Below the pieces are notes generated by a model. The model had not been told where the DNA came from and made no database searches. It worked only from the letters and a program-made list of their open reading frames with translations. A DNA stretch of 63,483 bases from Magnetococcales bacterium (lineage in GTDB: Bacteria > Pseudomonadota > Magnetococcia > Magnetococcales > UBA8363): assembly GCA_002753515.1 (NCBI GenBank), contig PEAK01000020.1, positions 1 to 63,483 of the forward strand. The letters are read 5' to 3'. A program made the position numbers and the translations under genes. Within the stretch, counting starts at the first letter, position 1, and each line of letters starts with the position of its first letter. Positions 1-63,483 of the stretch are shown here, in pieces.

Positions 1-69
1 CACCCCTTGAGTCCGGTTCATTTTCCATTTCATCTCTCTGCAACAGCCATCTAACAGGGAGATGACATC

Positions 70-174
70 ATGGCAGGAAAGGAATTGGACGTGTTTGAAG
101 TCAGGGAAATTATTCGGCGGGGAAAATCCGGGGACAGTATATTGACTCAACCGGCAAATCCGAAGGTGTTATAG
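70..174 (+). pseudogene. IS21-family transposase (IstA) N-terminal relic
   Basis: A 34-codon reading frame begins with ATG behind a GGGAG site (56-62) and reads MAGKELDVFEVREIIRRG, the start typical of IS21-type IstA transposases (N-terminal helix-turn-helix). It then departs from the family and stops, whereas intact IstA is about 500 residues. No IstB follows. This is a dead remnant. The family call rests on the first 18 residues only. Confidence 0.6.
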
Positions 175-463
175 AACCAATACACCCGGACCCACTTTCG
201 AATCTCTCCCCCATTCTCCGCAACCAAGTTTCACATCGAACCAGTCCAGCATCAGGAGCCAATGATATTCTCAAAATATCATACCGTTAAGTGGGTCCGA
301 GATTTCCGGACCCGCATGGGGCGGGTCCACAGCTTTTAGAGAATGTGGCCGGAGAGAGAATGGAAACCGCCGATTTCGACTCCTGCGGGTCCGACACCGC
401 ACAAAGTGGAATTTCGATCTCTCCTACGTAACCATTGGAAACATTATTATTTTTTGCACTCGC
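175..463. other. Non-coding stretch downstream of the IS21 relic
   Basis: No credible gene is seen. The stretch contains several short GGGTCCG/CGGACCC motifs (about 187-330) that can pair with one another and may be leftovers of an insertion-sequence end. Reading frames that continue from here into 518-884 are spurious because they overlap the tmRNA. Confidence 0.4.
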
Positions 464-484
464 AAAAACCGCCCGGTTGGGCGG
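464..484 (-). terminator. Rho-independent terminator of ssrA
   Basis: On the minus strand CCGCCC-AACC-GGGCGG forms a 6-bp GC stem with a tetraloop followed directly by TTTTT. It lies 33 nt beyond the 3' CCA of the tmRNA and would end that transcript. Confidence 0.85.
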
Positions 485-517
485 CCTCGGTAACGAGAAA
501 ACAAGCTATCAGAAAAT

Positions 518-884
<367 letters not shown>

Positions 885-943
885 ATTGAGCAAACGGGAA
901 ACCCACCAACAAATTGTGTAACCAGCAAAGGAGAAGTGTATTA

Positions 944-1030
944 TGGTGCCCAGAAGAAGACTCGAACTTCCACGACCGCGAGGCCACTAGACCCTGAATC
1001 TAGCGCGTCTACCAATTCCGCCATCTGGGC
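944..1030 (-). tRNA. tRNA-Leu (anticodon CAG)
   Basis: An 87-nt class II tRNA with encoded CCA. The acceptor stem GCCCAGA pairs with TCTGGGC. The anticodon stem-loop CTAGA-TTCAGGG-TCTAG places CAG at positions 34-36, decoding CUG leucine codons. The long variable arm (TGGCCTCGCGGTCG region) and GTTCGAGTC T-loop fit tRNA-Leu. It is read in the same direction as ssrA and probably shares its transcript. Confidence 0.96.
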
Positions 1031-1046
1031 TTTCTAAAACTGTTTC

Positions 1047-1076
1047 ATGTTACCAAGCCTAACTGGTCTTTGTCAA
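1047..1076 (-). promoter_or_regulatory. Sigma-70-type promoter for tRNA-Leu/ssrA
   Basis: On the minus strand a perfect -35 TTGACA (1076-1071) is separated by 18 nt from a -10 TAACAT (1052-1047), which ends 16 nt before the tRNA 5' end. Spacing and placement are those of a strong stable-RNA promoter. No comparable promoter is visible between the tRNA and ssrA. Confidence 0.7.
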
Positions 1077-1140
1077 TGGTACCGCGAAACTTTGCCGTCC
1101 CTGTTTGGTCAATGTGTCCGGATTTGGACACATTTCACCT

Positions 1141-1446
1141 TCAGTCGAAACGTGCGGCTACCTGGATAGCGGCTTGTGCCATGGCGTCAAGGTCCAGGTC
1201 ATGCACGAAGCAATTGGGTGATCGTGTACCTTTTTTTCTTTGAGCTTCAGTACACTTACAGGCTTTCAGCAGATGAGGGCGCATGGCATCGGCAACTTGG
1301 TGCATGATGTCTTCTTCTTCGATAGTTCCTCGTCCCATACATCGGTCACAAGGAAAAAACGAGGCGCGGGTACCTTCAGGTGGTGCGATCAACCCGGTGC
1401 CATGACAAGTTTTGCACAGATGTAAATGAGAATAGTTAATTTTCAT
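1141..1446 (-). CDS. Small DnaJ-type zinc-finger protein
   Basis: About 101 residues, counted from the ATG that gives MKINYSHLH; a TTG 15 codons upstream is an alternative and neither has a convincing Shine-Dalgarno site. Two CxxCxGxG motifs (CKTCHGTG near residue 11 and CDRCMGRG near residue 34) match half of the four-motif cysteine-rich domain of DnaJ, which binds one zinc with two such motifs. A further CKC and a lone Cys follow. There is no J domain. The protein may be a small zinc-ribbon accessory or nucleic-acid-binding protein; its function is unknown. It stands alone on the minus strand, upstream of the tRNA-Leu promoter. Confidence 0.6.
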   Translation of the reverse strand: MKINYSHLHLCKTCHGTGLIAPPEGTRASFFPCDRCMGRGTIEEEDIMHQVADAMRPHLLKACKCTEAQRKKGTRSPNCFVHDLDLDAMAQAAIQVAARFD

Positions 1447-2058
1447 GGAAGTACCAACTTTCTTATTATATGATCGAGAAGCCACGCCCAAAGGACTTCT
1501 TTACCGATCATGGTTATCTTGTATCACGAGACTCAGGCGTTGGGACAAGGTATTGAACAGAAATTCCAGGGTCGCATCCTTAGATGTGGAGCCGCCAATA
1601 GGTTGTCTGCCAGTTTGGCACGACCGATTGTGGATAATCACTGACATTGCGGAGACTGGTCGGGAGGGAATGCTATTCAGTTCCACCTCTCGCAAACACA
1701 CTCGAGCATGATAGATTAGCGTTATTTTCGTTAAAGTGCAATGGAAATTCTCTATCCACACCATGATCCCGGATCGTGGTCAGATACCTGTATTTTAAAG
1801 CGTTTATAAATGAATGGATCAAGACAGTTGTTCATAACGGGTCATTCATTTATGACAAGCTAAAGATTGGTCGCACCCTGGATTTTGTTTTTGATCTTGG
1901 CAACCATCGCTCTTATACTGAATCTTTTCCAGTCACGGCTAAAGTGCCAGTCGCCGCTTGATGACACGTTAGCCAGCAGTCTGAGGTTACAAGGAAGTGA
2001 TACCCGAATCCTGGGGAATGGCGATTGACGGTAGCCGATTGAAATGGAGGGTGGCACA
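1447..2058. other. Intergenic stretch, no gene recognised
   Basis: About 610 bp between divergent genes. Short frames exist on both strands (for example 1501-1764 minus and 1776-1961 plus), but none has a ribosome-binding site or a family-like sequence. The base composition is mixed. The stretch presumably holds the promoters of the flanking genes. Confidence 0.4.
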
Positions 2059-2544
2059 ATGTCGTTGATGGGATTTATGGAGCAGATCGCCTTTTTTGAG
2101 GGATTTACCAACGATGAAAAAGCGATTTTTGTACAGAATGAAGATTTTTTTGTTACTGTCAGTCCTGCCGAACTTTTGATCAAAGAGGGCCCGGACGCGG
2201 ATGATTCTTTTTTTATCATCCTTGACGGGCAAGTTGCCATCACCAAGAATGATTTGCCAGGCAGGGTGCTTTCCACCTTGGGAGCAGGTGCGATACTGGG
2301 TGAAATGACCTTTTTGACCGGTCACGCACGCTCAACCAATGTCGTTGCTGAAGAAGGAGTTACAGCATTCAAAATTAATCAAAAGACCATGAACCGTCTG
2401 GACGCCCCCATGCAGGTCAAAATTTTGCGACAATTAACCGGAGTTCTCGTGGAACGCTTGGATAAGCTGACCAGTGACTTGGTTCAGCAAAAGAGGATGA
2501 ATGAAACACTGACCTTGGCGTTGCGGGAAAAGGTACTTGCTTGA
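2059..2544 (+). CDS. Cyclic-nucleotide-binding-domain protein
   Basis: 161 residues. The start is the ATG at 2059 because GGAGG (2046-2050) lies 8 nt upstream; the ATG at 2044 has no such site. Residues about 5-130 resemble the Crp/cNMP-binding beta-roll: FEGFTNDEKA start, a glycine-rich turn GAGAILGEMTFLTG resembling the phosphate-binding cassette (GExxF.G), and a following helix. The C-terminal ~30 residues are helical, without a DNA-binding winged helix, so this is a stand-alone sensor or partner protein rather than a Crp-type activator. It lies 136 bp upstream of the PilZ-CheX gene in the same direction. The ligand is unknown; the Arg usually contacting the cAMP phosphate is not obvious after the GE motif (ARSTNV may supply it). 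Confidence 0.75.
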   Translation: MSLMGFMEQIAFFEGFTNDEKAIFVQNEDFFVTVSPAELLIKEGPDADDSFFIILDGQVAITKNDLPGRVLSTLGAGAILGEMTFLTGHARSTNVVAEEGVTAFKINQKTMNRLDAPMQVKILRQLTGVLVERLDKLTSDLVQQKRMNETLTLALREKVLA

Positions 2545-2680
2545 GAAGGAATGCTCCCGACTTTCGTGAATACGTTGCACTGTCATAATGGTCTATGCTA
2601 TGGCTGCCAAAGAAAGTACGCTGTTGTCCTGCGGCAAGGTCTGAGAAATGTGCTGTTCGCCTGAATCATAAGGGGTTTTC

Positions 2681-3535
2681 GTGACCAACAAGCGTAAACA
2701 TTCCCGTACCCAACTTCCGGTTGAAGTTTCGATCCACTGCGATAATGGCTCTGTTTACCGGGGTATTGTCAAGAACATCTCCATGTCCGGAATAAATATT
2801 AATATCATTAAAATACATGACATGGGTTTCTGTAATAATGGTCTTCTCAAAATGCGCTGCGGCTCCAAGGAAGATCCCCTGATTGCCGAGTTTTCAGGAA
2901 AAATCATCCGCTGCGAGCAGGATTCTTTGGTCTACCAGTTGCATCAGTCGGATCCGGTCAGTTTTAAACGACTTAAGAAAATCATTTTGCATCACGCGGA
3001 TGACCCACACGGGTTATTGAAGGAGATGCGATACAGATCCGATTTTTCACTGAACTATCTGTATCTGCCGGCCATGCGGGAATCCATTAGCTACCTGATA
3101 CACCAAGCGGTGGAGTCCGTATTTCGCGTTTATTTTGATCGATCAATCGAATCCATTACCGTATGCCCCACCGATACATCGGACAATTTGAAAATAACCA
3201 GCCTGTGTGGTTTCAATGGTTCGATTTTTGGCAATGTGATCTTGGTGGCAGAGATGCCATTGGCCAGGGGGTTGGTGGGCAAGCTGTTGGAGCAGCACGT
3301 TTCCACAGTCAATATGACACAAGTTATTGATGGTTTTGGTGAAATATGCAACATGATCGCCGGGGGAATCCAAAGCGGGCTGTCGGAAGAATATGAAAAC
3401 ATCTCTCTGATTCCACCCGTGATTTTTATCGGTGATCATTGCAGCTACAGCAGCGATCAGCTGTATTCCGTCAAGACGCACTTTCAGTGCAATCTGGGTC
3501 CCTTTGTTGTTGAGTGTTTGTTTTCGGTTGTTTAG
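2681..3535 (+). CDS. PilZ-CheX fusion protein
   Basis: 284 residues from GTG, with AGGGG 5 nt upstream. Residues 4-100 form a PilZ domain: the c-di-GMP-binding RxxxR (R5-KHS-R9) and NxSxxG (NISMSG, near residue 36) motifs are intact. Residues about 120-284 look like CheX, the CheC/CheX/FliY phosphatase fold acting on CheY-P: the signature GEICNMIAGG carries the conserved Glu/Asn pair of the active helix. The protein is therefore predicted to bind c-di-GMP and either dephosphorylate a response regulator or bind a partner. It is downstream of a cNMP-binding protein, and its 3' end overlaps the convergent membrane-protein gene by 65 bp. Two c-di-GMP enzymes lie at 20-24 kb. Confidence 0.8.
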   Translation: MTNKRKHSRTQLPVEVSIHCDNGSVYRGIVKNISMSGININIIKIHDMGFCNNGLLKMRCGSKEDPLIAEFSGKIIRCEQDSLVYQLHQSDPVSFKRLKKIILHHADDPHGLLKEMRYRSDFSLNYLYLPAMRESISYLIHQAVESVFRVYFDRSIESITVCPTDTSDNLKITSLCGFNGSIFGNVILVAEMPLARGLVGKLLEQHVSTVNMTQVIDGFGEICNMIAGGIQSGLSEEYENISLIPPVIFIGDHCSYSSDQLYSVKTHFQCNLGPFVVECLFSVV

Positions 3536-4028
3536 CCGTCGGGCGCTGAGGCAAGGGCGGATGGATCAGCTTGTTGTAGGCTTGGACCATTTTCCGGCTA
3601 CGCAACAAGAAAACAATGCTCACAAGGAAGAACATCAGGGAAACCGCCCCTTTTTCTTCGGGACTGTACGCCGCAAGCACGCTAAAAGGTGCGTAGGACA
3701 ATACCCAAAGAATGGCAAGACCGACACAGGAACCCACAATTCCAAAATTTAAGAAAAACCTGGCTTCAATGGAGGTTTTGGAATCATTCCGCGTGACGTT
3801 ATGATAGGCGACAGCCTGAAGAATGCCGTCACGGGTGGTGCCGCTGACGGCCACGATATCGCCGTTGTTTATTTCATTTTCCTGCGCTCGAACGAAAGAA
3901 AAATCAATCTGGACCCGTCTTCCATCAAGTTCCAGCAAGGCTACCGAACCACCGCGCTGGTCGGTAGTGAAATGGACCTTTGTGGCCACACCCTGGATTT
4001 GCTCAGAAATATTTTTTTGTTTTGTCAT
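3471..4028 (-). CDS. Small inner-membrane protein with N-terminal beta-rich domain
   Basis: 185 residues. Residues 1-80 are soluble and beta-rich (VHFTTDQRGG, GDIVAVSGTTRDG), resembling an OB-like fold. Two hydrophobic segments follow (about 91-114 and 128-143), then a basic, Gln/Pro-rich tail. The ATG directly follows the TAA of the upstream TPR glycosyltransferase (stop 4031-4029, start 4028), so the two are probably co-translated and this gene is the last of the glycan cluster. The 3' end overlaps the PilZ-CheX gene tail to tail. No family is recognised with certainty. Confidence 0.65.
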   Translation of the reverse strand: MTKQKNISEQIQGVATKVHFTTDQRGGSVALLELDGRRVQIDFSFVRAQENEINNGDIVAVSGTTRDGILQAVAYHNVTRNDSKTSIEARFFLNFGIVGSCVGLAILWVLSYAPFSVLAAYSPEEKGAVSLMFFLVSIVFLLRSRKMVQAYNKLIHPPLPQRPTAKQPKTNTQQQRDPDCTESAS

Positions 4029-5801
4029 TTAACGATTATCCTGCCTGCTCAGACCTGCGGATTGTAACGCCCGTCCGATTTCGTCCATCACCCCATTCCA
4101 TTCTCCCGGAACTTTTTGCCGAAACAACCGCATGCCCGGATACCAGGGGCTATCCGTCCGGTCCAACAACCAGCGCCAGTCGGGAACCCGTGGTAGCAGC
4201 ACCCAGGTCGGACATCCCAGGGCACCAGCCAGATGGATGACCGCCGTATCGACACCCACCACCAGATCCAGGTTGGCAATGACAGCGGCTGTGTGGGCGA
4301 AATCCACCAACCATTCCCCGGAATGGCGGATCGGACCGGGCCAATGAGCCAACTCCTCCGGTCTGGCATCTTTTTGCAGGCTTATCAGGGAATGGTTCGT
4401 ACGCCGCTGCAATCGGGCCATGGTGTTCGCCGTCGTGGAACGATTCCGATCATTGCCGTGTCGCGCATCCCCATGCCAAACCACCCCCACCCGGATGCCT
4501 GACAAGTCGCGGAATTGCTGCTGACAGCAATCCTTCAGTTCAGGATCGACGGTTAGATAAGGGATCGCGGATGGGATGGTCTCCAGGGTAGTCCCCAACA
4601 CGTTGGGCAAGCTTAACAGCGGTATCTGGCAATCGCACGCTGGCAGTTGGCTTGGATCATCCACGAGGTGATCGATACCGCGCACTGTGGCGAACAGACG
4701 GGTCAATGCCGGTGGACACAGCAGCACCACGCGACCACCGAATGCCTGGATAAAAGGTACCAGACGGATAAATTGAATGCTGTCGCCAAACCCCTGCTCA
4801 CAATGGATCAGAAGGGTCTTCCCAGCCAACTCAGTGCCATGCCAAGGGGGTTCCGGACGGTTGTGGGGCAGGAATCCTTCGGTCTGCCAACGCCATTCGT
4901 ACAAGTGCCACCCTTCCTGTAAATCCCCCGCCAGCAAATGGGACATGGCTTTATTATACGAAGCGTCCGGGAAGTCGGGCTGGAGATCCAGCGCTTTCTG
5001 GTATGCGATCACGGCATTTCGTGGTTGCAGCAGCTGATGGTAGGCATTGCCCAGATTAAAATGCCCTTCAGCCAGGGAATCATTGCGTTCCAGGCCACGG
5101 CACAGATGGGTCACCCCTTCATCGGCTCTGCCGATTTCCACCAGGGCATTTCCAAGGTTGACCAGGGCTTCGGCAGAAGCGGGCTGCAAACGAACCGCCA
5201 GTCGATAACTGGCCACGGCCTGATCCCAACGTTTGCATGATCGGAGGATGTTGCCCAAATTGAGGTGGTATTCAAAACGCTCCGGAGCCAATTCAACGCC
5301 TTTATGCAAATGCTCCACGGCTTCATCCAAGCGCCCTTGATGCCAACAAGCCATTCCCAGGTTACTCCAGGCTTCGGCATAGTCGGGCCGCAACGCCAGG
5401 GCACGATGATAACTTGCGACGGCCTCATCCCATTGCTGTAACCCTTTAAAAACATTTCCAAGATTGTTCAAGGCTTCGGGATAGGAGGGTTGGATGGCCA
5501 ACGCCGATTGCAAACTGGCCCGTGCGGCATGCCAATTCCCGGAGCGGCATTGGATGCTACCCAGATTATTGTACGCCTCGGCATAATCCGGTTTGAACGC
5601 CAGGGCCAGGCGAATCATCTCCAAAGCCAGGTCATCCCGCCCCATTTGATGCGCGACGACACCCAACAGGTGCAAAGCCTGGGGATTTTCCGGATCCGCT
5701 CCCAGGATCTCCTGATAGAGGTCATGTGCTTGTTGTAATTGGCCTTTAGCATGATGCCCGAGTGCTCGTTGCAACAGTTCATCGACAGGTGGGGGCATCA
5801 T
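4029..5801 (-). CDS. TPR protein with C-terminal GT9-like glycosyltransferase domain
   Basis: 590 residues. Residues 1 to about 290 are roughly eight TPR units (repeated YAEAxxNLGxxxxxxGxxxxA patterns). The rest resembles the heptosyltransferase/ADP-heptose type (GT9): LLIHCEQGFGDSIQFIRLVP opens the nucleotide-sugar fold, and VGVDTAVIHLAGALG plus WRWLLDRTDSPWYPGMRLFRQ closes it. Such fusions are typical of magnetotactic and other environmental Proteobacteria and probably glycosylate proteins or surface glycans; donor and acceptor are unknown. It starts 14 nt after the upstream GT2 gene and abuts the downstream membrane-protein gene. Two paralogues with the same domain order lie at 36.3-39.3 kb. 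No strong Shine-Dalgarno site is seen, and either of the first two Met codons could be used. Confidence 0.82.
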   Translation of the reverse strand: MMPPPVDELLQRALGHHAKGQLQQAHDLYQEILGADPENPQALHLLGVVAHQMGRDDLALEMIRLALAFKPDYAEAYNNLGSIQCRSGNWHAARASLQSALAIQPSYPEALNNLGNVFKGLQQWDEAVASYHRALALRPDYAEAWSNLGMACWHQGRLDEAVEHLHKGVELAPERFEYHLNLGNILRSCKRWDQAVASYRLAVRLQPASAEALVNLGNALVEIGRADEGVTHLCRGLERNDSLAEGHFNLGNAYHQLLQPRNAVIAYQKALDLQPDFPDASYNKAMSHLLAGDLQEGWHLYEWRWQTEGFLPHNRPEPPWHGTELAGKTLLIHCEQGFGDSIQFIRLVPFIQAFGGRVVLLCPPALTRLFATVRGIDHLVDDPSQLPACDCQIPLLSLPNVLGTTLETIPSAIPYLTVDPELKDCCQQQFRDLSGIRVGVVWHGDARHGNDRNRSTTANTMARLQRRTNHSLISLQKDARPEELAHWPGPIRHSGEWLVDFAHTAAVIANLDLVVGVDTAVIHLAGALGCPTWVLLPRVPDWRWLLDRTDSPWYPGMRLFRQKVPGEWNGVMDEIGRALQSAGLSRQDNR

Positions 5802-5815
5802 GGGGGCGGTAACTT

Positions 5816-6541
5816 TCAGGGATGGACCGGGAAGATACGCTGCATGAAGCGCCTGGGTGCTTTTTTGCCCAGAAAAACCAATAATGCCACGATGACCGAT
5901 AACCTGAGCTTGCTTTCGCCGGCCACCCGGGGACGAAAGGTAAAGGGGACCTCACGGATGACGATATCCTGGCGCGCATGGACCACGATATCCAGTAATA
6001 TTTTAAACCCCTGCCCCTCCAAATCCTTGAACACATGGTGCATGACGTTGTCCGTGACCATGAAAAACCCGCTCATGGGATCTGAGAGGCGTGTACCCAA
6101 TAGAAAGTTGGTCATCCACGTAGCCGAACGGCTGATCACTTGGCGGACCATGCCCCATTCGCCAACGCTGCCACCGCTGGAATAGCGGGTACCGATACAC
6201 AGGTCGGCTCCGACACGAATCTGTTCCAACATCAACGGCAAGCGGGTTTCATCGTGTTGCAAGTCGGCATCCATGATCGCGTAAACCGGGGCGCACACAT
6301 GGCGCATGCCGGCGATACAAGCCGATGACAATCCCTTCTCCCCCACCCGCTTCAAGCAGGCCACCCGTGCATGGCTTCGTCCCAACTCGGTGACGACATC
6401 CGCCGTGTTGTCAGGGGAGTCGTCATCGACGAATAGAACCTGCCAATCGATGCCGTCGAGGGTTTGATCCAGACGCGCCACCAAAGGTTTGATGTTTTTG
6501 CTTTCGTTATAGGTCGGAATGACGATTGCCAATTCAGGCAT
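5816..6541 (-). CDS. Polyprenol-phosphate-type family 2 glycosyltransferase
   Basis: 241 residues, a GT-A fold of the dolichol-phosphate mannosyltransferase (DPM1/GtrB) group. IVIPTYNESKNI opens the nucleotide-binding fold, VDDDSPDNT and DADLQHD provide the acidic metal- and sugar-nucleotide-binding residues, and GTRYSSGG and DPMSGFF are conserved in this group. No C-terminal membrane pair follows, so it is the short soluble or peripheral type. It probably charges a polyprenyl phosphate with a sugar that the neighbouring GT-C-like membrane proteins then use at the outer face of the membrane. A weak AAGGA site precedes the ATG. The 5' side is separated from the next upstream gene by a MITE-like element (6586-6753). 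Confidence 0.85.
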   Translation of the reverse strand: MPELAIVIPTYNESKNIKPLVARLDQTLDGIDWQVLFVDDDSPDNTADVVTELGRSHARVACLKRVGEKGLSSACIAGMRHVCAPVYAIMDADLQHDETRLPLMLEQIRVGADLCIGTRYSSGGSVGEWGMVRQVISRSATWMTNFLLGTRLSDPMSGFFMVTDNVMHHVFKDLEGQGFKILLDIVVHARQDIVIREVPFTFRPRVAGESKLRLSVIVALLVFLGKKAPRRFMQRIFPVHP

Positions 6542-6585
6542 GATTCAACCATCCTTATCAGGTTGCAGCATCCTTTATGCTGAGC

Positions 6586-6753
6586 GGCCTTGATCATCGT
6601 TTCGGCCAAAGCGCATCGAAGATGCTTCGGTTCCGTCTGGATTCCCGCTTTCGCGGGAATGACAAACAACTGCAATCTCAGCGTTTTTTTCGTCATTCCC
6701 GCGAAAGCGGGAATCCAGAATGAGTTGGCTCGGACGAAACGATGATCAAGGCC
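6586..6753. mobile_element. MITE-like palindromic element (168 bp)
   Basis: Terminal 19-bp perfect inverted repeats (6586-6604, GGCCTTGATCATCGTTTCG, and its complement at 6735-6753) enclose a second long inverted repeat (6636-6663 with 6692-6719) built on ATTCCCGCTTTCGCGGGAAT. It has no coding capacity. The same core palindrome, with C for T variants, recurs at 52962-53042 and 56714-56799, so this is a dispersed family. The right end reaches 8 bp into the 3' end of the 606-residue membrane-protein gene and supplies its stop codon. Confidence 0.75.
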
Positions 6754-8566
6754 TGCTGAGCGACTGGTCTTTTTTGAGTAACGCGTACGCCAGTGCGGAT
6801 AACGTTGTTACCAGGGCCAATAGTGACATGACGACTGCGGCGTCATGGATCGGTGGTCGATTGAACTCATAATCTTTATAAAAGAGAAAATCTTTGGCGG
6901 TCTGGAGATGGTCCGGCGTGAAGTGATCTCCCGGCTTGCAAGCATTTTCCTCGGGATAAAGGTAACATTCCGGCCTTTTGACATTGAGGACGCCCTCTCC
7001 GACGATGCTCAAGGGTGGTTTTGGCATGAGGGGGAGCATGGGAAATGATTCCAATCCGTATCCCATCATGGATTGGTAACACATGATCTGACTGGAGCTG
7101 TCCGTCATGGCATCGTTGCGATCAATGGGTGTCACGGGTTGAAAGGTTTGTGCATCGAAGGCGATCGCCATGAACTTGATGCTTGGTTGTTCCTCGCCAA
7201 ATTTTATTTTATTCCAGAAAGCCACTTGTTTGGCTGGATGATAGCGTCCCAAGACGGTTGTCATGTAGGTCAAGTCGTTATTAAATGCCTGGGCCCAGGT
7301 GATAACCATTCCCAAGGCAAAGAACAGTACAAATCTTTTTCGTGGCAACTCCAAATAATCCAAGATGATTGCTGCCAACAAGGGCAAGACGAATACATAC
7401 GTTGCATACCAACGCACCAGGCTGGAGCTGTTTTTAAAGTAGGGCAGGCTTTTGATGAATGCCGACCACCAGGGATTGTAATAATTGAGCAGCACCGGGA
7501 TGGCCAACAGGAGACCGCCGCCCCACACGGCCCAGACGACCCGCATTTCTGTCGTTTCATCGGGTTTCCAGGCCTGGCGCACCAGGAAGATGAGGAGCAA
7601 CAGAGCGGGTACGATACCGATTCCGTACTGGAACTCGTGTTTTTGCAGCAGGATGGAGCCGTGAGTCATATGGGCGTGAATTTCCGCCATGGGGGGATAA
7701 ATGAACAGTGTCTGCGCAGTCAGCCAGATGGCATTGGCGATACTGTCGAATCCCGGCAAGGCGTATTGATCCCTGGGGAACTGTTTCAGGAGGGCCATGA
7801 GGGGGACGAGTTTCACGGCGGACAAGGCCATGCCCAAGAGGCCACCTGCGCCCAAACGGATCCAGGGTACCCAGGTCCAATGGCCGAGAATGGCGTAAAC
7901 CAAGAGCAGAATGGCGATACCCAGGAGGATGGGGGGGATGCCATGGACCATACCCGCATGAAACATGACGCCCAGGGACAAGGCGAGAGTACAAATGCCG
8001 ATGACATGTTCTCTCCACCCCTTTTCCAAACCATACAACACGCCCCAAGCGGACACAGGGGCCAGGGCGAAGGCGTGAAAAGCCAGGTGGCCGTTGACGA
8101 AGCGGTGGGCATAAAAGCCGTTGAGGCCAAAGATGAAAGCCCCGAGGAGGCTGGCACCGAGACTGCAGTTGAAACCGTTGCGTAACAGCAGGTAGGCCCC
8201 TAAAAATCCGATGGCGGCGAACGCGACGAAGGAAACCTGCAATGCGGTTACAGGGTCCACGATCAGGGTGAGGAATTGCGGCAGGCTGAATGTGGGAACG
8301 TTGGCATCGGGAAAAAATGGAAACCCACCGCATTGCGCAGGGGAGAACCAGGGAATGGAAAACAAACCATTCACTTTGTATTTGATGAATCCGGAAACCA
8401 GATTGGGGACGAACAGGCTATAGTCGTGACCCAGAAAGCCATCGGAAAAGGGCAAAACTCTGCTGTAGACGACCCACAACGTGGCCACGGCCACGGCGCA
8501 GATCAACCAGGGTGCCCATTGGCTTTTGGCAAAGCCTATGAAATCATCATTCCTGGGATCCCGCAT
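6746..8566 (-). CDS. Polytopic membrane protein, GT-C/YfhO-like
   Basis: 606 residues with about a dozen hydrophobic segments. After the first membrane segment comes an acidic extracytoplasmic loop (FLGHDYSLFVPNL, then FSIPWFSPAQCGGFPFFPD), the layout of GT-C glycosyltransferases whose first loop carries the catalytic Asp/Glu. The C-terminal soluble part is short. It probably transfers a sugar from a polyprenyl-phosphate carrier outside the cytoplasmic membrane, matching the GT2 gene downstream. The last codons and the stop come from the MITE-like element, so the native C-terminus may have been altered. It lies 69 bp downstream of the SIS isomerase gene. Substrate unknown. Confidence 0.7.
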   Translation of the reverse strand: MRDPRNDDFIGFAKSQWAPWLICAVAVATLWVVYSRVLPFSDGFLGHDYSLFVPNLVSGFIKYKVNGLFSIPWFSPAQCGGFPFFPDANVPTFSLPQFLTLIVDPVTALQVSFVAFAAIGFLGAYLLLRNGFNCSLGASLLGAFIFGLNGFYAHRFVNGHLAFHAFALAPVSAWGVLYGLEKGWREHVIGICTLALSLGVMFHAGMVHGIPPILLGIAILLLVYAILGHWTWVPWIRLGAGGLLGMALSAVKLVPLMALLKQFPRDQYALPGFDSIANAIWLTAQTLFIYPPMAEIHAHMTHGSILLQKHEFQYGIGIVPALLLLIFLVRQAWKPDETTEMRVVWAVWGGGLLLAIPVLLNYYNPWWSAFIKSLPYFKNSSSLVRWYATYVFVLPLLAAIILDYLELPRKRFVLFFALGMVITWAQAFNNDLTYMTTVLGRYHPAKQVAFWNKIKFGEEQPSIKFMAIAFDAQTFQPVTPIDRNDAMTDSSSQIMCYQSMMGYGLESFPMLPLMPKPPLSIVGEGVLNVKRPECYLYPEENACKPGDHFTPDHLQTAKDFLFYKDYEFNRPPIHDAAVVMSLLALVTTLSALAYALLKKDQSLSRP

Positions 8567-8635
8567 TGTCCATTACCATTCAGGGGCTTTCCATGTCGTG
8601 ACGGGCGTGAAGATACCACGCCAATCCAACGGATA

Positions 8636-9265
8636 TCATGTTTTTGAAGTCTGCAATCGGGCTGTCAGGAATGCGGTGATCACATGGGCGACAATCAGAT
8701 GGCCATCTTCAACCGGGCCATATTCCCCTTTTATGGTTGGGATTCTGAGAACGTGATCCGCCATATCTTTCAACAGACCGCCGTCAAAACCAACCAGGGC
8801 GATGACGATACCCTTTCTTTCCCGGGCCAACTGTGCCGCCTTGACCACGTTGGGACTATTGCCACTTGCCGAAATGACCACCAGGACATCGTTTTCTTGG
8901 AACAGGAATGCCATTTGGTTGGTGAATATGGCATCGAAGCCATAATCATTTCCTGCGGCGGTCACGTAGGCGGTATTGTCGGTCAAACTCAAGACGCGAA
9001 ATCCCTCTTTTCCAGCCTTTCTTCCCACCTCAGCCACATCCTGGCAAAAATGCGATGCTGTTGCGGCACTGCCACCGTTTCCGGCGAAAAACAGTGTTTT
9101 TTGGTCTGTTCTGGCGCGGAGAAAGATTTCCCCGACCGCAGTTAATTGTTCCAGATCAACACCTTTGAGGCATTTGCCCAGATACTCGGCATATCCGTTA
9201 AAAAAACCGGCCAGGCCAAAAGAGCCTGTTTTAAGAGAACCCATGAGAGTTTCCAGATTTGCCAT
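8636..9265 (-). CDS. SIS-domain phosphosugar isomerase (GmhA-like)
   Basis: 209 residues from the ATG giving MANLETLMG, chosen because GGAG lies 8 nt upstream; a frame 28 codons longer has no such support. The single SIS fold shows FAGNGGSAATASHFCQD (sugar-phosphate-binding loop), VISASGNSPNVVKA and a C-terminal EDGHLIVAHVI helix, all typical of sedoheptulose-7-phosphate isomerase GmhA and relatives such as DiaA. Family knowledge suggests conversion of sedoheptulose-7-P to D-glycero-D-manno-heptose-7-P for LPS or S-layer heptose; here it sits within a glycan cluster, which supports a sugar role. No other heptose gene is in the window. Confidence 0.82.
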   Translation of the reverse strand: MANLETLMGSLKTGSFGLAGFFNGYAEYLGKCLKGVDLEQLTAVGEIFLRARTDQKTLFFAGNGGSAATASHFCQDVAEVGRKAGKEGFRVLSLTDNTAYVTAAGNDYGFDAIFTNQMAFLFQENDVLVVISASGNSPNVVKAAQLARERKGIVIALVGFDGGLLKDMADHVLRIPTIKGEYGPVEDGHLIVAHVITAFLTARLQTSKT

Positions 9266-9352
9266 GTGGGCAACTCCAAATCCCCAGCTTCGCCAAACGG
9301 CACATATTACACCCGGGTAACTCTTTGATCCTAGAGGAGCCAGCGGCATTAT

Positions 9353-11551
9353 TCAAGGTTCTGGCCGGCTACGGGAAAAAAAGTTTCGATAGGGGGGCCA
9401 ATAGTCCAGGACAATTTCATGGTTACCCTTGTCCAGACGAATGCCTTGGAACAGATGATCAACGGGAACGATGCGCTCCTCTTTGCCATCGACCCAAACA
9501 CGCCAATAAGGGTCATAAACATCTGTCAGAACTACCAAACTTGGGAATGTGGCTTTGGTTTTCAGTCGTATTTTGTCGGGGCGCACACGCTGATACGTGA
9601 CTTCCCCACCGTGCCACTCTGGGGGCGGGTTTTCAAGACCAACATCGGCGTGAGACGCATCAAGAAAGGCCGTCTGGCGTAACTCTTCTGGGGATGCCTG
9701 AGCCAAAGCGCTGAGCAAGTGCGTGTCATCCGAGAATATCCGCGCCGATCCCACCATGAAAACACGCGGGAATACAGCCCTGTTTTCATAGAGGTAGATG
9801 GCATGCTGGGGTGCTTTCCCCAGAATGGTCTGAACAATCATGTCTCGATGACGCAATTGATGCCACTCTTTTTGCGCGATCAATTCCTGGGTCGGTTCAT
9901 GAATCAGCCGCAGATCGGGATGTGTCAACGGCCATTTGGAGATGAGATAGCGGATGTTGAATAGGGAGAGAAGCTTAAGATTATACAAGCTTGCCAGATC
10001 GATGGGAGTATCGGAATGACGATCAAAACCATCGGGAAAGAATAGATACTGCCATTTGTTGATCCGGTAGACAATGGTCGGATCCCTCTCCAGGACGCCC
10101 GCGAGGACAAGCTGCCAAAAGCGGAACAATCGTGCCGAATGCATGCGGTAGTAGCCATCAGCGGTATCCAAACCATAAGAAAAGGCCATGCCGGGATACA
10201 GCCAATCCCCCGAGGCGGAACGTATCGTCGGTTGGTGAGCCCCCACCGTGGCAACGCGAAATGGTTCCCCATCCCGGGCATTGTGTGCCAGTTGTTTTAA
10301 AATGGGATTGTCAAAATGGATGGCATAATTGTCCATATACATCCGGCGCGCCAAATTGACGGTCAGGTGATACCAGTGCCACAAGGGGACGATTATGATT
10401 CCTGCGGCAACGAGACGGTGTAGATGTCGAGCCGCATCGGGAGTTATCCAATCCGACAATGGATAGTCTCCCGCCAAGAGACCCTGGCGTATTCTGTGGA
10501 GACCCGCCGCAGCCAGAAGGACGCTGGCCAGTAAGGTGAACTGGTCAAAATCCATCAGGTTGCCGCGTGAGGACGGCAACCAGTTACTGGCCAGATTTTG
10601 AAAGAGGAACAACAGTCGGGCACCCAGACCCGATATCAGAAATATACCGAGCAACCTCCAGGACAGGGTTCGGTTGTTTTTAGAAAAGAACAAACCTCCA
10701 ATCCCCAACACAAGACATCCTGAATTATTTATAAGATCCCGTGCAACAAAACCATCAGCCAATGCGTGTAGTGTGTCGCCCCAACCCATCGGAGTATGAG
10801 CGGTTACCAGGGTACGTGCCGATTCTGGTGCATAGACCACCAACGCCCAGGCAACAGGGGCTTCGGCCAACACGGCACCCGCAATGAAACATAAGAAGAA
10901 TGGCCATACTTGAACAATGGAACGCTTTCCGACCAGCAAAAACCAAATGGGAAGGGCTGCCAGAATGAAGACGGTGTACAACGCCGAGGAAGCCACCATG
11001 CCGACAAAAATTCCCAACAAGCTACAGGCCACCAGGGCCAACACTTGGGATTTTATGGCGAGGAATCGCCCAAAGGCAAAGAGGAACAGGGGGGTTCCGG
11101 GGGCACCGAGACAGTCGAACAGGGTCCAATCGGTCACATCCCAACGATTGAGAGAAAAGGCCAATCCAGCAAAAACGCTGGCCCCGGATTCCATCCCCAA
11201 GTGGTCGCGGCACAGGCGAAAGGTGAACCAAGCGGCGACAAAGCGCTGTAACCACATGACAAAGCCATAGGCCAACCAGGGGGGCAATAAAAAATAGGGG
11301 GGGCCGTTCATAAGAAAACTGTCGGCCAGGGGCAACATCCATGAAGGCAGGCCACCGCTGAAATGTGGCTGCCACCAGGTTATCCCATAGGTTAAGAAAT
11401 CTCGTGCGGCAGCGATTCGATATGGAAGATTAAAGTCGGCGGTATCTTGAATACGCAGATAGGAGTGCGGACCCAGGATCCAATAAATGGCCGAAATAAG
11501 CAGAGACCAGATGAACCAGAACACTAGCCAGCGCGTGTGCCCGGCTTTCAT
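9353..11551 (-). CDS. Large YfhO-like membrane protein
   Basis: 732 residues. An N-terminal membrane domain of about 12 segments carries an early loop (DTADFNLPYRIAAARDF, then WWQPHFSGGLPSW) like those of GT-C enzymes. The C-terminal ~330 residues form a periplasmic domain ending in a YfhO-type strand pattern (LTDVYDPYWRVWVDG and GIRLDKGNHEIVLDYWP). YfhO proteins are implicated in glycosylation of lipoteichoic acid or lipids in Firmicutes; the role here is inferred as outer-face sugar transfer. Its ATG overlaps the stop of the upstream methyltransferase by 4 bp (11548-11551), implying coupling. Confidence 0.75.
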   Translation of the reverse strand: MKAGHTRWLVFWFIWSLLISAIYWILGPHSYLRIQDTADFNLPYRIAAARDFLTYGITWWQPHFSGGLPSWMLPLADSFLMNGPPYFLLPPWLAYGFVMWLQRFVAAWFTFRLCRDHLGMESGASVFAGLAFSLNRWDVTDWTLFDCLGAPGTPLFLFAFGRFLAIKSQVLALVACSLLGIFVGMVASSALYTVFILAALPIWFLLVGKRSIVQVWPFFLCFIAGAVLAEAPVAWALVVYAPESARTLVTAHTPMGWGDTLHALADGFVARDLINNSGCLVLGIGGLFFSKNNRTLSWRLLGIFLISGLGARLLFLFQNLASNWLPSSRGNLMDFDQFTLLASVLLAAAGLHRIRQGLLAGDYPLSDWITPDAARHLHRLVAAGIIIVPLWHWYHLTVNLARRMYMDNYAIHFDNPILKQLAHNARDGEPFRVATVGAHQPTIRSASGDWLYPGMAFSYGLDTADGYYRMHSARLFRFWQLVLAGVLERDPTIVYRINKWQYLFFPDGFDRHSDTPIDLASLYNLKLLSLFNIRYLISKWPLTHPDLRLIHEPTQELIAQKEWHQLRHRDMIVQTILGKAPQHAIYLYENRAVFPRVFMVGSARIFSDDTHLLSALAQASPEELRQTAFLDASHADVGLENPPPEWHGGEVTYQRVRPDKIRLKTKATFPSLVVLTDVYDPYWRVWVDGKEERIVPVDHLFQGIRLDKGNHEIVLDYWPPYRNFFSRSRPEP

Positions 11552-12321
11552 GCGTGGTCGAAGGCGGCACCCTTACGCACCGCCCATACGGCTTTACTGC
11601 GCAACATCGATGGTAGATAGCGCTCCAAGGTTTGCACAAACCTGAGTATGGGGCCTGGGAAAAAACGATAGGCAAAACTGGGGAACAACAGGATGCGATC
11701 CATCCCATCGATTGTAAGACCCAGTTCTGCCAGAACGCGATGCACCTGCGTTTCATTGTGGCTCCAGATGCGACCGCCAAAAGGTTTTTGCAACCACCCC
11801 AACCAGGAACGGGGTGTCCAGCGCAGGGTATCGAATACCACCAATCCTCCCGGTTGGGTGATACGGGTTAATTCCTGGAGCAGTGGCAGTAACTCCTCGT
11901 GATGAAAGGTGAACCGCAGGCTTACAACCGCCGCAAAGGTGTTATCGGGAAAATGGGTGGCAAAGGCGTCCTGACGACTCAGGGTCAATTGGGGGCCGCA
12001 TCGTTTGGCAGAGGCTTCCAACATGGCCGGGGAAAAGTCGGCCCCGGCAACGGCAGTAAACCCTTGTTGCAATAAAGAGTGTGCCAAGCGCCCGGTACCT
12101 ACCGGCATATCAAGAATTTTTTCATGTGGTTGCAGGAAATTCAGCCAAAAGAGGGCACGTCCTTGTTCGCACTGATCGACATACCGACCACCTGCGGAGC
12201 GAAAACGCCAATCGTCGTAGCCGGCAACCACATCCGACTGGCTGTAATAATTTTGTTTGACTGTTCGAGAACCAGGCACAACACCCCCTGCCCCGTGATT
12301 GTATCGCCGTGAAGGGACCAT
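11548..12321 (-). CDS. Class I SAM-dependent methyltransferase
   Basis: About 257 residues from the ATG giving MVPSRRYNHG; a GGGG run lies about 8 nt upstream. The open frame extends 54 codons further, but that stretch is unlike the family. The Rossmann fold is evident: ILDMPVGTGRLAHSL (SAM-binding motif I), GADFSPAMLEASAKR (motif II), DAFATHFPDNTFAAVVSLRFTFH (motifs III/IV) and LTRITQPGGLVVFD (motif V). Its substrate is unknown; the next gene is YfhO-like, with a 4-bp overlap, suggesting methylation of a lipid or glycan intermediate. It is the first gene of the minus-strand glycan cluster. Confidence 0.8.
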   Translation of the reverse strand: MVPSRRYNHGAGGVVPGSRTVKQNYYSQSDVVAGYDDWRFRSAGGRYVDQCEQGRALFWLNFLQPHEKILDMPVGTGRLAHSLLQQGFTAVAGADFSPAMLEASAKRCGPQLTLSRQDAFATHFPDNTFAAVVSLRFTFHHEELLPLLQELTRITQPGGLVVFDTLRWTPRSWLGWLQKPFGGRIWSHNETQVHRVLAELGLTIDGMDRILLFPSFAYRFFPGPILRFVQTLERYLPSMLRSKAVWAVRKGAAFDHA

Positions 12322-12634
12322 CAATCCGACCCCTTGTAACAAATTCGAGCCCTCCCTGTCCATCTTTAGAGTGGGTTGCGTGCATTGATCCCCTTGCCAC
12401 GGGGGTGGTGTTTCAATTATTAGGACAAAAATAGTCCGCGATTGTGGAACTCTTTTTGCCGGCCGGTTGTCTAAACATGGCAAGGGCTCAAAGGGATTGT
12501 CGGCTCACGGATATCACCGCAAAAGGCCAGCAATACGAAGTGTACCGACCTGGACTGGCTTGAGGATTCAGAATAACCATTTCAGGTTGCTTTACAGAGT
12601 CATAAACGCATCAATTGACATGGGAGATCAGCAC

Positions 12635-12811
12635 ATGAAATCTCATTTTTCCCAAGGTGCAGTCCGCCCCTCATCTCGAAAGGACTGGAAAAACCAACGC
12701 AACAACGTCCAACCCATTGCAAACGCCGAACATGTTCGACGCGCCAGAAAAGACCGATTGGATCAGGAAATTTTTGAGCACCACCTGATGGGATTCGGGG
12801 CGGGGGGATGA
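12635..12811 (+). CDS. Possible small basic protein
   Basis: A 58-residue frame (MKSHFSQGAVRP...) with GGAG 9 nt upstream of the ATG. It is rich in Arg, Lys, Asn and Gln, with an amphipathic stretch (ARKDRLDQEIFEHH) and no recognisable family. It lies in the 600-bp gap between the divergent methyltransferase and Rrf2 genes; the rest of that gap (12322-12634 and 12812-12927) shows nothing else. Could be chance. Confidence 0.35.
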   Translation: MKSHFSQGAVRPSSRKDWKNQRNNVQPIANAEHVRRARKDRLDQEIFEHHLMGFGAGG

Positions 12812-12927
12812 TCGGCTTGAAATCCTCAAGACGGAATCCTTGGGGCCGGGAACATCCATCCCTATGGCTGTTCCCGGTATACTAAACTTAAAGACTGGCA
12901 AACATCACTGCCATAATGGAGAAAGCT

Positions 12928-13512
12928 GTGTTCAGGATTGGCATGTTAACGGACTACGGAACGTTGCTTATGACGCATATTGCTTCAAGATCAGGGGAAT
13001 GGCTCAGCGCTGCGGATCTTGCGACAGCGTTGGACATGCCTCGGCATACGGTTGCCAAAGTTTTAAAAATCCTGCACGGCAATGGGCTCCTGGAATCGCG
13101 ACGCGGTAAGCAGGGCGGTTACCGATTGGCACGATCTCCCAAAGAAATTTCCGTCATGGCTATTTTTGAGGCTTTTGAGGGTCAGTTGCATGTGACCGAA
13201 TGTTCGCTTCCTACAGAACCGTGTCTGTTTTCTTCAAAGTGTCACATGGCACGACACTGGCGCATCGTCAATGAAGCCATCCGCCGCACGCTTGAAGACA
13301 TTTCTCTCGAATTTCTCCTTAATCCGGAACCTGTTGGCTGGGTTGGTTTTGTCGGTCGCGCCACCAATCTGGAACAGGATTGGAGCCGAAGAGCCTATTC
13401 CCCAAAACCAGGTTTAACCTGTTCCAGCGAAAATTACGGGCAGCAATCCGGAAAAGAACCGGATCACACTATTGATAAAAAATTTGAAGGTCATTCTGCA
13501 TTGGCTTCATAA
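12928..13512 (+). CDS. Rrf2-family [Fe-S]-type transcriptional regulator
   Basis: 194 residues from GTG, with GGAG six nt upstream; the ATG four codons earlier lacks such a site and overruns the family start (LTxYGxxLM). Residues 1-70 form the winged helix-turn-helix (LSAADLATALDMPRHTVAKVLKIL, then SRRGKQGGYRLAR). Three cysteines (C92, C99, C105) sit where IscR/Rrf2 proteins bind a [2Fe-2S] cluster. It probably senses Fe-S or redox state and controls the convergent SUF operon, itself, or both; such pairing is common (SUF-associated Rrf2 regulators). The C-terminal ~60 residues are an unusual extension. Followed by rubredoxin 46 bp downstream. Confidence 0.88.
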   Translation: MFRIGMLTDYGTLLMTHIASRSGEWLSAADLATALDMPRHTVAKVLKILHGNGLLESRRGKQGGYRLARSPKEISVMAIFEAFEGQLHVTECSLPTEPCLFSSKCHMARHWRIVNEAIRRTLEDISLEFLLNPEPVGWVGFVGRATNLEQDWSRRAYSPKPGLTCSSENYGQQSGKEPDHTIDKKFEGHSALAS

Positions 13513-13558
13513 TATTATATCCAAAGATATTATACGGCAATACTGAATGGAGGTTACC

Positions 13559-13729
13559 ATGAAAGTCTACATGTGCATGGTTTGTGGATTTGAATACAGC
13601 GAGAAGGATGGATTACCGGACCATGGGATTGCTCCAGGAACACGCTGGGAAGACATACCGGATGACTGGTGCTGTCCCGATTGCGGCGCGGGCAAGGACA
13701 GTTTTTCAAAGGTTGAATATAAGCCATGA
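13559..13729 (+). CDS. Rubredoxin
   Basis: 56 residues, the standard rubredoxin size. The start has GGAGG 5 nt upstream. The FeS4 site is formed by CMVCG (C6, C9) and CPDCG (C39, C42); conserved YxxxxG, GIAPGT and WxxIPxxW segments are present. A small cytoplasmic electron carrier, often serving oxidative-stress or superoxide/peroxide-reducing enzymes. It lies between the Rrf2 regulator and a small XRE protein in the same direction, suggesting one transcript linked to Fe-S and redox stress. Confidence 0.96.
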
Positions 13730-13748
13730 CAGGGAAAGGGAGGTTACC

Positions 13749-13979
13749 ATGAACCACGACCTGAACGAACGCATCCGCCAAGCCAGACGTTATGCTGGCC
13801 TTTCAACAAGTGAACTTTCGGACAAGATACACATGTTTACCAGTGAAGTGGATCATCTGGATACAGGGCGGTCGCATCTGCCCGAAAAGATTGTTGCCAT
13901 TGCATCATTATGTGGTGTCGATGGCGTCTGGCTGAACTCCGGCTACGGCGAGATGATCCATCCTTCGACACGGATGTGA
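13749..13979 (+). CDS. Small XRE-family helix-turn-helix protein
   Basis: 76 residues. Residues 5-60 resemble the Cro/C1 HTH (LNERIRQARRYAGLSTSELSDKI, followed by a recognition helix in an unusual context MFTSEVDHLDTGRSHLPE). It begins 19 nt after the rubredoxin stop behind GGGAGG; the 15-nt leader GGAGGTTACCATGAA is identical to that of the rubredoxin gene. Likely a DNA-binding regulator in the rrf2-rubredoxin transcript; target unknown. Followed by a strong terminator. Confidence 0.75.
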   Translation: MNHDLNERIRQARRYAGLSTSELSDKIHMFTSEVDHLDTGRSHLPEKIVAIASLCGVDGVWLNSGYGEMIHPSTRM

Positions 13980-14053
13980 AAGGACGGGTTTGACGAAGGT
14001 ATTGCGGTTGGAACTTGATCTTTCACGTTGTGAGATCAAGAGCATTATTGGAT

Positions 14054-14110
14054 CAAGTCGTTCAACATCCGGGATTGTTCGGAGATTGAACGACTTGACC
14101 TGTTTTTTTT
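14054..14110 (+). terminator. Rho-independent terminator of the rrf2-rubredoxin-xre unit
   Basis: A perfect 12-bp stem (CAAGTCGTTCAA at 14054-14065 with TTGAACGACTTG at 14086-14097) is followed by ACCTG and eight T residues (14103-14110). The T-run abuts the stop codon of the convergent Rieske gene, so it separates the two converging units. Confidence 0.85.
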
Positions 14111-14417
14111 AGTGTTGGACTTGAATCATGCCGTGACTGACGCGAACGGGGACCACGTTGATATCTTCATAGGCCGGCGGGGAAAGAACCGCTCCCGTTT
14201 TAAGATCAAATCGAGCGCCGTGCCGGGGACAAATGATTGCCCCGCCTTCCATGTCACCATCGGACAAATGATCACCGTCATGGGAGCAACAATCTTCCAA
14301 ACCGTAAAAAACACCACCCAGATTGACGATAAGCACCTCCAAACCATCCACGATGAGGGGTTTCAGGGTACCCGGGGGACACGCCACCTCTGGAAGCACA
14401 TCCATCCATTCTTTCAT
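14109..14417 (-). CDS. Rieske-type [2Fe-2S] ferredoxin of the SUF operon
   Basis: 102 residues from the ATG giving MKEWMDVLP, with GGAG 9 nt upstream. The Rieske cluster ligands are CxH (C44, H46) and CxxH (C63, H66), followed by GARFDLKTG, matching NirD/dioxygenase-ferredoxin-type domains. It is the last gene of the SUF operon, 35 bp after sufT. A stand-alone Rieske protein in this position suggests an electron donor for cluster assembly or a carrier protein; its partner is unknown. Confidence 0.9.
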   Translation of the reverse strand: MKEWMDVLPEVACPPGTLKPLIVDGLEVLIVNLGGVFYGLEDCCSHDGDHLSDGDMEGGAIICPRHGARFDLKTGAVLSPPAYEDINVVPVRVSHGMIQVQH

Positions 14418-14452
14418 GATCGTTATCTCCACCGTTCCTAAAGGTTACCATC

Positions 14453-14767
14453 TCATAACATTTCCATCTGCCATCGTCCGTTCTCAGTCATCTTGGCCCA
14501 GCTCCAGGGGGGATCCCAGCGAAGCTCGACGGCAACGCCAGTCACGCCTTCAACGTGAGAGACGGCTTCCTTGACCATATCGGGCAAAGATTGCGCTACC
14601 GGGCATCCCGGAGCCGTCAAGGTCATGCCCACCGTGACCAGACCCTGCGGCGTGGCATCCAGGTCATACACCAATCCCAGGTCATAAATGTTGACGGGCA
14701 CTTCAGGGTCCACAACCGTGGACAAAGCTCTTATGATGCCCTCACGAAATTTTCCAACGGGCTCCAT
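14453..14767 (-). CDS. sufT: SufT / MIP18-family (DUF59) Fe-S maturation factor
   Basis: 104 residues. The MIP18/DUF59 fold is plain: STVVDPEVPVNIYDLGLVYD and MTLTAPGCPVAQSLPDMV with the conserved reactive Cys, then VELRWDPPWSWAKMTENGR. SufT proteins assist loading of Fe-S clusters into client proteins and commonly follow SUF genes. It starts 10 nt after sufU. Confidence 0.92.
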   Translation of the reverse strand: MEPVGKFREGIIRALSTVVDPEVPVNIYDLGLVYDLDATPQGLVTVGMTLTAPGCPVAQSLPDMVKEAVSHVEGVTGVAVELRWDPPWSWAKMTENGRWQMEML

Positions 14768-14777
14768 GGCACTCTCC

Positions 14778-15233
14778 TCATTCGGTACAAACGGGATTGG
14801 TATCTTCTTGAATGGCGGCGTGCAGGATATGCCAGCTCAGATTGGCACATTTGATTCGATCGGGGTGATCGAGAATACCGCCGAGAAGCTCCAATTTTCC
14901 CAGGATTTGATCTTTTTCACTGGAAGAGGATGCTTCACCGTGGAGAAAGGAGGTCATACGCCGGAACATGGCGTCCGCTTCCTTGAGAGTTTTCCCCTCC
15001 ACCGCTTCAACCATCATGGACGTGGAAGCGACGGAAACGGCACATCCGACCCCTTCAAAACCGGCACTTTTGATCACCCCATCCTCGGCACGCAAGTGAA
15101 CGGTGAATTCATCCCCGCACGTGGGATTGAAACCATATCCCTGTTTATTGGTATTCTGCGGCACCTGCATATAGTGAAAGGGATTGCGATTGTGATCGAG
15201 GATCATTTCCTCGAACAGTTCACGATCAGCTTT
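14778..15233 (-). CDS. sufU: SufU, zinc-dependent sulphur-transfer/scaffold protein
   Basis: 151 residues from the ATG giving MKADRELFEE, with GGGAG about 10 nt upstream. It shows the IscU-like fold with SufU features: NPTCGDEF (C40, D42), GVGCAVSVASTSMM (C65) and KCANLSW (C130), the four zinc ligands. A roughly 20-residue insert typical of SufU (SFLHGEASSSSEKDQ) is present. SufU receives sulphur from the cysteine desulfurase SufS for the SufBCD scaffold. Its start overlaps the sufD stop by 8 bp. No sufS lies beside it. Confidence 0.93.
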   Translation of the reverse strand, partial: KADRELFEEMILDHNRNPFHYMQVPQNTNKQGYGFNPTCGDEFTVHLRAEDGVIKSAGFEGVGCAVSVASTSMMVEAVEGKTLKEADAMFRRMTSFLHGEASSSSEKDQILGKLELLGGILDHPDRIKCANLSWHILHAAIQEDTNPVCTE

Positions 15234-16545
15234 CATGATGATATTCTCCCTTGTTGAAATGCTTTTCAATCCAGTTCTGGACCAGTTTCGGTGTTATCCG
15301 TTGCAACAACTCTTCCGCGAATCCCTGAATCAGTAGATTACGGGCCGTGGAAGCATCCAATCCGCGACTTTGCAAATAGAACAAAGCCTCGGGATCCAAA
15401 CTTCCCACAGTCGCTCCATGGCTGCACTGAACGGCATCGGAATTGATTTCCAGTTGTGGTTTGGTATCAATTTCCGCGGTATCGGATAAAAGCAGGTTGG
15501 TACTCAACTGGTTGGATTGTGTGTGGTGAACATGGGGGGGCACTGTGATAATGCCGTTGAATACGCCATGGGCATGGCCCGCCAAGATACCTTTATACAA
15601 CTGCTGCGACCGGGTGTTGGCGTGTGTGTGGTGAATGGAAGTATGAAAATCCATATGTTGGCGGCCATTGCCGATGAAGAGTCCGTCCAGGGAACATTCC
15701 GCCTGTTCCCCGGCCAATTGGACGTGGATTTCCTGACGCGTGCGTTCACCACCGAAGGAAAACAATTGGGAATCCAAACGGCTGTCACCTTTTTGCGTGG
15801 ATTCGACAGTTCCTACGTGCTGGGCGGAATGATTTTCTCCCAGGTGCAGCAGATGATGAACATGGGCATGATCGTGCAAGACAATCGTGCTATGGGCGTT
15901 GGTCATATGCGGGAAATGGCCGAGGGAGGCAAAACTTTCCACAATCCAGGCATGGGAATCGGCGCCAGCGACCACGATATTCCTGGGCAAAGTCATCATG
16001 GATTTTTTGGAGGTGGCTGTCAGGAAGAAAAGGTGTAACGGCCTTTCCAGACGCGTTCCAGGGGACAAATGGATATAAGCGCCGTCCGACCACAGGGCAT
16101 CATTGAGATGGGTGAATCCTTGATCAGAACCGGATTTCTTGTTTTTAAGATAGGGTTCGAGCATGTCTGGTGCCTCTTTGACCAGTTTTGCCATGCTTTC
16201 CACCCGAACGCCGTCGGGCAAATCATGCAAATCGGAGAGTGTTTGGGAAAACCAACCGTTGACGAATACCAGGCGGTAGACCCCCAGGGGGGCTATCAGA
16301 TAGGGCAGCAGATCCGATGGGTCCAATCCTTGGCAAGCGTGATTGTTAATGTGATAAATTTTCTGAGAAATGGCCTTGACCGGGGTGTATTTCCAGTTTT
16401 CCAACCGTTGCGAAGGAAAACCTTTATCCATAAAATGTTGCATTCCTTCCTGTCTGAGGCCACGTAAGGGCAAGGAGTCGTATCCAGGTAAACTTTTTTC
16501 CAATTCCGTAAAAAGATCCCGATAGAGTGTCACTGGCGTGTTCAT
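15226..16545 (-). CDS. sufD: SufD, Fe-S scaffold subunit
   Basis: 439 residues from [10 protein letters not shown], with GGAGG 7 nt upstream. It has the SufBD right-handed beta-helix core: LERPLHLFFLT, SLGHFPHMTN, then HHTHANTRSQQLYKGILAGHA and DTKPQLEINSDAVQCSHGAT with the functionally important His of SufD, and the C-terminal DPEALFYLQSRGL helices. Together with SufB and SufC it forms the SufBC2D scaffold that builds Fe-S clusters. Its start overlaps the sufC stop (ATGA), so translation is coupled. Confidence 0.95.
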   Translation of the reverse strand: MNTPVTLYRDLFTELEKSLPGYDSLPLRGLRQEGMQHFMDKGFPSQRLENWKYTPVKAISQKIYHINNHACQGLDPSDLLPYLIAPLGVYRLVFVNGWFSQTLSDLHDLPDGVRVESMAKLVKEAPDMLEPYLKNKKSGSDQGFTHLNDALWSDGAYIHLSPGTRLERPLHLFFLTATSKKSMMTLPRNIVVAGADSHAWIVESFASLGHFPHMTNAHSTIVLHDHAHVHHLLHLGENHSAQHVGTVESTQKGDSRLDSQLFSFGGERTRQEIHVQLAGEQAECSLDGLFIGNGRQHMDFHTSIHHTHANTRSQQLYKGILAGHAHGVFNGIITVPPHVHHTQSNQLSTNLLLSDTAEIDTKPQLEINSDAVQCSHGATVGSLDPEALFYLQSRGLDASTARNLLIQGFAEELLQRITPKLVQNWIEKHFNKGEYHHES

Positions 16546-17297
16546 GCGGCCACCTCCGACAACCATCCATACCCCTGCTCTTCCAATCGACCGGCCAGAT
16601 CCATGCCACCCGTCATGACAATTCTGCCCCCGATGAGAACATGTACTTTGTCTGGATGCACCTGCTCAAGCAAACGTGGGTAGTGGGTGATCAAGAGCAT
16701 GGATCGTAGATTATTACGCAGGGCATTGATCCCATTGGCAACATCGGTGAGTGCGTCGATATCCAATCCTGAGTCGATTTCGTCAAGAATGGCCAGGTTT
16801 GGCTCCAGGACCAGCATTTGCAGGAGTTCGTTACGTTTTTTCTCACCGCCAGAAAATCCAACGTTGATTGGTCGCAGCAACCAATCATCGGAGAGACCCA
16901 AATGTTTCGCCCGCTCCTGGAGGTGAGTGCGAAACGTCATGGCATCCATTTCCGGCAGATGACCGTAGCGCCGATGTGCATTGAATGCCTCTTTCAGCAG
17001 GCGGGCGTTACTGACTCCGGGAATTTCCACTGGATTTTGGAAGGCGAGGAATACGCCTGCCATGGCACGTTCTTCCGGACTGCGGACGATCAAATCTTCG
17101 CCCTGGTAGCGAATGGTTCCCGCGGTGATCTGGTAATCACCGCGTCCGACCAGGATGTTGGCCAAGGTACTTTTACCCGAGCCGTTGGGTCCCATGATGG
17201 CATGGATTTCACCCTCCCCCAGACGCAGATCCAAGCCGCGCAGGATGGGCTTGTTCATGACGGAAACCTGTAAATTTTGAATCTCCAATATGTTCAT
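16542..17297 (-). CDS. sufC: SufC, ABC-type ATPase of the SUF complex
   Basis: 251 residues, usual SufC length. Walker [10 protein letters not shown], signature [10 protein letters not shown] (SufC-specific), Walker [17 protein letters not shown] and the H-loop ITHYPRLL are intact. It drives conformational change in SufBC2D. Start and stop overlap sufB and sufD by 4 bp each (ATGA), showing tight coupling. Confidence 0.97.
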
Positions 17298-18739
17298 CCC
17301 ACGCTCCCCTCCAGGTTGACTTCCAGGAGTTTACGGGCCTCTACAGAAAACTCCATGGGAAGTTCCCGCAAGACTTCCTGACAAAATCCGTTGACGATCA
17401 AGGAGACAGCCTGTTCCCTGGACAGCCCCCGTTGCTGGCAATAGAACAGTTGCTCTTCACTGATACGGGATGTCGTTGCTTCATGCTCCACTTTTGAGGT
17501 TTTATTTTTGACCTCGATATAGGGATAGGTGTGCGCCGAACAGGTATTGCCCAACAACAGCGAATCACATTGGCTGTGATTGCGCGCCCCCTGGGCACCC
17601 GCCAACACCTTGACCAGACCGCGGTAGGCATTGTGGCCAAAGCCGGCGGAGATTCCTTTGGAAAGAATGGTACTGCGGGTATTGTGTCCAATGTGGATCA
17701 TTTTGGTACCGGTATCGGCCTGCTGGTGATTGTTGGTCAAGGCGACCGAATGGAACCTGCCAACCGACCCCTCTCCACGCAGGATAACACTGGGGTATTT
17801 CCAGGTAATGGCGGAACCCGTTTCAACCTGGGTCCAGGAGATGCGCGAACGATCCCCACGACACTCTCCGCGTTTGGTGACAAAGTTGTAGATCCCCCCG
17901 TTCCCCTCCGCATCGCCTGGATACCAGTTCTGCACCGTGGAATATTTGATTTCCGCACCTTCCATGGCGATCAATTCCACCACAGCGGCATGGAGTTGAT
18001 GACGGTCACGTTGCGGTGCGGTACATCCTTCCAGATAGCTCACGTAGCTGTTTTTGTCGGCGATGATCAGAGTTCGTTCAAACTGGCCGGTTCCGGCGGC
18101 ATTGATGCGGAAATAGGTAGAGAGTTCCATGGGACACCGCACCCCGGGTGGGATGTAGCAGAAGGAGCCATCGCTGAAGACGGACGCATTGAGGGCGGCA
18201 AAAAAGTTGTCCCCGGGTGGTACGACGGAACCCAGAAAGCGTTGCACCAAAGCACTGTGTTCTCGAACAGCTTCGGACATGGAACAAAACACAATACCCA
18301 GTTTCGCCAGCTTTTTTTTATGTGTCGTGGCCACGGAAACGCTGTCGAAGACCGCGTCCACCGCCACCCCGGCCAGGCTCAAGCGTTCACTCAAGGGAAT
18401 TCCCAATTTTTCGTAGGTGGCCAGGAGTTTTGGATCCACATCCTTCAAGTCGATGCTGTCTGGATTGTTGGTGAGGGGCGAGGAATAATAACTGATATTT
18501 TGGTAGTCGATGGTTGGATAGCGCACACTGGACCAGCGGGGTTCGGTCATCCCTTGCCAGTGACGATAGGCCGCCAAGCGCCAGGCCAGCATGAACTCCG
18601 GCTCCCTTTTCTTGGCTGAAATCAGACGGATCACCCCTTCATCGAGTCCTGTTGGAATCGTATCGGAGGGGATTGCAGTGACAAATCCATGCTTGTAACT
18701 TTGGGAAATGGCACTGTTCACAGCATTGGAATCCAACAT
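17294..18739 (-). CDS. sufB: SufB, Fe-S scaffold subunit
   Basis: 481 residues with all family landmarks: [52 protein letters not shown], and [19 protein letters not shown], which carries the conserved Cys of the cluster-building region. GGAG lies about 9 nt upstream of the ATG. First gene of the minus-strand sufBCDUT-Rieske operon; an 86-bp leader with a GC-rich hairpin (18763-18784) separates it from hsp20. Confidence 0.97.
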
Positions 18740-18762
18740 GTCGGGGCACTCCTTATGCCCAT

Positions 18763-18784
18763 CCGGGGGGTGGCATCCCCCCGG
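18763..18784 (-). other. GC-rich hairpin in the sufB leader
   Basis: CCGGGGGG-TGGCAT-CCCCCCGG forms a perfect 8-bp stem with a 6-nt loop, 24-45 nt before the sufB start. No T-run follows on either strand, so it is not a standard terminator. It could stabilise the suf transcript, act as a processing boundary after hsp20, or affect sufB translation. Confidence 0.5.
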
Positions 18785-18825
18785 TGGCAGTCATCCCATT
18801 TATTTGGGCTGGGTGACCCAATGAT

Positions 18826-19263
18826 TCAATGGACCATCACGTCGATTGACCGGGGTTTGGCCTCCTCGTTTTTGGGAACACAGACCACCAATTCACCGTT
18901 TTTGCAGGTCGCCTGAATCTTGTCCAAATCGACAGCACCGCTCAATTGAAAAGTCCGGCTGAAACTGCCATAGGCCCGTTCGATGCGATGATAGTCATCA
19001 CGTTTGCTTTCGTCCTCCAATTTCCTCTCCCCGGCGATGGTCAGTTGATTGTTTTCCACATGAATTTTGATTTGATCCTGTGTCATGCCGGGAACATCGG
19101 CCTGGATAAAATAGGCATCGGCATCTTCGTGGACATCCACCCGCAAATGCCATTGACTTGTCATGCCGCAACACCCCCCTTCACCTTCTTCAAACAAACG
19201 GTTGATTTCGTTTTGGATCACACGCTGGTTGCTGTACACAGGGTCTTGTTTAATGAAAAGCAT
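18826..19263 (-). CDS. Hsp20 / alpha-crystallin small heat-shock protein
   Basis: 145 residues. The alpha-crystallin domain spans about 40-135: VDVHEDADAYFIQADVPGM, NNQLTIAGERK, YGSFSRTFQL and the closing GELVVCVPK. The usual I-x-I tail is reduced to IDVMV. An ATP-independent holdase that binds unfolding proteins. GGAG lies 7 nt upstream. It precedes sufB in the same direction by 86 bp and follows a small acidic protein by 51 bp; a stress link with SUF is plausible but not shown. Confidence 0.92.
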   Translation of the reverse strand: MLFIKQDPVYSNQRVIQNEINRLFEEGEGGCCGMTSQWHLRVDVHEDADAYFIQADVPGMTQDQIKIHVENNQLTIAGERKLEDESKRDDYHRIERAYGSFSRTFQLSGAVDLDKIQATCKNGELVVCVPKNEEAKPRSIDVMVH

Positions 19264-19314
19264 TGCACTTCTCCTGGTAAGGTCTTCGAGTGGGAATGGT
19301 CTTGATGTGTGGGG

Positions 19315-19527
19315 TCAGCCCTCATCCACCCAATCGTCGGTTGCATTGGAGAGGTCCAATGTGGAAGGTTCCATGGGGATGGCCATGTATTCCTGCCGAT
19401 TGGCTTCGGATTCAAAGTGTACGGTGAGATAATCATCTCCCTGCCCGTCCACCAGGCAGGGCAGGCACTCCGTATGACCGTGCAGGTCTTTGAAGCTGAT
19501 CGGATCCGTCGTCGAGATAATGTCCAT
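19315..19527 (-). CDS. Small acidic protein of unknown function
   Basis: 70 residues from MDIISTTDPI, with GGAGG 6 nt upstream, so translation is likely. No family is recognised. The sequence is acidic with HTECLPCLVDG (two Cys) in the middle and ends in DDWVDEG. It is the first gene of the hsp20-suf stretch on the minus strand. Confidence 0.6.
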   Translation of the reverse strand: MDIISTTDPISFKDLHGHTECLPCLVDGQGDDYLTVHFESEANRQEYMAIPMEPSTLDLSNATDDWVDEG

Positions 19528-20049
19528 TGTAAGCCTCCGAGATACCAAGAGCGTTGATGGTTCCTAAGATTCATTCCAGCAAGAGACGCTGTGCGAGGGT
19601 GTCTCTCTGCTTGCGTGATAATTTAGACAAATTTCGTACTAATAAGTTCCAAAAATTTGCTCCGTGACAAAATATTTCTTGAAAAATAAGGCTAAATAAT
19701 GTTTATTTAAGATATTGATTTTTTTATTTACACATTAATGATCGTTCGTTTTTATATATATCAATAAATAATAATGCTTTACATATAGATTCGGAAACAT
19801 GCCCCAGATATACAGATTTTCAAAGTAGTACGAAAGAAAGCCGAATTCGTGGAACTTTGTTGCCACCGGATTGTCAAAGACTCTGCACGTAAAGGCTATG
19901 AATGTGGATCCAGGATTCAATGCGCCCAAGTGTCTTAAGCGGAGGTCTCTTAATGACCGTAACGAGGGAAAACTTTCAAACAACGATTTCGGTTGCTGCA
20001 ATTCCTTGTTATATCAAACAATCAGCACACGAGAACAACAGGGGGCACC
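19528..20049. other. AT-rich divergent promoter region
   Basis: 522 bp between the minus-strand small acidic gene and the plus-strand HD-GYP gene. Positions 19630-19800 are markedly AT-rich, with runs such as TTTTTTTATTTACACATTAA and TATATATATC, compared with the GC-richer surroundings. No gene is supported; the stretch most likely holds both promoters. Confidence 0.45.
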
Positions 20050-21759
20050 ATGGACATCTTGCCTGCACTGATTGGCAAATTTGACTCCGACCGCGTGATC
20101 GGTGGTCTCCAAGCCAATCTCAACATGTTGGGAATGTGTGAAAACTGTGGCATTGAGCGTTTGAATGATATCGGCATCGCCCTGTCGTCCGAGCGGGATG
20201 TCAATGCTTTGATGGAACGAATTCTCCATGGCGCTTTGGAGCTGACCAATGCCGATGCGGGAACCATGTATGGGGTCACGGAAAGAAAGACCCTCAAGTT
20301 TGAAATTTTGCGCACGGATGCCCTGGGCATTGCCATGGGTGGCACCAGTGGCAAAGCCATCACGTTTCCCGAAATCCCCCTGTACGAAAATGGGGTACCC
20401 AATCTGCGCATGATTGCCGCCTTCACGGCCCTGCAAGGCACTACGGTCAACATCCCGGATGCTTATGAAACCAAAGGATTTGATTTTTCAGGAACACGCG
20501 AATTCGATCGAAAAACCGGCTATCGCTCCCAATCTTTTTTGACCGTGCCGATGAAAAATCACATCGGCGAAATCATAGGCGTGTTGCAACTGATCAATGC
20601 CAAGGATGTCCAGACTCAGGAGATTATTCCTTTCTCCCTGAAAAATCAAAAGCTTGCTGAATCCTTGGCTTCGCAAGCCGCCATCGCCATGACCAATCAA
20701 AAGTTGATTGCGGACCTCAAAGCCCTCTTTGAATCTTTCATCCACGCCATTGCCTCCGCCATTGATGACAAATCCCCCTATACCGGGGGACATTGCCAAC
20801 GGGTTCCGGTATTGGCGGAAATGATTGGCAGGGAGGCCAGCGCTATCCAGGAAGGCCCCCTGAAGGATTTTCATCTATCCGAAGAAGAGATGTATGAATT
20901 ACGTATCGCTTCCTGGTTGCACGATTGCGGAAAGGTTGTCACACCTACCGAGGTCGTGGACAAATCGACAAAGTTGGAGGGTATTTTTGACCGCATCCAT
21001 CTCATTGAGAGCCGTTTCGAGACTCTTAAAAGAAATGTTGAGATTGCCACTCTTAAAAAGAAGTTGGCCCTTGTGGCGTCGGGCCTCCCCGCCGACTTTG
21101 AAGCCCTGGATGCGGAATTACAGCGGCAGCTCACGGAGATTGATGCAGATAGAAAATTTTTGCAGGAAGCCAATGTGGGTGGGGAATTCATGTCCAGCAA
21201 ACATCAGGATCGGGTGCGCACCATCGCCAGCCGCCGATGGATCCATGCCGATGGTCAAGAGGGACCGTTCCTGTCCGATAATGAGGTTTACAACCTGAAC
21301 ATTCCCAAGGGGACCATTAACCCGGAAGAACGGGATATCATCAACTATCACGTATCAGCGACCATCAAGATGCTCGAATCCATTCCTTTTCCCAAGCACC
21401 TCAAGCAGGTTCCGGAGATTGCGGGTGGGCATCATGAAAAGATGAATGGTCAAGGATACCCCAAGGGCCTTACTGGGGATCAAATGTCCCTTCAGGCGCG
21501 AATGATGGCCATTGCTGATGTGTTCGAGGCGTTGACAGCCCAGGATCGACCCTACAAGAAAGGCAAGACCCTTTCTGAATCATTAAAAATACTTGGCTTC
21601 ATGAAAAAGGACAATCACATTGATCCCGACCTTTTCAAATTGTTCATCGATAAGCGCATTTACCTGCACTATGCCGAAAGGTACATGGATCCTGAGCAGA
21701 TTGACGATATCAATCTGGATGCCATTCCCGGTTATGTCAGGTCAGCCGTAGCCCTTTGA
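20050..21759 (+). CDS. GAF-HD-GYP c-di-GMP phosphodiesterase
   Basis: 569 residues from MDILPALIGK, with GGGGG six nt upstream. Residues 40-215 are a GAF domain (ERDVNALMERILHGALELTNADAGT, SFLTVPMKN). Residues 230-560 are an HD-GYP domain: HDCGK (291-295), VNYHV-like helix at about 432 and HHEKMNGQGYP (461-471), with Q in place of the usual D/T before GYP. Between the HD helix and the rest lies an unusually long, charged helical insert (about 305-415). HD-GYP proteins hydrolyse c-di-GMP to GMP; the GAF domain would sense a small ligand or redox state. A GGDEF-EAL protein lies 470 bp downstream. Confidence 0.9.
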   Translation: MDILPALIGKFDSDRVIGGLQANLNMLGMCENCGIERLNDIGIALSSERDVNALMERILHGALELTNADAGTMYGVTERKTLKFEILRTDALGIAMGGTSGKAITFPEIPLYENGVPNLRMIAAFTALQGTTVNIPDAYETKGFDFSGTREFDRKTGYRSQSFLTVPMKNHIGEIIGVLQLINAKDVQTQEIIPFSLKNQKLAESLASQAAIAMTNQKLIADLKALFESFIHAIASAIDDKSPYTGGHCQRVPVLAEMIGREASAIQEGPLKDFHLSEEEMYELRIASWLHDCGKVVTPTEVVDKSTKLEGIFDRIHLIESRFETLKRNVEIATLKKKLALVASGLPADFEALDAELQRQLTEIDADRKFLQEANVGGEFMSSKHQDRVRTIASRRWIHADGQEGPFLSDNEVYNLNIPKGTINPEERDIINYHVSATIKMLESIPFPKHLKQVPEIAGGHHEKMNGQGYPKGLTGDQMSLQARMMAIADVFEALTAQDRPYKKGKTLSESLKILGFMKKDNHIDPDLFKLFIDKRIYLHYAERYMDPEQIDDINLDAIPGYVRSAVAL

Positions 21760-21866
21760 TAGAAATAACAATGAAACCAAGGAGACGATTTCACAGGGTC
21801 TGTTGAAAATCACTGGCAAATTCAATAATAGCGCAAGCTTATATGACCAAACCGAGGAGAACGCCC

Positions 21867-22151
21867 ATGCTTCGTCTGCGGAAATACGGGTCAATGCCTT
21901 TGACACCGGCGGTCGCATTCATGTATTTCTCTAAATTTGGACTCCTGGCATGTCTTGTCATCATCTGGTTGACGTCCCTTTATGTACTGCCAGATGTTGT
22001 GAATTCGTTCTATAAAATCAGCAATGAACGGACAACCTGTCAATATTCCTTCGATGTCTCATGTAGAGACAAGGCTGCTTTCCATGTTTATGATGAATCT
22101 GCGGGATGGAATCAACCTGTGCGGAGAAAACAAGTGATTTCAATGCAATAA
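21867..22151 (+). CDS. Small single-pass membrane protein
   Basis: 94 residues from the ATG with GGAG six nt upstream. One hydrophobic segment (FSKFGLLACLVIIWLTSLYV, near residues 21-40) is followed by a soluble tail with two Cys (CQYSFDVSC), which may form a disulphide in the periplasm. No family is recognised. It lies between two c-di-GMP genes in the same direction. Confidence 0.55.
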   Translation: MLRLRKYGSMPLTPAVAFMYFSKFGLLACLVIIWLTSLYVLPDVVNSFYKISNERTTCQYSFDVSCRDKAAFHVYDESAGWNQPVRRKQVISMQ

Positions 22152-22229
22152 ATTCCATGCAAACGGATCGACCGCACGGAACGAGACCAATGGATTGAAG
22201 CCGTATTTCAATAGATTACGAGGTCTGGC

Positions 22230-23963
22230 ATGAACAAGAACAATCATCGCCCAACCATCCTCATTGTCGATGATTCCCCGGGAAATATCCACTTGATGGG
22301 AAAACTCTTGTCTCACGATTACCAGGTTTTGTTTGCCACCAACGGCCAGGATGCCTTGACCATGGCGGCCTCTGCCCTTCCAGACCTCGTTCTCCTGGAT
22401 GTTATGATGCCGGAAATCGATGGGTTCACCGTCTGTAACCTGTTACGTGACGATGAACGGACACGTCACATCCCGGTTATCATCGTGACAGCGATGAACG
22501 ATTCCGATTCCGAGACGCGGGGATTCACCTCCGGTGCTGTGGATTTTTTGACCAAACCGATCAACCCATCCTCAATGCGCGCCCGGGTGGCTGTTCACCT
22601 GGAGTTGAAGAAACAACGGGAAGAACTGAAAGCCGCCAATGCACAACTCCAAGAGGATTCCGAGTTCGATACCTTGACCTGTTTGCCCAATCGCAAGCTG
22701 TTCCAGGATCGCCTGAAGCAGGCGATCCTGGCGGGAGAACGCAACAATTCTATTTTTTCCTTACTGTTCATAGATCTGGATCGGTTCAAGTGGGTCAACG
22801 ACACGTTGGGACATGATGCCGGTGATGCTCTCTTGATTGAGGTGGCCCAGAGAATGAAAAGTGTGGTACGTAAATCCGATACTGTGGCCCGACTGGGAGG
22901 CGATGAATTCACGGTCATCCTTTCCGACATTCTTCATGAATCCATGGCCGAGCTGGTTGGTCGCAAAATCCTGGAACAACTCTGCGCGCCATTCAAATTA
23001 CAGGGGCAGGATGTGGTCATCTCCGGGAGTGTGGGAATCGCCGTATTTCCCGGGGACGGGACCTCAACGACGGAACTTGCCAAAAATGCCGATATCGCCA
23101 TGTATCAGGCCAAGGAATCCGGCAGGAACAGTTTGCGTTTCTTCTCTCAGGAACTCAACCGTACCGCCCAAAGACGCCTGCTCCTGGAAGCGGACATGCG
23201 CCGCGCCTGCTTGCAAAACGAATTTTTCCTCGAATACCAACCCAAAATCAATAGTACAACGGGCAAAATTACCGGCATGGAGGCGTTGGTGCGCTGGGAA
23301 CATCCCCGTGACGGTATTCTCTATCCTCATAAATTCATTCCCATTGCTGAAGAAAATGGCTTGATCATTGAAATAAGCGCCTGGGTACTGCGCACTTCCT
23401 GTCGCGATGCCGTCATTTGGGCTGATGACGGATTTGCCCATCTTAAATTGGCTGTCAACCTTTCGGCAATTCAGTTCCGTGAAGGAGACAAGCTCTTTGA
23501 TCTTGTTGAATCGGCACTCCACGAAACAGGGTTTCCCGCACATAATCTGGAATTGGAAATTACGGAAACCATGATGCTGGCAAATACAAAGAATGTATCT
23601 GCAACCTTGCAAAAGTTGCGAAACATGGGTGTTTCCATTGCCATGGATGATTTTGGAACGGGGTATTCATCCCTGGCCCTGTTGCGCTCTTTGCCCATAC
23701 AGGTTATCAAAATCGACGGTTCTTTTATCAAAGACTTGGTATCAAACTCGAAAGACGTTGATTTCGTATCGGCCATCCTTTCAATGGCCAAGAAATTGGG
23801 GCTGCATGTGATTATCGAGGGGGTGGAAACCGCCGTCCAGATGGATATCCTGAAAAGTCATGGGGGGGATGATATTCAAGGATACTATTTTTGTCCGCCA
23901 TTGTGCGGTAGTGCCTTCCACGCCCTTCTTCACGGCAAGATACCTTTGGGAGGTGGGAACTGA
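22230..23963 (+). CDS. REC-GGDEF-EAL bifunctional c-di-GMP response regulator
   Basis: 577 residues. Residues 8-125 are a receiver domain with D14/D15, phospho-acceptor D57, T87 and K109. Residues 145-310 are a diguanylate cyclase with an intact GGDEF (223-227) and an RxxD inhibitory site (R214-D217) five residues before it. Residues 325-570 are an EAL phosphodiesterase with E351-A-L, and MDDFGTGYSSLALLRSLP and KIDGSFIKDL are conserved. Both activities look possible; which dominates cannot be read from sequence. No sensor kinase gene lies next to it. Confidence 0.95.
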   Translation: MNKNNHRPTILIVDDSPGNIHLMGKLLSHDYQVLFATNGQDALTMAASALPDLVLLDVMMPEIDGFTVCNLLRDDERTRHIPVIIVTAMNDSDSETRGFTSGAVDFLTKPINPSSMRARVAVHLELKKQREELKAANAQLQEDSEFDTLTCLPNRKLFQDRLKQAILAGERNNSIFSLLFIDLDRFKWVNDTLGHDAGDALLIEVAQRMKSVVRKSDTVARLGGDEFTVILSDILHESMAELVGRKILEQLCAPFKLQGQDVVISGSVGIAVFPGDGTSTTELAKNADIAMYQAKESGRNSLRFFSQELNRTAQRRLLLEADMRRACLQNEFFLEYQPKINSTTGKITGMEALVRWEHPRDGILYPHKFIPIAEENGLIIEISAWVLRTSCRDAVIWADDGFAHLKLAVNLSAIQFREGDKLFDLVESALHETGFPAHNLELEITETMMLANTKNVSATLQKLRNMGVSIAMDDFGTGYSSLALLRSLPIQVIKIDGSFIKDLVSNSKDVDFVSAILSMAKKLGLHVIIEGVETAVQMDILKSHGGDDIQGYYFCPPLCGSAFHALLHGKIPLGGGN

Positions 23964-24086
23964 AACCTGTAATCCAACCTGATGCAATCCATTGCCGTTT
24001 CTATTTCGAGAGTTTTATATGCCATTTGTTTGTTATATACCGGTAAACCAGATGACTGTCTTCATTATCGTCAGGAGTAAATATGT

Positions 24087-24455
24087 ATGAATAAGAAAAA
24101 CAGTGACGTTGATAATACAAATTGTGAACACACTTATAAATCGCATATTGAAATCAGTGCGAATGGATACAGCGTGTGTCGCAGCGATCACGTCGTCGTG
24201 GGCGATTGCATTGCCGATGGCATCCATGACCTCGGGGAAGCACTGAAATCGGTGGAAACGCTGGAATCAGAACAAGAAAAAAGCATAAATACACGCATTT
24301 GCGAACAATGCCATCCGCTAAAAATCGAGATGGGTACCAATGGTTACAGTTTATGCCGCAGCAATCACATCGTCGTTGGGGACTGTGTTGTGGATGGTAT
24401 ACAGGATTTGGGTGATGCCCTGAATACCTTGAACACCATCATCTCTGATAAATGA
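24087..24455 (+). CDS. Novel two-repeat cysteine-containing small protein
   Basis: 122 residues, soluble, no signal peptide or membrane segment. GGAG is 10 nt upstream. The protein is two tandem copies of a roughly 45-residue unit (about 13-56 and 72-115). Shared pattern: NGYSxCRSxHxVVGDC, then xxDGIxDLGxAL. Invariant residues in both copies include C31/C90, H35/H94, D40/D99 and C41/C100, which could bind a metal or cluster; a further CxxC (C72, C75) precedes repeat 2 and a lone C13 precedes repeat 1. I do not recognise the family. It stands alone between the GGDEF-EAL gene and cytochrome b561. Confidence 0.7.
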   Translation: MNKKNSDVDNTNCEHTYKSHIEISANGYSVCRSDHVVVGDCIADGIHDLGEALKSVETLESEQEKSINTRICEQCHPLKIEMGTNGYSLCRSNHIVVGDCVVDGIQDLGDALNTLNTIISDK

Positions 24456-24555
24456 AAAGGTGAATTCTGGCTTCCAGTAAAAATTTACAAAAAACACGGA
24501 ATCTTTTTTTATTACAGAGTTCCACTGAATCAGTACCGGCCAAGTAGGCGTTACC

Positions 24556-25137
24556 ATGTGGAAAAATACGCAAGAGGGTTATGGTCGGGTTGCGCGCCTG
24601 CTGCACTGGGGCATGGCGATATTGCTGCTGGGGCTTTTGGCCTTGGGTTTTTATATCACCACCTTGACCTATTATCACCCGTGGTATCGAATCGCCCCCG
24701 ATTGGCATCGGACTCTGGGAATACTCGCCTTTTTGTTGGTTTTGTTCCGTTTGGGATGGCGGTTGTATTCGCCACCCCCACCCTTGGAAGACCCGTTATC
24801 CCTGTGGGAAAAACGGATAGCCCATAACGTGCATCGATTGCTTTATGTCCTGATGATGGCCATGCCGGTTACCGGCTATCTGCTCTCCACTGCCGATGGT
24901 CAGGCAATCCGCATGTTTTCCGGGCGATTGACGGTTCCCGCCCTGTTCCCACCCTTCAAAGGGTGGGAAAGTTGGTTGGGAAAGGTTCATCTGCTTTTGG
25001 CAATCGCCTTGCTCATTCTGGTGCTTCTTCATGCCGCAGCGGCCTTGCAACACCATTTCCTGCGCCGGGATCGCACCTTGATACGAATGCTGGCGCCCCA
25101 CGCCGCCAATCTACCCTCAGCCAATGGAGAAAAATAA
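24556..25137 (+). CDS. Cytochrome b561-type membrane protein
   Basis: 193 residues with four membrane helices. The di-haem ligand histidines are visible: H17 in LLHWGMA, H55 in WHRTLGI, the HNVHRLLYVL pair, and H in GKVHLLLAIALLILVLLHAAA. Such proteins move electrons from quinol in the inner membrane. The TAA overlaps the ATG of the following yceI gene (25137); this b561-YceI pairing is a known arrangement, consistent with quinone chemistry in the envelope. Confidence 0.9.
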   Translation: MWKNTQEGYGRVARLLHWGMAILLLGLLALGFYITTLTYYHPWYRIAPDWHRTLGILAFLLVLFRLGWRLYSPPPPLEDPLSLWEKRIAHNVHRLLYVLMMAMPVTGYLLSTADGQAIRMFSGRLTVPALFPPFKGWESWLGKVHLLLAIALLILVLLHAAAALQHHFLRRDRTLIRMLAPHAANLPSANGEK

Positions 25138-25721
25138 TGAGATCATTTCGTTACTTTTTATTGTCCGTCACTGGCCTGGCCCTGACCTTGACCCTGGGGA
25201 TGGGGAGTGCTTGGTCTGCGGAAAACTATCGGATCGACCCGGCCCATTCCTTTGTGGCATTTTCCATTTCCCATCTGGGATTCAGCCTGCTCCAGGGGCG
25301 GTTCAATACCATTTCGGGACATTTTACCTATGATAAAGAAAAGATGGAAAATTCTGCCATCACAGTGGATGTGGCAACCAACAGCATCGACACCAACCAT
25401 GCAGAACGGGATAAACATCTACGCAGCAAGGATTTTCTCGATGTGGAGCAATTTCCGAAGGCGTCTTTTGTCAGCAGCAAGTTTACCGAAAAAGATGGCA
25501 AAGGGACGCTGGAAGGCAAGTTTACCCTGCATGGGGTGACCAAGGATGTTGTGATTCCCGTCACCTTTATCGGTGCTGGGAAGGATCCCTGGGGAGGCAG
25601 CCGTCGCGGCTACAGTGCCAAGTTGCCTATCAAACGAGGGGATTATGGCATTCAACACAACCTCGGACCTGCTGCCGAGGAGATGAACCTGGAAATATTC
25701 ATCGAGGGTATTCGTGAATAG
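25137..25721 (+). CDS. yceI: YceI-family periplasmic lipid-binding protein
   Basis: 194 residues. A signal peptide (about 1-29, ending GMGSAWSA) is followed by the YceI lipocalin-like barrel: YRIDPAHSFVAFSISHLG, GRFNTISGHFTYD, RDKHLRSKDFLDVEQFPKASF and the closing FIEGIRE. The fold binds isoprenoid quinones or amphiphiles. GGAG lies 10 nt upstream, within the end of the cytochrome b561 gene, so the two are translationally coupled. Confidence 0.92.
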   Translation: MRSFRYFLLSVTGLALTLTLGMGSAWSAENYRIDPAHSFVAFSISHLGFSLLQGRFNTISGHFTYDKEKMENSAITVDVATNSIDTNHAERDKHLRSKDFLDVEQFPKASFVSSKFTEKDGKGTLEGKFTLHGVTKDVVIPVTFIGAGKDPWGGSRRGYSAKLPIKRGDYGIQHNLGPAAEEMNLEIFIEGIRE

Positions 25722-25779
25722 TTGGCAGCTTACGTTGTCTCTGGTGAGGTAGGGACGGCCATTACTTTTCTGGCGCACC

Positions 25780-25848
25780 CAGACCCCTTTTTTCCTTCAA
25801 TATTTTTTCAATCAACCAACAAGCGTGAATGTGACAAAGTAGAATTAA
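25780..25848 (+). repeat. 69-nt dispersed repeat, copy A
   Basis: Nearly identical in order and length to copy B at 36256-36324. Both begin CAG-C-rich-TTTTTT, continue AATATTTTTTCAATCAACCA, and end AATGTGACAAAGTAGAATTAA (copy B has one change). The terminal 21 nt equal the inverted-repeat ends of the MITE-like element at 56670-56832, so this is a solo end of the same mobile family. A weak hairpin (TCTGG/CCAGA) and T-run at its start could act as a terminator after yceI. Confidence 0.7.
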
Positions 25849-25894
25849 TGAAAAAGACTATCTTACAAGAAGAAAGAATACAACCGAGACACTT

Positions 25895-26968
25895 TCAGGG
25901 AGATTTGTAGCCGTTTTCACGCAAGGCAATACGAAGGAATAATGGAATATCGTTATAATCAAGCCGGTTGATGCGATCAACAAATGTTTGCCATGCAACC
26001 TGCCGCCCACGATAAGTGGCCTGCATGGTTTTAACATCCCAATTTAAAAATCCCGTAGGGTTCAGAGTACGGTTGACAAGTCGCACTTCATAATGCAGGT
26101 GTGGTCCACTCGACAAACCAGAATTGCCCGTTCGACCAATCAAGGAACCTTTTCTGACAAAATCACCTTTCCTGACCCCCAGGTCCGCCAGATGGGCATA
26201 AACAGTTCTGAATCCATAGTTGTGCAAAAGAATGATCAGATTGCCATAAGTATGCTTGCTCTCAAACCCGGAAAATTCAACAATCCCATCGGCGGTCGCT
26301 AGAACTGGCGTGTTCATCTCCGCAAACAAATCCACACCGGGATGAAATTTATATTTGCCCTGTTTCGGATGGTTGCGATTGCCGAATGGGCTGTTAATAC
26401 CCTTAAAAGGGACAGGGGAGCCGTTGGGAATCCTCTCCAGATCAACCCTGACAGGCTGATCAACCGGATTGCCAACGCTCCCCTGATTCCATGCCAGGGC
26501 ATGCTTATTCTGGGTTCCACTTTTGGGCCTGGTTTTGGGTAACTCCTTTTTCTCCGACTTTTCCCCACCCCTTGCTTTCTCCGGTACCGGATTTATCCTC
26601 GGTCCAAAAAGATCGTCCAAGGATTTCAAATCTGGCAGCAACTCCGGGTAGGCGTTGGGGGAAGCCGGGTTCACCCTTGGGGGGGGGCGGCTCTCCTGCT
26701 TGGGTTCCCTGTTTTTGACACCAAAACCTTCTCCATCCGGTTTGCCAGCAGACCCCGATTTGCCAAACCAGACATCCTCCCGGGTGTTTGTGGAGTAAAA
26801 ATGAAAACTACCCAAAGTAAAACATAGCACAACAAGAAACAGCGCCAGGGAAATCAATGAAAAACGATACTGACAGGGTCCCGATGCGGTCTGTATGGTG
26901 ATGGAAAGGGTATTGGGCATGGCTGTTGTTTGCAAACAATGAGGTTTTCGATAATTTTTAGTCCACAT
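25895..26968 (-). CDS. M23-family peptidoglycan endopeptidase, membrane-anchored
   Basis: About 357 residues from the ATG giving MWTKNYRKP (AGGG just upstream); a TTG 10 codons earlier and an ATG 16 codons later are alternatives. An N-terminal membrane helix (FSLISLALFLVVLCFTLGSF) leads to a long Pro/Lys-rich linker, then the LytM/M23 domain in the last 170 residues. Zinc ligands are H and D of KFHPGVDLFAE, and the HLHYEV motif gives the catalytic and ligand histidines; all are intact. It would cleave peptide cross-links in the cell wall or act as a divisome or wall-remodelling factor. Monocistronic and divergent from the next gene. Confidence 0.9.
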   Translation of the reverse strand: MWTKNYRKPHCLQTTAMPNTLSITIQTASGPCQYRFSLISLALFLVVLCFTLGSFHFYSTNTREDVWFGKSGSAGKPDGEGFGVKNREPKQESRPPPRVNPASPNAYPELLPDLKSLDDLFGPRINPVPEKARGGEKSEKKELPKTRPKSGTQNKHALAWNQGSVGNPVDQPVRVDLERIPNGSPVPFKGINSPFGNRNHPKQGKYKFHPGVDLFAEMNTPVLATADGIVEFSGFESKHTYGNLIILLHNYGFRTVYAHLADLGVRKGDFVRKGSLIGRTGNSGLSSGPHLHYEVRLVNRTLNPTGFLNWDVKTMQATYRGRQVAWQTFVDRINRLDYNDIPLFLRIALRENGYKSP

Positions 26969-27164
26969 CCCTGCAAGCCCTTTATCGGCAGGTGCCAAGG
27001 GAATATGAAAGAAAACCCAATAAAGAATGACGGCACCGATCCAGCATTAGAGGAATAAATTTTGCATAAATAGAATGCCATAACTTTCCGCCATCCTTAC
27101 CCTTGGCGGCAATGTATGCCATTAAACTATTGAAAAAATTTATGATTCAATGAAAGGAGAAAAC

Positions 27165-27458
27165 ATGCTTCCCAAAGTTTCGTTGGCCTCCGCTTGGCTG
27201 GTAGCTTCGGGAGTGACATTTTTTGCCCAGTGGAGCTGGGCCGGAAGTGCCCTGGAAGAGGCGACACGCCCCTATACGCCCACTCAAACAATCCATTTGG
27301 GACGTGGCAGCCAACCTGTCACCACCCCAGCCCCCTTGGAAACAAACCAGGAAAACCAGCAACAATCCAAACCTGTCCCCACGGACACTTCTGCTATAAA
27401 ATCCCCCGAGCAATCAGGAGATCCAGCCGATACACCCAAGGAAACAGGCAACAAATAA
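27165..27458 (+). CDS. Small exported Pro/Gln-rich protein
   Basis: 97 residues from MLPKVSLAS, with AGGAG five nt upstream. A signal peptide (about 1-27, ending FFAQWSWAG) is followed by a disordered tail rich in Thr, Pro, Gln and Asn. No family is recognised. It lies 43 bp before a single-domain response regulator in the same direction. Confidence 0.6.
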   Translation: MLPKVSLASAWLVASGVTFFAQWSWAGSALEEATRPYTPTQTIHLGRGSQPVTTPAPLETNQENQQQSKPVPTDTSAIKSPEQSGDPADTPKETGNK

Positions 27459-27501
27459 TGGATGAATGCGGCGTCACGCTTCTCGTACCAAGGGTTCCAC
27501 G

Positions 27502-27936
27502 ATGGCAACGGAAAACTCTTCAAATAACAAGCAAGCTCCGGCATTCCCCTTATCGACGATCCTGTTGGTGGATGATTCGGAAGAAAACCGTATGGTTATC
27601 GAAGCCTTTTTGCTGGGATCGGGTTGGCGGGTTGAGGTCGCAGAAAACGGCATCGAGGCCGTGGAAAAATTTAAAAATGGTCGCTTTGCCATGGTGTTGA
27701 TGGATCTGCAAATGCCTGTCATGGATGGCATCGAAGCCACACAAAAGATTCGCGCCTGGGAAACAGAACATCGTCACAATCAAAAAACACCAATCATCGC
27801 GTTGACGGCCCATGCAGCGGGACCCGAGTGGGATCAATGCCGGGAGGCGGGCTGCAATCATGTACTCACCAAACCCATTCGCAAACAAAATCTGCTGCAA
27901 ACCATTGATTCATGGAAGAGCGGTGGGCAGGTCTGA
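27502..27936 (+). CDS. Single-domain response regulator (CheY-like)
   Basis: 144 residues. One receiver domain: acidic pair VDDSEEN, phospho-acceptor Asp in VLMDLQMPVMDGIEAT, T in IIALTAH and K in VLTKPIRKQ. AAGGG lies 7 nt upstream of the chosen ATG; an upstream start would add an unlikely leader. There is no output domain, so it acts by protein contact or as a phosphorelay intermediate. MPVMDGIEAT is typical of receivers from hybrid kinases. The alcohol dehydrogenase gene follows 57 bp later. Confidence 0.9.
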   Translation: MATENSSNNKQAPAFPLSTILLVDDSEENRMVIEAFLLGSGWRVEVAENGIEAVEKFKNGRFAMVLMDLQMPVMDGIEATQKIRAWETEHRHNQKTPIIALTAHAAGPEWDQCREAGCNHVLTKPIRKQNLLQTIDSWKSGGQV

Positions 27937-27992
27937 TACCCTGGTGGCGTAACCGTTGTGCGGATGTCAGCCGTTGGTAACGGAGGTCGGGA

Positions 27993-29156
27993 GTGGGATT
28001 TTCCCGGATCAAAACACTATTTCCGGTTCCGCGTTTGCTCGCCAATCCCGATCTGTTCGCGGGACGACACGCGCTGATGGCCCTGAAGGGCATCGGCTCC
28101 TCCAGGACGCTGCTCTTGACAGGGGGATCGCTGCAACCCGAAAAACGCGCTGAAATTAAAAAAATGTTGCAGGCCGAATCGGTTATAGACGTTGTGCGCT
28201 CGCAGACGTTCGATCCCGACTGGCACCAGGTTGAAACCATCCTGCAATCCCTGGCGGGGAAAGTACCCGACCTGATCATTGCCGTTGGCGGCGGTGCCGT
28301 ACTGGACTTGGCCAAGCTCGTTTTGCTGAAACTGACCTGGCCCGAGGCGACACCAGAACGTATCACCCGACCTTTCGCCGCCCCACCCTTGAAAAACCAT
28401 ATTCGCCTGTGCGCCATTCCCACCACAGCCGGTTCCGGTGCCGAAGTTTCGTCATCCGCCCTGGTGTTGGACCAAACCTCCCAAAGCAAAAGCGCCATCG
28501 TCACCCACGATTTTATTTACGATGTGGTTTTGCTGGACCCGCGTTTTTTATCCGGCATACCCCGTTCGGTCATGTTGGCGGGGGTCATCGATGCCATGAC
28601 CCATGCGGTTGAGGGCACCATTTCCAATGTGGACAATCCTTTGGCCGATGCCCTGGCGGAAACATCCCTGGAACGGTTGGGTCGCTTGGCGCTCCACTGG
28701 TTACAGGATGAATCCAATCTGGAAATCATTCTGCAACTGCAATTTGCCGCACACCTGGCCGGAATGGTACAAAACCAGTGTGGCGTTGGCATCTGCCATT
28801 CTTTGGCCCATCAACTGGCACGATTCGCCATCGGCCATGGGGAAGCCAATGGGGTATTCCTGGCCCGGGTATTGGCTTTCAACAGTGCGGTGCCCCAAGT
28901 GGCCGAACGGTTGCATCGATTGCAAACACAGATCGGCTTTTCCATTGCAGAACGGGTTGGCGAACTGCAATCCGCCGCCGGCATGGCCACACAATTTCAG
29001 GATCTTCGCTCACGGATGGCATCCCGAGGCACGGCTGTGGCACCCGCTGTCCTGGGAAGGGATGCCTTGGCAGATATTTGCACCCGCTTCAATCCCCGCC
29101 CAGTGGATGCCGGGCAACTGACCGCCTTCTTCCAGGAAGGGGCACCCGGGGTTTAG
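27993..29156 (+). CDS. Iron-containing alcohol dehydrogenase
   Basis: 387 residues from GTG behind GGAGG. The group III (Fe) ADH fold is clear: AVGGGAVLDLAK (NAD(P)-binding, near residue 98), PTTAGSGAEVSSSALV (143-158) and metal ligands D200, H204, H269 and H282 with the usual spacing (VIDAMTHAVE, CHSLAHQL, GHGEANG). It reduces an aldehyde or oxidises an alcohol with NAD(P). It lies 53 bp upstream of the LuxE-LuxC fusion, so the likely task is turning the aldehyde made there into an alcohol, or the reverse. Confidence 0.93.
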   Translation: MGFSRIKTLFPVPRLLANPDLFAGRHALMALKGIGSSRTLLLTGGSLQPEKRAEIKKMLQAESVIDVVRSQTFDPDWHQVETILQSLAGKVPDLIIAVGGGAVLDLAKLVLLKLTWPEATPERITRPFAAPPLKNHIRLCAIPTTAGSGAEVSSSALVLDQTSQSKSAIVTHDFIYDVVLLDPRFLSGIPRSVMLAGVIDAMTHAVEGTISNVDNPLADALAETSLERLGRLALHWLQDESNLEIILQLQFAAHLAGMVQNQCGVGICHSLAHQLARFAIGHGEANGVFLARVLAFNSAVPQVAERLHRLQTQIGFSIAERVGELQSAAGMATQFQDLRSRMASRGTAVAPAVLGRDALADICTRFNPRPVDAGQLTAFFQEGAPGV

Positions 29157-29209
29157 GCAGCATTCCAACACTTTGAAGGTCACCCTGGATCCGCGAACCA
29201 AGCCGCATT

Positions 29210-31672
29210 ATGAACGAAACCAATCTTCCCTTGCAAACGCTGCTCTCCAAGCCCCCACGGGAATGGCTGGAGGAAGAACGCCGCCCCCTGTTCCTGGCGG
29301 CCATGACCGAAGAAATGCGGCACCATTTTCAACATTGCCCCCCCTTTCAACGCTATTGCCAACACCGTGGCGTCACCTTTGCAGAATCCCTGACCGATCT
29401 CGCGCCCCTCCCCTGGCTGCCCGTTCACGCCTTTAAATGGTTGGGTGGACGGCTGCTATCGGTGCCGGCAGAAGAGGTGCGCGTCAATCTGCAGTCATCG
29501 GGAACGTCGGGCATCCCCAGCCAAGTGATGATTGATCGCTTGACCGCCAAAAGACAAATCAAAGCCATGAGTCTCTCCATCGGAGAAGCCATTGGCAACC
29601 GCAGACGCCCCTTCCTGTTCATGGATGTTGACCCCAAAACGCATGTGGCCCACCTCAAAGCCCGTGGTGCCGCCATATTGGGCTATTTAAATTTTGCCTC
29701 GGAAGCGGTCTTTTGCCTGGAACCCGATGGGGCGGACGGGTTTCGTTTGCGGCACGATGTATTGCAGACCACCTTGGAAAAATGGGCGCATAACGAACGT
29801 GCGCCCGTTGTTTTCGGCTTTACCTACCTGCTTTATCAGGCCGTCCTGTTACCCCTGATGCGTGCAGGGCAATCCTTGCGCTTGCCCGAAACCAGTCAGG
29901 TTCTGCACATTGGCGGCTGGAAAAAATTGCGTGATCTGGCCGTGGGACCGGAACAATTCAAAGATTTGATTCATCGCGTATTCCATATCGAACCGGCGGC
30001 TGTGGTCGATGTGTATGGTTTTACCGAACAAATGGGAGTCAACTATCCCGATTGTATCCAGGGGGTCAAACATCTCCCCGCTGTCGCGGAAATCATGGTA
30101 CGCGATCCCCATACCCTGGAGCCCCTGGCAGATGGTTCCGAGGGCGTCCTGCAATTTTTGACTCCGATACCCCATTCCTATCCGGGTAATTCGGTATTGA
30201 CGGATGATTTGGGGCGCATCCTGGGACGTGGTCGCTGTGGCTGTGGTCGCGAGGGGGTCCAGTTCCAGGTCACAGGACGGCTGGCGACGGCGGAAGTGCG
30301 AGGGTGTGGGGATGTCCTGGCCAACCGGGTCGCCACGATTACCCCATTGGAACAAAAACGCAGCGGCGATACCGTGGAGTTATTATTGGTCCAAGGAAAC
30401 CATGGCGGGTTCACCAACTCCCTGGACCAGGTCTGCGATGCCATGGAAAAACGCCGTGACTGGTTGAGCCGGGTACCGGTCGAATCGATGATCATGCTCC
30501 TTGATTTGCTGGCCAGGGAGTGGCGCAATTCGGCATTGTTCGGCGTTTTGGACAAACAAGGATTGGCTTTTTTGTGCGATTGGTGCAGTGCCGATTCATT
30601 GCGACGCCTGGCGCAGACCGGCTTGGGTGGACATGTGGGCTTTCTGGATGAATTTCATCCCGTGGGATCCAGTACACGACGCAAAGCCATGGCACACCCC
30701 AAAGGATTGGTGTTGCATTGGGTGGCTGGAAATGTCCCCTTGATCGGCTTGTTTGTGTTGGTACAAGGGATGGTCACCAAAAACCTGAATCTGGTGCGGG
30801 CACCCTCGGCAGAACGACATATCATGGCGCAACTCTTGGCCCCCTTGAACCATTTGCAGGCGACACTGCCGGGCGGCTATTGTTTGCGGGGTAAAGATTG
30901 GTTGGAAACCTTGGCAATCGTCCATTTCCCCAAGGATCATGCCTTGGGTCCCGAACTATCGGCCAGGGCGGATGTCCGCGTCGCCTGGGGCGGGCGCGAA
31001 GCCGTGGAAACGCTGGCGGCCTGGCCACGAAAATATAACGTGCGCGATATTTTTTTTGGACCCAAACTATCGTTCATGGTCATCGGCAAGGAGTACCTGA
31101 CCGAAGGACGTGACTTGAAAAAATTAGTGCGTCGGGTGGCAACGGATTGTTCGGTCTTTGATCAATACGCCTGCTCCTCCCCCCACACCATTTTTGTGGA
31201 AATGGGCGGAGAAGTCACGCCACAACAATTTGCCGAACGTCTCGGCACGGAGATGGCCCATACCTTGACGCGGATTCCCAAGCAAGCCCCCGATGCCGGA
31301 ACGGTGATGAACATTGGTTTGCATCGCATTTATCATGACATGCTGCACGATGTGTGGCACTCAAAAGACAGCAGTTGGACGGTGTTGTATGATAACGAGG
31401 AGGGTTTGATGACACCGTGTTATTCCCGCGTCGTCACCGTCAAAGGGACACGGGATATCATGGACACCAGCCGATGGGCCAGCGAAGATATTCAAACAAT
31501 CGGTCTGGCATTGCGTGGGGAACGACGCTTGGAATATGCCCGCAACGTTGCATTGAAAGGGGTATGCCGATTGCCGGACATTGGCAAAATGACGCTGTTT
31601 GAACCCATATGGGATGGGCTGCGGGTGATGGAACACATGGTACGTTGGGTCACCTTGGGGGGACCGGGCTGA
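29210..31672 (+). CDS. Acyl-protein synthetase/acyl-CoA reductase fusion (LuxE-LuxC)
   Basis: 820 residues. Residues 1 to about 380 resemble LuxE (acyl-protein synthetase, ANL-like): QSSGTSGIPSQV (95-106) as phosphate loop, VLHIGGWKK (231-239), YGFTEQMG (269-276) and LTDDLGRI (330-337). Residues about 400-810 resemble LuxC (acyl-CoA/acyl-protein reductase): VAGNVPLIGLFVLVQG (505-520) and the catalytic Cys C655 in DQYACSSPHT. In luminous bacteria LuxE activates a fatty acid and hands it to LuxC, which reduces it to aldehyde with NADPH; here both steps are in one chain. No luciferase genes are present. Flanked by alcohol dehydrogenase and acyl ligase, so the product is probably an aldehyde or alcohol for a metabolite or glycan decoration. 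Acyl substrate unknown. Confidence 0.88.
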   Translation: MNETNLPLQTLLSKPPREWLEEERRPLFLAAMTEEMRHHFQHCPPFQRYCQHRGVTFAESLTDLAPLPWLPVHAFKWLGGRLLSVPAEEVRVNLQSSGTSGIPSQVMIDRLTAKRQIKAMSLSIGEAIGNRRRPFLFMDVDPKTHVAHLKARGAAILGYLNFASEAVFCLEPDGADGFRLRHDVLQTTLEKWAHNERAPVVFGFTYLLYQAVLLPLMRAGQSLRLPETSQVLHIGGWKKLRDLAVGPEQFKDLIHRVFHIEPAAVVDVYGFTEQMGVNYPDCIQGVKHLPAVAEIMVRDPHTLEPLADGSEGVLQFLTPIPHSYPGNSVLTDDLGRILGRGRCGCGREGVQFQVTGRLATAEVRGCGDVLANRVATITPLEQKRSGDTVELLLVQGNHGGFTNSLDQVCDAMEKRRDWLSRVPVESMIMLLDLLAREWRNSALFGVLDKQGLAFLCDWCSADSLRRLAQTGLGGHVGFLDEFHPVGSSTRRKAMAHPKGLVLHWVAGNVPLIGLFVLVQGMVTKNLNLVRAPSAERHIMAQLLAPLNHLQATLPGGYCLRGKDWLETLAIVHFPKDHALGPELSARADVRVAWGGREAVETLAAWPRKYNVRDIFFGPKLSFMVIGKEYLTEGRDLKKLVRRVATDCSVFDQYACSSPHTIFVEMGGEVTPQQFAERLGTEMAHTLTRIPKQAPDAGTVMNIGLHRIYHDMLHDVWHSKDSSWTVLYDNEEGLMTPCYSRVVTVKGTRDIMDTSRWASEDIQTIGLALRGERRLEYARNVALKGVCRLPDIGKMTLFEPIWDGLRVMEHMVRWVTLGGPG

Positions 31673-31692
31673 CAAACCTTGAGGCCACACCT

Positions 31693-33177
31693 ATGACAAC
31701 CAACACTGGGATGCCCTTCCCCACCACGGGAGAACATTTTCTCGCAATTCTCAAGCGCCACGCCCATGAGCATCCGCATCGACCGGCGTTGGTCGCAGAC
31801 GAACAAACCCTGGATTATGGGACACTGTGGTCTTGGACAGAGGGCATCGCCCAGGAATTGGCCGCACAAGGATTGCAACGGGGGCAGTGTGTTTTCCTGG
31901 CCATGGAGCCTTCCCTGTCGGGGCTGTTGTTTCATTTGGGACTATTGCGCCTGGGGGTGGTGACAGCGTTGCTCGACCCGGGACTATCCATCACGCAATG
32001 GTCCAATCGTGTGCAAGATCTGGCACCGACGACCATCATCGCCCCCTCCCCCATCCTGGCTGAAATTCATAAAAACACCCCTTGGCAAGGTCGCTCCATC
32101 GATCTTTCATCCAAGGTACTGGAAAACCTGACCCTATCCAGCCAGGCATTGCCGGAATGCCCGAACACGAACGATCCCGTCCTGATTCTGGGCACCACCG
32201 GAACCACCGGCCCGGTTAAATATGTCCTGTTAACGCTAGGCAACATCAGCGCTGCCACCTCCCATATCAACGCAACCATGGGAATAAGGGATACCGACGT
32301 CGAAATTCTCACTCTGCCGCTGCATCATTCGTTCGGATTGGGGCGTTTGCGCTGTGGGCTGGCAGCCGGGGCCTGTAGCCACTTGGTTGCGGGGCGATTC
32401 CGACCCGAACGCCTGCTCAAAGCGGTCAAGGGGAACCATGCCACCCTTTTTGCCCAGGTACCGGCGGGGATACGTCTGCTATTGGCGTTGGGAAACAGGG
32501 TACGCCCCTGGCTGGAGGGAATCCGCTTGGTTGAAATAGGCAGCGCACCTTTGGAAATGGATGAAAAAAAACGGTTGATGGATCTCCTGCCACAAGCCAA
32601 GCTATGGCACCATTACGGCTTGACCGAAGCCTCCCGTTCCCTGTTCCTGGAGTATCATGACGCTTTGCAAGCGGGATGTTTGCACGCTTTGGGACGACCC
32701 GCCCCCGGGGTGGAACTCCAATTGTCGGAAGCAAAGGATGGCGAACCCCGGGAACTCCTGATACGCGGCCCCCATGTCAGCCCGGGATATTGCATCCCCG
32801 GGGGCAGGTCGTATGGCGTGCAACCCACCAACGCCTGGTTGGCTACCGGGGATTTGGTTCGTTTGGATGAACGCGGCACTTATTACCATGTGGGACGATC
32901 CGATGATGTCATCAACCTGGGGGGATTCAAAGTCCACCCCCAGGAAATTGAATCCGTCCTGGCTGCTTGTCCTGGAATTGCCGATGTTGCCGTAGCGTTC
33001 CGTGGCGGACAATTGGTCGCCTTTATCCAAAATGACAGTACGTTCCAGGAACAACGCGCATTGGAATGGCTGCAAAAACACCTGGAACCCTACAAACATC
33101 CCCAATGCTATCGCTTGCTGGATCGCGTGCCACGCACGGAATCAGGCAAATTGCTGCGTCGGTTGCTGCCCGATTGA
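31693..33177 (+). CDS. AMP-forming acyl-CoA/acyl-ACP ligase
   Basis: 494 residues from MTTNTGMPF, 20 bp after the fusion gene; earlier in-frame starts would overlap it. ANL-superfamily motifs: LGTTGTTGPVKY (167-177, A3 loop), LPLHHSFGLGR (208-218), HHYGLTEASR (306-315), TGDLVRLDERG (385-395), GRSDDVINLGGFKVHPQEIE (401-420) and the C-terminal catalytic Lys in SGKLLRR (484-490). Activates a carboxylic acid as acyl-AMP and transfers it to CoA or a carrier. With the LuxE-LuxC fusion it doubles the acyl-activating capacity of the operon, hinting at two acids or a carrier-protein route. Confidence 0.9.
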   Translation: MTTNTGMPFPTTGEHFLAILKRHAHEHPHRPALVADEQTLDYGTLWSWTEGIAQELAAQGLQRGQCVFLAMEPSLSGLLFHLGLLRLGVVTALLDPGLSITQWSNRVQDLAPTTIIAPSPILAEIHKNTPWQGRSIDLSSKVLENLTLSSQALPECPNTNDPVLILGTTGTTGPVKYVLLTLGNISAATSHINATMGIRDTDVEILTLPLHHSFGLGRLRCGLAAGACSHLVAGRFRPERLLKAVKGNHATLFAQVPAGIRLLLALGNRVRPWLEGIRLVEIGSAPLEMDEKKRLMDLLPQAKLWHHYGLTEASRSLFLEYHDALQAGCLHALGRPAPGVELQLSEAKDGEPRELLIRGPHVSPGYCIPGGRSYGVQPTNAWLATGDLVRLDERGTYYHVGRSDDVINLGGFKVHPQEIESVLAACPGIADVAVAFRGGQLVAFIQNDSTFQEQRALEWLQKHLEPYKHPQCYRLLDRVPRTESGKLLRRLLPD

Positions 33178-33203
33178 TGACAACAAGCATGGTGACCCGA
33201 GCC

Positions 33204-33451
33204 AATATTTTAGCCCACTTGGAATTGATCGTGAACTATGCGTATAAAAATGATCAACCAGGAGGAGAGCGATGAGAAGAAAGAGACGGCTATGCCCCTA
33301 TGAAGATAAGGCGATCATTTTGAAACGGCACACGGTAATACGAAAAGCTCTCTCGGCTCAGTGTGAAGAAGCCGGCTGTCACCTGACCAAGCATACCCAT
33401 TGGTGGCACCTTTTTTCGAGCATGCCCCTGTCCTGGTGTACCATTGCATGA
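33204..33451 (+). pseudogene. Transposase relic, copy 1 (IS3-like OrfA start)
   Basis: Direct repeat of the element start at 35832, including upstream AATATTTTAG(C/T)CCA(C/T)TTGGAATTGATCG and a strong AGGAGGAGAG site. A 59-residue frame (33272-33451, MRRKRRLCPYEDKAIILKRH...) matches the helix-turn-helix start of IS3/IS66-type transposases, with EEAGC as turn, then runs out of homology near 33425. Its TGA overlaps the ATG of the GT41 gene by 4 bp (33448-33451). It is non-functional as a transposase, but could be translated. Confidence 0.65.
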
Positions 33452-35730
33452 TTCCTGTTCTTTATGAAAAGGCTTTTGCCCTGTTTAACAAGGGAAACGT
33501 ATCGGAATCCCTGCGTGTCATCCATGCCATTCTAGAGGTAATGGAACCCGATGTTTCGCTTCTGGACCTTCAAGCGCTGTGTCATATGCGTTTAGGCCAT
33601 TATGAACTGGCTATTTCTTATTGGCAGCAAGCCTTAAAGATTAAACCTGACTATGCTGAACTTCACAATAATGTGGGCATACTTCTGAAAAATATGAAAC
33701 GCTACCAGGAAGCGGAGACGGCTTATCGGAAAGCCATAAGCCTCAAACCTGAATTCAGCGATGCCAGCTATAATCTTGGAAACCTATTGAAAGAATTGCG
33801 GCGTTACCCGGAAGCGGAAATGGCCTATCGTCGGGTACTTGAAATCCACAATGACGATGCTGGTATTTATATCAATCTTGGAATACTTCTCCAGGAAATG
33901 AAACGAGACGACGAAGCGGAAACAGCTTACCGTCAGGCTTTGCGTATCAAGCCAGATTCAGCCAAAGCCAATAATAATCTTGGAGTGCTTTTGAAAAGCT
34001 TGAAGCGTTACCAGGAAGCGGCGGCAACCTACCGCTCAGCTCTGAAATTTTTGCCTGAAAACGTGGAGGTATTAAACAATTACGGCAATCTTCTACGAGA
34101 AATGAAGTGTTATGAAGAAGCGAAAGCGGTATACCAGCAGGCTTTGCGCAGGTCACCGGAATACGCTGAGGCACTCAATGGATTTGGCAATCTTTTACAT
34201 GAATTGAAGCGGGAAAGAGATGCGGAGGATTACTATCGCCACGCCATTGCCGTAAGGCCGGCTTTTGTCGAAGCCTGGGACAATCTTGGCAATTTATTGT
34301 ACCGATTGAAACGCTACGAAGAAGCGGAAGCTGCTTATCGAGAGGCATTGCGCCTCAACCCGCAAGATGGGAGCGCCTTGGAAGGGGTGTACCACATCAA
34401 CAGGATTCTTTGTCAATGGGATGCAATGAAAGAGTACGAACGGGCCATCATTGATGCCATGGACAAAGGGATCGCCATTTCACCATTTACATTATTATCC
34501 CTACCCCACGATGAAGGTTTGCATCATCGTAAAGCGAGTTTTCATTTTTTTCAAGATTCTGTGGGAAATTTCCTTAAATATCCCCCTTTGGTTCACCCCA
34601 ATCAGCATCACAATCGAGATCGGTTGCGTATTGGTTACTTGTCTGCAGATTTCCATGATCATGCCACTGCTCATCTATTGGTTGGGATATTGGAGGCGCA
34701 TGAACGGAAACGGTATGAAATATATGGTTATTCCTACGGCCCCCCCCGTTCGGATTCCTATCGGCAGCGTATTGTCGCAGGATGCGATTTTTTTCAAGAT
34801 TTATTTTTCTGCCCTGATGATGAAAGCGCACGTAAAATAGCGGAAGATAATATTGATATTTTAATCGACCTGAAAGGCTATACCCATTTGGCGCGTCCTG
34901 GCATTATGGTGATGCGTCCCGCACCCATCCTCATCAATTGGCTGGGATATCCCGGAACGATGGGGCATTCCCGCGTGGCCGATTATCTTATTGGTGATGC
35001 AACGGTTTCCCCACCCCATCATGCCGGACATTTTTCCGAAACCCTTGCCCTTTTACCACACTGCTACCAGCCGAATGATCGCAACCGGGCCTTGGTTACC
35101 GGTATGACACGTCATGATGTGGGATTGCCTGAAAAAGCCTTTGTATTTTGCTGTTTCAATCAAAGCTACAAATTGGGGCCAGAGAGTTTTGACCATTGGT
35201 GCCGATTGCTTCAGGCGGTTCCAGACGCTATTCTTTGGTTGTTGGCAGCCCCCCCCGCTGCCAATGGAAACCTGCAACGCGAGGCAACCTTGCGTGGTAT
35301 TGACAGCCGTCGGATCATTTTTGCCCCAACATTACCATTGGAGCGGCATCTTGGCCGATTGGCACTGGCTGATCTGGCACTGGACACCTTTCCAGTCACC
35401 TCGCACACTTCGGGAAGCGATGCCTTGTGGGCAGGTGTCCCGATGATTACCAAGATGGGGAACAGCTTTGCAAGCCGTGTGGCTGCAAGTTTATTGCATG
35501 CGGTTGGCTTGCCGGAACTGGTTACGGAATCATGGGACAGTTATTTTGAATTGGCATTGAACCTGGCTCAAGATACCAACCGTTATCAGTCGATTCGCAG
35601 GCAACTTGCTGCCAACCGTCTGACCCATCCCTTGTTTGACACCGAACGTTTCACCCGTGATCTTGAGAAGCTATACGAACGCATATGGCAGGATCATGGG
35701 CACGGCAAAAAAGAAATGATTATCTTATAG
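33448..35730 (+). CDS. TPR-GT41 (OGT/SPINDLY-type) glycosyltransferase
   Basis: 760 residues. Residues 1 to about 330 contain nine or so TPR units (YxEAExAYRxAL.IKPD.A). The C-terminal part is the GT41 catalytic domain: LRIGYLSADFHDHATAHLL, DILIDLKGYTHLARPGI, INWLGYPGTMGHSRVADYLI, FCCFNQSYKLGPESFDHW and LDTFPVTSHTSGSDALWAGVPM, all hallmark segments, including the H of FHDHA. It would transfer GlcNAc or another sugar to Ser/Thr (or Asn) of proteins. Base use is visibly more AT-rich than neighbouring genes. It is bracketed by two dead transposase copies, and its ATG overlaps the stop of the first; no separate Shine-Dalgarno site is seen, so expression may rely on read-through of that relic. Acquired DNA is likely. 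Confidence 0.92.
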   Translation: MIPVLYEKAFALFNKGNVSESLRVIHAILEVMEPDVSLLDLQALCHMRLGHYELAISYWQQALKIKPDYAELHNNVGILLKNMKRYQEAETAYRKAISLKPEFSDASYNLGNLLKELRRYPEAEMAYRRVLEIHNDDAGIYINLGILLQEMKRDDEAETAYRQALRIKPDSAKANNNLGVLLKSLKRYQEAAATYRSALKFLPENVEVLNNYGNLLREMKCYEEAKAVYQQALRRSPEYAEALNGFGNLLHELKRERDAEDYYRHAIAVRPAFVEAWDNLGNLLYRLKRYEEAEAAYREALRLNPQDGSALEGVYHINRILCQWDAMKEYERAIIDAMDKGIAISPFTLLSLPHDEGLHHRKASFHFFQDSVGNFLKYPPLVHPNQHHNRDRLRIGYLSADFHDHATAHLLVGILEAHERKRYEIYGYSYGPPRSDSYRQRIVAGCDFFQDLFFCPDDESARKIAEDNIDILIDLKGYTHLARPGIMVMRPAPILINWLGYPGTMGHSRVADYLIGDATVSPPHHAGHFSETLALLPHCYQPNDRNRALVTGMTRHDVGLPEKAFVFCCFNQSYKLGPESFDHWCRLLQAVPDAILWLLAAPPAANGNLQREATLRGIDSRRIIFAPTLPLERHLGRLALADLALDTFPVTSHTSGSDALWAGVPMITKMGNSFASRVAASLLHAVGLPELVTESWDSYFELALNLAQDTNRYQSIRRQLAANRLTHPLFDTERFTRDLEKLYERIWQDHGHGKKEMIIL

Positions 35731-35831
35731 CAAGTGTGTTTTCAGGTATTGGATCAAATTCTGGTGTAACGGTATGAGGGTGTATATTTATAATTTTTTT
35801 CTGGGAGCACACGGTCGTGAGTCGTCATGTA

Positions 35832-36230
35832 AATATTTTAGTCCATTTGGAATTGATCGTGAAAAATTCGTATAAAGCATGATCGACCAGGAGGACAGCG
35901 ATGAGAAAAATGAGACGGCAGTACACTTAATGAGGAGAAGGCGATCTTTCTGAAGCGGCACTTGGCAGAACGAAAATCTCCCTCAGATATGTGTGACGAA
36001 ACCGGCTGTCACCCGACCATGATTTACCGTTGGCAACGAGCCCTTTTCGAACATGCCGCAGTGGCGTTGCAAGGTGGGCGTGATCATGGCCCGCAGTGTG
36101 ATCAACAACGGAATAGCATTTTTCCATGAGCATCCCCTGGATGGCTATCGCCGCCTGACTTGCATGAATGGTGCTGACATTGTGGCCGTGAGTCCTTCGA
36201 CTGTCAGACGGGTTCTCAACGGGGCGGGAA
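35832..36230 (+). pseudogene. Transposase relic, copy 2 (IS3-like, deleted)
   Basis: Starts like copy 1, with ATG at 35901 after GGAGGACAGCG, but hits TAA after nine codons. Frames beyond it retain HLAERKSPSDMCDETGCHPT (OrfA helix-turn-helix) and, after an internal deletion, HPLDGYRRLTCMNGADIVAV and SPSTVRRVLNGAG, which belong to the OrfB part. So a deleted, frameshifted transposase. Ends near a terminator-like hairpin (36241-36269). Confidence 0.7.
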
Positions 36231-36240
36231 AAGCAAAACC

Positions 36241-36269
36241 CTGGGGGCAATCCCCCAGCCCCCTTTTTT
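36241..36269 (+). terminator. Terminator-like hairpin
   Basis: CTGGGGG-CAAT-CCCCCAG forms a perfect 7-bp stem with tetraloop, followed by CCCCC and TTTTTT (36264-36269). Such a CCCTGGGGGC/CCCCCAG block with T-run precedes the 69-nt repeat copy B and may terminate transcripts from the GT41 side. Confidence 0.6.
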
Positions 36270-36324
36270 CTTTTAATATTTTTTCAATCAACCAAGAAGC
36301 GCGAATGTGGCAAAGTAGAATTAA
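36256..36324 (+). repeat. 69-nt dispersed repeat, copy B
   Basis: Same length and order as copy A (25780-25848). Its last 21 nt, AATGTGGCAAAGTAGAATTAA, match the terminal repeats of the element at 56670-56832 with one change. The end supplies the stop codon (TTA, 36321-36323 on the plus strand) of the minus-strand TPR gene, so the element end has trimmed or reshaped that gene's 3' end. Confidence 0.7.
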
Positions 36325-37787
36325 GTCCTTTCCCGCAACTCCTGGGCCACACGCGCCACCAGCGACCGCCAATCTCTGGGTGTTGACTGACGAAACAAGC
36401 GCATGCCCGGGTACCAGGGACTGTCGTTACGATGGGCCAACCACCGCCATTCCGCACCGGTATGGAGCAGCGTCCACGTCGGCACCCCCAAAGCCCCGGC
36501 CAGATGCACCACGGCGGTATCGGTGGATATCAACAGATCCAAATTGACCAATACCGCCGCAGTTTCCGAAAAATCTTCCAATTCTCCAGCCAGATCCACA
36601 ATTTTTTTCTCCCGGTCCACAAAGCGTAATTCCTCAGCCGGAGTGTCCTTTTGCAAGCTGAAAAATTGCATTCCCGGAATATCGGTCAACGGATACAAAT
36701 CCCGAAGGGTGCAAGCACGATTGCGGTTGGCAGTAGCCGTCGGGTTACCCGACCAGTTGATCCCAACCTTGAAACCAGGAAACACCTGCAAACGGTCGCG
36801 CCAATAGGTGATACGTTCGGCATCGCCACTCAGGTAAGGAATCTGACTGGGAATATCCGCCAGGGATTGGGTAAGGAAACCCGGCAAACTCATGATGGGT
36901 AGATGGTAGTCGTAGTCAAACGGGGGGGGCTCGCCATCGTCGGGCAGGCGAACGTGCAATTTGTCGGACAACCGAGACAATGAAAACAAACGATACAATT
37001 CTTTTTTGCACTCAAAATGGACCTGCGCCCCTTGCGAGCGTAAGACGTGCAGATAACGACTCATCATGATGGCATCGCCGAACCCCTGCTCGGTATAGAT
37101 ATAGATGCTTTTCCCTTCCAGGTTCTCACCCTGCCAGCGTGGTTTTGGACAAATTCTCGGGGCCAGGTTTTCCAATTGCCACCGCCATTCGTACTCCAAC
37201 CATCCTTCACGAAAACGCTCCAGCATCAACAGGGAGAAGGCACGGGCCATGTGGACGTTGGCTGATGTGGGACCAAACTCCAGGGCACGGTCCAAATATC
37301 GCAGCGCCCCATCATGATTACCCCGTTCCTGATCCAAAATTCCCAGGTTAAAATGTGCCGTGACATGCTGCGGATTGCAGATCGTTGCCATTTCAAAGCA
37401 ACGCCTGGCCTCCTGAACGTCATCCTCGGCAAAGTAGATGCTACCCAGATTGAGATACCCCTCATAAAAATCGGGTTTCAACCTGAGAGACTCCTGATAG
37501 GCTTTTTTAGCTTGTGCAATCTTCTCCTGACCTTGAAGCAGACTGCCGAGATGAAAGTGATAATGGGGGTTGCTGGGAAAGCTGGCGATGGCCTGCTCCA
37601 TCAAGGTGATCGCCAAAGGGTAGCGTCCGGCGGTATTGGCGACCATGGCCAGGATATGCAAGGCTTTATGATTATCGGGCTCCATGGCGTACACACGATT
37701 GGCCAATGATCCCGCCTTGGCCAGATCACCCTTATTGTAGGCCAGTGTTGCCTGCTGCAACACGCTTTGAATTTCATCCTCGGTCAT
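36321..37787 (-). CDS. TPR protein with GT9-like glycosyltransferase domain
   Basis: 488 residues. About six TPR units fill residues 1-210 (YNKGDLAKAG start, PDFYEGYLNLGSIYFAEDD). The GT9-like domain follows: GKSIYIYTEQGFGDAIMMSR at its start and LDLLISTDTAVVHLAGALGV then WRWLAHRNDSPWYPGMRLFRQ at its end, the same C-terminal signature as the 4.0-5.8 kb and 37.8-39.3 kb proteins. The start overlaps the stop of the upstream paralogue by 4 bp (37784-37787). Its stop codon lies in the 69-nt repeat. Likely a protein or glycan glycosyltransferase of the flagellar locus; donor unknown. Confidence 0.82.
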   Translation of the reverse strand: MTEDEIQSVLQQATLAYNKGDLAKAGSLANRVYAMEPDNHKALHILAMVANTAGRYPLAITLMEQAIASFPSNPHYHFHLGSLLQGQEKIAQAKKAYQESLRLKPDFYEGYLNLGSIYFAEDDVQEARRCFEMATICNPQHVTAHFNLGILDQERGNHDGALRYLDRALEFGPTSANVHMARAFSLLMLERFREGWLEYEWRWQLENLAPRICPKPRWQGENLEGKSIYIYTEQGFGDAIMMSRYLHVLRSQGAQVHFECKKELYRLFSLSRLSDKLHVRLPDDGEPPPFDYDYHLPIMSLPGFLTQSLADIPSQIPYLSGDAERITYWRDRLQVFPGFKVGINWSGNPTATANRNRACTLRDLYPLTDIPGMQFFSLQKDTPAEELRFVDREKKIVDLAGELEDFSETAAVLVNLDLLISTDTAVVHLAGALGVPTWTLLHTGAEWRWLAHRNDSPWYPGMRLFRQSTPRDWRSLVARVAQELRERT

Positions 37788-39292
37788 AGCTGTTCTTCAA
37801 GGTCAGCGACCAGGCGGGCAATGGGTTCCTCCCATTGATTGGCCCGAGTCTGTCGATACAATCTGGAGCTGGGGTACCAGGGTGACCGCTCCCGATCCAG
37901 GGTCCAACGCCAATCTGGAGCAACCGGGAGCAAGATCCAGACCGGTTTTCCCATTCCACCCGCCAGATGCGCCACAGCGGTATCGATGGTGATCACCAAG
38001 TCCAGGTTGTCCACAACAGCCGCTGTTTCGGAAAAATCATGTAAATTCGGCCCCACATCCAACACGTTTACCGGGCAATCCTGATGAAAGATTTGCTCAC
38101 GAGCCGCTTCTTTTTGCAGGCTGACCAGTGTTATCCGTTCCGCCAATCGATTGAGCGATGCAAACTCCCCCAGGTTGGCCGAGCGGCGGCGCAGGGGATC
38201 ATTCTGATGCAAGGCTTTGCCTTCCCAAACCAGGCCAACCTTGAAACGATCCTGCGGCAATCGGTGCCGCCAATACCGACTCCTTTCCGGATCCGCGAGC
38301 AAATACCGCTGTGATGCACCCATGGAATCGGCTGAGCGGACAAACATTGTTCCCAGGCTCATCATGGGGATGAAATAATCAAATTTTTGCTGATAATCCA
38401 GAAGCGCTTGTACCCGCCCCAGGTTCGGTTGTCCCTGGAATAGGGCTTCCAAAGGTTTGGCGACACACACGGTCACCTCAGCCCCCAACGTCAGCAATCG
38501 GGGGATGAAGCGGACGAACTGCAGGGCATCGCCATAACCTTGTTCGGCCAGAACCAACAATGCCCTGTCTGTTAGGGGTTCCCCATTCCAACGCGGCAGA
38601 GCTGGCGGCGGGGGCAGGTGCAAACCATGTCCCTCGGGCAAATGGAAACGCCATTCCAGTTCCGCAAATCCCCGTTCATAATCGCCCTGGAGCAACAGGG
38701 TATGGGCCAAATTGACATGGCTCACCGCCGATTGGCCATCAATCTTCAGGGCTTGCTCAAAACACCCCCTGGCTCTCTGCATGGCACCGACCCCCTTCTG
38801 GCAGAGACCCAGGTTGATCCAGGCGGACAACAATTCCGGGTTGCAATCGATCGCCATGGAAAAACAATCGATTGCCAACGCCATATTACCCTGATCCATG
38901 GCGAGATCCCCCATCATGAAATGCAGGTCGGCATGCCGGGGATTGCGTGCAATGGCATCTTTCAGTCTTTCCATGGCAGCGGCGAGTTTTCCGGTTTTTC
39001 GCAGCATGATGGCCAGGGAGTGGTACATGTCCACCTGACCCGCATCCAGGGCAATGGCGCGACTGACATGGTGAATGGCTTGCGGCAACGCCCCGGTTTG
39101 TTCAAAAGCCAGTCCCAACAGATAATGCAACTGCGGATGGCCTGGATATTGCTTGATAAATGGTTCGATAACAGCCACGGCTTGACCACCCTGGCCTGTC
39201 TGAAGCCATTGAAATACTTTATGTATTACTGTTTGCAAAGAATCGGACGGGGGGGAAGCCATCAGGGCCATTCTTAAGGTTGGACGTATCAT
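37784..39292 (-). CDS. TPR protein with GT9-like glycosyltransferase domain
   Basis: 502 residues (starts at the eighth or eleventh residue, MALMASPP, are also possible; no strong Shine-Dalgarno site). TPR units occupy about 20-200 (HPQLHYLLGLAFEQTG, HADLHFMMGDLAMDQG). The GT9-like part has DRALLVLAEQGYGDALQFVR and ITIDTAVAHLAGGMGKPVWIL with WRWTLDRERSPWYPSSRLYRQ. First gene of a two-gene minus-strand unit, divergent from Maf by 87 bp, so the two directions probably share a regulatory region and a flagellin-glycosylation role. Confidence 0.82.
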   Translation of the reverse strand: MIRPTLRMALMASPPSDSLQTVIHKVFQWLQTGQGGQAVAVIEPFIKQYPGHPQLHYLLGLAFEQTGALPQAIHHVSRAIALDAGQVDMYHSLAIMLRKTGKLAAAMERLKDAIARNPRHADLHFMMGDLAMDQGNMALAIDCFSMAIDCNPELLSAWINLGLCQKGVGAMQRARGCFEQALKIDGQSAVSHVNLAHTLLLQGDYERGFAELEWRFHLPEGHGLHLPPPPALPRWNGEPLTDRALLVLAEQGYGDALQFVRFIPRLLTLGAEVTVCVAKPLEALFQGQPNLGRVQALLDYQQKFDYFIPMMSLGTMFVRSADSMGASQRYLLADPERSRYWRHRLPQDRFKVGLVWEGKALHQNDPLRRRSANLGEFASLNRLAERITLVSLQKEAAREQIFHQDCPVNVLDVGPNLHDFSETAAVVDNLDLVITIDTAVAHLAGGMGKPVWILLPVAPDWRWTLDRERSPWYPSSRLYRQTRANQWEEPIARLVADLEEQL

Positions 39293-39379
39293 ACGGTAAC
39301 TCGTAACACGTCAAGGATAAGCTTTCCCAGAGGCAAAGATCAAGCAATCATTCCCAAGGAATTTCCGACCCAAACCGCC

Positions 39380-41941
39380 ATGAGCCATTCCTCCACATCC
39401 TTTGGTGCCCTGCTGACCAATCGTTTCGGTGAGCGCTATTTTCCCGCCATCAATGGGGAAACGTTTTCCCTGACTGGATCCGGCAGCTATTTCCAGCGCT
39501 ATTTTGGCAGCATGGTTGAGCGCAAGGATGCCATGAACCTGATCCCGGGGACCGATGGTGGACTGCTGGTCCACTGGCTACTCAACAAACAAACTGGGGA
39601 GGGCAGTCGGTTCCTGTTCATTGAAATACCGGAACTCCTGCAACGATTGCACGACGAGCGACTGCTACCGGATGAATTACCCGAGCATATCGTCATTACA
39701 ACACCGGACAACTGGCTCAAAACTGCCGAAGAATTATCTCTTAAGGATTATTTTTATATTGGCAACGTCTTCCCCTGGCGTTCCCTGGCGGTTGTTGACA
39801 GTTTTCATGATGGCTATGTCAAACTTTGGAACCATTTTGATGAGCAGCTCGGTCAATACCTGATCGCCGTGGGCCAGGAGACCGGGTCACGCATTTTCAT
39901 GTTGAAATGTCTGGAAAATCTCCCTGAAAATCGCACCCCCATTCTCGCCCTGGACATGAAGTTTCAAGGACGCACGGCTATCCTGCTCTCTGGGGGGCCG
40001 TCCCTGAATGAAAGTTTTGACTGGGTTAAAAAACATCGCGATAACCTGGCCGTGTTGGCGGTCACCCGTATCGCCAAGCAACTGGCTGAAGTCGATCTGG
40101 TACCCGATCTGTTTTTTGCGATCGATCCCCATGACATTATTTTTCACCAAAGCAAGCATACCCTGGAATTCCACGAAAAAAGCCTGCTCATCAACATGTA
40201 TCATCTCAATCCCAGATTGATGGGTCTTTGGCGCGGGCGCAGCCTGTACATGGGCACCTTGTTTCCCTGGGAAGCACCGCAAAATCCGGAATCACATAGC
40301 TACCCGGGCATCACCGTCAGCCATCAAGCCTTGGGAGCCGCCATTGACATGGGGTTTGCCAGGATCATCCTGGCGGGCTTTGACTTGTGTTTCAGCCGGG
40401 AAGGGTTTACCCACGCCCGGGGCAGTGTGGAAATGGCCAGCGGTCCCTACGTTCACCGCTCCGAACTGTGGGTTGAGACCAATGGCGGTTGGCAGGCGGA
40501 AACCCGCAGTGATTTTTTCAATGCCTTGCCGGCACTCCACTCGTTGGCCGACTATGCCCAAACCAAGGGGTGTGAAATCATCAACCCCGCAGCTTCCGCC
40601 GCCAAAATTGCCGGGGTCGCTTGGCGTCCATGGGACACATTGCATGTAACCCCGATCACCCCCAACACTTGGGATCACTTGCAGCACATCGTGCCGTCAG
40701 AAAATGCCCAAAATCGTCGGGAACATTATCACATGTTACTGACCGAGTTGCAGCGTGTCGAAGAGGAACTCACTGCCGTTCGTGACCTCACCGCCGAAGC
40801 GGTGGAATGTAACGATCTGCTCTTCGGTCGCAAAGGCGGCCCTGCCGATTTTCAATACAAAATCAGAATGGATGCCATAGAAACCATCTTGGATGAAGAG
40901 CATCGGGAATTTTCGCGCCTGGTCAAAAAATGGAGCGTTGCCGATTTTCTCCGCTTATCCCGACCCAACAAAAGCAAAGAGTGGAGCGATGAGGAGATAG
41001 AAACCATAGGTCGGCGTTATTACGAAGTCTACCGGGACAGTGCCATCAACCTATTGGAGACCCTCGCCAACAACCGGACCAGAATTCAAGCCCGTCTTGC
41101 CGAAGAAGAGGCGGACGCCGACATGGCAACCATTCTGGACCAGTACGAAAAGGATGGCCAGGAGGGCCGTGTTCCCATCTTGCTCAGCAAACGCCAACAA
41201 TCGCTCGATGATTTTCCCGAAGCAATCCGCCAACGGCTGCATGCCTTCCAGGAGGCGCACCGCGCCCTCATGGAACAAACCGAAACCGACTACAAGGACC
41301 ATTGTAAAAACCAATTGGCCTCCCCCAATGCCATTTGTTCCAAGGTCATGGCCATGTTTCAAAGTGGTGAAACGGAGCGTCTGCGACATTTCATGGATGG
41401 CGTCCAACAGAGCGGAATGGAACATAAGGAACATTTCCTCCGTCTCATCCGGGGTCTTTTGGCGGAACATGACGAAGATTTTCAGCAGGCTTTGACCTGG
41501 TACCGGCAAATTTCCTTCGCCCCGCTCATTCTGACCGGATTGCAGCGACAACTGGCCGTCTACCTGCGCCAGGGCAGTTTGACCAGCGCCTGTGCCGTTG
41601 CCAAACGCCTGGGTGATAATTCCCTGTTGCATCTCCCTTTCTACGCTGATTTATTGCGTTTGACCGGCGACAAGGGGGGGGCGATTGCCACCCTCACAGA
41701 GTACACCAAACTTATCGTTGATGATTTTGTCGCCATGATCAAACTGGGGCAACTGTTGCTGGATGACGGCGATTGGCAGGGCGCGCAACGTTGTTGTCAG
41801 GAAATCCTCGCCAAAGATGGTGGCCATAAAGCCGCTCTCATGTTGCTGGAAAAAGCCAATACGCAGGCCATCGGGTTTGATGGCGATCCATCACCGGCCA
41901 CTGCGCCTTCCAACACGCCAGAAAGGGACTTGGCACCATGA
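39380..41941 (+). CDS. Maf-type flagellin glycosylation protein (DUF115 / MptE-like)
   Basis: 853 residues. The central region (about 190-370) is the DUF115/6-hydroxymethylpterin-diphosphokinase-like fold: TAILLSGGPSLNESFDW, PDLFFAIDPHD, YPGITVSHQALGAAIDMGFARIIL and AGFDLCF. The N-terminal ~180 residues match the Maf-specific region; the last ~250 are helical, TPR-like. Maf proteins transfer pseudaminic or legionaminic acid onto flagellin. The 3' end overlaps the aminotransferase gene by 4 bp (ATGA), linking it to sugar synthesis. No clear Shine-Dalgarno site precedes the ATG. Confidence 0.85.
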   Translation: MSHSSTSFGALLTNRFGERYFPAINGETFSLTGSGSYFQRYFGSMVERKDAMNLIPGTDGGLLVHWLLNKQTGEGSRFLFIEIPELLQRLHDERLLPDELPEHIVITTPDNWLKTAEELSLKDYFYIGNVFPWRSLAVVDSFHDGYVKLWNHFDEQLGQYLIAVGQETGSRIFMLKCLENLPENRTPILALDMKFQGRTAILLSGGPSLNESFDWVKKHRDNLAVLAVTRIAKQLAEVDLVPDLFFAIDPHDIIFHQSKHTLEFHEKSLLINMYHLNPRLMGLWRGRSLYMGTLFPWEAPQNPESHSYPGITVSHQALGAAIDMGFARIILAGFDLCFSREGFTHARGSVEMASGPYVHRSELWVETNGGWQAETRSDFFNALPALHSLADYAQTKGCEIINPAASAAKIAGVAWRPWDTLHVTPITPNTWDHLQHIVPSENAQNRREHYHMLLTELQRVEEELTAVRDLTAEAVECNDLLFGRKGGPADFQYKIRMDAIETILDEEHREFSRLVKKWSVADFLRLSRPNKSKEWSDEEIETIGRRYYEVYRDSAINLLETLANNRTRIQARLAEEEADADMATILDQYEKDGQEGRVPILLSKRQQSLDDFPEAIRQRLHAFQEAHRALMEQTETDYKDHCKNQLASPNAICSKVMAMFQSGETERLRHFMDGVQQSGMEHKEHFLRLIRGLLAEHDEDFQQALTWYRQISFAPLILTGLQRQLAVYLRQGSLTSACAVAKRLGDNSLLHLPFYADLLRLTGDKGGAIATLTEYTKLIVDDFVAMIKLGQLLLDDGDWQGAQRCCQEILAKDGGHKAALMLLEKANTQAIGFDGDPSPATAPSNTPERDLAP

Positions 41942-43098
41942 TCCCTTTGTCCATGCCCGATCTTTCGGGTAATGAAGCGGCCTACCTGCAAGAGTGCATT
42001 CACAGCACCTATGTGTCATCCGTAGGCCCGTTCGTCAGCCGTTTTGAACAGATGGTCGCGCATGCCGCCGGGAGTCCCCATGCCGTGGCCACCGCTTCGG
42101 GTACTGCTGGCCTGCATGTGGCTCTCGTCGCCTCGGGCGTTGCCCCGGGAGATCTGGTCATTGTGCCCAGCCTGACATTTATCGCCAGTGCCAATGCTGT
42201 GAGCTATTGCGGTGCCCAACCGTGGCTGGTGGATATCGATCCACACACCTGGAATCTGGATCCCGATGTGTTGCAAACCATCCTGACCGAAGAATGTGTT
42301 TTGCAACATGGCCACTTGTTTCGCAAGGCGTCCAACCAACGGGTGGCTGCCATCATGCCGGTCCATATTTTGGGAAATCCGGCGGAGATGGATCGCCTGA
42401 TCCCCCTGGCCCGGCAATTCAACCTGCCTGTGATCGCAGATGGTGCTGCCGCCCTGGGAGCGCACTATCGTGGACATCGGATTGGCGATCTGGGAGCAGA
42501 CTTGACAGTGTTCTCTTTCAACGGCAATAAAACGGTAACCTGTGGCGGGGGCGGGGCCGTCGTTGGATCCCGGGAACAGCAAATGCATCACATTCGCCAT
42601 CTGTGTACCACCGCCCGCCTGGGTGAAGCCTACGACCACGATCAGGTCGGCTTCAATTATCGCCTCACCAATATTCAGGCCGCGGTCGGATGTGCGCAAA
42701 TGGAACGATTGGCGCACCTGGTTGCCAAAAAACAGGGGGTCCGGGACTATTATCGCCAAGCCTTTGCGCATTTCACCCCGGTTGCCCTGTTCCCCGATGC
42801 GGTCCATGGTCAATCGGCAGCCTGGTTTTCCGGGATCGTCCTACAACATCCCTCTCCCAGCCATGCCGCTGATTTAAAGACATTCTTGCGCCAACGCGAC
42901 ATTGATGCCCGACCATTCTGGAAACCGTTGCATCTTCAGGCCCCGTATCGCGATGTGCCAAGGACCCCGCAACCTGTCAGTGAATCCCTTTGGTACCGCA
43001 TCATGGTGTTGCCCTGTTCCACCACCATAACCGATCAGGAACTGGCGCATGTGGTCCAATCGGTGTACCAGGGTTGCGAAAAGGTCGGCATTTCGTGA
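41938..43098 (+). CDS. legC: LegC-type PLP-dependent sugar aminotransferase
   Basis: 386 residues, DegT/DnrJ/EryC1 family. Hallmarks: IPLSMPDLSGNEAAYLQECI start, SVGPFVSRFEQ, ATASGTAGLHVAL, VPSLTFIASANAV and SFNGNKTVTCGGGGA, whose Lys binds PLP. The latter motif and start resemble LegC/PtmB-group enzymes that aminate a 4-keto sugar nucleotide in legionaminic or bacillosamine synthesis. It overlaps Maf (4 bp) and the acetyltransferase (GTGA, 43095-43098). The exact sugar cannot be read from sequence. Confidence 0.85.
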   Translation: MIPLSMPDLSGNEAAYLQECIHSTYVSSVGPFVSRFEQMVAHAAGSPHAVATASGTAGLHVALVASGVAPGDLVIVPSLTFIASANAVSYCGAQPWLVDIDPHTWNLDPDVLQTILTEECVLQHGHLFRKASNQRVAAIMPVHILGNPAEMDRLIPLARQFNLPVIADGAAALGAHYRGHRIGDLGADLTVFSFNGNKTVTCGGGGAVVGSREQQMHHIRHLCTTARLGEAYDHDQVGFNYRLTNIQAAVGCAQMERLAHLVAKKQGVRDYYRQAFAHFTPVALFPDAVHGQSAAWFSGIVLQHPSPSHAADLKTFLRQRDIDARPFWKPLHLQAPYRDVPRTPQPVSESLWYRIMVLPCSTTITDQELAHVVQSVYQGCEKVGIS

Positions 43099-43775
43099 GC
43101 GATCACACCCTCCCGCCTGCGCAGCATTTGGTCATGATTGGAGCAGGTGGACATGCCCGTGTCCTGCTGGATGCCCTTGCCGAAAACAAACAACAGCTCA
43201 GCGCCCTTTGCCTCCCGCCCCAAGCCCCCATTCCCCCCTGGGGGCGGGCATTACCCTGCATGACCAGCGATGCAGAACTCGTGGAACGATTTCCCCCCGG
43301 GATAACCCGCTTGATTCTCGGCATCGGATCGGTCGCAACCAATCATAAACGAATGCACCTGTTTCAGCATTACCAATCGCTTGGCTATCGTTTCGCTTCC
43401 ATCCTGCACCCCCATCATTATCAGGCCCGGGAAGTGGTTTTGGGAGAGGGATGCCAGATCATGGCCGGGGCGATCGTGCAAACCGCCTGCATCCTGCACG
43501 ATAACGTCATCATCAATACCAGGGCCACCGTCGATCATGAATGCGTCATCGACAGCCACGTCCACATCGCCCCCGGAGCCGTCTTATCGGGTGGTATCCA
43601 TATCGGTTGTGCCGCTCACATCGGTACCGGTGCCGTCATCATTCAAGGGTTGCACATCGGTGCCGCTGCCCTGGTTGCTGCGGGGGCGGTCGTGGTGGAC
43701 AATGTGCCGGATGGTACTGCCGTGGCCGGGGTTCCAGCCAAACCCATGCGGCATAAAAGTCTCCCCCACCTTTAG
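43095..43775 (+). CDS. NeuD/PglD-type sugar acyltransferase
   Basis: 226 residues from GTG overlapping the aminotransferase stop. N-terminal Rossmann-like part (VMIGAGGHARVLLDAL) followed by a left-handed beta-helix of hexapeptide repeats (VIINTRATVDHECVIDSHVH, APGAVLSGGIHIGCAAHIG) ending in AAGAVVVDNVPDGTAVAGVP. The family acetylates amino-sugar nucleotides (PglD, LegH) or sialic-acid O-positions (NeuD). After a LegC aminotransferase it most likely N-acetylates the 4-amino group. The 272-bp gap to the next gene holds no gene. Confidence 0.85.
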   Translation: MSDHTLPPAQHLVMIGAGGHARVLLDALAENKQQLSALCLPPQAPIPPWGRALPCMTSDAELVERFPPGITRLILGIGSVATNHKRMHLFQHYQSLGYRFASILHPHHYQAREVVLGEGCQIMAGAIVQTACILHDNVIINTRATVDHECVIDSHVHIAPGAVLSGGIHIGCAAHIGTGAVIIQGLHIGAAALVAAGAVVVDNVPDGTAVAGVPAKPMRHKSLPHL

Positions 43776-44047
43776 AATTTTCTTCCACCCCACCGGGTAC
43801 TGGAAATAATTGCCGCATCCACCCCTGCATTTCTTCCCCTCCCCCATACCTTTCGATCATGTTTTCTCACGGAACTAACATTTTTTCCAATGTTTTTCAG
43901 TAAGATATAAAAGACAAACAACACGGCACCCTTCTTGCGTTGCCCCCTGTAACCCTCGGAATGATCCAGGGTTGCCCATGAAGATGATTCACAATCCATT
44001 GGAACTGGCCAGCGGCAAGTTACGTTCTAGCCCAGGAGGATACTGTT

Positions 44048-45106
44048 ATGACGGCCGTAGAATATTGGCGAAAGGTTGTCATTGGTTCGCAAACATCCAT
44101 ACTGGATGTCATGAAGGTGATTGATCGGGGTGCCCTCAGGGTCGCCCTGGTAACCGACGAGGTCAACCGCTTGATCGGGGTCATCACCGATGGCGACATT
44201 CGACGGGGATTGCTCAATGGGATCAACATGAAAGATCCCGTACAACGCATCATGGGACGGATTCCCACCGTTGCCCGCGAAACCGATGCCGAAGAACGTG
44301 TGTTGGCCCTCATGACCAGTAAAAGTATCGATCACATGCCCATCGTCGACGACGATGGACGCCTGATCGGCTTGAAAACCTTGCGGGAACTGGCCAGTCG
44401 CGAACAACGCCCCAATTGGGTCGTCCTCATGGCGGGAGGACTGGGTTCGCGCATGGGACCATTAACCAAATCGTGTCCCAAGCCCATGCTCAAAGTCGGC
44501 ACCAAACCCATCCTGGAACTCATCCTGGAAAGCTTTGCCGCGTATGGCTTCAAACATTTTTACATCTCGGTCAATTACCGCAAGGAAATCATCCAGGATT
44601 ATTTCCAGGATGGTGCCAACTGGGGCGTAGAGATTCATTACCTGGAGGAAGAGGATCGCCGTGGCACTGCCGGGCCCCTGGCATTGTTACCGGAAGTCCC
44701 GGAAGAGCCGTTTTTTGTCATGAATGGGGATCTGTTGACGCAGATCAACTTTAAAAACATCCTCGAATTTCACGAGGAACACGGATCCCTGGCCACCTTG
44801 TGTGTCCGCAAGGTGGAACAAGCCATCCCATACGGGGTAGTGCATACCCACCAGCACAATCTGGTAAGCATCGAAGAAAAACCTGTGCAGGAGTATTTCA
44901 TCAACGCGGGCATCTATCTGCTGGATCCAAAAGTAATGGATTACATTCCGTCCAACACCTATTTTGACATGCCCGACTTATTCCACAAAGTCATCGAACA
45001 TGGCCATTCCACAGCGGCTTTCCCGTTCCTCGACTATTGGATGGATATTGGACGGATGGCCGACCTGAAACAGGCCAGCCGGGATTACCCGGAGGTTTTT
45101 TCCTGA
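44048..45106 (+). CDS. ptmE: CBS-domain sugar nucleotidyltransferase (PtmE-like)
   Basis: 352 residues; GGAGG 8 nt upstream. Residues 1-120 are two CBS domains (LVTDEVNRLIGVITDGDIRR, SIDHMPIVDDDGRLIGL). Residues 125-350 are the nucleotidyltransferase: LMAGGLGSRMGPLTKSCPKPM (127-147), MNGDLLTQINF (metal Asp) and LDYWMDIG. In Campylobacter the same order is PtmE, GlcN-1-phosphate guanylyltransferase, first step of GDP-linked legionaminic-acid synthesis. Together with LegC and the acetyltransferase it forms part of that route; LegB, LegG, LegI and LegF are not in the window. Confidence 0.85.
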   Translation: MTAVEYWRKVVIGSQTSILDVMKVIDRGALRVALVTDEVNRLIGVITDGDIRRGLLNGINMKDPVQRIMGRIPTVARETDAEERVLALMTSKSIDHMPIVDDDGRLIGLKTLRELASREQRPNWVVLMAGGLGSRMGPLTKSCPKPMLKVGTKPILELILESFAAYGFKHFYISVNYRKEIIQDYFQDGANWGVEIHYLEEEDRRGTAGPLALLPEVPEEPFFVMNGDLLTQINFKNILEFHEEHGSLATLCVRKVEQAIPYGVVHTHQHNLVSIEEKPVQEYFINAGIYLLDPKVMDYIPSNTYFDMPDLFHKVIEHGHSTAAFPFLDYWMDIGRMADLKQASRDYPEVFS

Positions 45107-45113
45107 GCATGGC

Positions 45114-45149
45114 GGGATCCACGATGTTAAGTCCACAACCGTGGATCCC
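45114..45149. terminator. Hairpin between convergent genes
   Basis: GGGATCCACG and CGTGGATCCC form a 10-bp stem around a 16-nt loop, between the ptmE-like gene and the convergent aspartate aminotransferase. No T-run follows, so it may be a bidirectional RNA end or processing structure rather than a simple terminator. Confidence 0.5.
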
Positions 45150-45164
45150 CCCTTGACCAACCGT

Positions 45165-46367
45165 TCAGACCAATTCCCGTGCCGCCCGTTCGATGCGTTT
45201 CATGGCCTCGACCAGATCGTTCATCCCCAGGGCGAACGAAATACGCACAAAGGGATCCTTGCCAAAGGCAGAACCTGGCACCAGGGCGACTTCCAGATCG
45301 TTCAGCAAATGATCGGCCAGATCCATGCTGTTTTCGATCCGTTGTCCTTTGGGGGTTTTCTTGCCCATCAAGCCGCCGACGTTGGGAAAGACATAAAAAG
45401 ACCCCTCCGGGTTGTTGCAATGGATACCCGGGATGGCATTCAAGGCCCGCACGACAAAGTCACGGCGTTCCCCGAAGGCTTTGATCATGGGAAGCATACA
45501 GCTTTGATCGCCAGAAAGGGCGGCCACCGCCGCTTTTTGCGCAATGGACGTGGCACAGGAGGTACTTTGTTCCTGAACCTTGCCCATGGCCTTGATGGCC
45601 TCTTTGGGACCGACGGCATACCCAATACGCCAACCGGTCATGGAATAGGATTTGGAAACGCCATTGAGCAGGATGGTTCGATCCTTCAAGAACGGCGCCA
45701 CCTGGATGATACTGGTATGGCGAAACCCATCATAAACGATATGTTCGTAAATATCGTCGCTGGCCACCCAAACGTGGGGATGCTGACGTAATACATCGGC
45801 AAGTTGGGCCATCTCAGCGGCTGTGTAGGCGGCACCGGTCGGGTTGGAGGGTGAGTTGATGACCACAAAGCGCGTTTTGGCTGTTATGGCGGCGGCCAAT
45901 TGTTCCGGTCGCATCTTGAACCCGGCCCCCTCCTCGGTATCCACGATCACCGGTTGACCATCGGCCACCAGGGTCATGTCGGGATAGGAAACCCAGTACG
46001 GGGCGGGGATGATCACCTCATCGCCCTCATTGAGCATGGCCAGCGCCATATTGAAAAACGCCTGCTTGCCCCCCGAAGTCACCAAAATTTCGTCAGGGTT
46101 GTAGGATAGCCCGTTATCCCGCTGCAACTTGCCAATGATAGCCTTCTTCAGATCAGGGATACCGTCTGCGGGGGTATATTTGGTGAATCCGTCACGCAAT
46201 GCCGTGATGGCAGCCAGTTTGATATGCTCCGGGGTATCAAAATCGGGCTCGCCAGCCCCCAGGCCAATAACATTCTTTCCTTGTGCGCGCAGTTCCTTGG
46301 CTTTCGCGGTAATTTGCAGTGTCGCCGAGGGTTTCACCTTCTGAATGCGTTGGGATAAAACGACCAT
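45165..46367 (-). CDS. aspC: Aspartate/aromatic aminotransferase (class I)
   Basis: 400 residues from the ATG giving MVVLSQRIQKVKPSATLQIT, with GGAG 9 nt upstream; a longer frame of 48 extra codons is unlike the family. Class I PLP aminotransferase marks: AGEPDFDTPEHI, SGGKQAFFN, NSPSNPTGA, ASDDIYEHIVYDG and GVSKSYSMTGWRIGY (PLP Lys). Subgroup I-gamma type, converting aspartate and oxoglutarate to oxaloacetate and glutamate, possibly also prephenate. Convergent with the ptmE-like gene and divergent from rlmB (267 bp apart). Confidence 0.93.
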   Translation of the reverse strand: MVVLSQRIQKVKPSATLQITAKAKELRAQGKNVIGLGAGEPDFDTPEHIKLAAITALRDGFTKYTPADGIPDLKKAIIGKLQRDNGLSYNPDEILVTSGGKQAFFNMALAMLNEGDEVIIPAPYWVSYPDMTLVADGQPVIVDTEEGAGFKMRPEQLAAAITAKTRFVVINSPSNPTGAAYTAAEMAQLADVLRQHPHVWVASDDIYEHIVYDGFRHTSIIQVAPFLKDRTILLNGVSKSYSMTGWRIGYAVGPKEAIKAMGKVQEQSTSCATSIAQKAAVAALSGDQSCMLPMIKAFGERRDFVVRALNAIPGIHCNNPEGSFYVFPNVGGLMGKKTPKGQRIENSMDLADHLLNDLEVALVPGSAFGKDPFVRISFALGMNDLVEAMKRIERAARELV

Positions 46368-46634
46368 GTTCAATGTCTCCAGCGTGGGATGGAAGGTCTT
46401 TACAACGGCGCGTAATCTAGCATCGTTGTCCGTTGAAATACAGGGACATCCCCACTTTTGGATAGTTTCCAAATCCACATGCAAATTTCTGTTGGAGAAG
46501 ATGATTTTCAATACCGTATTCTGAAGGAAACCTTTTTCCTGGACTCTTTTGCTCCATGATGATCAACTGCAAGCCAGTCGCCATCATTTCGAGCCAAAGG
46601 GTCGGCTCCTCCAGATCACCCAAGTGGAAACACC

Positions 46635-47393
46635 ATGGAAAATCGTGAACAAGAATTTGTCTTTGGCATCAATCCAGTCTTGGCCGTACTGGCGGCCAGG
46701 GAGCGCCCCATTGAATCCATGGTAGCCTTGAAAGGGGGACGGGGGGATAAATTTCAGCAAGCCCTCTCTCTGGCAAAAGAACGCGGGATCCGCCCCCGAT
46801 TGGTGGATCGACAGGCTTTGGACCGGTTGACTGGAACCGCCACCCATCAAGGATTGGCATTGCGGGTCGGATACCGGGTACAACCATCATTCGAGCAACT
46901 GCTGGCGCGCATCGAACCCAACGCACAGGACCTGTTGATCGTACTTGATGGTGTCGAAGATCCCCGCAACCTGGGAGCCATCCTGCGAACCGCCGAAGCC
47001 TTCGGCGCCCTGGGTGTCGTCCTGCCCAAAGACCGCGCCGCCCCCTTGTCCGGGGCAGCCGTCAAGGCCTCGGCAGGGGCTGCTGAACGGGTCGATGTCG
47101 TCCGCGTGACCAATCTGGCCCGGGCCATGAAGACATTACAGGAGAAAGGGGTGCAACTCGTTGGCCTGGATGCGGAAGCGGAACACCCCCTGGATGGGCA
47201 ATCGTTTCGCGGAACCATCGCCCTCATTATGGGCAATGAAGGCAAGGGATTGCGTCGCCTGACCAAAGAAAACTGCGACCTTCTGGTCGCAATACCCATG
47301 CAAGGGAAAACGGGTTCCCTGAATGTTGCCGTTGCCTGTGGCATCGCCTGCCACTCCTGCCGCCAACAACAAGCGATGCGGCAAGTGCCATGA
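46635..47393 (+). CDS. rlmB: 23S rRNA Gm2251 2'-O-methyltransferase RlmB
   Basis: 252 residues with the SpoU trefoil-knot motifs: DGVEDPRNLGAILRTAEAFG (motif 1), IMGNEGKGLRRL (motif 2) and IPMQGKTGSLNVAVACGI (motif 3), and an N-terminal substrate-binding domain (FVFGINPVLAVLAA). Length matches E. coli RlmB (243). It modifies G2251 in the peptidyl-transferase region. Convergent with the CHAT gene, 57 bp apart. Confidence 0.93.
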   Translation: MENREQEFVFGINPVLAVLAARERPIESMVALKGGRGDKFQQALSLAKERGIRPRLVDRQALDRLTGTATHQGLALRVGYRVQPSFEQLLARIEPNAQDLLIVLDGVEDPRNLGAILRTAEAFGALGVVLPKDRAAPLSGAAVKASAGAAERVDVVRVTNLARAMKTLQEKGVQLVGLDAEAEHPLDGQSFRGTIALIMGNEGKGLRRLTKENCDLLVAIPMQGKTGSLNVAVACGIACHSCRQQQAMRQVP

Positions 47394-47450
47394 CATTCTG
47401 AAGGTGAAACCAGGGCGGACCCACCAATACGCCACCCTTGGCATACCCCC

Positions 47451-50400
47451 TTACAGCCCCACCATCATAAAGGCTGACCAAATGTAAGGGAGTTTCCAAT
47501 CCTTGGATTCGATCATCTGCAACTGGGTTTCCCGCAGGGCTTTATGGGGATTCATCCCCTGGTTGATGCGTTGATACATGTTGGACATCAACTCCTGGGT
47601 ACCCGCATCACTCACTTCCCAAAGCGACGAGATGACCGATTGGGCACCCGCCTCCTGGAAAGCCCGGCGCAAACCGTAAACACCCTCCCCTTCATGGATT
47701 TCCCCCAGGCCGGTCTCACACGCGGAAAGAACCACCAAGCGCGTTCCGGCAAAGTTGCGCCCCATCACCTCCAAAGCTGTCAGCACGCCATCGTTATCGG
47801 TATCCATTTCGCCCAAGAATTTGGCATTGCTGTTGATGCCGGCAAAGGCCAGCCCCGAACGCAGCATGGGATTATCCCCGGGGGGAACGATTTGCAGGTC
47901 GGCACCACGTTGCAATTTCAGCAAACGTTTGCGCAAACTGTCGTCCGGCTTGAGAAAGAAACCATGGGTGGCAACATGCAATACTTCCGGCGGTTGCTGG
48001 AGTTCGCTCAATATTTTTTCCTGAGCCTCATTCTTGATGTAGACCTTACTCGTTTTTTTGCCCGTCTTGGATATATCAGCAACCAATCCCCCTTCCTTTT
48101 CCGCCCCGGGCAACGGATCAAAACGCAAGCCCCGCATACCGGATGAAAAAGCCCGCAAACCCGCCTTCAAGGAAGCGGACCGGGTTCTTTGGTTCTCCGG
48201 TGTCACGGTATTGGAAGCAACGATCTGGTCAAAATTGTAATCAGGACCGGCCAGGATTAAGAATTGCCCTGTTGCGGCAGGCACATCCGTGGGAACAAGG
48301 TCGCGACTGGAACCCAGGATGTGCAGATCGGTACTCTGGGTCAAATACCGTTCTTTATCGTCAACCATGGCTGCAAATGGCAAGATATTCAGGATGCCAT
48401 CCGGTACCAGATACACATGCTCACGCGCACCGATCAAATCGGCAACGGGTCGCCAGACCAATTGATACACCTGCTGTCCCGCCTTGACGACATCCCCGCT
48501 CTTGGCCTCTTCATCCTGGATAACACTGCGATAGCTGACGACCGCCTTGTGGATGGCCTCCAGGTCAGGATAATGCGCCACCTTGAACTGCGCCCGATCC
48601 TTCCCCTTGATCAATACACCCGCAATCACCTTGTCTTTGTCGCCTTCCTTGAAGACCAGGAAATCCACCAATGCCGATTCGACAGGCAGGTTCTCGATCA
48701 ACTGGCTGACGCCGATATCACTGATGGAACGGCGAAAACGTTTGCTGGCCTCTCCCAGTTTCATCTGCAACGTGTTGACCTTGTTTTCCAAATCGCGAAC
48801 ATGCTGAAAATGGGTATCCACTGTTTCCGGGGTTGGACCCGAGAGGGTCAATGCCGCCAACTCTTTTCGGGCTCCGGACAAATCGTTGCTGACGGATTCC
48901 AGTTGCGGATCCTGAGTCATGCGGGTGATCTGCTGAATTTCCGATGTAATTTTGAGCAGGACACCTTTGCGTTTCAAGGCGATGTTCAACACTTCCTGTC
49001 CCGCCGTTGCCGCATCCAGGCGGGCTAACAGTGACAGGTACAGATCCAATTCGGGTCGATGCAGTCGCAGGTATCCCTCACGGGCATTGTCCCCCGCCGA
49101 CCACAGCATGCGGTTCAAGAATTCGGTTCTGCGGGTAAACCCTTCCTGACGCACCTGAAACGCCCCTTCCAGATCAGGCTTGGCCTCCATGACCCGCGCC
49201 AGGGTGTTGATGGTTTCCAAGGTGTAGGGGTGCATTTTTCCCAAAACCTGATCATCCAGGGAGAGTGTCTTTTTCAGCAGCTCCTCCGCCTCCTTCTTGC
49301 GTCCCATATCCTGGTACAGACTGGCCAAGTCGTGCATGGTCCGCAACGTATCCATGTGGCGCGGCCCCATGGCTTTGGTGCGTTGCGCCAATGCCTTGTT
49401 GAACAATGTTTCCGCTTGATTGAACTGCCCCATTTTGTGATGCGTGCGCGCCAAGTTGTTCAAGGCCTTGAGGGTACGCTGGTGCAATTCCCCAATGGTA
49501 TCGCGCCAAACCGATACAATTTTTTCAAACAACGGGAGGGACTTGGCGTAATCCTGCTTTAACAGGTAAAGATAAGCCAGGTTGTTCACGACAGCGACCG
49601 TATTGGAATGACGTGCGCCAACCAGTTGCATGTAGGCTTCCAGCGCCTGAAGATACAAGGGTTCGGCCTTGTCAAAATTGCCCTGACTTTCGTGAAGTAA
49701 AGCCAAATTGTTCAGAGTTGTCAGTGTTGTTGGATGATTTTTGCCAAAAACCACCTCAGATGTGGCAACAGCCTGGCGCAAAATGGGTTCGGCCTCATCG
49801 TAAAGTCCCGCCGTCTCCATCATCTGGCCCAGATTATTCAAGACAGTAATGGTTGCGGGATGTTTCTCGCCAAAAATTTTCTTATAACCGGTGAGTGCCT
49901 CGCCCAGGGCTTTCTCAGATTCGTCAAACAATCCCTTTTTTTCTTTGATCCCTGCCAGATCCGCCAAGGCGGCCAAGGTATCGGGATGTTCCACACCCGA
50001 CTTGGCTTTATGTTCCTCATACAAAGCACTGGTCAGAACTTGCGCCTGATCCAGCTCTCCCAGATCAAGATGAACCCGGGCCAAGACGGTACGGGCGTCC
50101 GAACTCAAGAAACCCAGGGCCCGCAGATTGGCTTTGACATCTTCCAGGATGCCGAGAAGGATGCGTTTCGCCTCGGGAAAATGCCCCAAATCCCGATTGA
50201 CACCAGCCAGGCTGATCTGTCCCCCCACAATGCGCGGATCCTGTTTGGGAAGCACCCCGGTCAACACCCCCAGGGCACTATTCAGTTCCTTGAGGGCATT
50301 GTCGAATTGCCCCCCGGCACGTAGCACATCGGCATATTGTTGCAGGCAACTGGCCGTTTCGGGGTGGTAATAACCAAAGACCTTGGACATGACCGGACAA

Positions 50401-52751
50401 GCGGCCCGCAATATTTTCTCACTTTCCGTGTTGTTGCCCTGGTTTTTCAGGACGCGGGCCAAAGCGATGTCGGCTTGCGGCTTGCGGGGATACTCGGGGC
50501 CGAAACCTTTATTATAACTGGCAGAAATGTCCCGATACGCGGCAATGGCACCATCCAATTGCATCCGGCTCTCCTTGATCTCTGCCAGCAAGGTTTTGGC
50601 CGCCAGTGTTTCGGGATGCGACTCGCCCAATTTTTTCAAGCCCAGATCCGCCGACTGCTGCAACAGGGGTTCCGCCGCATCCAGCTTGCCGCTCTGCAAA
50701 TGCAGGTTACCGACTTCTCGAAGGGTCAGAATGGTCGCCAGATGATCCTCACCCAGTTTTTCCCTGGCCAATGCCAGTGCCTGCTGCCCCTGCTCAAGGG
50801 CCAACGTCAGATCACCCTCCTGACCGCGATTGATCGCCGACTCCAGAAGGTTGGTCCACTGGGTATTGGCCGCAGCCTTGTCGGCTGGAACCTCTCCAGC
50901 GGCATTCAATTTTTCTTCCACCCATGGGGGGGCAACAGCGAGCAATTCGCTGATACGATCATTGGCGAATCCCGCCTCGGCCACCTCCCCATGCGCGGCC
51001 GCCCCCTGGGCTGCTACCCTGAAATAGGTCAAGGCATCCCCCGCATTGCCGGACGCCATGCTCAGGGTGCCCAAGCGCTTGGCAACCTCGGCATTCTGGG
51101 GATCGAGGGAATAGGCCTTGGTCAGGTACTGTAACATCAGGTCTGGGGATTTGTCCCCTTCGGCGGCAATAGCCTTTTTAAGGTTTTCCTTAGCCTCTTC
51201 CTGGGCCTGGGTGGAAACACCCTTGATTGGTGGAACCGTCAATAACGGGACAAAGGGTGATGTTTTCGCGGTATTTTCCGCATCGACAGGCTTGGCGGTA
51301 TCGCCTGGCTTGGCGAGGAGCCGTTTTTGCCACTGCTCCAGAATCGGCGACAGTTCCGTTTGCGTAGCGGGCGCGGATGGCGCAGCCGCCGCACTGGCAA
51401 TCTGCTCCGGGGCACTTTTGGCAATGCCACGTTTGGTTCGTTGACCCGATTGTGGTCCGGGAGAGCCCGCATCTGCACCGGTAGTCGAAACAGCAGGGGT
51501 ATCCAATCGTACACCCGAGCCTAAATTCAAGCTGGCCAACTGGATCTCGGAAGAAGGCGCGTCCGTGGTACCACCGCGTTTGGCCCGGAACGTTGAGACT
51601 CCGGCACCGGCCTTGTTGATATCGGCCGCCAGCATGGTGGCCATCAACTGCTTCCTGGCTTTACCGGCACTACCCTGTCCCTGCCCTGCCGCCAAAGAGT
51701 ACCATTGCAACGCCTTGACGCGATCCTTGGCAACCCCCTTGCCTTTTTCAAACAAGTTGGCCAATAAGAACTGCGCCTCGGCATGGTCCTGTTCCGCCGC
51801 CTTTTCCAACCATTTGGCCGCGCCTGCGGGATCTTCTTTCGTCGCCACGCCGGTCAACAGCATGGAAGCCAAATTGATTTGCGCCCGAGGATGACCGGAT
51901 GCCGCAGCCGCCTGGAACCATCGCAAAGCCTCCTTGGCATTCGTAGGGGCCCCAAAACCTGACAGGTACATGGTCCCCAGATGATTCTGCGCCTCTCTGT
52001 CGCCCCCTTCCGCATCGCGTTTCGTTTTTTCAAACAGTGCCGACACGCGCCGGTTACCGGGAGTCGCGGTCTCCACCTTCCAGGGAACATGGGCCACGGA
52101 TGGTACGGGGGTCGGAGTCGATTTGGCAACGGCAGGGGGAGGTTTCACAGCCTCTTCCGCCCGTTTGCTGGTGACGGAAGGGGGCGAAGGCGATAGTACC
52201 GCTACCGAATGGTTACCATCGGACCACGATCCCTTGGATAATCGGGACCAATCGGCACGGGCCTGGATGCTCCCCTGTTCCCCCCCTTTTTTATACCACC
52301 GTTCGGCCTCCTTGGCATCCGCCTGCACCCCCAAGCCCCCCTCATAAAACATCCCCATGAGGTGACTCGCCTGGGCATACCCCAGATCAGCCGATTTTTG
52401 GATCCATTGCCGTGCCAGCTTCAAGTCGGAGCCAACACCCTCGCCCGTCAGATACATCATGCCCAAGTTGACACTGGCCAAGGCATGACCGCGTTTCGCT
52501 GCCCGCTCGTACCAGTCCGCCGCTGTTTTGGGATCGTATGGGGCGCCCACTCCCGTGGCAAACATGGTCCCCATCCGGTTTTCCGCCTCGCCGGAGCCGT
52601 TATTAGCCGCCTCCAGGGCCGGGCGAAAGCCTGCAACCGGTTCTGCCGCCAGGAGAGTACCCGGAGCAGCCCAGAAGGGAATGGAGGAGAGCAGGGCGGA
52701 CAGCAGCAACCCTGATGAAAACGATGCGATCCTTGATTGCCTCCGTCTCAT
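47451..52751 (-). CDS. Exported Sel1/TPR/CHAT-domain protease-like protein
   Basis: 1766 residues, AGGAGG upstream. Signal peptide about 1-36 (LLLSALLSSIPFWAAPGTLLAA). Sel1 repeats follow in two blocks (about 50-190 and 250-390: NHLGTMYLSGFGAPTNAKEAL). A Pro/Ala-rich linker (about 395-520) leads to many tetratricopeptide repeats (560-1270: LNNLAxxxxxxGxxxxAExL). The C-terminal 330 residues are a CHAT (caspase-HetF-associated) domain with catalytic H1596 (VATHGFF) and C1678 (SACETGLG). Between them lies a canonical EF-hand loop DTDNDGVLTALE. CHAT proteases are caspase-like; target unknown. The exported location is unusual for a defence protein and argues for envelope signalling. Confidence 0.92.
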   Translation of the reverse strand: MRRRQSRIASFSSGLLLSALLSSIPFWAAPGTLLAAEPVAGFRPALEAANNGSGEAENRMGTMFATGVGAPYDPKTAADWYERAAKRGHALASVNLGMMYLTGEGVGSDLKLARQWIQKSADLGYAQASHLMGMFYEGGLGVQADAKEAERWYKKGGEQGSIQARADWSRLSKGSWSDGNHSVAVLSPSPPSVTSKRAEEAVKPPPAVAKSTPTPVPSVAHVPWKVETATPGNRRVSALFEKTKRDAEGGDREAQNHLGTMYLSGFGAPTNAKEALRWFQAAAASGHPRAQINLASMLLTGVATKEDPAGAAKWLEKAAEQDHAEAQFLLANLFEKGKGVAKDRVKALQWYSLAAGQGQGSAGKARKQLMATMLAADINKAGAGVSTFRAKRGGTTDAPSSEIQLASLNLGSGVRLDTPAVSTTGADAGSPGPQSGQRTKRGIAKSAPEQIASAAAAPSAPATQTELSPILEQWQKRLLAKPGDTAKPVDAENTAKTSPFVPLLTVPPIKGVSTQAQEEAKENLKKAIAAEGDKSPDLMLQYLTKAYSLDPQNAEVAKRLGTLSMASGNAGDALTYFRVAAQGAAAHGEVAEAGFANDRISELLAVAPPWVEEKLNAAGEVPADKAAANTQWTNLLESAINRGQEGDLTLALEQGQQALALAREKLGEDHLATILTLREVGNLHLQSGKLDAAEPLLQQSADLGLKKLGESHPETLAAKTLLAEIKESRMQLDGAIAAYRDISASYNKGFGPEYPRKPQADIALARVLKNQGNNTESEKILRAACPVMSKVFGYYHPETASCLQQYADVLRAGGQFDNALKELNSALGVLTGVLPKQDPRIVGGQISLAGVNRDLGHFPEAKRILLGILEDVKANLRALGFLSSDARTVLARVHLDLGELDQAQVLTSALYEEHKAKSGVEHPDTLAALADLAGIKEKKGLFDESEKALGEALTGYKKIFGEKHPATITVLNNLGQMMETAGLYDEAEPILRQAVATSEVVFGKNHPTTLTTLNNLALLHESQGNFDKAEPLYLQALEAYMQLVGARHSNTVAVVNNLAYLYLLKQDYAKSLPLFEKIVSVWRDTIGELHQRTLKALNNLARTHHKMGQFNQAETLFNKALAQRTKAMGPRHMDTLRTMHDLASLYQDMGRKKEAEELLKKTLSLDDQVLGKMHPYTLETINTLARVMEAKPDLEGAFQVRQEGFTRRTEFLNRMLWSAGDNAREGYLRLHRPELDLYLSLLARLDAATAGQEVLNIALKRKGVLLKITSEIQQITRMTQDPQLESVSNDLSGARKELAALTLSGPTPETVDTHFQHVRDLENKVNTLQMKLGEASKRFRRSISDIGVSQLIENLPVESALVDFLVFKEGDKDKVIAGVLIKGKDRAQFKVAHYPDLEAIHKAVVSYRSVIQDEEAKSGDVVKAGQQVYQLVWRPVADLIGAREHVYLVPDGILNILPFAAMVDDKERYLTQSTDLHILGSSRDLVPTDVPAATGQFLILAGPDYNFDQIVASNTVTPENQRTRSASLKAGLRAFSSGMRGLRFDPLPGAEKEGGLVADISKTGKKTSKVYIKNEAQEKILSELQQPPEVLHVATHGFFLKPDDSLRKRLLKLQRGADLQIVPPGDNPMLRSGLAFAGINSNAKFLGEMDTDNDGVLTALEVMGRNFAGTRLVVLSACETGLGEIHEGEGVYGLRRAFQEAGAQSVISSLWEVSDAGTQELMSNMYQRINQGMNPHKALRETQLQMIESKDWKLPYIWSAFMMVGL

Positions 52752-53381
52752 CCCAACCTCCTGGTCACATAGCCAGCCTCACCGGCCAAACATGCGACAC
52801 CGACATCCAGACAAGCATCGGGACATGATGCTCTCTTCCTCACGACGCGGCACCGACAAGGATAAAATCAGAATTTTTACGATAGCAACAATAACTACCC
52901 TGATTGGCAACCAAGTTTTGATGCTAAACCGCAACCAGTGCGGGATACGTAGTTTTCTAGCGTCATCCCCGCGAAAGCGGGGATCCAGGGAGTCTACACA
53001 CCTTCCCCTGACTTTCTGGATCCCCGCTTTCGCGGGGATGACAAGAACTGCGCATCCCAAGATAGCTGCGGTTTAATTTGAAAACGACAGATTATATTAT
53101 CTTTTCTTCATGCCAATTGGCAATGCTTTTATTTGTAACAATTCTAAGGACTTTGTAAAATAACGTACCTTAATATACCGAAACTGTCAGCACGCATACG
53201 GGGGTTTATCGGCAGAAAGCCCAATAAAGATTAATCCACTGGAGGGTGTGGAATTCAGGCCGATGCGGACTCAAACAACCTGAGATTTTGCCAAACCTCA
53301 GAATTTGGGAAATGGATACCATTGAAAGTAACCGCCAATTGAGCGTATAAACACCTATGCACTCAAACACCGGAGGCCGTC
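52752..53381. other. Intergenic region with palindromic repeat, before the toxin-antitoxin pair
   Basis: 630 bp without a gene. It carries the palindromic element at about 52925-53075 and, beyond 53140, an AT-rich tract and a short inverted repeat CTGAG...CTCAG (53280-53301) that could be the operator of the toxin-antitoxin unit. Confidence 0.45.
52962..53042. repeat. Palindromic repeat (MITE/REP family, C-variant)
   Basis: GTCATCCCCGCGAAAGCGGG at 52962 is followed, after 27 nt, by its reverse complement (53016-53042). The same core lies in the element at 56714-56799 and, with T for C, at 6636-6719. A short outer repeat TAAACCGCA / TGCGGTTTA (52925-52933, 53067-53075) suggests it belongs to a longer element of about 150 bp. 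Confidence 0.7.
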
Positions 53382-53621
53382 ATGGAATCAGTCCGTTGGA
53401 ATATCGCTGTAACACCAGACACCGATAAGTCTGTGCGCATGTTCATCGCCGCCCAGGGTGGTGGTCGTAAAGGCGACCTATCGCGTTTCATCGAAGAAGC
53501 CGTGCGTGCCTACCTCTTGGATCGAGCCGTCGAGCAAGCCAAGACTGCCACTACCAACATGAATGAAACTGAATTGACCGATCTCATCGACGAGGCGGTA
53601 CAATGGGCGCGTGACCATTGA
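53382..53621 (+). CDS. RHH-type antitoxin
   Basis: 79 residues; GGAGG five nt upstream. N-terminal beta strand and two helices (WNIAVTPDTDKSVRMFIA, GGRKGDLSRFIEEAVRAYL) fit the ribbon-helix-helix fold of small antitoxins. An acidic C-terminus (ETELTDLIDEAV) would neutralise the PIN toxin. Its TGA overlaps the toxin ATG, so expression is coupled; RHH antitoxins typically repress their own operon. Confidence 0.85.
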   Translation: MESVRWNIAVTPDTDKSVRMFIAAQGGGRKGDLSRFIEEAVRAYLLDRAVEQAKTATTNMNETELTDLIDEAVQWARDH

Positions 53622-54040
53622 TGCTCGTCATTTTAGACACCAATGTACTACTCGGTGCGCTGATTTCGTCACATGGTCCGCCTGAAGTGATTTATCGCGC
53701 CTGGCGTTCTTCTAAATTCGAGCTGGTAACATCAATGGCCCAGCTCGATGAACTACGACGCGTAAGCCGCTACCCAAAACTCAAGACCATCTTGCCCGCC
53801 CATCGCATCGGCACAATGGTGAACAATATGCACCGTGCAATCGTGCTTGGAGATCTACCCCCCTTACCAGAAAGTATCGATGTGAATGATCCAAATGACG
53901 CTTTTCTTTTCTCAATGGCAATGATTGGCAAAGCCGACTACCTGGTCACTGGTGACCGTCATTCTGGACTACTTCAACGTGGCAGTATCGGCCGCACACG
54001 GGTTGTAACACCAACCACCTTTTGCACCGAAATACTCTAA
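53621..54040 (+). CDS. PIN-domain toxin (ribonuclease)
   Basis: 139 residues from the ATG overlapping the antitoxin stop. PIN fold of the RNase toxin group: LDTNVLLGAL (first acidic residue), FELVTSMAQLDELRR, then DPNDAFLFSMA and ADYLVTGD, which complete the four-Asp/Glu metal site. Matches the putative PIN-family toxin annotation that often pairs with RHH antitoxins. Its usual activity is cleavage of RNA, often tRNA. Confidence 0.9.
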   Translation: MLVILDTNVLLGALISSHGPPEVIYRAWRSSKFELVTSMAQLDELRRVSRYPKLKTILPAHRIGTMVNNMHRAIVLGDLPPLPESIDVNDPNDAFLFSMAMIGKADYLVTGDRHSGLLQRGSIGRTRVVTPTTFCTEIL

Positions 54041-54143
54041 CGCACTGACCCGGGCCACATCTGAAACAGGACTCCCCTGTCAAGAACTCACACCATTCAC
54101 GTTACTCAGTGGCCTGGGAGTCCGTGCGCCAAACCTAACAGCA

Positions 54144-54178
54144 AAAAGCCGGCGATCCAAGAAAGACCGCCGGCTTTT
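54144..54178. terminator. Bidirectional Rho-independent terminator
   Basis: AAAAGCCGGC and GCCGGCTTTT form a 10-bp stem around a 15-nt loop, with T or A runs on both sides. Lies between the toxin gene (plus) and the epimerase gene (minus) and can end both transcripts. Confidence 0.85.
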
Positions 54179-54212
54179 CAACCATCGATAAAAACGGGCG
54201 TCACATGGGACG

Positions 54213-54620
54213 TCAGCCGGGAACTTGCTCCAGCTCGGTCAACACGCCATTAAAATCTTTCGGGTGCAAAAACACCACCGGATTGCCATGGGCACCAATT
54301 TTCGGCTTTTCATTCAGCACCTTGACACCCTTGTCCATCATGGCCTTGGTCGCGGCCACCACATCCTGGACTTCGTAGCACACATGATGCAGGCCACCAC
54401 CGGGATTTTTTTTCAAAAATCCCGCAATCGGGCTGGCATCGGACAAGGGATGCAACAATTCCACCGTCGTATTGGTCAAACGGACCATCACCACCCGCAC
54501 ACCATGCTCCGGCAAATCAACCGGTGCCTCCACCTTGGCACCCAGATCATCCCGATACCGGGCAGCAGCCGCATTCAAATCTGGAACAGCAATGGCCACA
54601 TGATTCAGTCGTCCGATCAT
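54213..54620 (-). CDS. mce: Methylmalonyl-CoA epimerase
   Basis: 135 residues; GGAG 7 nt upstream. Vicinal-oxygen-chelate fold: LNHVAIAVPDL (metal His), VELLHPL, GGGLHHVCYEVQD and LHPKDFNGVLTELEQ (His and Glu ligands), all conserved in MCEE. Interconverts (2S)- and (2R)-methylmalonyl-CoA, between carboxylase and mutase. Last gene of the minus-strand propionate module, 21 bp after the carboxylase gene. Confidence 0.93.
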   Translation of the reverse strand: MIGRLNHVAIAVPDLNAAAARYRDDLGAKVEAPVDLPEHGVRVVMVRLTNTTVELLHPLSDASPIAGFLKKNPGGGLHHVCYEVQDVVAATKAMMDKGVKVLNEKPKIGAHGNPVVFLHPKDFNGVLTELEQVPG

Positions 54621-54641
54621 TCCACTCTCCTCTAGGATTGG

Positions 54642-56603
54642 CTATTCAAACTCAATTAATACCGCATCTGCTTCAACCGTATCTCCAACCTGAACCAGGA
54701 CGGACTTGACCCGCTTGCCGTCATGCTCACACCGGATGGCATTTTCCATTTTCATGGCTTCCAACACACAAACCGTCTGACCCGCATTCACCGTTTGCCC
54801 CACCCCGACCAACACCTTCAGTACCGCACCCGGCATGGGCGATACGATCATACGACTGGTATCGGGGGCTTTTTTGCGCAACATGTGCCGTGCAAACGCG
54901 TGATGTCTGGGGGTACGGGCGATGGCGGTCACGGTACGCCCGCCACGCGACAACAAATGCCCCTCAGCCAAGCGACTGATACGAAAGGTGCAGGTTTGAT
55001 TGTGGATGACAAACGATGCCAACTTCCCACCCGCCCGGAAATTGTGGGTTACCAGCACCGGATCCTCAAGTCCGAAAGAGACCAGATCACAACCTTCCTT
55101 GCGTTCGACCGTCAGCTGCAACTCTTCGTTTTCCACGGTGACCACCAAATCCTGCAAGTCGGGGATTTGCCGGTACAATGCCGATTCCACCAATAAAATG
55201 ATCGCCGCCGCCACTGCAAATGCCCGGGTCCCCTCTTCGGTGGGTGCCGCCCCCATGAAACCATCGGGAAAGATCTCTTGGATGAACGAAGTGGTGAAAT
55301 CACCCGCCAAAAAACGTGGATGCCTGATGATGGTGTTGAGGAGATCGATATTGTGGTCCGGTCCGCGAATGGCGAATTCATCCAGGACATTTTCCATCTG
55401 CGCTATGGCGCTCTCCCGGTTGTGATCCCAGGTCACCAGTTTGGCGATCATCGGGTCGTAGTACCTGGAAACCTCGCCCCCCTCGAACACCCCCGAATCG
55501 ACGCGTATCTTGGAACTCTCCTGGGGTGGCCGATAGTACATCAAGCGCCCCGTCGACGGCATGAAATTGCGGTAGGGATTTTCCGCATAAACGCGGCATT
55601 CCAAGGCCCACCCCTTCAACCGGACATCCTTTTGCGTAAACGGCAACGGCTCCCCCGCCGCCACGCGAATCATCTGCTCCACCAAATCCAGACCCGTCAC
55701 CATTTCCGTCACAGCGTGCTCGACCTGGAGGCGGGAGTTCATCTCCAGGAAATAGAAACTTTTATCCGCCCCAACCACGAATTCGACCGTACCCGCCGAA
55801 TAGTACCCCACCGCCTGGGCCAGGCGAACGGCCTGTTCTCCCATGGCGCGGCGCAAAGAGGGATCGACGAATGGCGACGGGGCCTCCTCAATCACCTTTT
55901 GGTTACGACGTTGAATGCTGCACTCCCGTTCATTGAGCCAAAGGACATGGCCCTGTTTATCACCCAGGATTTGGATTTCGATATGGCGGGGGTTTTCAAT
56001 AAATTTTTCAATGAATACGCGTTCATCATTAAAATAGGAGCGCCCTTCGTTGCTACAGGTTTCCCAAGCCTCGCGCACTTCCTCATCGTTAGCGGCGATA
56101 CGCATCCCCTTACCGCCACCCCCGGCCGATGCCTTGACCATCACCGGATACCCCACGTCTCTGGCGACCGTGACCGCATGATCGGCACTGGCAATGATGC
56201 CGTCATATCCGGGGATCGTCGGTACCCCGGCCTGCATGGCGACACGCTTGGAGTGAATCTTATCCCCCATGGATTCAATCGCTTCCCGCGCCGGTCCAAT
56301 AAAAACAATGCCCCGCTCCTCCAAGGCTTTGCAAAATTCGGCATTCTCCGACAAAAAACCATAACCGGGGTGAACCGCATCCACCTTGGAGCGGTCGATC
56401 ACCTCCAGAATACGTTCCACATTCAGGTACGATTGGCTGCTGGGTGCCGGACCGATGCGGTATGCCTCATCCGCCTGACGGACAAACAAACTATCCTTGT
56501 CGGCATCGGAATAAACCGCCACCGTCCGCAGGTGCATTTTTCGGGCGGTACGGACGATGCGCGACACGATCTCGCCACGGTTGGCAATCAAAATTTTCTT
56601 CAT
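54642..56603 (-). CDS. pccA: Biotin carboxylase-BCCP fusion (acetyl/propionyl-CoA carboxylase alpha)
   Basis: 653 residues. Biotin carboxylase residues 1-450: ILIANRGEIVSRI, PGYGFLSENAEF, GGGGKGMRIA (ATP-grasp) and EMNSRLQVEHAVTE. The C-terminal biotinyl domain has EAMKMEN with K618 as the biotin site. The middle region (about 470-580) is the BT-like linker of propionyl/3-methylcrotonyl-type alpha chains. Carboxylates biotin for transfer by a beta (carboxyltransferase) subunit, which is absent from this window. Context with epimerase, mutase and MeaB argues for propionyl-CoA. Confidence 0.92.
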   Translation of the reverse strand: MKKILIANRGEIVSRIVRTARKMHLRTVAVYSDADKDSLFVRQADEAYRIGPAPSSQSYLNVERILEVIDRSKVDAVHPGYGFLSENAEFCKALEERGIVFIGPAREAIESMGDKIHSKRVAMQAGVPTIPGYDGIIASADHAVTVARDVGYPVMVKASAGGGGKGMRIAANDEEVREAWETCSNEGRSYFNDERVFIEKFIENPRHIEIQILGDKQGHVLWLNERECSIQRRNQKVIEEAPSPFVDPSLRRAMGEQAVRLAQAVGYYSAGTVEFVVGADKSFYFLEMNSRLQVEHAVTEMVTGLDLVEQMIRVAAGEPLPFTQKDVRLKGWALECRVYAENPYRNFMPSTGRLMYYRPPQESSKIRVDSGVFEGGEVSRYYDPMIAKLVTWDHNRESAIAQMENVLDEFAIRGPDHNIDLLNTIIRHPRFLAGDFTTSFIQEIFPDGFMGAAPTEEGTRAFAVAAAIILLVESALYRQIPDLQDLVVTVENEELQLTVERKEGCDLVSFGLEDPVLVTHNFRAGGKLASFVIHNQTCTFRISRLAEGHLLSRGGRTVTAIARTPRHHAFARHMLRKKAPDTSRMIVSPMPGAVLKVLVGVGQTVNAGQTVCVLEAMKMENAIRCEHDGKRVKSVLVQVGDTVEADAVLIEFE

Positions 56604-56669
56604 CGCAATCCCACACCCGGGGAGACTGAACTTTGCTGGCGCACCCTTCGGGAAGACAGCACTCCAGAA

Positions 56670-56832
56670 CTTAATTCTACTTAGTCACATTTCCAGTTCG
56701 GCGTTTGTAGCCTCTGGATCCCCGCTTTCGCGGGGATGACGGTTGCCCTTTTTCAACGGATTTTCTGCTCTGTCATCCCCGCGAAAGCGGGGATCCAGGG
56801 CGTATATTCTAATGTGACAAAGTAGAATTAAG
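56670..56832. mobile_element. MITE-like element with 22-bp terminal inverted repeats (163 bp)
   Basis: CTTAATTCTACTTAGTCACA (56670 on) and its complement ending at 56832 are 22-bp terminal inverted repeats with one mismatch. Inside, CTGGATCCCCGCTTTCGCGG (56714-56740) faces GTCATCCCCGCGAAAGCGGG (56772-56799). No coding capacity. Lies 4 bp from the meaB stop and 66 bp from the pccA start, thus inside the propionate operon. The same end sequence occurs singly at 25828-25848 and 36304-36324. Confidence 0.75.
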
Positions 56833-56836
56833 CATC

Positions 56837-57817
56837 CTAAACCGAAAAGGCTTCCATGAGCATACCGGCCGCACGAACCGCGGTCATCTTGCCATCACTG
56901 ACCTTGCGCCGGAGATCGGGTAAAAGGAGGCGGACATCCGGATGATCGTCAAACCTGCGAACCAACTCCTCATGCACCAAAGTAGACATCCATTCCAGGT
57001 TTTGCTGCCGACGCTTGGCCATGATTTCGCCGTTGGCAAGCATCACTTCCTGGAAATGCAACATCGCCTTCCAAATGGCATCGATCCCCAAACCAGTTCG
57101 GGCACTGATCAACAACACCGGCAATTCCCAATCGGGACGGGGATGTTTCATCAACTGCAAGGCTGAGCGCAACATGTGGGCCGCCTGCTTGGCCGACTCT
57201 TCAAAAGGGCCATCCGCCTTGTTGACCACAACAGCATCAGCCATTTCCATGATGCCGCGTTTGATCCCCTGGAGTTCATCCCCGGCATTGGGCAACGCCA
57301 CCAACAGAAAAAAATCGGTCATGTCGGCGACCACCGTTTCACTTTGCCCCACCCCGACGGTTTCCACCAACACCGTATCATAACCAGCCGCTTCCAGGAT
57401 CAGCATGGTCTCCCGTGTTTTGCGCGCCACGCCACCCAAGGTTTCGCCCGCTGCGGAAGGACGAATGAAAATGTCGTTATTGGCCATCAAGCGACCCATG
57501 CGGGTCTTGTCACCCAAAACACTGCCACCCGAGAGCTTGGACGATGGATCCACCGCCAAAACCGCCACCCGACGTTTGTTTTCCAAAAGATGCAGGCCCA
57601 ACGCCTCGATAAAGGTACTTTTGCCCGCCCCCGGGGGACCGGTAATGCCGATACGCAAGGATTTTCCGGTGTGTTGCAGCAATTGCCCGATAATTTCCTG
57701 GGTCTGTTCCTCATCCCGATGCAGGGTGCTTTCGATCAGAGTAATCGTTTTGGCGATCATTCTGCGGTCACCATCCAGGACTCCCTGAACGTAAGTCCCA
57801 CTGTCAAACCTTGGCAT
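56837..57817 (-). CDS. meaB: MeaB, methylmalonyl-CoA mutase-associated GTPase
   Basis: 326 residues from the ATG giving MPRFDSGTYV, with GGAGG five nt upstream (a longer frame of 21 codons is not family-like). G-protein motifs: GITGPPGAGKST (58-69), VDPSSKLSGGSVLGDKTRM, ETVGVGQSE and NKADG. It loads and protects adenosylcobalamin in the mutase. Lies downstream of the mutase with a 182-bp gap holding a strong hairpin. Confidence 0.95.
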   Translation of the reverse strand: MPRFDSGTYVQGVLDGDRRMIAKTITLIESTLHRDEEQTQEIIGQLLQHTGKSLRIGITGPPGAGKSTFIEALGLHLLENKRRVAVLAVDPSSKLSGGSVLGDKTRMGRLMANNDIFIRPSAAGETLGGVARKTRETMLILEAAGYDTVLVETVGVGQSETVVADMTDFFLLVALPNAGDELQGIKRGIMEMADAVVVNKADGPFEESAKQAAHMLRSALQLMKHPRPDWELPVLLISARTGLGIDAIWKAMLHFQEVMLANGEIMAKRRQQNLEWMSTLVHEELVRRFDDHPDVRLLLPDLRRKVSDGKMTAVRAAGMLMEAFSV

Positions 57818-57890
57818 CCCATCCTCCCGTAGCCCGAAACCACCAGCAACCGACCCAAGCCCGGTCCTGATCCAACACACCCGGACGAAT

Positions 57891-57928
57891 CGGCGGGCCG
57901 TCCGTATTTTTGGCCGGACAGCCCGCCG
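57891..57928 (-). other. Strong hairpin between mutase and meaB
   Basis: CGGCGGGCCGTCCG and CGGACAGCCCGCCG form a 14-position GC-rich stem (13 Watson-Crick pairs, one C/A-or-G/U position) around TATTTTTGGC. No T-run follows on the minus strand. It sits in the 182-bp gap between two genes of the same operon, so it may be an RNA-processing or stability element. Confidence 0.55.
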
Positions 57929-57999
57929 TCCTCACATCATCTCGCGCAACGCCCCCCGGCCAAACCTGAAGCAACACCCCGGGGGGAACACCCTTTTCA

Positions 58000-60138
58000 T
58001 CACCGCTTGGCAATGCGTTGGATCACATTGCGCGCCGAAACCGCCACCGATGTCCCGGGTCCAAAGATTTCCGCGACACCCGCTGCACGCAATTCATCGT
58101 AATCCTGGCTGGGAATGACACCACCGCAGACCACCACCACATCACCGGCATTCTTCTTTTTCAGCTCCTGGATCAATTGCGGGATCAGGGTGCTGTGCGC
58201 CCCGGCCAGGGTGGAGACGCCCACCACATGGACATCGTTTTCCACGGCCTGCTCGGCGACCTCTTCAGGGGTTTGAAACAAAGGTGCCAAATCGACGTCG
58301 AAACCGGCATCGGCAAAGGCCGAGGCCACCACTTTGGCACCGCGGTCGTGGCCGTCCTGACCCATTTTGACCACCAACATGCGGGGTCTGCGCCCTTCTT
58401 TGGCGGCGAAATCATCGACATCTTTCTTGAGGGCGAGCCATTCGGGATCATCGGCCCACACCTTGCCATACACACCGGAAACGGTGCTGGTATGGGGGGT
58501 GTGACGGCCAAAGATTTTTTCCATGGCCATGGTCACTTCACCCAAGGTTGCCCGGACGCGCATGGCGTTGATGGACAATTCGAGCAGGTTGCCCTTGCCC
58601 GACTGCGCCGCCTGGGTCAAAGCTTCCAACGCCGCATTCACCTTGTTTTGATCACGGCTCGCCTTGATCTTGTCCAAACGGGCGATCTGCGACAGACGCA
58701 CCGCCTTGTTGTCCACCTTGAAGGCGTCGATGGTCTCTTCTTTTTTCAGCTTGTACTTGTTGACGCCGACGATGGTTTCCAAACCGCGATCGATGTTGCC
58801 TTGCCGACGCGCCGAAGATTCTTCGATACGGCGTTGCGGCAAACCCGCTTCGATGGCCTTCACCATGCCACCCGCCTGATCGACCTCTTTCATGATGGCG
58901 CGGGCCTGGTCAGCCAATTGATGGGTCAGTGTTTCCATCATGTAGGAACCGGCCCAGGGATCGGCCACATGGGTGATGTGGGCCTCTTCCTGCAACACGA
59001 GTTGGGTGTTGCGGGCAATACGTGCGGAAAAATCGGTGGGCAGGGCGATCGCCTCGTCCAACGCATTGGTGTGCAACGATTGGGTACCGCCAAAAACCGC
59101 GGCCATGGCCTCGATGGTGGTACGCATCACGTTGTTGTAGGGATCCTGGAAGGTGAGGCTCCAACCCGATGTTTGACAATGGGTCCGCAACATTTTGGAA
59201 GAGGCTTTCTTCGCGCCAAACCCTTCCATGATTTCGCACCACAGCATACGGGCCGCCCGAAGTTTGGCAATTTCCAGATAAAAATTCATGCCAATGGCAA
59301 AAAAGAAAGACAACCGCCCGGCGAATTCATCCACTCCCATGCCACGTTCCACCGCTGTCTTCACATAATCCTTGCCGTCAGCCAGGGTGTAGGCCAACTC
59401 CAGAGAGGCATCGGCACCCGCTTCCTGCATGTGATAGCCGGAGATGGAAATGGTGTTGAAGTGCGGCATGTGCTTGGAGGCGTACTCGATGATGTCGCCA
59501 ACAATGCGGATGGAGGGGGTCGGGGGGTAGATGAAGGTGTTGCGAACCATGAATTCCTTGAGGATGTCGTTCTGGATGGTTCCGCGCAACTGGTCCTGGG
59601 GCACACCCTGCTCTTCAGCCGCGATGACATACCCGGCCAACACCGGCAACACCGCGCCGTTCATGGTCATGGAGACGGAAATCTGTCCCAGGGGAATCCC
59701 ATCGAACAAAATTTTCATATCCTCAACGCTGTCGATGGCCACACCCGCCTTGCCCACGTCACCGGTCACCCGGGGATGATCCGAATCGTAACCACGATGT
59801 GTCGCCAGGTCGAACGCCACGGAAACACCCTGGCCACCACCCGCCAGCGTGCGACGGTAGAAAGCATTGGATTCCTCGGCGGTGGAAAAACCGGCATATT
59901 GACGGATGGTCCAGGGCCTGCCCGCATACATGGTGGTGTGCGGACCGCGTACAAACGGTGCGAAACCGGGAAGGGAATCCTGGTACGGCAAATTCTCGAC
60001 ATCCGCCTTCGTGTAGACGGTCTTCATGGTGATACCGTCGGGGGTAGTCCACTCCAGGGAACTCAAAGGTTTCCCCTTCAAACTTTTTTCCGTTGCTGCT
60101 TTCCAGTCATCCATGCTGGGCTTTTTGGATTCGGACAT
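58000..60138 (-). CDS. scpA: Adenosylcobalamin-dependent methylmalonyl-CoA mutase
   Basis: 712 residues from the ATG giving [13 protein letters not shown], with AAGG upstream. One-chain enzyme: N-terminal TIM-barrel substrate domain ([36 protein letters not shown] with conserved His) and C-terminal B12 domain (from about 580) with DGHDRG (D595, H597, G600; H597 the lower cobalt ligand) and [14 protein letters not shown]. Isomerises (2R)-methylmalonyl-CoA to succinyl-CoA. Heads the minus-strand mutase-meaB-pccA-mce module. No cobalamin-riboswitch fold is visible in the 309 bp upstream. Confidence 0.96.
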
Positions 60139-60447
60139 GAACGTCACCTTTCGTCTTTGTAGGGTCACTCATAGAAGAAATAGCCGGATTGCCTCCAACA
60201 CACCATCGCCGTACCTTTTTCAAAGGCGGCTCCTGCTCACAAGCACTCTGTGGTTGCACGAATGTAATGCATGTCGCCAAAATCGTCATCCCCTTTTTTC
60301 AACTTTTTGTGGAAAAACTTGCACTTTGACGATAAACAGGCCATATAATCATAGTAGGCATTTTAATCCCGGAAGACGCCTCTTTTTCTATTTCGTGCCA
60401 TGTCAATGCGTTAGCAGTTCTCTCCCCATGCCATACGTACCGTTCCA
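60139..60447. other. Divergent promoter region between mutase and glycosyltransferase
   Basis: 309 bp with no gene. A possible plus-strand promoter is TTGCAC (60319-60324), 19-nt spacer, TATAAT (60344-60349), about 100 bp before the glycosyltransferase start; the spacer is slightly long. The mutase promoter should lie on the opposite strand but is not obvious. Confidence 0.4.
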
Positions 60448-62046
60448 ATGTCCAGCTCCCCAACCGTAACGAACGGGCAGGCCCCCCTCCCATCCATTTT
60501 TGTCTCCATCGCCAGCTATCGCGATGCCGATTGTGGACACACGTTGACCGACCTGTTCGCCAAGGCCGCTCATCCGCAGCGGGTCCATGTTGGCGTGTTG
60601 TGGCAGGTGGCCCCCGAAGACGATGACCAGTTCACACAAACGCCCGAACCTTGGCGGGGACACATTCGTGGCGAAATCGTCGATGCCGGAAAAAGTCTCG
60701 GCGTTTGCTGGGCACGCCACCACATCCAAAAACACTTTTGGCAAGGAGAACCGTATTACCTCCAGTTGGACAGCCATTGCCGCTTTGAATCCCACTGGGA
60801 TCAACGCTTGCTCACCATGCTGGCAGAGTGCCCCTCCCAACAACCCATCCTCTCCACCCACCCCAACGCCTTTCACCCACCGGATCAGTTGCTCAAGACC
60901 GGCATCCCGGTCATGAGGGCGGGGCGCTTTGATACCCATGGCACCCTGATCCCCACCGCCAAGATGATCCCTTTGGAGCGCCGCCCAGCGCACCCCATCC
61001 CGTCACCATTCATCGGTGCGGGGTTTTTGTTCGCCCCCGCCTCCATCATCCAAACCGTCCCCTACGACCCCTTCCTGTATTTCCACGGTGAGGAGATCAG
61101 CCTGTCGGTACGCCTGTGGACCTGGGGCTACGACCTTTTCACCCCCAACGACATGTTGGTATTCCACGATTACACCACCGTGCGGGAACGGCGGCGTCAT
61201 TGGGATGATCATGTCCATTGGAACCAGCTCAATCAGCGTACCGTGGCCCGTTTGCACCACCTGTTGGACATGCAAAAAAGCACCGACCCCGATGTCCTCC
61301 AGCAACTGGAACACTTCGGATTGGGAAGCGTGCGCACCCTGGATGACTACCAAGCCTTTGCCGATTGCGATTTCCGCAAACGATCCATCGGTGTTCGAGC
61401 CAGTGACGCCCTGTTTCCCAACCATCCCGCCAGTGATCCCAACACCCTCGCCATGCGGCAGTGTTTCGACCGCATCTATCTCCACAACCAATGGAAATCG
61501 GTGGATACCCGCAGTGGCCCGGGCTCCGCACCCCAGGTGACCGTCCGGTTGCGTCACAGTCTCCTGAAACTGTGGCAGGATTTACGGATTCAGATACTCG
61601 TCGATGCCGGGTGTGGCGACAGCCGCTGGTTGGAAGCCATTACCGGTTCGTTGAAACTCTATCTCGGTTTTGACCTGGTCGAAACTTTGATCGCCAACAA
61701 TCGCGTCCTGTTCGCGGACCGCAAGAATCATTTTTTCAACACCGCCGACATCTGCCGCGATACCCTCCCGCAAGCCGATCTCCTCCTGTGCCGCAATACC
61801 CTGACCCATCTCCCCAATGCCCTGGTTCAGGAAGCATTGACCAGCTTTCGTGCCAGTGGTTCGCACTATCTCCTGGCCACCACCTTTCCCGGGGCCCCGC
61901 TCGTCGATATTGAACCCGGCCATTGGCGCCCATTGGATTTGACTGCCCCGCCCTTCAACCTGCCGGCCCCCCTGCAATTGCTCCCAGATGGTCACCCGGC
62001 CAACAACAGTTATCTAGGTCTTTGGAAAATGGCCAGATCATGTTGA
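60448..62046 (+). CDS. GlcNAc-transferase fused to a methyltransferase domain
   Basis: 532 residues. Residues 14 to about 330 match the GlcNAc glycosyltransferase family known from Skp1 GnT1 (PF11397): IFVSIASYRDADCGHTLTDLF, the LQLDSHCRFESHWD acidic motif, GAGFLFAPASI, and FFHGEEISLSVRLWTWGYDLF-like core (LYFHGEEISL). Residues about 360-532 are a class I SAM-methyltransferase-like fold: ILVDAGCGDSRWLEAI and LYLGFDLVETLI, then LLCRNTLTHLPNALVQEAL. A one-chain glycosylation-methylation enzyme, presumably adding GlcNAc to Ser/Thr/hydroxyl groups and methylating the same or a linked group. Its stop overlaps the start of the next gene by 7 bp. Confidence 0.82.
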   Translation: MSSSPTVTNGQAPLPSIFVSIASYRDADCGHTLTDLFAKAAHPQRVHVGVLWQVAPEDDDQFTQTPEPWRGHIRGEIVDAGKSLGVCWARHHIQKHFWQGEPYYLQLDSHCRFESHWDQRLLTMLAECPSQQPILSTHPNAFHPPDQLLKTGIPVMRAGRFDTHGTLIPTAKMIPLERRPAHPIPSPFIGAGFLFAPASIIQTVPYDPFLYFHGEEISLSVRLWTWGYDLFTPNDMLVFHDYTTVRERRRHWDDHVHWNQLNQRTVARLHHLLDMQKSTDPDVLQQLEHFGLGSVRTLDDYQAFADCDFRKRSIGVRASDALFPNHPASDPNTLAMRQCFDRIYLHNQWKSVDTRSGPGSAPQVTVRLRHSLLKLWQDLRIQILVDAGCGDSRWLEAITGSLKLYLGFDLVETLIANNRVLFADRKNHFFNTADICRDTLPQADLLLCRNTLTHLPNALVQEALTSFRASGSHYLLATTFPGAPLVDIEPGHWRPLDLTAPPFNLPAPLQLLPDGHPANNSYLGLWKMARSC

Positions 62047-63239
62047 AAAAACTCTTCTTTTGCTATTGGTCTGCCCTTTTCTGCTTCGGCTTAGCATCCC
62101 CACTCCTGGCAGAATCCAAGCTGTGGTCCGTTTATCCAGCTCCCCTACCCGGCAGTCGCCTGGAATCGGTTCGTCTGGCCAACGATCAACGATGCCGCTC
62201 TGGAGAATTATTGGTCGAAGAATTTTTTTCAGTCGCCGATTATGATCCAACAGAACTACTCCTGGTGAAAGAATCGGAAACGGGGCAGATCACCCGGCAA
62301 CCGGTACAATGGATAGACGCCAAAGGCCGCATCGTTGTGACCCACTGTGCCAGTGCCACCCTGGACACCATTGTCAAAGCATGGTTTTTGCGCCACGATG
62401 GCCATGCCACCTCACCCATTGGCTATCGCCTGCAACTCCAAGGTCACGCTGTCGAGGGGGCGGCAACAGAACTCCAACCCCTCCATCGCCACACCCGCTA
62501 TGCCCAGTTTGCCAGCAAAGAACATCCCGAGCAGGGTACCTGTTGCTGGCATTATGTGTACCTGGTGTATCCCAAACCGGTGGAAGAACCCATCACCTCG
62601 CTAACCATCCCCCTGGAGATCAAGGAGGCACCACAAGCAGGAAATTACATGTATTGGCAATTTCACGCCGCCATCAATAATATAAATTTTTATATGGGCT
62701 TACAGACCGACCTCCTCAACAAAGGCCAAAGTCAGGGACCAGGAGTCCTCTTTTCACGCTGGGACAGCCAGGATGCGGTCGATTTTCAGGTGGCTCCGGG
62801 GGGATTTTCAGAGGTCGGTTCCCACGAAGGACGCTTTGTCGGTGTACGTAAACCGCACCCTTGGGGCGTGGGACGCTGGAGCTTGAACCTGACCCGGAGA
62901 AACGCGGAAGACCCGGAACATGTATGGCTCGATATGACCTTGAAACATGATACCGAACCTGTGGGTGTGGCCGTTGGCTCTCTCCGTTTTCCCGGACAAA
63001 GCGCCAGATTTACCAAAGATATGACAGTCGTCGTCGAAAGCTATGGTTTTGCCACCAATCATCGGGCCAACATTTGGCAGATACCGGATATCGATTTTTC
63101 CGTTCACACACCCCAGATGAACGGCAAACCATTTGCCAAACCACCCCGGATCATCTACCCGGAAAAAGCCCCCCACATTATCGATGCGGAAATACTTGAC
63201 GGCAGGATACGCCTCCACCGGAGTCTCTTCGTCCCCTAA
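62040..63239 (+). CDS. Exported DUF3472-like protein
   Basis: 399 residues from the ATG at 62040, which overlaps the end of the glycosyltransferase gene, giving tight coupling. Signal peptide about 1-24 (FFCYWSALFCFGLASPLLA). The rest is beta-rich and has INNINFYMGLQTD and GPGVLFSRWDSQ, resembling DUF3472 proteins of unknown role (carbohydrate-binding-like fold suspected). It may bind or process the glycan made by its partner. Family call tentative. Confidence 0.6.
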   Translation: MLKKLFFCYWSALFCFGLASPLLAESKLWSVYPAPLPGSRLESVRLANDQRCRSGELLVEEFFSVADYDPTELLLVKESETGQITRQPVQWIDAKGRIVVTHCASATLDTIVKAWFLRHDGHATSPIGYRLQLQGHAVEGAATELQPLHRHTRYAQFASKEHPEQGTCCWHYVYLVYPKPVEEPITSLTIPLEIKEAPQAGNYMYWQFHAAINNINFYMGLQTDLLNKGQSQGPGVLFSRWDSQDAVDFQVAPGGFSEVGSHEGRFVGVRKPHPWGVGRWSLNLTRRNAEDPEHVWLDMTLKHDTEPVGVAVGSLRFPGQSARFTKDMTVVVESYGFATNHRANIWQIPDIDFSVHTPQMNGKPFAKPPRIIYPEKAPHIIDAEILDGRIRLHRSLFVP

Positions 63240-63272
63240 GGAACAACGCACACTTGAAGGAGCAATCACCCC

Positions 63273-63407
63273 ATGTCCCGTCAACACCATTGGGAAACCG
63301 TTTATCAAACCAAGCCGCTGGAGCAGTTGAGCTGGACGCAAAAATCGGCTGACAGCTCCCTGGACTGCCAGCACCGGTCCGGAACTGTAGGAACACCACC
63401 GGCTTGA
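63273..63407 (+). pseudogene. Broken class I methyltransferase start
   Basis: 44 codons behind GGAG (63258-63261): MSRQHHWETVYQTKPLEQLS resembles the first residues of small SAM-dependent methyltransferases (HWExVYQTK...LSW), but homology then stops and a TGA ends it; the SAM-binding motif never appears. Reads as a truncated gene at the end of the glycosyltransferase unit. The 76 bp after it are CT/T-rich low-complexity sequence at the window edge, so a sequencing or assembly fault cannot be excluded. Confidence 0.5.
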
Positions 63408-63483
63408 AAATGCGAGTGGGATCTTCTTCTCTTCTTCAAAAAATCAGATAAAGAAATCTTTTTTCTTCCCTCTTTTTTTTCTT

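Follow-up and report, generated by a model that had tools for sequence, protein, structure and literature searches.

LuxE and LuxC are best known as separate enzymes of the lux system and as unexplained genes of flagellin-glycosylation islands, and a locus in a Magnetococcales bacterium raises the question of what the two may do when they are joined in a single protein. In the window, a stretch of 63,483 nucleotides (assembly GCA_002753515.1, contig PEAK01000020.1), the stop-free frame at 29210..31672 encodes a LuxE-LuxC fusion protein of 820 aa; this gene, its domains and residues, and its three neighboring genes described below lie on the forward strand of the window. The first-pass annotation had placed both enzymes on one 820-residue chain, and both Pfam domains were indeed found there at full length. 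The LuxE domain (acyl-protein synthetase, ANL-type; residues 11-373, 29240..30328) matched PF04443 with an E value of 1.8e-91 and 307 bits against a cut-off of 24.9, spanning profile positions 21-389 of 391. The LuxC domain (acyl-thioester reductase; residues 422-813, 30473..31648) matched PF05893 with an E value of 4.2e-79 and 267 bits against a cut-off of 21, spanning positions 4-401 of 401, so that the profile search placed the C-terminal half within LuxC, as had been proposed. The two matches are separated by an inter-domain stretch (residues 374-421, 30329..30472), inside which approximately residues 374-388 constitute a variable linker. The fusion protein also matched both chains of PDB 7xc6 (E values 2e-19 and 1e-12), the solved LuxC-LuxE complex of Photobacterium phosphoreum. 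The gene is present as a single copy in the source genome. The family of each part is already known; what sets the protein apart is their joining in one chain.

Both active sites of the fusion look intact on alignment. The phosphate loop SSGTSG (residues 96-101, 29495..29512) aligned with the active-site motif of the 7xc6 LuxE, and Cys655 (31172..31174), the catalytic cysteine of LuxC, lies in the motif FDQYAC, aligned with the corresponding motif of the 7xc6 LuxC and was invariant in all 32 LuxC domains aligned; the earlier claim that these two elements are preserved is thus supported. A third residue had been overlooked, namely Cys366 (30305..30307), the putative acyl-transfer cysteine of LuxE. 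It is located in EVRGCGD at the end of the LuxE domain, aligned with the C-terminal cysteine of the 7xc6 LuxE and was invariant in 33 of 33 LuxE domains aligned. The phosphate loop and the C-terminal acyl-transfer cysteine that mark LuxE proteins are therefore both present. From family knowledge, we assume that the acyl group is carried by the counterpart of Cys366 in luminous LuxE and by the counterpart of Cys655 in LuxC.

A joined frame might also reflect faulty assembly or two genes in decay, since the genomes concerned are metagenome-assembled. Among seven further genomes of the genus, six matched the fusion: five with a whole, stop-free gene (70-97% identity), and one in which the match stopped at a contig end after LuxE. 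The fusion is accordingly stop-free in six genomes of the genus including that of the window, and dN/dS against the window was approximately 0.1 in the LuxE half as well as in the LuxC half. In the inter-domain stretch, dN was about 2.5-3.5-fold higher than in the domains. Such a pattern, with low dN/dS in the halves and faster change between them, is expected of two constrained domains plus a linker. Because independent assemblies from five relatives and from a distant gammaproteobacterial MAG (L007, described below) carry the same joined frame, we rejected a frameshift or an assembly artefact, and we regard an erroneous or decaying gene as extremely improbable. The frameshift between two separate genes that had been named as a possible refutation was not seen in any of the six genus genomes.

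The fusion gene lies between two further enzyme genes. Upstream, with a GTG start, an iron-containing alcohol dehydrogenase (Fe-ADH) is encoded at 27993..29156 (PF00465, E 7e-25, and PF25137). Its residues D200, H204, H269 and H282, which we take from the family motif to be the metal ligands, were invariant in five aligned ADHs ranging from the window to L007, and the GGG-x3-D motif was conserved as well, in agreement with the first description of an Fe-dependent enzyme with all four ligands. Downstream, an ANL acyl ligase (AMP-binding) occupies 31693..33177, with matches to PF00501 (E 3e-50) and PF13193, which confirms the earlier assignment; its longest frame opens at 31609, the likely start ATG at 31693 is internal to that frame, and the protein carries the YGLTE and C-terminal GK motifs. 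The intergenic gaps are 53 bp between ADH and fusion and 20 bp between fusion and ligase, and we infer that the three genes are co-transcribed. Scans for promoters and terminators gave signals no higher than in shuffled sequence. Directly upstream of the Fe-ADH, a single-domain response regulator (27466..27936, PF00072) had escaped the first reading, and its position was kept in those relatives whose contigs have upstream sequence.

Comparison within the genus supported part of the three-gene arrangement that had been described. Where contigs extend far enough, the order M23 peptidase, response regulator, Fe-ADH and fusion is conserved. Downstream sequence is available for the window and five relatives. 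Of these six genomes, four have the ANL ligase directly after the fusion; the two exceptions, G042 and G044, are among the relatives. The three genes adjoin in the window and in L007, but the ligase is the less constant member, and they may not form one fixed pathway. In G042 a Mur/FolC-type ligase directly follows the fusion, and in G044 the nearest recognized genes are nitrogenase-type. Across the relatives the downstream genes comprised an amylase, an RTX protein, a GDP-mannose dehydratase, the Mur/FolC-type ligase together with LptD and SurA, or nitrogenase-type genes. Two observations on these relatives may be recorded separately. On the G044 contig (L045, 3620-8955) the fusion is near a homocitrate synthase-like gene in addition to the nitrogenase-type genes, and in G043 the Fe-ADH is split into two overlapping frames (L042, 5717-6818), the frameshift being either real or assembly-made.

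The first-pass annotation had suggested a search for the same architecture and neighborhood in other genomes, and such loci were found in the five genus relatives, where the ligase is not always adjacent, and in L007. The fusion of L007 is 40% identical to that of the window and again stands beside an Fe-ADH and an acyl ligase; the genes of this locus are two ACP-like proteins, the ligase, the Fe-ADH, the fusion, a hexapeptide acyltransferase, an SDR, a KASIII and a PPTase. The Fe-ADHs of the two cassettes are 29% identical. No further LuxE-LuxC fusion was detected in about 1,400 genome searches (a total that includes repeats of some genomes), which covered the order Magnetococcales, its phylum, the order and class of L007, and the class and phylum of a Peptococcaceae genome carrying a LuxC relative. 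About twenty genomes of the phylum contained both domains on separate chains. Fusion-like long open frames were noticed in four other genomes (G411, G436, G446 and G855) and were rejected, as the loci when read contained separate LuxE and LuxC genes. Other fusions were encountered, including an 877-aa ANL-LuxE protein within a flagellin-glycosylation island (L056, 9338-11971, reverse strand) and proteins in which an AMP-binding domain follows LuxC at the C terminus (L069, 2131-4551; L124, 9790-12489; L125, 9252-11786). Like the protein of the window, these place neighboring enzymes of the set on one chain, but they have other partners or the reversed order, and none unites LuxE with LuxC. The titles and abstracts of the literature searched, in which subscription papers were largely out of scope, reported no LuxE-LuxC fusion. 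The fusion is a real, conserved and rare joining of two known enzyme families with a constant Fe-ADH partner.

On this basis, the single chain of the fusion probably acts as a carboxylic acid reductase that depends on ATP and NAD(P)H, and the neighboring Fe-ADH probably makes the alcohol. This reading is based on the fusion as such and its conservation, on active-site residues that are intact, and on the partnership with Fe-ADH and ligase in two classes, and the fusions of neighboring steps found elsewhere (L056, L069, L124 and L125) count in its favor as well. The chemical steps and the order of acyl transfer follow from family knowledge. The LuxE half would adenylate an acid to acyl-AMP and move the acyl group from there to its own Cys366; the thioester would then be handed on to Cys655 in the LuxC half, and the short variable linker that tethers the halves could speed this transfer, as in the channelling suggested by the first reading; acyl-Cys655 would be reduced with NAD(P)H to the aldehyde, which the Fe-ADH would probably convert to an alcohol. 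As for the separate ANL ligase, its probable task is to activate an acid for attachment to CoA or a carrier, either within this route or in one parallel to it. An AlphaFold model of the fusion (nine rows) reached a pLDDT of 64.8 and a pTM of 0.47, too poor to judge the domain arrangement. As is generally known, carboxylic acid reductases (CAR) likewise combine adenylating and thioester-reducing domains in a single chain; the reductase of CAR is an SDR-type domain, whereas that of the fusion is LuxC, and the relay here would run over two cysteines. In the Pfam search only PF04443 and PF05893 matched the fusion chain, and a phosphopantetheine carrier domain was not among the matches.

The role of the Fe-ADH bears on where this route ends. 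Fe-ADHs run in both directions, so an acyl aldehyde, for instance for condensation with an amine or a sugar, might be the end product, with the Fe-ADH separate or oxidative; the flagellin-island cassettes, in which an SDR and a ligase accompany LuxE and LuxC, and the occurrence of Fe-ADH only with the fusions point in this direction. However, the Fe-ADH is the immediate neighbor of the fusion in both classes, which favors a coupled step, and an aldehyde end point appears unlikely, at perhaps one chance in several. Still less probable, in our judgment, is a supply of long-chain alcohol or aldehyde for lipids such as wax esters or ether lipids. Fatty acids are the substrates of luminous LuxC and LuxE according to family knowledge, but the nearest LuxE relatives of the fusion lie in glycan islands and not in lipid clusters. 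No WS/DGAT match was obtained genome-wide, in a search whose control was equally silent.

The kinship with lux fatty acid reductase, which employs the same two enzymes, might further suggest that the fusion feeds a luciferase-like light reaction. The fusion has in common with the luminous LuxC-LuxE of 7xc6 both domains, the acyl-transfer cysteine, the catalytic cysteine and the expected conversion of acid to aldehyde; it differs in being one chain instead of separate chains and in its large distance in the LuxE tree. The curated luminescence equivalogs were not reached, with LuxE scoring 93 bits against 550 for NF052244 and LuxC 84 against 750 for NF052251. The luciferase family (PF00296, Bac_luciferase) had no match in the whole source genome, which is 97% complete, in a search whose controls were positive in 10 of 14 cases; the absence of luciferase that had been noted for the neighborhood therefore extends to the genome. 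Together with the position of the LuxE half apart from luminous LuxE, this leaves a light reaction with next to no probability, and as far as sequence tells luminescence can be excluded.

Phylogenies of the parts located the nearest relatives of the cassette. In that of LuxE, the halves from fusions of the two classes came together in one clade (98/95); its sister group was the LuxE of flagellin-glycosylation islands, and luminous LuxE branched elsewhere. In that of LuxC, a Peptococcaceae sequence joined the halves from the fusions (100/99), support for the latter as a group of their own being only 88/63, and the flagellin-island LuxC made up a different clade. The cassette ligases of both classes grouped together (99/99). 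The clades of fused LuxE and of cassette ligases suggest that the cassette was inherited as a unit, and the trees, which contain several long branches, are suggestive of different nearest kin for the LuxE and LuxC halves. The Peptococcaceae LuxC belongs to a cluster of its own (L008, 3348-17424) with an isopropylmalate-type dehydrogenase, aconitase parts, a homocitrate synthase-like enzyme, a ligase, an ACP, a KASIII-like protein, LuxE and radical SAM proteins, which looks like an unstudied pathway.

The affinity of the LuxE half to the islands, which together with the ACP, SDR, ligase, luxE and luxC genes found there was overlooked by the first reading, offers a possible context for the product. 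Published flagellin islands carry genes for ACP, 3-oxoacyl-ACP reductase and AMP-synthetase together with luxE and luxC, a set that the authors interpreted as a possible route to a liposugar (PMC7874193, PMC4875605). The island cassettes (Aeromonas group II, Enterobacteriaceae) have a LuxE sister to the fused half and likewise contain an ANL ligase and an oxidoreductase partner. They differ in that their LuxE and LuxC are separate adjacent genes and that ACP and SDR stand in place of the Fe-ADH; the LuxC and the ligase of the window fall in other clades, and pse genes are not adjacent. The pse genes, ACP and SDR, which are present in most of the loci L049-L060, are absent from the window operon, which sets it outside the island cassettes. 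On contigs other than that of the window, the source genome has two matches to NeuB and 16 to flagellin domains, and the flagellins of the related magnetococcus MO-1 are highly glycosylated (PMC7175107).

Our guess, by analogy, is that the reduced acyl product may end in a surface glycoconjugate or a glycosylated flagellar protein. The analogy concerns the LuxE half only, because the LuxC half groups outside the flagellin-island clade, and a glycan role is an analogy because glycosylation-type neighbors do not stand beside the operon in relatives. Such genes adjoin the operon in the window, where the region 33400-45106 encodes GT41-TPR and TPR-GT9 proteins, a Maf/PseD-like protein (MptE domain), a DegT aminotransferase, a hexapeptide acyltransferase and a CBS-nucleotidyltransferase, but not in relatives, and we rejected a function read from these neighbors for that reason. 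Elsewhere in the window, at 54642-60168 on the reverse strand, biotin carboxylase-like, MeaB-like GTPase and methylmalonyl-CoA mutase-like proteins were seen by eye in a row. The more specific proposal, a carrier-free acid reductase in which the acyl group would pass from Cys366 to Cys655 without a phosphopantetheine arm and the alcohol from the Fe-ADH would be used on a cell-surface or flagellar glycan, is put forward only tentatively.

A stable single-chain version of LuxE and LuxC, accompanied by an Fe-ADH, provides a compact protein for studying the passage of an acyl group between two cysteines. In addition, the fusion offers a test of which acids the glycan-island cassettes use, and it bears on the practicality of a carrier-free acid reductase for making aldehydes or alcohols.
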